This document shows, piece by piece, positions 1 to 21,260 of a stretch of DNA of 21,260 bases (the stretch's first letter is position 1; each line of letters starts with the position of its first letter). The notes beneath the pieces are model-generated. The model did no database searches and had not been told where the DNA came from. It saw only the letters and a list, made by a program, of their open reading frames with translations. A program made the translations under genes and the position numbers. The DNA comes from a virus, in the IMG/VR virus record IMGVR_UViG_3300006802_000713, positions 1 to 21,260 of that record. One strand, written 5' to 3'.

Positions 1-2
1 AA

Positions 3-680
3 GGCAGAAACAATATGCCAGCCAATGACCGCAAACTGGACAAACTACACGCAACGGGTCTGAAGACCAAAGACTTGATTGGCATTCCCTGGATGCTTGC
101 TTTTGCTCTTAGAGCCGATGGCTGGTATCTGCGCCAGGACATCATCTGGCACAAGCCGAACCCGATGCCCGAGTCGGTGCGCGATCGGTGCACCAAGGCC
201 CACGAGTACGTCTTCCTGCTGAGCAAGTCGGAGCGGTACTTTTGGGATGCCGAGGCGATGAAGGAGCCTGCGGCGGGCACGACTTTGCATGACGTTACCG
301 GTCGCACGAAGCAGCGCGCTGTGAAATCGGGTAACAAGGCTCGGGTGCCGGCTACCGAGCGAGACTGCCCGCGTGATGGCGTTGCGAGCGGTGTACCGTG
401 GGAAGGCTTTACCCGCAATAAGCGCAGCGTCTGGACCGTTGCCACCCGCCCCTACAAGGGCGCGCACTTCGCCACCTTCCCGCCCGCGCTGATCGAGCCC
501 TGCATCCTTGCTGGTGCCCCGTTCGATGGCGTGGTGCTGGACCCCTTCACCGGCAGCGGCACCACGGCCGCTGTCGCCTTGCAGCACGGCCGACGTTTCA
601 TCGGCTGCGAACTCAACCCCGATTACATCCAACTTGCCGAGGCTCGCATCGCGGCAGCCGAAGCGGAGGTGCTCTGGTGA
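3..680 (+). CDS. Site-specific DNA methyltransferase, C-terminal part (5' end outside window)
   Basis: This transfers a methyl group from S-adenosylmethionine to an exocyclic amino group (N4-cytosine or N6-adenine) in phage DNA. What is seen: the frame is open to the left edge. It carries WYLRQDIIWHKPNPMPESV followed by RCTKAHEYVFLLSKS, and near the end DPFTGSGTT (the SAM-binding FxGxG motif I) and GCELNPDYI. This order is that of beta-class amino methyltransferases, whose catalytic SPPY/DPPY motif IV lies N-terminal. That motif is absent here, so about 130-150 residues should lie before position 1. The ATG at 15 is therefore probably internal. The stop overlaps the GTG of the primase gene in a GTGA, so the two are coupled. 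Likely roles are protection from host restriction or epigenetic marking. The target base cannot be told from this part. Confidence 0.9.
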   Translation, partial: GRNNMPANDRKLDKLHATGLKTKDLIGIPWMLAFALRADGWYLRQDIIWHKPNPMPESVRDRCTKAHEYVFLLSKSERYFWDAEAMKEPAAGTTLHDVTGRTKQRAVKSGNKARVPATERDCPRDGVASGVPWEGFTRNKRSVWTVATRPYKGAHFATFPPALIEPCILAGAPFDGVVLDPFTGSGTTAAVALQHGRRFIGCELNPDYIQLAEARIAAAEAEVLW

Positions 681-3600
681 GCGACCCCAACAACCCCCTC
701 ATCGCGGCCCTGCTGCCGCTCGTGCGCCGCGTGCGCACCGATGTCACGGCCGTCAAGAAGCCCGACGGCTCGCGTTGGACGACCCAGCCCCTGACTCGCG
801 AGCGCCTGGCGGCCCATTTGAATGGCGGACCCCCTCGCGGCGTGTGCCCCATCAAGGCGGGCGAGTCCGTCACCCTGGTCGGCCTGCTCGACTTCGACTC
901 GCACGGTGGCGAGACCGGGTGGACCGAGATGTCGGTCACGGTCGGCCGCGTGGTGGACGTGCTGGAGCTCGTGCATGGCATGTCGCCGGTGCTGTTTCGT
1001 TCAAGCGGGGGCCGGGGCGTGCACCTGTACCTGCTGTGGGACGCGCCGCAGGACGCCTACTCGGTGCGCGCGTTCCTCGGGTCGGTGCTTGCGGATTGCG
1101 GCTTGAAGAACGGGGCCCGGGGCGTGGTGGCTGGCGAGGTGGAGGTCTTCCCCAAGCAGGATCACGTGAGCGCTGGAGGTTTCGGCAACCAGTTCATTCT
1201 GCCGCTCAGTGGGGCAAGCGAGTGGCTGGCGCTGGAGGAATGCTCCGGCCTGCTGGAGAGCGCCGGCACGCCCCACGCTGGCGTCTGGCGCTCATCGCCC
1301 GCGGTGCCGGTGGTCGAGAAGCCCGCTCGCGAGGTGGCGGCCGGCGACCGGCCGCAAGGCGCGTGGGTGGATGCCCTGATGGCGATCCCCAACGGCCTCG
1401 ACGACAGTAGCAGCCTCGGCTACGACGACTGGTTCCGCGTGGTCTGCGGCATCCATCACGAGACCAGCGGGTCGGCCGAGGGCCTGGAGTTGGCGCAGGA
1501 GTGGTCATCGCGATCGCCCAAGCACGACCCGGCGTTCCTGGAGGCGCGCGTCTGGCCCTACATCAAGGGTGCTGACGAGCGTGGTGGCACGGCGGTGACC
1601 GGCGGCACGATCATGTCGCTGGCCGCCAAGGGGTGGGGCTGGACGGCCCCGTTGAGTGACGAGGACTTCCCCGACCTGGGGCCTGGAGGTGGACATGGAC
1701 GCAGTGGGACGGTGGGACGTGTGGGCAGTGCTCGCGACCTGGCTGGGCGGCCCCTGGCCGGTGCTGGAGATGCTCGTGCTGCTGGCATGGGTGCTGCTGG
1801 TGGCGGTGTGCGCGGCGGCGATCCTCGGGGCGGTGGTGGCCGAGGTCAGGCCCTGGATGCCGACGGCGCCGGGCGACGAGATGCCGGTGCTGACGGAGGC
1901 GGAGAAGACGACGCTCTATGGGAGTCAGAGGCCGGTGGCGGACCTGGAGGACCAGACGGCTCCGCGCAGCCGCCCACGGCCACTGTGGCTGAGGTCGGGC
2001 CGGGGCGACTGATCGAGGACGACGAGGCGCTGTGGGCGCCCCCCGAGCGCCGCGGTGTCCCCTCGGCGCAGCACCTGTGCACTGATCTCGCCAACGCCAA
2101 GCGCCTGGCCAGCACCTACGGTGACCGCGTGCTGGTGGCCGGCAACCGCTGGCATGTGTGGGATGGCCGGCGCTGGGACGCCAGCGAGACCGGCGAGTCA
2201 GAGGTCACCCGTTACGCCGCGTCTCTCGGTCGTCTCATCAAGGAAGAGGCCCGCGAGACGATGCGCAAGGCCCGCGCGGCCGCGTTGGGTGGCACCGCAG
2301 CGGCGCTTGCCGGGCTGAGCGAGGAAGAGGCCGAGGCATGGGCCGAGGCCGGCGGCGAGAAGGGGCAGGGTGCCGCGGGCGGCAAGGCGGCCGAGCTCGC
2401 CGAGGCGTTGGAGAAGTGGTCGGTCAGGTCGGAGATGGCCGGCGCGATTGACGCGGCGCTGCGCCTGGCGCGCCGCATGCTGACCGTGGATTCCGGTCTG
2501 ATGGACCGCAACCCTTGGCTGCTCAATGTCAGGAACGGGGTGATTGACCTTCGGACCGGAGAACTCCGGCCGCATGACCCGGGCCTGCTGATCACCAAGC
2601 TGGCGGACGTGGAGTACCTCGGGCTGGACTACGTGTATCCCGACTGGGAGGACGCAGTGGCCCAGATCGCGGGCGAGGGCGACGGGGACGCGCGTATGGG
2701 TGGGGCTGGCGGTGGCTTCGCAGGCGGCCCCGTCTCCGCGTTCCTGCGGCGCTGGTTCGGCTACTGCGCCACCGGCGACATCTCCGAACAGGTTTTCGTC
2801 GTGCACTGGGGCGACGGCTCCAACGGCAAGTCCACCGTGCTCGGCACAGTGAGCGCCGTGCTTGGCGACTACGCCGGCACCGCAGCGCCGCAGCTGCTGG
2901 CCGCCAGCGGGCAAGGCCCGGAGGCACACCCCACCGGCATCGCTGACCTGTGGGGCAAGCGCATGGTCACGGCGCACGAGACCAAGGAAGGCGCCGTGCT
3001 GCGCGAGGACTTCATCAAGCAAGCGACAGGCGGCGACAAGATCAAGGCGCGCTACATGCGCGAGGACTTCTTTGAGTTCGACCCCACACACAAGATCCAG
3101 ATGCTCACCAACGCCAAACCGGTGGTGCGGGGTCAGGATCACGGCATCTGGCGGCGCGTGCTGCTGGTGGCGTACACGCAGCGCTTCGGCACCGCTGAGC
3201 AGGTGGCAGCCGGCGAGGCAACGGCGGTGGGCGACAAGCACCTCGGCGCCAGGCTGGCCAGCGATGCGGCGAGAAGTGGTGTGCTGTCCTGGATCGTGCG
3301 CGGCGCGGTCGAGTGGGCGCGTGTGGGGCTGCGGGCGCCCGACGCGGTGCGGGAGGCTTCGGCGGTCTACCGGGAAGAGCAGGACCGGGTGGGGCAGTGG
3401 GTCCACGAGTGTTGCGAGGTGCAGCCTGCGGATGCCGGTTCGCGCGTAGGCGGGGTGGGCGAGCACGCGGGTGGCGGTTCGGAGTTTGCGGATTCCGGTT
3501 CGTTGGAGTGGTCAGAGCCGCTGACCCTGGGCATGGGCGGGCTGTACCCTGCGTATGTCGAGTGGTGTAGGGGTGGGGGTATACACGCGCTGTCGCGGCA

Positions 3601-3727
3601 GCGGTTCCTGCAGGAGTTGCTGCGAGTCTGCAAAAAGGCACGGAGTCAGGAGGTGTACGAGAAAGGCGCGAGCGGAAAGAGGCGGAAAATTACAAGAATA
3701 TTTGGGCTTCGGATGTTGCCGGAGTGA
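677..3727 (+). CDS. Phage primase-polymerase / D5-type SF3 helicase fusion
   Basis: This probably synthesises primers and unwinds DNA at the phage origin. The N-terminus (about 1-180) looks like an archaeo-eukaryotic primase: DFD at 72-74, SGGRGVH at 110-116, EVEVFPKQ at 154-161 and GNQFILPL at 170-177. Residues about 229-320 resemble a PriCT-2 domain (YDDWFRVVCGI). The C-terminal half is a D5/P4-type superfamily 3 helicase. Its Walker A is GDGSNGKST with K718, its acidic Walker B-like motif is VTAHETKEG around E768, and its motif C is MLTNAKP with N812. The start is a GTG overlapping the methyltransferase stop. At 1016 residues it is long for the family. The excess is a Gly/Ala/Arg linker (about 333-440) that looks like an out-of-frame translation. 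Another reading frame in the same stretch looks more protein-like, so the gene may have arisen by joining a primase gene and a helicase gene. Confidence 0.93.
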   Translation: MSDPNNPLIAALLPLVRRVRTDVTAVKKPDGSRWTTQPLTRERLAAHLNGGPPRGVCPIKAGESVTLVGLLDFDSHGGETGWTEMSVTVGRVVDVLELVHGMSPVLFRSSGGRGVHLYLLWDAPQDAYSVRAFLGSVLADCGLKNGARGVVAGEVEVFPKQDHVSAGGFGNQFILPLSGASEWLALEECSGLLESAGTPHAGVWRSSPAVPVVEKPAREVAAGDRPQGAWVDALMAIPNGLDDSSSLGYDDWFRVVCGIHHETSGSAEGLELAQEWSSRSPKHDPAFLEARVWPYIKGADERGGTAVTGGTIMSLAAKGWGWTAPLSDEDFPDLGPGGGHGRSGTVGRVGSARDLAGRPLAGAGDARAAGMGAAGGGVRGGDPRGGGGRGQALDADGAGRRDAGADGGGEDDALWESEAGGGPGGPDGSAQPPTATVAEVGPGRLIEDDEALWAPPERRGVPSAQHLCTDLANAKRLASTYGDRVLVAGNRWHVWDGRRWDASETGESEVTRYAASLGRLIKEEARETMRKARAAALGGTAAALAGLSEEEAEAWAEAGGEKGQGAAGGKAAELAEALEKWSVRSEMAGAIDAALRLARRMLTVDSGLMDRNPWLLNVRNGVIDLRTGELRPHDPGLLITKLADVEYLGLDYVYPDWEDAVAQIAGEGDGDARMGGAGGGFAGGPVSAFLRRWFGYCATGDISEQVFVVHWGDGSNGKSTVLGTVSAVLGDYAGTAAPQLLAASGQGPEAHPTGIADLWGKRMVTAHETKEGAVLREDFIKQATGGDKIKARYMREDFFEFDPTHKIQMLTNAKPVVRGQDHGIWRRVLLVAYTQRFGTAEQVAAGEATAVGDKHLGARLASDAARSGVLSWIVRGAVEWARVGLRAPDAVREASAVYREEQDRVGQWVHECCEVQPADAGSRVGGVGEHAGGGSEFADSGSLEWSEPLTLGMGGLYPAYVEWCRGGGIHALSRQRFLQELLRVCKKARSQEVYEKGASGKRRKITRIFGLRMLPE
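1695..2012 (+). CDS. Possible overprinted small membrane protein inside the primase-helicase gene
   Basis: This is a 105-codon frame, offset from the primase, that lies wholly inside the primase-helicase linker. ATG 1695 is preceded by GGAGGT at 1685-1690, a near-perfect Shine-Dalgarno four bases away. The product has a Trp-rich start, one strong hydrophobic helix at about residues 22-50 (VLEMLVLLAWVLLVAVCAAA) and a polar tail rich in Pro, Arg and acidic residues. This is a normal single-pass membrane protein composition. The primase frame over the same bases gives a Gly/Ala/Arg string. I do not recognise the family. It could be a genuine separate gene between an ancestral primase and helicase, an overprinted gene, or a chance frame in high-GC DNA. 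The good ribosome site and the membrane helix favour a real gene. Confidence 0.42.
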   Translation: MDAVGRWDVWAVLATWLGGPWPVLEMLVLLAWVLLVAVCAAAILGAVVAEVRPWMPTAPGDEMPVLTEAEKTTLYGSQRPVADLEDQTAPRSRPRPLWLRSGRGD

Positions 3728-3732
3728 GAAAG

Positions 3733-3847
3733 TGCACCTCAGCACCTCATTTCCACCCTGTTTTGAAGGCGCGCTCCTGCAGGAAGGGAATAGGTAAAAT
3801 ACTGGAGCCCCGCCGGTTTTTGGCCTGAAATGAGGTGCAGAGGTGCA
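3733..3847. repeat. Inverted GAGGTGC iteron pairs, candidate replication origin
   Basis: The left arm (3733-3752) and right arm (3828-3847) are 20 bp each and complementary at 19 of 20 positions. They are separated by 75 bp. Each arm holds two copies of GAGGTGC spaced 8 bp apart, so there are four copies in two orientations. The spacer includes an AT-richer segment (AATAGGTAAAAT) and the palindrome TCCTGCAGGA at 3775-3784. The block sits 5 bp after the stop of a P4-type helicase gene. The phage P4 alpha protein is known to bind short GGTG-type iterons at its origin, so an origin is a reasonable inference. A regulatory stem-loop is the alternative. Confidence 0.5.
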
Positions 3848-3909
3848 GGTATACCCCGGGGGTGCCGGAGAGGCTGAACGTGCAAAGTTTTACGCGAAAG
3901 GGGGATGAA

Positions 3910-4197
3910 ATGCTCAAGCCGACGAACGACAGTGGGTGGCTCTACAGGCAGGGGCATGCCGAGCACGAGCACGTGGAGTTGCCTGACGGTGGCGGCACGT
4001 CAGGCGGCCGGGGTTACCCGTTCCGCCGCATGGAGGTCGGCGATCGCTTTGTGATGGTCCTGCCCATGCAACGGTTGGCAGCGAACGACACCAAGAAGCG
4101 CGTAGCGGTGGCTTGTTGGGGCGCCCAGAAAGAAACCGGCGCCCAGTTCGCGCGTGTGCGCGAGGGCGCCGTCCTGACCTACACGCGAGTGGGCTAG
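3910..4197 (+). CDS. Small phage protein of the YPF-x(5)-GD type, function unknown
   Basis: This is a 95-aa soluble protein. The ATG at 3910 is preceded by AAAGGGGG with a suitable gap. An earlier in-frame ATG exists at 3835, but it would extend the protein across the right arm of the GAGGTGC repeats, so the later start is preferred. The core YPFRRMEVGDRFVMV resembles a small family common in proteobacterial phages and prophages (YPF..M.VGDSF.V, then a basic segment and a C-terminal G-V-x-V strand). Here the second half reads ACWGAQKETGAQFARVREGAVLTYTRVG, matching that shape. The family has no established function, though a small DNA-binding or replication-accessory role would fit its place. 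Its stop shares the bases CTAG with the stop of the convergent minus-strand gene. Confidence 0.75.
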   Translation: MLKPTNDSGWLYRQGHAEHEHVELPDGGGTSGGRGYPFRRMEVGDRFVMVLPMQRLAANDTKKRVAVACWGAQKETGAQFARVREGAVLTYTRVG

Positions 4198-4367
4198 AGG
4201 CGGAAGAGAAGGACGAGGATCAAGCCGGCCAGGCTGATGTAGCCCACGACGCGATGCGGGTCGATCTTGCGCTTGCGCGTGTAGGGGCCCTGCAGCGTGG
4301 TGTCACGCTTCGGCGGGACCAAGAAGGCTTCAGAGAGGGAGCGGGGGTGGCGGCGGGGGCTGTTCAC
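4194..4367 (-). CDS. 57-aa membrane microprotein
   Basis: The GTG start overlaps the TGA of the upstream gene (GTGA). AGGAG lies 8 bases before it. The first 40 residues are basic and polar (RKRKIDPHR near the end) and are followed by one hydrophobic C-terminal helix, VVGYISLAGLILVLLF. That is the pattern of a tail-anchored or inside-positive single-pass inner-membrane peptide. No family is recognised. It is the last gene of the leftward cluster. Candidate roles, by analogy only, are holin-like or superinfection-exclusion functions. A much longer reading frame extending to 4544 exists but antisenses the upstream gene, so the short start is chosen. Confidence 0.6.
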   Translation of the reverse strand: MNSPRRHPRSLSEAFLVPPKRDTTLQGPYTRKRKIDPHRVVGYISLAGLILVLLFRL

Positions 4368-4651
4368 TTGGCGGTCTCCTGAAGGACGATGCGGGCGCGC
4401 TGCACTTCGCCGCGCGGGTGGTTGTAGGGCTCGCCGGCCAGCGTCAGCAGGCGGCGGTCCAGATGGTCGGCCAGCGCGGCCGTTTCGCACAGACTGCGGC
4501 GCAGGCGCGCGTGTGCGGGGTCCGGGCTCAGCAGGTGGCAGCACACGGCATCAAGGGCTTGCCGCGATTCGCGGTCAAGGTCGTGCAGCTCGTGGCGCGT
4601 GATGGTGTCGGCCAGGTGCTGCAAGGCCTCACGGTCGGAGGTGAAGGGCAT
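4364..4651 (-). CDS. Small alpha-helical phage protein, unknown function
   Basis: This is a 95-aa protein, MPFTSDREALQHLADTI onward. The ATG is three bases beyond the stop of the 28-aa gene upstream, with GGAG nine bases before. It is rich in charged helical segments (His, Asp, Arg) with no membrane helix or signal. It includes two cysteines (AVCCHLL) and a C-terminal YNHPRGEVQRARIVL stretch. The frame continues upstream to 4693, but that extension overlaps the small membrane gene, so the internal ATG is preferred. It is translationally coupled to its neighbours on both sides. No family was recognised. Confidence 0.65.
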   Translation of the reverse strand: MPFTSDREALQHLADTITRHELHDLDRESRQALDAVCCHLLSPDPAHARLRRSLCETAALADHLDRRLLTLAGEPYNHPRGEVQRARIVLQETAK

Positions 4652-4653
4652 GG

Positions 4654-4740
4654 CTAGAGGCTCCGTGAGAGAGTGGCGAGGATGTACGCCCAAAGGATCG
4701 AATTGAGCGCGGTCAGGATGTAGGCGAGGTGGCGGCGCAT
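4654..4740 (-). CDS. 28-aa membrane microprotein
   Basis: A very short gene that is easily missed. It encodes MRRHLAYILTALNSILWAYI and eight more residues: a basic start followed by a single hydrophobic helix. It fits exactly between neighbours. The stop of the upstream gene is four bases before its ATG (TGA-CGCC-ATG), and its own TAG is two bases before the next ATG. GGAG stands ten bases before the start, inside the end of the upstream gene, as at several other starts in this cluster. The function is unknown. The exact packing and shared initiation pattern are the reasons to accept it. Confidence 0.5.
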   Translation of the reverse strand: MRRHLAYILTALNSILWAYILATLSRSL

Positions 4741-4744
4741 GGCG

Positions 4745-4873
4745 TCAATGCTCCGAGTGGCGGCGATGCTTGCAGGCTTCGCGTTCGTGGCGGACGTAGG
4801 CGACGGTGCCCAGCGTGGCGAACGCGAGGATCAGCGCGAGGCCGCGGAAGATGAGGCGGAAGAAGTCAACCAT
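4745..4873 (-). CDS. 42-aa single-pass membrane protein
   Basis: The product is MVDFFRLIFRGLALILAFAT and 22 more residues. It has one N-terminal hydrophobic helix (about residues 4-26) followed by a short, very basic His/Arg/Lys tail (YVRHEREACKHRRHSEH), suggesting N-out/C-in membrane insertion. The ATG overlaps the last 8 bases of the preceding gene and has GAGG six bases upstream. Its last codons, S-E-H-stop, carry the GGAG used by the next gene. No family was recognised. It could be a spanin-like, holin-modulating or exclusion peptide, but nothing in the sequence decides this. Confidence 0.55.
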   Translation of the reverse strand: MVDFFRLIFRGLALILAFATLGTVAYVRHEREACKHRRHSEH

Positions 4874-5174
4874 CGCAGTCCTCAACAGTCACTTCCGGAC
4901 CTTCAATCCACGGGGCGGGCGTGGTGGGCAACACGTCCAGATTCAGATGGCGCGCGCCTTTGGGCCCGAGAAAAGCCAGCACATATTCCCGCGTCGTGGT
5001 TTTGCCCGGATAGAACGAGGGAAAGTCTTTTACGGTGCGAGTGTCGGCGACCCATGCGCGCTTGCGTTGAGCCATCAAGCGCTTGATAGCTTTGTCTTGC
5101 GATTCGCCGGGCTTTGCGAAGCACTCCAACTTCGCGTTAAAAGTAAGTTGCAAGTGCTGAGTTTCAGTAATCAC
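4866..5174 (-). CDS. Small phage protein, unknown function
   Basis: This is a 102-aa soluble protein starting VITETQHLQLTFN. The GTG at 5174 is chosen because GGAG stands nine bases before it, the same spacing as the other cluster starts. It also begins four bases after the upstream TGA. The in-frame ATG at 5210 would overlap the lipoprotein gene by 32 bases and lacks a ribosome site. The middle is basic (AIKRLMAQRKRAW), followed by a hydrophobic strand (REYVLAFLGPKGARHLNL) and an acidic end. It may bind nucleic acid or a protein partner, but no family was recognised. Confidence 0.62.
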   Translation of the reverse strand: MITETQHLQLTFNAKLECFAKPGESQDKAIKRLMAQRKRAWVADTRTVKDFPSFYPGKTTTREYVLAFLGPKGARHLNLDVLPTTPAPWIEGPEVTVEDCDG

Positions 5175-5178
5175 TTTT

Positions 5179-5316
5179 TCAGTCTCCAGATTGAGGGGTG
5201 AGGCAGTCATCGATGCACCCGACGCAGCTGTCCGTGATGCACTCGGCAGTGTCGGGATCGCTGGGCGGGTTCGCGCATGCGAGGGCGAGCGCGAGGGCGA
5301 GGGTGAGGCGCAGCAT
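5179..5316 (-). CDS. 45-aa cysteine-rich predicted lipoprotein
   Basis: The product starts MLRLTLALALALAC. That is a short basic-hydrophobic signal with a lipobox-like ALAC, placing a lipidated cysteine at residue 14. The mature part is only about 31 residues, acidic, with four further cysteines in the spacing C-x4-C-x2-C-x3-C (residues 26-38). The frame is open upstream to 5559, but that antisense-like extension is rejected. The ATG lies one base after the stop of the 142-aa gene, so it probably reinitiates there. Phage lipoproteins of this size are known as superinfection-exclusion factors (phage T5 Llp) or as Rz1 outer-membrane spanins. The lack of a Pro-rich Rz1 pattern and of an Rz partner makes the former more likely, as an inference. 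Confidence 0.6.
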   Translation of the reverse strand: MLRLTLALALALACANPPSDPDTAECITDSCVGCIDDCLTPQSGD

Positions 5317-5317
5317 G

Positions 5318-5746
5318 TCAGCGAAAGAAGCGCTGTGCCACGCCGCGGGAGAGCTCGCGCTTTGCTGCACCGATCGGGCCGTCTCCGGCTTCGCGCCAGT
5401 AGTTCCACAGCGCGTAGGACAGCACGTTAGCCACTGCGCGCCGGTACTCGGTAGGCCAATACTGGCCAGTGCAGTAGTCGAGAGTGAACACGCCGGGCGC
5501 GGTTTCCGTGATGCTGAGGCGGCCGGAGTGGGCATGCTTCGCGGCGTGCAGGATGTCATCGGCCGTGATGCTGTCGCGCCAGCTGACCGCGCGGATTAGC
5601 TCTTCGGCGTGGTGTAGATCCTTCGTGATGCTGCGCACCTCGGAGCGATACGCTTTTAAGTCGCCATAGTTGGCGAAGTCAAGGCCGGGCCGTTGCGAGA
5701 CGAAGCGCTGCAGGGCGTCGATAAGGGATTGCTTGCGGGCTTCCAT
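5318..5746 (-). CDS. Conserved phage protein (ITADDIL...GQYWPTEYR type), unknown function
   Basis: This is a 142-aa soluble protein. The first half is helical and charged (MEARKQSLIDALQRFVSQRP; AYRSEVRSITKDLHHAEELI). It is followed by SWRDSITADDILHAAKHAHSGRLS and the distinctive segment YCTGQYWPTEYRRAV. I recognise this arrangement from hypothetical proteins of Burkholderiales phages and prophages, whose function is not established. The ATG is preceded by the recurring cassette GGAGACCTACACCATG, the same as two other genes of the cluster. It is the largest well-conserved protein in the left half of the cluster. Confidence 0.82.
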   Translation of the reverse strand: MEARKQSLIDALQRFVSQRPGLDFANYGDLKAYRSEVRSITKDLHHAEELIRAVSWRDSITADDILHAAKHAHSGRLSITETAPGVFTLDYCTGQYWPTEYRRAVANVLSYALWNYWREAGDGPIGAAKRELSRGVAQRFFR

Positions 5747-5767
5747 GGTGTAGGTCTCCAGAGTGAG

Positions 5768-6031
5768 TTAAGCGGTTTTGTGCGGGCCGATACGTCGCAT
5801 GGCATCCGCGAGGGATTCGACGATGACACCCCCGTAACCTACACGGATAAACGTGGTGCCGTCGCCTTTGCTCCGGTCAAGATCAAGGGACCAATGCCTG
5901 TTGCGTTCGCGCCGGTAAACGCAAACCGGATCGCCCATGGCGAGGGCTGCCTTGATGGCTTGAGCGCGCGTCTTCACTGTCACGCCGTGCGCGCCGCCGA
6001 TTCCGCCGCGGGGGCAAATGTGGTACGTCAT
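5768..6031 (-). CDS. Small phage protein, unknown function
   Basis: This is an 87-aa protein, MTYHICPRGGIGGAHGVTVK onward. The ATG is four bases after the upstream TGA (TGA-CACC-ATG), with the ribosome site GGAG inside the last codons of the upstream gene. The sequence suggests a small alpha/beta fold: KTRAQAIKAALAMGDPVCVYRRERNRHWSLDL, then FIRVGYGGVIVESLADAMRRIG. A longer reading frame to 6394 antisenses the next gene and is not accepted. The GGYGGV-like glycine turns and the paired helices fit the small domains common among phage early proteins. No function can be assigned. Confidence 0.7.
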   Translation of the reverse strand: MTYHICPRGGIGGAHGVTVKTRAQAIKAALAMGDPVCVYRRERNRHWSLDLDRSKGDGTTFIRVGYGGVIVESLADAMRRIGPHKTA

Positions 6032-6035
6032 GGTG

Positions 6036-6527
6036 TCAGTCCTCCGAATCCAGCGCGGCTTCGCGCTCTTCCTCTTCCATGCGCGCGGCTTCCTCTGCCT
6101 GATACTCGCGCTCAGACTCCGCGGCACAACGGGCTTCCTCGTCTGCAGCTGCGCGGGCTTCGTCCTCGTCTGCGTAGACGGTGGCAGAGACTGCGGAAGA
6201 CATGCCCTTGCCCATGCTGTAGCCTGCGAGGAATCGGCCGTGAGGCAGCCGGAGGATGATTCCGCGCATGGTTTGATCTCCGAATTCGTCGCAGTACCAC
6301 TCGGTATCAGATGCCCACTCCCAGCGTTTGCAGGGCATGCCGGCATCGCCGAGATAGAACCCGCGGCCACGGTTATCGTCCGGGCGCGGCGCATGGTAGT
6401 AACCGCCGTAGACCTTACGGGGTTCGCGCTGGCGCCGGAGCGCGGCCGGGCCGATTGCGAGGGTCGCCACGTAGCGCGGGAACGTGAAGCCCGCGAAAGT
6501 GAATTCAGGTGTCAGGGGGCGTTGCAT
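6036..6527 (-). CDS. Small phage protein with acidic coiled-coil tail, unknown function
   Basis: This 163-aa protein is the longest of the cluster. The N-terminal two thirds look globular, with GFYLGDAGMPCKRWEWASD and DEFGDQTMRGIILRLPHGRF. The last 45 residues are very acidic and helical (ADEDEARAAADEEARC, then EEEEREAALDSED), as in DNA-mimic or scaffold-type tails. The ATG has GAGG nine bases upstream, formed by the previous gene's own stop codon. The gene's final codons S-E-D-stop supply the ribosome site of the next gene. I believe related hypothetical proteins occur in other proteobacterial phages, but no function is established. An acidic anti-restriction role is only a guess. Confidence 0.72.
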   Translation of the reverse strand: MQRPLTPEFTFAGFTFPRYVATLAIGPAALRRQREPRKVYGGYYHAPRPDDNRGRGFYLGDAGMPCKRWEWASDTEWYCDEFGDQTMRGIILRLPHGRFLAGYSMGKGMSSAVSATVYADEDEARAAADEEARCAAESEREYQAEEAARMEEEEREAALDSED

Positions 6528-6538
6528 GGTGTCAATCC

Positions 6539-6748
6539 TCAGTAGTTGCCTGCGCGCAGCGCGGATGCCATTTCAGCGGCGGAGAAGCCCGTGCCACCGA
6601 GAGGCACGTGCAGGTGATAGGCACCGAAAGAATCCGGGCCGATGACAACCGCGCCACGCAGCGCGATGCGATAGCGCTTGCGAAACTCAGTGAGCGCGGT
6701 TTGCGCTGTGCGCTTGTCAGTGAACGATGCGGGGATGCGGTGCAGCAT
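6539..6748 (-). CDS. Small phage protein, unknown function
   Basis: This is a 69-aa protein starting MLHRIPASFTDKRTAQTALT. The ATG at 6748 is four bases after the upstream TAA (TAA-CGCC-ATG), the same geometry as other genes here, though the upstream ribosome site is weak. That favours translation by reinitiation. In-frame starts further upstream overlap the previous gene and are disfavoured. The protein is basic at its N-terminus and helical. A short strand segment AVVIGPDSFGAYHLHVPLGG follows, then a helix. No family or function was recognised. Confidence 0.6.
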   Translation of the reverse strand: MLHRIPASFTDKRTAQTALTEFRKRYRIALRGAVVIGPDSFGAYHLHVPLGGTGFSAAEMASALRAGNY

Positions 6749-6752
6749 GGCG

Positions 6753-6977
6753 TTAGCGCTTTTGTTGCATGCGTTGAATGTCTGCCCACGTGTAGCCAAA
6801 AATGAGGTTAGTGGGGGCGTCTGTGTCGCGTTCTACAAACCAATCGCGCTCGTCGGTTTCGTATCCTTCCGCGTCAACGCGGCTTCGGGAATAGACACTG
6901 TGGTTTATTTCGCCTAGCGCTCGCGCGGTTTCGCGCGCTTCGGTTTCGCTGAAAGGCCCCGCTACGGTGATTTGCAT
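6753..6977 (-). CDS. Small phage protein, unknown function
   Basis: This is a 74-aa protein, MQITVAGPFSETEARETARA onward. The ATG is preceded by GGAGACCCACACCATG, one base different from the cassette used by three neighbours. The longer in-frame region to 7250 antisenses the adjacent gene and is excluded. A short strand, a helix with ETEARETARALGEI, an acidic polar centre (VDAEGYETDERDWFVERDTD) and a C-terminal amphipathic helix (TWADIQRMQQKR) are visible. It resembles other small acidic phage early proteins in composition only. No function is assigned. Confidence 0.68.
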   Translation of the reverse strand: MQITVAGPFSETEARETARALGEINHSVYSRSRVDAEGYETDERDWFVERDTDAPTNLIFGYTWADIQRMQQKR

Positions 6978-6996
6978 GGTGTGGGTCTCCAGAAAG

Positions 6997-7326
6997 TCAG
7001 AAGAGAGTGAAAAGCGCGCGCTTCTCAATCGTTGTGATGGCCGGCGATGCCCAAGCATTCGGGGCTGTGCGATCGCTACGGCCGAAGCGCTCCAGATCCG
7101 CACGCATGCCACGCGGCGCGCCAAGCTCGCCTTTGGCCATGGAGAGTGCGCGCTCGATAGCGTCGCGCTTCGTCGTGCACACAGAGAACGATTCAGAGAG
7201 GCAGCCCGGAATGTGCCACTCTGCGACCCAGACCATGCGCCGGAGCGCACGGGCTTGCACGTCCTGATAGCTCAGGAATTGACCGTCGTTGATCGCTTGC
7301 AGGGCTTCATAGAAAGAGAGTTTCAT
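6997..7326 (-). CDS. Small phage protein, unknown function
   Basis: This is a 109-aa protein starting MKLSFYEALQAINDGQFLSY. It has the exact cassette GGAGACCTACACCATG before the ATG. The first helix and strand (ALQAINDGQFLSYQDVQARALRRMVWV) recall the small domains found in many phage hypothetical proteins that begin with a short helix followed by a DG-turn. The C-terminal half is basic and helical (TTKRDAIERALSMAKGELGA). Three cysteine, tryptophan and histidine-rich positions (AEWHIPGCLSESFSVC) could suggest metal binding, but the spacing is not a recognised zinc motif. The function is unknown. Confidence 0.7.
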   Translation of the reverse strand: MKLSFYEALQAINDGQFLSYQDVQARALRRMVWVAEWHIPGCLSESFSVCTTKRDAIERALSMAKGELGAPRGMRADLERFGRSDRTAPNAWASPAITTIEKRALFTLF

Positions 7327-7358
7327 GGTGTAGGTCTCCAGAGTGAGTCAGAAGAGGG

Positions 7359-7592
7359 TCAACGGCGGAAACGGGTAGCTGTTTCACCGAAGTGCTTTTG
7401 CCCGTAGGCAACTGCGGCCTTGACGGTGCGGAAAGACAGGTAGTTGTCGTGCGCCCGAACACCCGTGTCTCCGTTCGGGTTCGCCCAATAGAGAGCGAAC
7501 CACGGTCCACGAGTCTCAGGCATCAGGTCGTCCCAGACTTCAAGGCGCGCGGCGTACTGCGTGCCGTTTGAGAGGTTGACTGTGTGCGGCAT
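7359..7592 (-). CDS. Small phage protein, unknown function
   Basis: This is a 77-aa protein starting MPHTVNLSNGTQYAARLEVW. The ATG at 7592 lies four bases after the upstream TAA (TAA-CACC-ATG). GAGG is encoded by the last codons of the upstream gene, which decides this start over one at 7631. It looks like a compact beta-rich fold: RGPWFALYWANPNGDTGVRAHDNYLSF, then a C-terminal helix TVKAAVAYGQKHFGETATRF. That pairing resembles small single-stranded-DNA-type or host-factor-binding domains, but no family could be named. Confidence 0.66.
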   Translation of the reverse strand: MPHTVNLSNGTQYAARLEVWDDLMPETRGPWFALYWANPNGDTGVRAHDNYLSFRTVKAAVAYGQKHFGETATRFRR

Positions 7593-7596
7593 GGTG

Positions 7597-7887
7597 TTAG
7601 TCCTCAGAGTAGGCGGAGGGGATACGTTCACCGGAATGAGTGCAGAACAGCGCGTGGTCTTCGTAATTCACGTCGACGCCCAGCACGCGCCAGCCATCGT
7701 TCGCGCTGTCGCGGATGCTCCGCAAAACTTGACGGATGTTCGCGCGCACCGAGTCAAAGCTAAGCGCTTCGCCATCGTCGGCAACAAAGTACAAGGGGTA
7801 ACCACCAGGCCAAGCGAAGGGGCCGGCGCGTAGCGTTTCGCGCAGCTGCAAACCGTTGACGATGGTTCGGTGATGGCGGGATTGCAT
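7597..7887 (-). CDS. Small conserved phage protein, unknown function
   Basis: This is a 96-aa protein, MQSRHHRTIVNGLQLRETLR onward, with the distinctive segment AGPFAWPGGYPLYFVADDGE. The pattern GGYP-x-F-x-x-D-G-E followed by a Cys/His segment is common in small hypothetical proteins of proteobacterial phages. Here the later part reads NYEDHALFCTHSGERIPSAY, with only one cysteine of the usual pair, so a zinc site would be incomplete. The ATG is four bases after the upstream TGA (TGA-CACC-ATG), with GGAGGG inside the upstream gene's end. Its own last codons S-E-D-stop form the next ribosome site. The function is unknown. Confidence 0.75.
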   Translation of the reverse strand: MQSRHHRTIVNGLQLRETLRAGPFAWPGGYPLYFVADDGEALSFDSVRANIRQVLRSIRDSANDGWRVLGVDVNYEDHALFCTHSGERIPSAYSED

Positions 7888-7891
7888 GGTG

Positions 7892-8092
7892 TCAGCCCTC
7901 CGAAGTGTTCAACTTCGAATCGCAGGCGAGGGCGTGCAGGATGCACTCGCCGAGTTCATGCGCCGCGGCAACGTAGCTCAAGCCGTCGCGCACTTGCTTG
8001 CCGTAGGTGACGCGGAACAAACCCCGCGCGGTTTCGTGTTGCTCCAGCTTGATCGGGAATGCAGCGTCAGGGAGTTCAAAGCACAGTCGCAT
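7892..8092 (-). CDS. Small phage protein, unknown function
   Basis: This is a 66-aa protein starting MRLCFELPDAAFPIKLEQHE. The ATG has GGAGG seven bases upstream, a strong site. The first half is strand-like (ARGLFRVTYGKQV). The second is a helix with ELGECILHALACDS. It ends S-E-G-stop, whose codons TCG GAG GGC TGA make the ribosome site of the next gene. It carries three cysteines. No family or function was recognised. The sequence recalls other short phage proteins that begin with a hydrophobic strand and an acidic loop. Confidence 0.66.
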   Translation of the reverse strand: MRLCFELPDAAFPIKLEQHETARGLFRVTYGKQVRDGLSYVAAAHELGECILHALACDSKLNTSEG

Positions 8093-8110
8093 GTTGTGGC
8101 CTCCAGAAAG

Positions 8111-8257
8111 TCAGAGCATGAGGAACAAACCGATAGCGCCAACTGCGGCAGCTGCGCCGCCGTAGAGGGCTGCAGCCGGCGAAGCAAGGGCGATACCGCC
8201 GACGAACAGGAAGAGGATGCCGAACAGGAACGCGGCGATGAGGATGGCGTCAGGCAC
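8111..8257 (-). CDS. 48-aa two-helix membrane protein
   Basis: The GTG start stands two bases after the upstream TGA, with AGGGG eight bases before it. The product VPDAILIAAFLFGILFLFVG continues with GIALASPAAALYGGAAAAVG and eight more residues. It is almost entirely hydrophobic, with two likely membrane helices separated by a small-residue turn and no charged residues after D3. Two-helix phage proteins of this size include holins, but no lysis genes are nearby. Host-membrane modification or exclusion is equally possible. It is too short for many gene finders. The coupling to both neighbours supports it. Confidence 0.58.
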   Translation of the reverse strand: MPDAILIAAFLFGILFLFVGGIALASPAAALYGGAAAAVGAIGLFLML

Positions 8258-8259
8258 AG

Positions 8260-8475
8260 TCAAAGCCCCTTCGCAAGCTCACGCTCGCACGACGCGGCCG
8301 CGCGTTCAAGAATTCGGGCATAGCGGGCCCAGATTCGGCCGGCTTGGCTATCACCCCAACACGCTTGCAGTTCGGTATGCGCTTCATTGAACCGTGCCGC
8401 AGCATTACACAGCACTACAGGGATGTCTTCGGGCGTTGCTTGGTCAAGATCAAGGGAGTTAGAGGGGTTCGGCAT
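8260..8475 (-). CDS. Conserved small helical phage protein, unknown function; first gene of the leftward cluster
   Basis: This is a 71-aa protein, MPNPSNSLDLDQATPEDIPV onward. The ATG follows GGAGACCTACACC. The core (AARFNEAHTELQACWGDSQAG, then RIWARYARILERAAASCERE) is a helical pattern I recognise from small hypothetical proteins of proteobacterial phages, which contain a similar ELQ-x-x-W-x-D-x-x-AG-x-x-W and ILERAA core. It is the gene nearest the divergent regulatory region, so it should be the first gene transcribed in the leftward operon. Its function is unknown. Confidence 0.76.
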   Translation of the reverse strand: MPNPSNSLDLDQATPEDIPVVLCNAAARFNEAHTELQACWGDSQAGRIWARYARILERAAASCERELAKGL

Positions 8476-8516
8476 GGTGTAGGTCTCCGGTTGCGATGCA
8501 CAGAGTATCGGCCACC

Positions 8517-8584
8517 AAACGTGCAAAGAAAAGCAGAAAAGTTTGAAGATCGCACCCCCTCAAACGTGAAAGTTTCTGCACGTT
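8517..8584. promoter_or_regulatory. Nested inverted repeats, candidate operator or origin in divergent region
   Basis: Three inverted pairs are nested around one centre: AACGTGCA 8518-8525 with TGCACGTT 8577-8584, GCAGAAA 8533-8539 with TTTCTGC 8573-8579, and GTTTGA 8541-8546 with TCAAAC 8560-8565. The inner loop is 13 bases. The direct repeat AAACGTG-(C)-AAAG also occurs at 8517-8528 and 8562-8572. It lies between the first minus-strand gene and the plus-strand promoter, so it is placed to bind a dimeric regulator acting on both directions. A cruciform is also possible. Confidence 0.5.
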
Positions 8585-8650
8585 CGCTCAAAATGTCGCC
8601 CAAATCCTGCCGCGGCGACAAAGTGCTGCACCGCAACAAAAATTCGACTA

Positions 8651-8691
8651 GCAATTTATTGCTTGTTTTCTCTGCGCTTATGCAATATACT
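8651..8691 (+). promoter_or_regulatory. Rightward sigma70-type promoter with abutting palindrome
   Basis: The -35 is TTGTTT (8663-8668) and the -10 is TATACT (8686-8691), 17 bases apart, in the most AT-rich DNA of the window. The interrupted palindrome GCAAT-TT-ATTGC (8651-8662) touches the -35, as an operator would. Transcription would start near 8698 and lead into the gene at 8721. No convincing leftward promoter could be picked out, although one must lie in this region for the minus-strand cluster. Confidence 0.55.
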
Positions 8692-8720
8692 GTCTAAGTC
8701 TTTCACCACGTGGAAAAATC

Positions 8721-9050
8721 ATGGCCAATCTTCACCGTTTAGAGGGTGATAGCCCGGAAATCGGCGGGATTCTGTTCGATTTTGGGGGTAATCTGACGAA
8801 AGCCGCCAGCTGGCGCAGCGCTGCGCCGGTCGCTGATCCCGTCGAGCTCGCGAAAGCTTGCACCGCGCAAGTGCTTGATTCGCTTATGAAAATGCCCAGC
8901 ACGCCCGCCACTGAAGCTGCGATCCGCAATACCAACTGGGTCTCGGCGGTCGCAGGCTGCGCGCACCACATCCGCGAGTGGAACGCCAGGCTGCGCGCCA
9001 GCATCGCGCAGGCTGTGGATAACATCCCGCTGGCCCCACCACAACACTAG
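8721..9050 (+). CDS. Small phage protein, unknown function
   Basis: This is a 109-aa protein starting MANLHRLEGDSPEIGGILFD. It stands alone between regulatory regions and is read toward the packaging genes. It begins with a short acidic beta-type segment (GGILFDFGGN) and continues as helices rich in Ala (DPVELAKACTAQVLDSLMKM; CAHHIREWNARLRASIAQAV). No signal or membrane helix is present. Being first after a good promoter and operator-like palindromes, it could be a regulator, but no helix-turn-helix was seen. Its 3' end contains a perfect DnaA box. The ribosome site before ATG 8721 is weak. Confidence 0.62.
   Translation: MANLHRLEGDSPEIGGILFDFGGNLTKAASWRSAAPVADPVELAKACTAQVLDSLMKMPSTPATEAAIRNTNWVSAVAGCAHHIREWNARLRASIAQAVDNIPLAPPQH
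9014..9022 (-). promoter_or_regulatory. DnaA box (TTATCCACA on minus strand)
   Basis: A perfect match to the DnaA consensus TTATCCACA on the minus strand. It lies inside the end of the 109-aa gene, where it encodes part of QAVDN. An identical copy lies exactly 100 bp downstream. Confidence 0.45.
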
Positions 9051-9113
9051 TTGGCGGAGTAGACATAACGCCCGTTATCGCAGGTGAGGCCTTGAAAACC
9101 GTTGTCCCCAGAC

Positions 9114-9122
9114 TGTGGATAA
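9114..9122 (-). promoter_or_regulatory. DnaA box (TTATCCACA on minus strand)
   Basis: The second perfect match, in non-coding DNA, in the same orientation and 100 bp from the first. Two copies with this spacing can recruit host DnaA at an origin or act as a regulatory site. Two 9-mers can also arise by chance, so this is tentative. Confidence 0.45.
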
Positions 9123-9129
9123 CCCGCGC

Positions 9130-9173
9130 GGCTCGGCGGGCGCTTGGCTCGGCGGGCGCTTGGCTCGGCGGGC
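9130..9173. repeat. 16-bp GC-rich tandem repeat, 2.75 copies
   Basis: The unit GGCTCGGCGGGCGCTT is repeated twice exactly (9130-9145, 9146-9161), followed by 12 bases of a third copy (9162-9173). It lies in a gene-free stretch (9051-9407). A separate 12-bp direct repeat CGCCAGGAAAAG stands at 9217-9228 and 9244-9255. Neither looks like a known binding site. Confidence 0.85.
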
Positions 9174-9254
9174 CAGGCCTGCAGCGGTCGGGGCCCGAGG
9201 ACCGGGGCGTATGTCGCGCCAGGAAAAGCGCGCCGGAGAAGTTCGCCAGGAAAA

Positions 9255-9308
9255 GAGGGGGTGGGGGTAGGGGGAGGCCCCCTTTTGCGCAAGCCCCTCC
9301 ACCCCCTC
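9255..9308 (+). terminator. Terminator-like GC hairpin and G-run block
   Basis: GGGGG-AGG-CCCCC followed by TTTT (9270-9286) has the form of an intrinsic terminator. A larger pairing is also possible: GAGGGGGTGG (9255-9264) is perfectly complementary to CCACCCCCTC (9299-9308). Three runs of five G's at 9257-9274 could alternatively stack as a quadruplex. It would end the short transcript from 8721. The three-base loop and short T tract make it only moderately convincing. Confidence 0.42.
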
Positions 9309-9340
9309 CTGGGGCCCCACCCGGACAAAATTTTTGGGGA

Positions 9341-9370
9341 TTTTTGCAAATTTGACTTTGTTTGCAAAAA
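9341..9370. promoter_or_regulatory. Perfect 10-bp inverted repeat, candidate operator
   Basis: TTTTTGCAAA (9341-9350) and TTTGCAAAAA (9361-9370) are exact inverse complements with a 10-base spacer, about 40 bases before the first gene of the packaging operon. The centre-to-centre distance of 20 bp, about two helical turns, suits a dimeric DNA-binding protein. The arms are AT-rich, so an RNA hairpin terminator is less likely. Partial promoter elements (TTGACT at 9352) lie within it, but no good -10 follows. Confidence 0.5.
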
Positions 9371-9407
9371 TCAGCACGTTCAACATACGAACCGAAAGCC
9401 AACTGCC

Positions 9408-9575
9408 GTGCCCATCGAACTCCGACCCGTCAACGCCAAAACGCACGCAGAACTTGCGGGCGAACTCGCCGGTCGAATCACCGCTTTGCTGCACGAGTAC
9501 GACGGACTGCCGCTCGCGCTCGTCTTGGGCACGTTGCGCGTGGTCGAACACGAACTGATTGCCGACGCCCGATGA
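9408..9575 (+). CDS. Small conserved phage protein preceding terminase
   Basis: This 55-aa protein starts at GTG 9408 (VPIELRPVNAKTHAELAGEL). It is helical and ends HEYDGLPLALVLGTLRVVEHELI. Small proteins of this shape, with a DGLPL-x-x-V-x-G-x-L-x-x-VEH segment, often precede phage terminase small-subunit genes. Their role is unknown. The stop overlaps the terminase start in ATGA, so the two are coupled. There is only a weak ribosome site before the GTG, and the exact start is uncertain. The frame is open further upstream, but across the terminator-like GC block, which is not plausible coding sequence. Confidence 0.62.
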   Translation: MPIELRPVNAKTHAELAGELAGRITALLHEYDGLPLALVLGTLRVVEHELIADAR

Positions 9576-10324
9576 ACGCCATCACACGACCCGCCGAGCC
9601 CGGTGCACTCGCACTGTCCGAACCGAAATACGAAGCCTTCGTGCAGCACTATGTTGCGTGCGGCGGCGCCAGGGCCGAAGCGGCTCGCCTCGCGGGGGTC
9701 ACCGTTGTCACGGCGAAGAAGCTGCTCAACGACCAGGACGTGGTCGACAGGATCCGCTTCATCAACGCGCAGCAGTTCCGCGAGATCGGCGTCACCGCCG
9801 AGCGCGTCAAGCAGGAACTCGCGTACGCAGCCTTCCAGAACGCCGCGGACCTCTTCGACGCCGACGGCAACCTCATCCCGGTGCACGCGCTGCCCGACGA
9901 GGTGGCCCGCACCATCACCCAGGTCGAGGTCGAAGTGCGCGACAAGCTGGTGAAGGACGAGGACGGCAACCCCACCGTCGAGAGCGTCACGATCAAGAAG
10001 ATCAAGCGCGTCGACAAGCTCGCCGCCCTGACCCTGTTCGCGCGGCACTTCAAGATCGTTGGCGCCGAGGACGACGGGGTGAACATGCTGGCGTCGGCGC
10101 TGGCCGACCGGCTCAACGCCGCCAAGCGGCGCATCGGTGAGCCGCCGCCCGTTGACCAGGTGATCGACGACGCCACGTACCCGGCGCCGCGCGCCGTCGT
10201 GACCGACTCGTCGGCCGACACCGAGGCGCGTATCATCGGGGAGGGCGTGCTGGTGCAGGACGAACCCGCCACGGACACGTTCGCTTCCCCTGAGCAACCG
10301 GAGAACGACGATGAAATTTGGTGA
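9572..10324 (+). CDS. Terminase small subunit
   Basis: This 250-aa protein is the DNA-recognition part of the packaging motor. It would bind the pac or cos site and recruit the large subunit. Residues about 20-65 form the typical terminase_2 helix-turn-helix: YEAFVQHYVACGGARAEAAR, then LAGVTVVTAKKLLNDQDVV. A coiled helical part follows (FREIGVTAERVKQELAYAAF), then a beta/hinge section (DEVARTITQVEVEVRD) and a disordered acidic tail. The ATG start overlaps the previous stop (ATGA). An in-frame extension from 9362 is possible but would overlap the 55-aa gene. The position directly before the poly-Thr gene and the large terminase supports the call. Confidence 0.88.
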   Translation: MNAITRPAEPGALALSEPKYEAFVQHYVACGGARAEAARLAGVTVVTAKKLLNDQDVVDRIRFINAQQFREIGVTAERVKQELAYAAFQNAADLFDADGNLIPVHALPDEVARTITQVEVEVRDKLVKDEDGNPTVESVTIKKIKRVDKLAALTLFARHFKIVGAEDDGVNMLASALADRLNAAKRRIGEPPPVDQVIDDATYPAPRAVVTDSSADTEARIIGEGVLVQDEPATDTFASPEQPENDDEIW

Positions 10325-10598
10325 CTCCACCACCACCACCACCACCACCACCACCACCACCCACAAGCCGCGCGCAATCGCCCCCCAGAACTTCCGCGCG
10401 CAGGCCACCGGCGTCGGCCAGACCACGCGCGCTTCGCGCATGACCGGCGCCGCCCGCGCACAGCGCGTCGCGGACCAGATCCCCGCCGGCTGCCGTGCCT
10501 GCGTGCCCGAGGCCGAGGGGTACCCCGCCGCCAGCCCGGCGATGCCCGAGATGGGCGGCCCGGGCGCCATCTACCAGACCAAGGTCAACGGCCGATGA
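10311..10598 (+). CDS. Poly-threonine small phage protein between terminase subunits
   Basis: This is a 95-aa protein that begins MKFGDS, followed by eleven consecutive Thr residues. They are encoded by eleven identical ACC codons (10329-10361). The rest is basic and small-residue rich, with one short Cys-containing segment (PAGCRACVPEAEGYPA). Its ATG overlaps the terminase small-subunit end by 14 bases, and its stop overlaps the terminase large-subunit start (ATGA). It is thus fully integrated in the operon. The function is unknown. Its place between the two terminase genes suggests a packaging role, as an inference. Confidence 0.7.
   Translation: MKFGDSTTTTTTTTTTTHKPRAIAPQNFRAQATGVGQTTRASRMTGAARAQRVADQIPAGCRACVPEAEGYPAASPAMPEMGGPGAIYQTKVNGR
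10329..10361 (+). repeat. ACC trinucleotide microsatellite (11 units)
   Basis: Eleven identical ACC codons in a row, inside the small gene between the terminase subunits. Gain or loss of whole units changes the threonine tract without a frameshift. Slippage by one or two bases would break the gene. Confidence 0.95.
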
Positions 10599-12349
10599 CC
10601 GGACCCGGCCCGAACAACCACAAGCAGGGTTGGCACGGGCCGCGGCCGGAGGGCTTCCGCACCCTCAACCGCTGGTCGGCGGGGCTGTGGAAGAAGCACA
10701 TCGAGCCGGGCCCCGCACCCGACGAGATGCGCCTGCTCGCGATGCGCGGCGCGGAGCCGGTGCGGATGAACCGGGGCAACCTGCGCAACATCAACGTGGC
10801 CGGCACGATCAAGCCGCCCGACCCCTTGCTCACGATCGAGGTGCCCGTGGATCAGACCCGCCGCTCATCCGACCCCTACGCCGGCTCGCAAGTCGGCGAG
10901 TTGCTCGACAAGCTCGCCAGCTACCACGACGACTTCGCCGGCTTCGTGCGCTGGGCGTTCCCGTGGGGTGAGCCCGGCACGATGCTGGAGGGCATGACCG
11001 GCCCCGAGCAGTGGCAGCTGGAGCAGCAGGAGCGCATCAGCAAGGCGATCCGCGAGGGTGGCGCCGAGGGCTGCGTGATCGAGGAAGACGTGGCCTCCGG
11101 CCACGGCATCGGCAAGTCGGCCGAGGTGTCCTGGGCGATCCTGTGGGCGATCAGCACCAGCGCCGATACGCGCGGCGTGGTGACGGCGAACACGGACACG
11201 CAGCTGCGCACGAAGACGTGGGCCGAGCTCGGCAAGTGGTACCAACTGTTCATCGCCAAGCAACTGTTCACGCTCACCGCCACGGCCATCTTCATCGCCG
11301 GGGACCCCGACCGGCAGAAGACGTGGCGCATCGACCAGATCCCGTGGTCAAAGGAGCGCTCGGAAGCCTTCGCCGGCCTGCACAACCAAGGCAAGCGGAT
11401 CATCGTGATCTTCGACGAAGCCTCGGCCATCGACGACCTGATCTGGGACGTGACCGAGGGTGCGTTGACCGACGCGAAGACGCAGATCCTGTGGCTGCGC
11501 TACGGCAACCCGACCAAGACCAGCGGCCGGTTCTTCAAGAACTGCACGCAGGGCAAGCGCAACACCTACGTGCGCGTCGACTCGCGCACCGTCAGCTTCA
11601 CCAACAAGGCGCAGATCGCGGCCTGGGTGGAGGAATACGGCGAGGACAGCGACTTCGTGCGGGTGCGCGTCAAGGGCGAGTTCCCGCGCGCCGGCTACGC
11701 CAATTTCATCAGCCCCGAGCTCGTCGGGCAGGCCCGCCGGCGCCGCCTGCCGCCGCCGATGTACCAGGCCCACCCGAAGATCCTGGCCGTCGACCCGGCG
11801 CGCTTCGGCGACGACTTCTCGGTCATCACGCTGCGCCAGGGCCTGAAGGTGCACTTCCAGGTCGCGCTGTCAGGCTTCGACGGTGTCGACCTGGCCAGCC
11901 GGATCTTCGAGATCGTGCGCAAGGAAGGCCCGATCTCGTGCATCGCGTACGACGCGATCGGCAACGGCGCCGACCTCGACTCCGCGTTGCGCCGCATGCA
12001 GGGCTTGCCGGCGCTGATCCCGGTCACCTGGGGCGTGCCGGCCAAGGACGACAAGCAGTACTTCAACCAGCGCAGCGAGTGCTGGGGCAAGATGCGCGAC
12101 TTCCTGGAGAACGGGCAGATCCCAGACGATGACGGGCTTGCTGAAGAACTCATCAGCCTGGACTACGGCTACGACGCCAAGTTCCGGATCCAGTTGCAGA
12201 GCAAAAAGGATCTGAAGAAAGCAGGCGGCAAATCACCGGACAAGGCCGATTCGCTTGCCCTGACCTTCGTGCCCGACCTGATTGACCGGAAAGTGACCAT
12301 CGCCCGGGTGAAGCCGGTACAACGTAGAACGGTCGTGTGGACGCGCTAG
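10595..12349 (+). CDS. Terminase large subunit (ATPase-nuclease)
   Basis: This 584-aa motor and nuclease cuts the concatemer and pumps DNA into the procapsid through the portal. The ATPase has a Walker A-like SGHGIGKSAE with K174 and a Walker B of IIVIFDEAS with D274 and E275. The RNase-H-like nuclease has the acidic residues D400 (LAVDPARFGDD), D453 (IAYDAIGNG) and D552 (DKADSLAL) in the expected order. All catalytic residues are present, so it should be active. The ATG overlaps the preceding stop (ATGA). The length fits the family. The N-terminal 90 residues are basic and unusual and may contact the small subunit or the poly-Thr protein. Confidence 0.95.
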   Translation: MTGPGPNNHKQGWHGPRPEGFRTLNRWSAGLWKKHIEPGPAPDEMRLLAMRGAEPVRMNRGNLRNINVAGTIKPPDPLLTIEVPVDQTRRSSDPYAGSQVGELLDKLASYHDDFAGFVRWAFPWGEPGTMLEGMTGPEQWQLEQQERISKAIREGGAEGCVIEEDVASGHGIGKSAEVSWAILWAISTSADTRGVVTANTDTQLRTKTWAELGKWYQLFIAKQLFTLTATAIFIAGDPDRQKTWRIDQIPWSKERSEAFAGLHNQGKRIIVIFDEASAIDDLIWDVTEGALTDAKTQILWLRYGNPTKTSGRFFKNCTQGKRNTYVRVDSRTVSFTNKAQIAAWVEEYGEDSDFVRVRVKGEFPRAGYANFISPELVGQARRRRLPPPMYQAHPKILAVDPARFGDDFSVITLRQGLKVHFQVALSGFDGVDLASRIFEIVRKEGPISCIAYDAIGNGADLDSALRRMQGLPALIPVTWGVPAKDDKQYFNQRSECWGKMRDFLENGQIPDDDGLAEELISLDYGYDAKFRIQLQSKKDLKKAGGKSPDKADSLALTFVPDLIDRKVTIARVKPVQRRTVVWTR

Positions 12350-12355
12350 GTCGGC

Positions 12356-12394
12356 TTGTCCCGCATCGCACAACCTGTGCATAATCTGCGCCCA
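12356..12394 (+). promoter_or_regulatory. Promoter before portal gene, possibly leaderless
   Basis: TTGTCC (12356-12361) and CATAAT (12380-12385) are 18 bases apart, and the portal ATG is only 8 bases after the -10. Transcription would begin at or next to the ATG. No Shine-Dalgarno sequence is present between -10 and start. The same arrangement recurs before the gene at 20447. Confidence 0.45.
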
Positions 12395-14694
12395 TGGCTG
12401 TCCCGCGCCTTGGTCAAACCGCACCCTCCGCGCCGCAACCGCGCGGCCTCGCGTCGGCCATGCCGCCGAAGACAACCTCCGGGGTCAACCCGCTGATCCG
12501 GCAACTCGGCTTGGCCGAGGTGCAGAAGCGGGACACGACGGTGCCCGACGAGGGCACCGATCTGTTTGACGAGGACAGTCACTGGCAGGCCGCCTCCGCG
12601 CTCGCCGGCCACGTGCGCCAAGCCTGGATGCGCAACAAGCTGTCCAAGGTCAAGGTCGACATGAAGCTGCTGGCCGACCTCCGGGCCCGCCGCGGCGTCT
12701 ACAGCGCCGCGCAGCAGGCCCAGATGGAGCAGGTGCTCGGCGGCATGAACATGATCTGGGCGCCGCTGACCGAGGTCAAGTGCCGCGCCGCGTCAGCCTG
12801 GATCCGCGAGATCCTGCTGCCCGCCGGCGAGCAGCCCTGGGGCGTCGAGCCCACCCCGATCCCCGATCTGCCGATGCCGATCAAGAAGGGCATCGTCGGC
12901 AAGGCCATCCAACAGGCACAGGCCCTGATGCAGCAGACGGCCGAGGCCGGTGGCGGCGTCATGGCGCCGGAAGAGTTCCGGCAGCTGGTCAGCGAACTCG
13001 GGGAGAAGCTACGCGACGAGGCCGAGACGGCCATGGCCGATGCGGCCGCGCGCCGCGCCAAGCGCATGGAGCGGCAGATCGCCGATCGGCTCGCCCAGGG
13101 CGGCTACGAGAAGGCCATGGACGCCTTCATCGAGGACTTCGTCACCTACCCGGCGGCGATCCTCAAGGGGCCGATCTACACCCGGCACAAGACGCTGGAA
13201 TGGGGCGAGAACTTCAAGCCCATCGTCCGCAACGACCCAGCACCCACCTGGGAGCGCGTCAGCCCGTTTGACGCCTACCCGGCGCCGCAGTCGCGCTCGC
13301 CGCAGCAGGGGGATTTCATCGAGCGGGTGCGCTTCCGTCGCGAGGAACTGTACGACCTCAAGGGCGTGCCCGGCTATCAGGACGACCAGATCGACCAGGC
13401 CCTGATGGACTACAGCAACGGCCATCTGGAAGGCTGGCTGTGGACCGAGGCCGAACGGCAGCGTCTGGAGCAGGAGACGCTGTACATGTGGCTGTCGCCC
13501 CCGGGCGTCATCGACGCGCTCAACTACTGGGGCAGCGTGCCCGGGTGGAAGCTCAAGGCGTGGGGCGTGGCCGACGACCTGGAGGACTCGCAGGAGTACG
13601 AGGTCAACGTGCTGCTGTGCGGCCGCTACATCCTCTACGCCCGCATGAACCCGGACCCGATGGGCATCCGGCCGTACTTCAAGGCGTGCTACGACGAGAT
13701 CCCCGGTGCATTCTGGGGCCGCAGCATCCCGGACCTGGCCAGCACCCCGCAGCAGATGTGCAACGCGATCGCGTGCGCGCAGGCCAACAACATGAGCATG
13801 GCCTCCGGGCCGATGGTCTGGGTGCACGCCGACCGGTTGGCCGACGGTGAGCAGACCATGGAAATCTTCCCGTGGAAGCTCTGGCAGCTGAAGTCGGACC
13901 CGACCCAGGGCGTGAACCCGGGCATCGGCTTCTTCCAGGCTGCCGACAACACGAACAACCTGATGCTGCTCTACGAGAAGTGGGAGATGCGCGCCGACGA
14001 CGCCACCGGCGTGCCGCGCTACACCTACGGTAACGGGGTGGCCGCCGGCGCGGGCGACACCGCGCAGGGCCTGTCGATGCTGATGAACAACGCGGCCAAG
14101 GGCCTGCGTCGCGCCATCAGCAACGTGGACATGAACGTGATCGCCCCGACGATCAACGTCACGTTCAACAACGAGATGCTCTACAACCCCGACCAGAGCA
14201 TCAAGGGCGACAACATCGTGGTGCCGCGCGGCGCCGCGGCGATCCTGATCCGCGAGTCGGCCCAGCAGCGCCGCATGCAGTTCCTGACGATGACGGCCAA
14301 CCCCATCGACGCGCAGATCATCACGGCGAAGTACCGCGCCGCGCTGCTGCGCGAGGTGGCCAGCGCGATGGAACTGCCGGTCGACAAGACCGTGCCCTCC
14401 GACGAGGTGCTGGCGCAGGAACAGGCCGCGCAGGCCGAGGCCATGCAGAAGCAGGTGGAAGAGCAGCGCCAGTTCGAACGCGAGAAGATCCAGTTCCAGG
14501 CCGAGGTCGACGCCAGCAAGGAACAGGCAATCGCCGCTCGCGAAGACCAGAACAAGCAGGGCGACTTCATTCGCGAGATCGTCAAGCAGGCCGTAGCCGG
14601 CGCGATGGCCGAGGCCAAGAGCAAGCAGCCTGCGAAGAAGGTCAAGTACAACTACGACGACTCCGGTGTGATCACCGGCGCCGAAGCAGAATAG
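12394..14694 (+). CDS. Phage portal protein (head-tail connector)
   Basis: This 766-aa protein forms the dodecameric ring at one head vertex, to which the terminase docks and through which DNA enters. The segment HWQAASALAGHVRQAWMRNK, then ADLRARRGVYSAAQ and LTEVKCRAASAWIREILLPA, is typical of P22-like or podovirus portals. The middle part contains EWGENFKPIVRNDPAPTWER and the conserved FWGRSIPDLASTPQQMCNAI. Residues about 670-725 form a charged coiled coil (AQAEAMQKQVEEQRQFEREK), as in the P22 portal barrel. Its position after the large terminase supports the call. No classic ribosome site precedes it. Confidence 0.93.
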   Translation: MAVPRLGQTAPSAPQPRGLASAMPPKTTSGVNPLIRQLGLAEVQKRDTTVPDEGTDLFDEDSHWQAASALAGHVRQAWMRNKLSKVKVDMKLLADLRARRGVYSAAQQAQMEQVLGGMNMIWAPLTEVKCRAASAWIREILLPAGEQPWGVEPTPIPDLPMPIKKGIVGKAIQQAQALMQQTAEAGGGVMAPEEFRQLVSELGEKLRDEAETAMADAAARRAKRMERQIADRLAQGGYEKAMDAFIEDFVTYPAAILKGPIYTRHKTLEWGENFKPIVRNDPAPTWERVSPFDAYPAPQSRSPQQGDFIERVRFRREELYDLKGVPGYQDDQIDQALMDYSNGHLEGWLWTEAERQRLEQETLYMWLSPPGVIDALNYWGSVPGWKLKAWGVADDLEDSQEYEVNVLLCGRYILYARMNPDPMGIRPYFKACYDEIPGAFWGRSIPDLASTPQQMCNAIACAQANNMSMASGPMVWVHADRLADGEQTMEIFPWKLWQLKSDPTQGVNPGIGFFQAADNTNNLMLLYEKWEMRADDATGVPRYTYGNGVAAGAGDTAQGLSMLMNNAAKGLRRAISNVDMNVIAPTINVTFNNEMLYNPDQSIKGDNIVVPRGAAAILIRESAQQRRMQFLTMTANPIDAQIITAKYRAALLREVASAMELPVDKTVPSDEVLAQEQAAQAEAMQKQVEEQRQFEREKIQFQAEVDASKEQAIAAREDQNKQGDFIREIVKQAVAGAMAEAKSKQPAKKVKYNYDDSGVITGAEAE

Positions 14695-14729
14695 CCGCCG
14701 CCCAATATGTAGGCCTTCAGGAGATACCC

Positions 14730-15035
14730 ATGAGTTTCACTGCCAATCGACAGGCCGAGATCCTCAACGCCATCAGCGCCGTCGCCGCGCTTGTGACCGA
14801 CACCTCTACGGTCGACAGCTTGCTTGAGCAACTGGCCGTTGTCACCGCAGAGCGTGACGCCGCGCTGCAGCACGTGTCGAGCCTGACCGCGGAGCGCGAT
14901 GCGGCGCTATCCGATAAAGCTGCGCTGCAAGCGCGCCTCGACGCGATCGTGGCTGACATCCAGGCCTTGACCGCAGCGGATGCGCAAGAAGACGCGGCGC
15001 GCGCTGCGATCTTGGCCAAGGCTCAAGGCAACTGA
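14730..15035 (+). CDS. Small coiled-coil protein sharing an N-terminal module with the lyase
   Basis: This 101-aa protein starts MSFTANRQAEILNAISAVAA and has AGGAG six bases before the ATG. After about residue 30 it is a near-continuous coiled coil, with two copies of LTAERDAAL (54-62 region) and a third related VTAERDAAL. Its first 28 residues are similar to those of the following polysaccharide lyase (xxAEIL...LV..T..V, 10 identities in 27 aligned positions). That suggests both attach to the same virion structure. The proposed role, as trimeric stalk or adaptor, is an inference. Confidence 0.68.
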   Translation: MSFTANRQAEILNAISAVAALVTDTSTVDSLLEQLAVVTAERDAALQHVSSLTAERDAALSDKAALQARLDAIVADIQALTAADAQEDAARAAILAKAQGN

Positions 15036-15036
15036 C

Positions 15037-17034
15037 ATGGCCACGTTCGATGCGGCCAAGAAGGCCGAGATCCTGAGCGGTCTTGCGTCGCTATCGACGT
15101 TGGTTGCGCAGACGGATGTGGTGGCCGCGCCACCCGCGCCCGCGCCCGCGCCTTCACCGGCTCCTACGCCAGCCCCGGCTGGTGGCACCGGATTCGCTGT
15201 GCGGCCGTTCCTGTTCCGCGCAGATGAGGCGCGACTGCGCGCTTCGATCGCCGCAGGCGACCCCGAGGCAGTTGGATCGGCCAGCAACGTGGACGGTCAG
15301 CCGCAAGGTTTCCTGACGCGGATGAACGCGATCTACACCAACCCAGGACAGACGAGCCTGCATTGGGTTGCCATGGCCGCCTGGTTGCAGGGCAACGCGA
15401 CGATGGCCCGCTCGGTGCGCGATCAGGTCATGAGCATCGTCAATGCCACGCCCAACGGCGTGACAGGCCACGGTAGCGACTTCCAGCACCACGAAGACAC
15501 GATCCTTCGCATCGCGGCCAGCACCGACCTGTGCTTTTCGCAGTTCAGCGCGAGCGACCTTGTCACGGTGGCTTCCTACATCAACGGCACATGCGACAAC
15601 TGGGTCCGCGAGAAGAACACGTTCTGGCCGGGCGATGCGCCGTTCAACAACTACTGGCAGAACGGCTTTCTCGGCATGGTGGCCGCCGGCATCTGCACGG
15701 AAGGGTTCAACCCGCGCGCCGCCGAGTGGCGCAGCCTGACGCAGACCATGGCCCAGCAGTACGCGCAAGCCTGCGTGAACGGCTACAGCGGGCCAGTGCA
15801 GACCGAGGGGCACTACTACGCCCAGCACGTACAGCATGCCATCTGGGGCATGTACCTGTTTGACCGCGCGATGGGGACATCGCTGCTAGCCGCCACGCGC
15901 TTCGATGCGGCCGAGCACCTGCAACTGCAGATGTACCAGCAGCGCTCGCACCTCGTGAACTTCTTCCACGTCGGCTCAGAGGCCAACGATGTGGCTGCGC
16001 CGCATGGGTTCCTGACCTATCCGTACTGGCACCAGCTCGCGGTGCTTGCCGAATCGGCAGGGCAGACGCAGCGAGCGGCCGAAGCCAAGGCGATGCTGTC
16101 CTACGTGATGCCGCGCGCCACTTGGTATCAGTTCAGCAAGGCCCCCTACGCCTTCTACTGGAACATCCGGCGCATTGCCTCGCAGCCGCTGACGGCCAAG
16201 AGCGACCTGATGTATGCGGCCCCGACGCCCGGCGCCGGCCTTGTGGGCGTGCGCAGTGCATGGCAACCCGGGGCAGAAGCGCGATCAGCGCTCATGTTCG
16301 CCACGCAGTTCGGCGGCGGGCAGGGCGCGCACTGGTCGCACAGCAATGCGGATGCGCCTGGCTTTCAGTGGGATGCCAATGGCGAGTGGCTGGTCACGGA
16401 TCCAGGCTTCTTTCACAGCTCTGGTATCTTGGGGGAAGCAGGGTCCACTTACCGCGGATCGATCGCCAACATCGTGTTTCTGGCTGGCGTCGAGTCGAAC
16501 TACTCAGGCGGTCAGCCTCGTGTCGTGTTTGCCGAAGACAACCGCTCCGCTTCGGTCCCGCACCAGTACGTGCAGATCAACGCGCAGCCGTACTGGACGA
16601 CATGCTCTGTCAACCGCCGCGAGTATGTGTGGTTGGACGATCTGCGCGCCGCCGTGGTCTTTGACCGGATCATCGGCGGAACGGCAAGATCCTGGCGCAT
16701 CCACACGCAGACAGCCCCAGTTGTCTCCAGCGCTTCGGCCTCCGTGCAGACGGCCGGCGGCCGGACCATGACTGTGCGCAATCTGCTGCCGGCTGGCGGT
16801 TGGGCGGTCGATGACCTTCTGGCCGCGGGCGTCACGACGCGCCAGTGCTATCGGCTGCGTCAAGACGACGGCACCGATGACTACCGCTCGCTCAAGGTGC
16901 TTGACGTTGGCGGCCGAGTGGTTTCCGCATCGATGTCGGCTGGCCCCGGCTATGTGCAAGCCGAGCTTTTGATCGGTGGAGCAACACGGTCGGTAAGGTT
17001 CTTCGATGACGGGTCGCACGCTTTGGTGGCCTGA
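15037..17034 (+). CDS. Phage polysaccharide lyase / depolymerase, heparinase-chondroitin-lyase-like
   Basis: This 665-aa protein probably cleaves acidic capsule or exopolysaccharide by beta-elimination, exposing the host surface. Residues 1-30 form an N-terminal docking segment. A Pro/Ala linker follows (33-49). Then comes an all-helical region resembling the alpha/alpha toroid of PL8-type lyases, with FNNYWQNGF (N204, N205, W207) and EGHYYAQHVQH (H259, Y260, Y261, H264) at positions where catalytic Asn, His and Tyr are expected. The C-terminal beta region carries HWSHSNADAPGFQW (432-445) and LVTDPGFF, as in heparinase II/III-like domains. The ATG at 15037 is one base after the previous stop. 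No signal peptide is present, consistent with a virion component. Substrate is unknown. Confidence 0.75.
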   Translation: MATFDAAKKAEILSGLASLSTLVAQTDVVAAPPAPAPAPSPAPTPAPAGGTGFAVRPFLFRADEARLRASIAAGDPEAVGSASNVDGQPQGFLTRMNAIYTNPGQTSLHWVAMAAWLQGNATMARSVRDQVMSIVNATPNGVTGHGSDFQHHEDTILRIAASTDLCFSQFSASDLVTVASYINGTCDNWVREKNTFWPGDAPFNNYWQNGFLGMVAAGICTEGFNPRAAEWRSLTQTMAQQYAQACVNGYSGPVQTEGHYYAQHVQHAIWGMYLFDRAMGTSLLAATRFDAAEHLQLQMYQQRSHLVNFFHVGSEANDVAAPHGFLTYPYWHQLAVLAESAGQTQRAAEAKAMLSYVMPRATWYQFSKAPYAFYWNIRRIASQPLTAKSDLMYAAPTPGAGLVGVRSAWQPGAEARSALMFATQFGGGQGAHWSHSNADAPGFQWDANGEWLVTDPGFFHSSGILGEAGSTYRGSIANIVFLAGVESNYSGGQPRVVFAEDNRSASVPHQYVQINAQPYWTTCSVNRREYVWLDDLRAAVVFDRIIGGTARSWRIHTQTAPVVSSASASVQTAGGRTMTVRNLLPAGGWAVDDLLAAGVTTRQCYRLRQDDGTDDYRSLKVLDVGGRVVSASMSAGPGYVQAELLIGGATRSVRFFDDGSHALVA

Positions 17035-17057
17035 AATGGTGGCCTGAAATGGTGGCC
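17024..17057 (+). repeat. 13-bp tandem repeat at the lyase stop codon (2.6 copies)
   Basis: The unit TGGTGGCCTGAAA is repeated twice, plus eight bases of a third copy. The first copy contains the lyase stop codon TGA (17032-17034). It looks like a recent slippage duplication. The 104 bases from 17035 to 17138 hold no gene. The only other structure there is a weak hairpin, AAGGG-ATTGGA-CCCTT, near 17105. Confidence 0.9.
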
Positions 17058-17138
17058 AAGAGTTCTGACGCTGGGTGTGCCGGCCACGCAAATGGCGCAC
17101 GTAAAGGGATTGGACCCTTAACTTCTATCGAGGACACA

Positions 17139-17294
17139 ATGAACGAATTGAAGCCTGGCGAAGCAGGGATGCAAGCTACCATAGAGATCACGCGGGCCGC
17201 TACCGGCAAGGTGGAGGTCTACACACTTACGTTCACGCCGACCAAGGAAGACGGCAAGAACGAGCAAGAACCGGAAGCGAAAGGGGAAAAGTAA
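17139..17294 (+). CDS. 51-aa phage protein, unknown function
   Basis: The small protein MNELKPGEAGMQATIEITRA, with 31 more residues, has a strand segment (VEVYTLTFTP) and a charged tail (KEDGKNEQEPEAKGEK). ATG 17139 is preceded by GAGG six bases upstream. An in-frame start further upstream (17049) lies in the repeat region and is disfavoured. Its stop TAA overlaps the next ATG (TAATG), so translation is coupled to the following structural-type gene. No family was recognised. Confidence 0.62.
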   Translation: MNELKPGEAGMQATIEITRAATGKVEVYTLTFTPTKEDGKNEQEPEAKGEK

Positions 17295-17686
17295 TGGCTG
17301 TCACTCACATCACTGCTCTGCGCACCACGCTGGCGACCGCCGTGCGCGACGCCATCGACGGTGGCGCTGGCGCCGGCAAGCTGGTGTTCCGGCTCTCTGG
17401 CACCGTCAGCGCGCCCGGCACCGCCGTCGCCACGCTGACGCTGTCGGACCCTTGCGGCACTGTGTCGGACGGTGTGCTGACCTTTTCGGCAATCACCAGC
17501 GACACGAACGCCACCGGCAACGCTTCGCCGGTGGCAACCGCCACGTTGCAGACGAGCGCCGACTCGGTGCAAGTGCACTGCGCCGTGGCGGCATCGGGCT
17601 CGGACATCAACATGACCGGCGGCCTGACCATCGGCGCAGGCGATACGGTGTCGTGCTCGTCGCTGACCTACACCGCCCCGGCGTGA
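17294..17686 (+). CDS. Beta-rich phage structural-type protein
   Basis: This 130-aa protein begins MAVTHITALRTTLATAVRDA, then GGAGAGKLVFRLSG, and ends GDTVSCSSLTYTAPA. I recognise the pattern: a short helix, then G-x-GKLVF, a TLTLSDP strand, DTNATGNASPVATATL, and a final GDTV-x-x-x-SLTYTAP. Small phage proteins of this type occur among structural genes of many proteobacterial prophages. The family is usually annotated hypothetical. It is probably a small head or tail decoration protein, as an inference. It starts inside the stop of the previous gene. Confidence 0.8.
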   Translation: MAVTHITALRTTLATAVRDAIDGGAGAGKLVFRLSGTVSAPGTAVATLTLSDPCGTVSDGVLTFSAITSDTNATGNASPVATATLQTSADSVQVHCAVAASGSDINMTGGLTIGAGDTVSCSSLTYTAPA

Positions 17687-17687
17687 C

Positions 17688-17960
17688 ATGCGACCCGGCG
17701 ACACCATCACCGGCGTTACCAAGCCGCAGAACTCGGTCTTCGTCTGCGGTATGCAGCAGATCATCCAGCGCAACCAGCAAGGCGTGCGCGCGGAGGTGGC
17801 GCTGGTTCTTCAGTACACGGGGCGGCAGAAGTTCATCCGCCTCACCGACAGTCTGGCTTCGGCTCGGACTGAACCCACCGGCGCGCAGATTCTGAACGCC
17901 TTCAGCACGCTTGAGGGTCGCCTGCTGACCACGATTCAGACGAGGCTGGACTCCCTATGA
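17688..17960 (+). CDS. 90-aa phage protein, unknown function
   Basis: The protein begins MRPGDTITGVTKPQNSVFVC and has a mixed strand and helix composition (EVALVLQYTGRQKFIRLTDS), followed by a helix (TGAQILNAFSTLEGRLLTTI). The ATG lies one base after the preceding stop, and its end overlaps the next gene by 4 bases (ATGA). No family was recognised. Its position between two beta-rich structural-type genes suggests a virion or assembly component, as an inference. Confidence 0.68.
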   Translation: MRPGDTITGVTKPQNSVFVCGMQQIIQRNQQGVRAEVALVLQYTGRQKFIRLTDSLASARTEPTGAQILNAFSTLEGRLLTTIQTRLDSL

Positions 17961-18739
17961 GCTACCTGCCCGTGCAAATGCTGCCGGCCGCTGCTGGCTA
18001 CGTCACGGCAAGCACCCGGGGGACGACCGTCAACTCGGGGTCGGCCGGTGCTGTTGGCTCGTGGGTTGAGCTTACGAGCAGCCTGCCGTATGACGCGATG
18101 GGCTTCTACGTGACGACCATCAACGTCAACTCCGAACAGCACAAGATCGAGATCGGCATTGGCGGGTCGGGTTCGGAGCAGACGCTGGGCGAGGTCACTC
18201 TCAGCCTGGACGGCACTTGCGTGAACCACTTCGTTCCGATTCCGGTTGCGTCCGGTACTCGTGTTGTCGCTCGATGCCAAGCGGGCAACGTGTCAGGCTC
18301 TGCTGTTCACATCGTGCCCGTCCGCGGCAAGACCGATGATCCAAAGGTCTCGCGCGGCGTCCTGTTGAACTGGTCGGACGCCAACGGCCTCGGCGCCATT
18401 GACCCGGGCGGCACGGCCAACACCAAGGGCTCGTGGACTGAGCTGACGGCATCGACTTCGCGAGATGTTGCCGCGATCACCCTATTCTTCGACATCAAGG
18501 GCAACGCTGGCGGCCGGTGGGGCGTGGATGTCGGCATCGGCGCCGCGGCTTCTGAGGTCACCATCATCGAGAACCTGGGAGTGAACAGCGAGGCGTTCCG
18601 TTCTGCTGCACGACCTTCCACTATCGGCCCGATCTGGACCCCGATCCCCTCGGGGACACGCATCGCGGTACGCGTGCAGTGCTCTGACAACACGGCCACG
18701 CAGCGCAACCTTGGTGTCGCCATGGTTCTCTGGGAGTAG
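17957..18739 (+). CDS. Phage protein with two tandem beta-domain repeats
   Basis: This 260-aa protein contains two copies of one roughly 120-residue module (about 20-128 and 143-260). The corresponding segments are GSWVELTSSLPYDAMGFYV with GSWTELTASTSRDVAAITL, KIEIGIGGSGSEQTLGEV with WGVDVGIGAAASEVTIIE, and VPIPVASGTRVVARCQ with TPIPSGTRIAVRVQC. This is a real internal duplication. The pattern of strands with glycine turns suits a receptor-binding, fibre or decoration protein. The ATG overlaps the previous stop (ATGA). No named family was recognised, and the lyase and fibre-like neighbours suggest a role at the virion surface. Confidence 0.72.
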   Translation: MSYLPVQMLPAAAGYVTASTRGTTVNSGSAGAVGSWVELTSSLPYDAMGFYVTTINVNSEQHKIEIGIGGSGSEQTLGEVTLSLDGTCVNHFVPIPVASGTRVVARCQAGNVSGSAVHIVPVRGKTDDPKVSRGVLLNWSDANGLGAIDPGGTANTKGSWTELTASTSRDVAAITLFFDIKGNAGGRWGVDVGIGAAASEVTIIENLGVNSEAFRSAARPSTIGPIWTPIPSGTRIAVRVQCSDNTATQRNLGVAMVLWE

Positions 18740-18742
18740 CAC

Positions 18743-19081
18743 ATGGCAATCACACAAGAATCATCCGGCTCCCAGACGGCTACCGTCACGACCGAGCACA
18801 CGCTCGCCACGATCACGACGCAGAAGTCCTTCGTGCTCAATGTGGATTGCGCCAACCTGGCCGCGGGTGAATACGTCGAGCTGAAGGTCAAGCGCGACGT
18901 GCGAAGCGCAGACACGACGCGCACGGTGCACTCGCGCATCGTCTCGTGGGCAGAGGCCGGGATCACGCCTGTGATTCAGATGCCGGTGGTCCCTGCTGGC
19001 GGTGGTGAGTTCGTCTGCACGCTGAGGCAGCTGAACGGCACCGGCCGCGCGTTTCCGTGGGCGATTGACACTCCGGGCTGA
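18743..19081 (+). CDS. Small beta-rich phage protein
   Basis: This 112-aa protein begins MAITQESSGSQTATVTTEHT and contains short strands: TITTQKSFVLNVDC, YVELKVKRDVRS and FVCTLRQLNGTG. It has two cysteines and no signal. Its ATG lies three bases after the preceding stop. Proteins of this kind (short Thr/Ser-rich N-terminus, then a compact beta fold) occur next to phage tail or fibre genes, though no function is established. It is probably a virion-surface component, as an inference. Confidence 0.7.
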   Translation: MAITQESSGSQTATVTTEHTLATITTQKSFVLNVDCANLAAGEYVELKVKRDVRSADTTRTVHSRIVSWAEAGITPVIQMPVVPAGGGEFVCTLRQLNGTGRAFPWAIDTPG

Positions 19082-19086
19082 CCACC

Positions 19087-20406
19087 GTGCTTGACGATCT
19101 GCTGCTGCTACAGCCGGCCGCAGGCGCGACAACGCACGACGCAAGCGGTGCGCTGAGTGCGCAGGCCGCGGGGATTGCGGGGACCGCTGCCCATTTGGCG
19201 CTCCACGCAACTTCTGGCGCCCTTGACGCCCAAGCGGCGACAGTCGCCGGCGCTGCCGCGCACCAGCATGCAACGACCGGCGCGCTCGATGCTCAAGCCG
19301 CCACGGTTGCCGGAATTGCAACGCACCTGACGCTGCACGCCACAAGTGGCGCGCTTGAGTCTCAGGCAGCGACGATTGCGGGCGCAGCAGCGCACCAGCA
19401 CGCGACATCCGGCGCCCTGAGCGCTCAAGCGGCGGCGATTGCGGGCTCGGCAGACCACACTGTTGCTGGCGCGACGCACACCACGACTGGTGCGCTTGCT
19501 GCTCAAGACTCGACGCTGGCTGGTTCGTCAACGCACCTGACGTTGCACAGCACCTCCGGGGCGCTGTCGGCGCAGGAGTCGACGGTTGCAGGTTCCGTGG
19601 TGCACCCGCACACGACGACCGGCGCTTTGTCGTCGCAGGCAGCAACCGTTGTTAGTTCTGCGGCTCATGAGCACGCAACCACCGGTGCGCTGGCCGCAGG
19701 CGCGGCAGAGACCGCCGGGGCGGCGCTGCGCCTCGACGCCGGAGTGCATGCGGCCGAAGGCGCGCTGCAGGCGCAGGAGGCAGCGCTTTCCGGCAGCGCC
19801 GCACTGACGCCCAACCCGGACAGCGCGCTCACCGACCCGAAGTTCCAGGGCCCGTCGCACAACACCCGCATCCGGTGGGAGCGCAAGCGCAAGGAAGAAG
19901 CCGCGGCGACCGAGGAACCCGACCTGGTCGAGCCACCGGCGCCGGAGCCGGTCGCGCCGACATCGAAGCCCCGCAGCACAGGGCTGGGCGAGATCGCTCC
20001 GCCGCCCGTCGAAGTTCGTGCGCCGGAGATCAAGGTCCCCGAGATCAAGGTCATCGCCCCGGCAAAGACCGCGGCGGCCAAGCCGCAGCCTGCGCCAGCT
20101 GCCGCGCCCGGCGTCGAAAAGCCCTCACCGACCGTTGTCGCGGCCCCGCCGGCGGGCCCATCTGTTGACCCGGCTCTTCAGCAGGTCGCCGACGCGGTCA
20201 TTGCGCAAGTGACGGCGGTGCTTGAAGGGGCGGTCACCGGACTCACCCGTGAAGTGGTGCGTCTTCAGAAGCAGGTGCAGCAGCAAGCTGAGACGCACGC
20301 GCGGGAGATGACGCGCGTCACTGAGATGCTGCGCGCCGCAGAGAAACGCGAGATCAACCGCGCTCGCGCAGAAGCGCTCGCCCGCAAGATCGCCGAAGAC
20401 GACTGA
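19087..20406 (+). CDS. Repeat-and-coiled-coil phage protein with ten HATSGAL-type repeats
   Basis: This 439-aa protein starts with GTG 19087. Residues about 16-240 hold ten copies of a 20-26-residue unit with the core H-x-T-[ST]-GAL-x-[AS]-Q-x-x-x-[VIL]-AG-x-x-x-H, many of them near-identical. A Pro/Ala-rich hinge (about 270-345) and a C-terminal helical coiled coil (about 345-439; LTREVVRLQKQVQQQAETHA) follow. Regular repeats plus a trimerising coil suggest an elongated fibre, spike or tail-associated protein. Related repeats occur in other phage and bacterial proteins, of unknown function. The start lacks a good ribosome site and may reinitiate from the upstream stop, five bases away. Confidence 0.75.
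   Translation: MLDDLLLLQPAAGATTHDASGALSAQAAGIAGTAAHLALHATSGALDAQAATVAGAAAHQHATTGALDAQAATVAGIATHLTLHATSGALESQAATIAGAAAHQHATSGALSAQAAAIAGSADHTVAGATHTTTGALAAQDSTLAGSSTHLTLHSTSGALSAQESTVAGSVVHPHTTTGALSSQAATVVSSAAHEHATTGALAAGAAETAGAALRLDAGVHAAEGALQAQEAALSGSAALTPNPDSALTDPKFQGPSHNTRIRWERKRKEEAAATEEPDLVEPPAPEPVAPTSKPRSTGLGEIAPPPVEVRAPEIKVPEIKVIAPAKTAAAKPQPAPAAAPGVEKPSPTVVAAPPAGPSVDPALQQVADAVIAQVTAVLEGAVTGLTREVVRLQKQVQQQAETHAREMTRVTEMLRAAEKREINRARAEALARKIAEDD
19132..19806 (+). repeat. Ten degenerate coding repeats of about 60-78 bp
   Basis: These encode the ten HATSGAL-type units. At DNA level they share stretches such as GGCGC(G/C)CT followed by GC(T/C)CAAGC. Unit length alternates roughly 63 and 69 bases, giving pairs that end in AAHQ and in THLTL. 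They are diverged enough to be old, but similar enough to recombine. Confidence 0.85.
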
Positions 20407-20407
20407 C

Positions 20408-20447
20408 TTGCGCCCTCATAACTGGAAGTCATAGAATCCGCCGCACA
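20408..20447 (+). promoter_or_regulatory. Promoter before head-gene block, possibly leaderless
   Basis: TTGCGC (20408-20413) and TAGAAT (20432-20437) are 18 bases apart. The ATG of the next gene stands nine bases after the -10, so the transcript would begin within a few bases of the start codon. No Shine-Dalgarno sequence fits between them. Confidence 0.45.
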
Positions 20448-20707
20448 TGCACCTGAATTCGGATGACCTCGCCTTTCTGGCGCGACTCAACAAGTCCCCC
20501 GAAGGCCGGCAACTGCTCAGGTTGCGGCAAGCCAAGCAGGCAGAGTGCAACGAGAAGCTGCGCGCCGTCACCGGAGAAGAGGTTCTCCGCTGGCAAGGCC
20601 GGGCTCTCGCGGTCGACGAGATGATCGCCGATATCGCAACTGCCGAGCAGAAGCTGACCCGAGTTAAGCCCTCTGTCACCTCACAGACCCGGTTTGACCC
20701 GCACTGA
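20447..20707 (+). CDS. Small helical phage protein before scaffold, unknown function
   Basis: This 86-aa protein begins MHLNSDDLAFLARLNKSPEG and is almost wholly helical: RQLLRLRQAKQAECNEKLRA, then VTGEEVLRWQGRALAVDEMI and DIATAEQKLTRV. Small proteins of this pattern (GEE-x-x-R-x-QG-x-A-x-x-V-D-E-x-I) are common next to phage head-assembly genes. Its role is unknown, and a head-assembly chaperone is an inference. No ribosome site fits before the ATG, which supports the leaderless-promoter interpretation. Confidence 0.72.
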   Translation: MHLNSDDLAFLARLNKSPEGRQLLRLRQAKQAECNEKLRAVTGEEVLRWQGRALAVDEMIADIATAEQKLTRVKPSVTSQTRFDPH

Positions 20708-20742
20708 CAGGGCCCGCGTTCGCCCCCTGCAAAACCGATTCC

Positions 20743-20757
20743 CCGGGTGACGCCCGG
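20743..20757 (+). promoter_or_regulatory. RNA hairpin before the scaffold gene
   Basis: CCGGG-TGACG-CCCGG is a perfect 5-bp stem with a 5-base loop, just before the GGAG of the next gene. It has no T tract, so it is not an intrinsic terminator. It might modulate mRNA stability or translation. Confidence 0.35.
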
Positions 20758-20774
20758 ACCTCGGAGAAACCCAC

Positions 20775-21260
20775 ATGCAGCAGGCTTCACAGCCTTCGAA
20801 CGAAACGCGACTCCCTCGCGCCGTCCTCCGCCGCTCGGCCGCTGTTCAACAGCGCTACGAAGCGAGCACCAAGCCGGCCGACTCGGAAACGCCGTCCCCC
20901 GCCGTCGCGGCGACCCCGGAAACCCCGGCCGACACGACTGCGAACACGCCTGACGCCAACGCCCTGAAGACGCCCGCCGTCGAGGATCCGCGGCATAGCG
21001 ACCCGACCTACTGGAAGCACCGCTTCGAAGCAGTCGCCGGCCGCCTCCGCGCCCGAGAAGACGAGCACAAGGCCGTCGTCGCCGAGTTCCGTCAGGAGAT
21101 TGACAGGTTGACCGCCGAGGTCAGCCGACTCCAGCAGCAAGCACCTTCGGCTGCGCCCACGATCGACCTCAAGCAGTTCTTCACGGACGAGCAGATCAAG
21201 AACCTGGGCGAAGAAGACGCGATGGCGATGGCGCAGGCCGCCGTCACCGCGGCAACCAAG
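20775..21260 (+). CDS. Scaffold-like phage protein, N-terminal part (3' end outside window)
   Basis: The frame is open to the right edge (162 codons seen). ATG 20775 has GGAG eight bases upstream. The first 70 residues are disordered, rich in Pro, Ala, Thr and acidic residues. A coiled coil follows at about 78-122 (HRFEAVAGRLRAREDEHKA, then EFRQEIDRLTAEVSRLQQQ), then DLKQFFTDEQIKNLGEEDAM. The order disordered N-terminus, coiled coil and a short F-T-D-E-Q-I-x-x-L-GE segment is that of phage scaffolding proteins that guide procapsid assembly. The major capsid gene would be expected next, beyond the window. A head-fibre or internal protein is the alternative. Confidence 0.7.
   Translation, partial: MQQASQPSNETRLPRAVLRRSAAVQQRYEASTKPADSETPSPAVAATPETPADTTANTPDANALKTPAVEDPRHSDPTYWKHRFEAVAGRLRAREDEHKAVVAEFRQEIDRLTAEVSRLQQQAPSAAPTIDLKQFFTDEQIKNLGEEDAMAMAQAAVTAATK

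Follow-up and report, generated by a model that had tools for sequence, protein, structure and literature searches.

Capsule-degrading enzymes of phages are known mostly as β-helical tailspikes, and automatic annotation has been trained on such folds. In the DepoScope survey, an α/α-toroid was seen in 11 of 984 phage depolymerase candidates, this fold having been omitted from the training set; to the knowledge of its authors, some uncommon folds have never been studied in phages (PMC11326577). The heparinase/alginate-lyase fold is likewise rarely seen in phages.

Several points of comparison are bacterial. In the PL35 lyase GAGase II, the catalytic residues are Asn192 (together with Asn191), Tyr246 and His401, and a Mn ion is surrounded by His403, Asp405, Asp421 and His457; mutants of these ligands had their activity abolished or strongly reduced, and in GAGase III, His188 has been tied to alginate activity (PMC12088678). 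The triad of the PL15 oligo-alginate lyase Atu3025 consists of His311, Tyr365 and His531. On the viral side, the phage phiM6 is a terrestrial member of the marine HMO-2011 group (PMC6256558).

Here, we describe a gene from a single IMG/VR virus record, a genome fragment of 21,260 bases, which we refer to as the window in the following (Table 1). The predicted fold of its product is familiar from bacteria, but the phage setting is unusual. Judging from its sequence, we lean towards reading the product as a two-domain lyase of the heparinase II/III-DUF4962 type, probably fixed to the phage particle and cutting a uronic-acid-containing polymer of the host.

Table 1. Features of the lyase locus in the window and the basis of their assignment
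Feature	Position	Strand	Basis
Portal gene, upstream border of the block	12394..14694	+	phrog_332 head-tail adaptor (E 8e-50); phrog_1216 portal (E 1e-8); annotated relatives
Hypervariable block holding the lyase, wholly replaced in a close relative	14695..19827	+	blastn against L003
Coiled-coil-like protein of 101 aa whose N-terminal peptide recurs in the lyase; may be its anchor partner	14730..15035	+	sequence comparison
Putative α/α-toroid polysaccharide lyase, 665 aa	15037..17034	+	DUF4962-type profile and hhalign
Short N-terminal helix, residues 2-28, common with the 14730-15035 product; candidate virion-attachment peptide	15040..15120	+	ungapped BLOSUM62 score against shuffles
Pro/Ala-rich linker PAPAPAPSPAPTPAPAGG, anchor to enzyme	15121..15189	+	sequence
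α-helical toroid-like domain, ~residues 53-388, with motifs N204-N205 and E257-G258-x-x-Y261	15193..16200	+	profile alignment, helices in low-confidence models, motif coordinates
β-rich heparinase II/III-like domain, ~residues 389-665, with H435-x3-D439-x15-D455, R528 and D543	16201..17031	+	alignments, motif coordinates
Repeat protein, tail from 19828 conserved in L003; downstream border of the block	19087..20406	+	repeat count, comparison with L003
Scaffold gene start, truncated by the window end	20775..21260	+	98.6% identical to L003 protein

Coding status, family and fold

The reading frame 15037-17034 is a real gene. It is open, and its ATG lies 1 base past the stop of the preceding frame (14730-15035). 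Its codon use correlates with that of the portal gene at r = 0.91, compared with 0.57 and 0.48 for its own shifted frames; together with the G+C content at codon positions 1, 2 and 3 (0.63, 0.52 and 0.79), this identifies it as coding. The product starts with a short charged helix and a Pro/Ala linker, and its best 19-residue hydropathy is 1.39, which is consistent with the absence of a signal peptide stated in the initial sequence-only reading. That reading had also placed the gene between portal and scaffold, and these indeed flank it, the portal at 12394-14694 and the scaffold from 20775 onwards.

Judged by its sequence, the protein is too divergent for curated single-family models: searched alone against Pfam, PHROGs and NCBIfam, it matched no family and reached none of the curated cut-offs. 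Single-sequence searches of PDB sequences and of phage and plasmid records did not find relatives either. phmmer also matched RecA fusion constructs, but over fewer than 60 residues and at only a few bits per domain; these matches were discarded as chance, and the DNA patterns FNNYWxN[GA] (in IMG/VR) and HWxHxNADxxxF (in the genomes) yielded chance matches only.

A blind tblastn search with the protein over 644 Planctomycetota and Pseudomonadota genomes returned a few weak matches. They include three true members of the superfamily, aligned to the corresponding part of the fold: a protein with Pfam Hepar_II_III_N and Hepar_II_III_C domains (L051), one with DUF4962 and Hepar_II_III_C (L060) and one that is heparinase II-like by PDB match (L055). 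L060 and L055, both Planctomycetota proteins of the DUF4962/Hepar_II_III_C type, are among the closest in this search, and L060 partly shares the pattern G-H-S-x-x-D-A-x-G-F-x3-A-x-G-E-W-L with the phage lyase; they differ from it in most positions (16% identity over the alignment) and do not have the phage anchor.

To assess this relationship with profiles, Planctomycetota reading frames were retrieved with Pfam DUF4962, the phage protein being left out. The resulting DUF4962/heparinase II/III-like profile scored 85.3 bits over residues 28-587 of the phage protein, where the best of 300 shuffled sequences reached 5.0 and none of six other window proteins rose above the shuffle level. In hhalign, the single phage sequence matched the cleaned profile with a probability of 98.7% (E = 2.3e-16), whereas neither shuffles nor the other window proteins exceeded 0.4%. 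No match to the phage protein was obtained with a profile made from 30 Hepar_II_III_C proteins of Pseudomonadota (set B), which makes the DUF4962-like branch the closest to it. Since residues 28-587 are homologous by profile to toroid lyases, a right-handed β-helix of the tailspike kind was set aside.

We then aligned the phage protein with 18 homologues, to which it is 12-18% identical (alignment A2). In the PDB, the A2 profile reaches PL15 Atu3025, the PL35 GAGases, heparinase II, dermatan-sulfate epimerase, PL17, PL39 and PL12; as A2 is dominated by bacterial members, these matches place the family and are no second test of the phage protein. The superfamily covered in this way spans PL15, PL35, PL21, PL17, PL12 and PL39 lyases as well as dermatan-sulfate epimerase. 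Among the families initially named for comparison, PL12, PL15, PL17 and PL21 are thus reached by the family profile, whereas the matches listed do not include PL8. The phage protein alone matched none of the solved PL12, PL17, PL21 and PL39 members (PDB chains), which only the family profile reaches.

Two AlphaFold models computed without relatives were poor (pLDDT 38 and 36), so that the fold assignment rests on the sequence profiles; in these models, DSSP places helices first and strands after. A Foldseek search with the first model (pLDDT 38) gave no significant match, and PL5 toroids, which appeared at E 0.45 or worse, were disregarded. The profiles with their shuffle controls, and the catalytic triad described below, support the earlier proposal of an α/α-toroid with a heparinase II/III-like C-terminus. 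The profile alignment also supports a predicted arrangement of an α-helical N-terminal half and a β-rich C-terminal half, with which the DSSP strings agree. With an identity to its homologues of just 12-18%, their substrates cannot be carried over to the phage protein.

Active site and metal site

According to the alignments and motif coordinates, the catalytic triad is kept in the phage protein as Asn205, Tyr261 and His435. Its residues N204-N205, Y261, H435, D439 and D455 correspond to Asn191-Asn192, Tyr246, His401, Asp405 and Asp421 of GAGase II, and the His-to-Asp spacing of 20 is identical in the two proteins. For the tyrosine, the MAFFT alignment A2 gives Tyr260; Tyr261 is indicated by the HMM alignment as well as by the spacing of E-G-x-x-Y. 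Besides the triad, Arg528 and Asp543 are retained, at an overall identity of ~16%.

The metal site is less well preserved. Two of the four Mn ligands are kept, with His403, Asp405, Asp421 and His457 of GAGase II appearing as Asn437, Asp439, Asp455 and Ala477. The first metal histidine is also missing in several bacterial homologues of A2, and a degenerate metal site is therefore by itself no proof of an inactive enzyme.

Compared with the PL35 enzymes GAGase II and VII (8KHV, 8KHW), the phage protein is alike in length and in the order of its two domains, and its catalytic motifs (Asn-Asn, E-G-x-x-Tyr, His) follow one another as they do there; the GAGases are also matched by the A2 profile. 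They are, however, bacterial proteins of low identity to the phage-encoded lyase, which is changed at two of the four Mn ligands. Atu3025 (3A0O) is the best PDB match of the A2 profile (E = 1.6e-115); its Tyr365 and His531 correspond to Tyr261 and His435, while its catalytic His311 is replaced by Tyr206. Given these active-site and metal-site residues, membership in PL15 proper and in PL35 proper was dropped.

The position of His188 in GAGase III is taken by Asn204, as in glycosaminoglycan-active members. With this residue in place of the alginate-linked histidine, alginate specificity is not suggested, and the sequence may hint at a glucuronate-type substrate instead.

A variable block beside the portal gene

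In HMO-2011-type and Rhizobium phages, the relatives of the window's portal protein carry a portal annotation, and they relate the window phage to HMO-2011-type podophages and to terrestrial Rhizobium/Sinorhizobium phages. The roles of scaffold and capsid were assigned by position and from relatives; in a close relative (L003), the intact scaffold homologue is directly followed by a capsid-like gene.

The portal of this relative is 97% identical to that of the window. DNA homology (~93%) stops at the portal stop (14694) and restarts at 19828, within the 3' portion of the gene for the repeat protein (19087-20406). The intervening ~2 kb of L003 consist of unrelated genes without a lyase, and none of the other portal relatives, many of whose records are fragments, carries one. 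The third-position G+C content of the block genes (0.61-0.86, compared with 0.93 in portal and TerL) points to separate acquisition. The repeat protein itself contains ~8 imperfect copies of 61 nt (~21 aa), TTGALDAQAATVAG..., at a spacing of 63-78 nt, and has a tail that is 45.5% identical to L003. As L003 and L008 have different N-terminal parts at its position, it would seem to be a surface or fibre protein of modular build.

Beside the portal, the relatives are varied. A GDSL esterase is found in L007 and in phiM6, in the latter just upstream of the portal; phiM6 also has a cell-wall-hydrolase-like protein there, weakly seen in RHph_N3_19 as well. Tail-fibre-like proteins occupy this place in L012 and L014, a BNR-repeat protein lies somewhat further upstream in RHph_TM3_14A, and in L010 and L016, nothing was found beside the portal. 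We therefore regard the lyase as one guest in a protein-exchange slot of this phage group, and several of the exchanged proteins probably come into contact with the host surface. The esterases of phiM6 and L007 resemble the lyase in belonging to a surface-polymer-modifying class encoded beside the portal in the same phage group, but they represent an unrelated enzyme family.

The two SGNH/GDSL esterase-like genes lie at 7029-8378 in L007 and at 4804-6411 in phiM6 (L132), both assigned by Pfam. A gene beside the portal of L011 (4288-5913) was judged SGNH/GDSL esterase-like by eye only, its PHROG match being to a family without known function. RHph_N3_19 (L134) has, immediately before the portal, a gene (3851-6400) whose strongly matched FAD-dependent oxidoreductase domain (PF12831, E = 1e-59) sits behind a phage-type N-terminal region, and in L013, the lyase slot downstream of the portal holds a gene (5806-7611) for a protein that combines a methyltransferase with an MptE-like domain.

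Some further features of the window were recorded. The gene at 17957-18739 encodes a 260-aa protein whose two halves resemble each other (they align with a score of 85, compared with 31 +/- 5.5 for shuffles); this protein has one relative, in the uncultured podophage MW202627.1, and is possibly a duplicated β-sandwich decoration protein. A (CAC)n microsatellite at 10326-10361, a possible slippage site, overlaps the end of the reading frame 9362-10324 shortly before the terminase gene. At 677-3727, a primase-helicase fusion of 1016 aa combines an AEP-TOTE primase domain with PriCT_2, D5_N and DUF5906.

The lyase and the 101-aa protein encoded before it share their N-terminal peptide. In the lyase, residues 2-28 (TFDAAKKAEILSGLASLSTLVAQTDVV) align with the start of the smaller protein (SFTANRQAEILNAISAVAALVTDTSTV) at an ungapped BLOSUM62 score of 52; shuffled sequences scored 21.6 +/- 4.2, with 0 of 5000 reaching 52, and the best score among the N-termini of reading frames of at least 100 aa in the other fetched loci was 34. 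None of the other viral loci compared contained the peptide, and our searches returned no relatives of the 101-aa protein. From the sequences, the occurrence of this peptide, only 27 residues long, in two adjacent proteins would best be explained if both dock at one site on the particle or assemble with each other, which suggests a role as virion anchor.

Among known phages, we looked for the superfamily with its bacterial members. Eight of them had no family match in PHROGs, and six, searched against 50,697 phage records, matched unannotated fecal 'Bacteriophage sp.' fragments only, or nothing. As the fecal record that was opened is flagged UNVERIFIED, such fragments were not counted as phage proof. 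This record (MT835644.1, L130) has a heparinase II/III-like gene at 962-2893 that is 31% identical to L051 and could be bacterial DNA. The full alignment was too diverse for building patterns; profile patterns from two bacterial subfamilies were used instead, and a scan of IMG/VR with these, of limited sensitivity, found no relative. The toroid proteins of the DepoScope survey (PMC11326577), which were uncharacterised there, belong to the same broad fold class, and their likeness to the lyase is at this level. In view of the 11 toroid candidates among 984 and of uncommon folds that are partly unstudied, it was fair to speak of a less-described type of depolymerase, as the sequence-only reading did.

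Proposed function

We infer that the lyase is located on the virion and acts as a depolymerase on bacterial exopolysaccharide, by β-elimination on a uronic-acid-containing polymer of the host's capsule, slime or biofilm. The short N-terminal helix and the Pro/Ala linker would fix it to the phage particle. In the active site, Asn205, together with Asn204, would neutralise the uronate carboxylate, with His435 and Tyr261 serving as general base and acid, and the β-elimination would leave products with unsaturated uronate. Cleavage of the host polymer would then open a path to the cell surface. In this proposed role and in the modular build of anchor and catalytic part, the lyase resembles the β-helical tailspike depolymerases; it differs from them in its fold and in that its gene adjoins the portal and is not among the tail genes. 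More tentatively, as a possibility to which we give somewhat less than even weight, it may represent a toroid depolymerase on an exchangeable N-terminal helix, encoded in a portal-side slot that swaps surface-modifying enzymes, with a fold and chemistry unstudied in phage particles.

Several other explanations deserve consideration. Phages are known to employ soluble depolymerases that are set free at lysis, and the lyase might likewise be absent from the particle, made late and freed at lysis, degrading slime or biofilm for the spread of the progeny. The position of the gene in the structural region would allow for this, but the shared N-terminal peptide and the linker resemble an attachment device, and tail-fibre-like proteins are among the portal neighbours in relatives; we consider release at lysis unlikely, though the strongest of these alternatives. 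A former lyase that is kept as a polysaccharide-binding adhesin and no longer cuts is less probable again: the degenerate metal site, with Asn437 and Ala477 for His403 and His457 of GAGase II, and Tyr206 in place of the catalytic His311 of PL15 would fit such a loss, whereas the retention of the Asn, Tyr, His triad and of Arg528 and Asp543 at ~16% identity argues for a working enzyme, and the metal histidine is absent in several bacterial homologues too.

We see very little room for a chance acquisition that serves as an auxiliary metabolic gene inside the infected cell. The third-position G+C content of the block, which is below that of its neighbours, indicates that the gene was acquired from elsewhere, as this explanation would have it; however, no substrate inside the cell is known to us for phage members of the heparinase II/III-DUF4962 superfamily, and the location among the head genes as well as the N-terminal helix favour a role in the particle or at lysis. 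Least probable, by a little, is a uronate C5-epimerase-like enzyme that modifies the polymer and does not cut it. Dermatan-sulfate epimerase is indeed a member of the superfamily, and the A2 profile matches it (6hzn, E = 7e-53), yet the histidine that directly follows the asparagine in its Asn-His pair (His205) is Tyr206 in the phage protein, and a use of epimerisation to the phage is not evident.

The present lyase escapes Pfam, PHROGs and NCBIfam, and its fold is absent from the training of DepoScope. If it is indeed a lyase of the heparinase/alginate-lyase type, it widens the range of enzyme chemistry known in phages. The swapped portal-side block is a place to seek more surface-active enzymes in HMO-2011-type phages.
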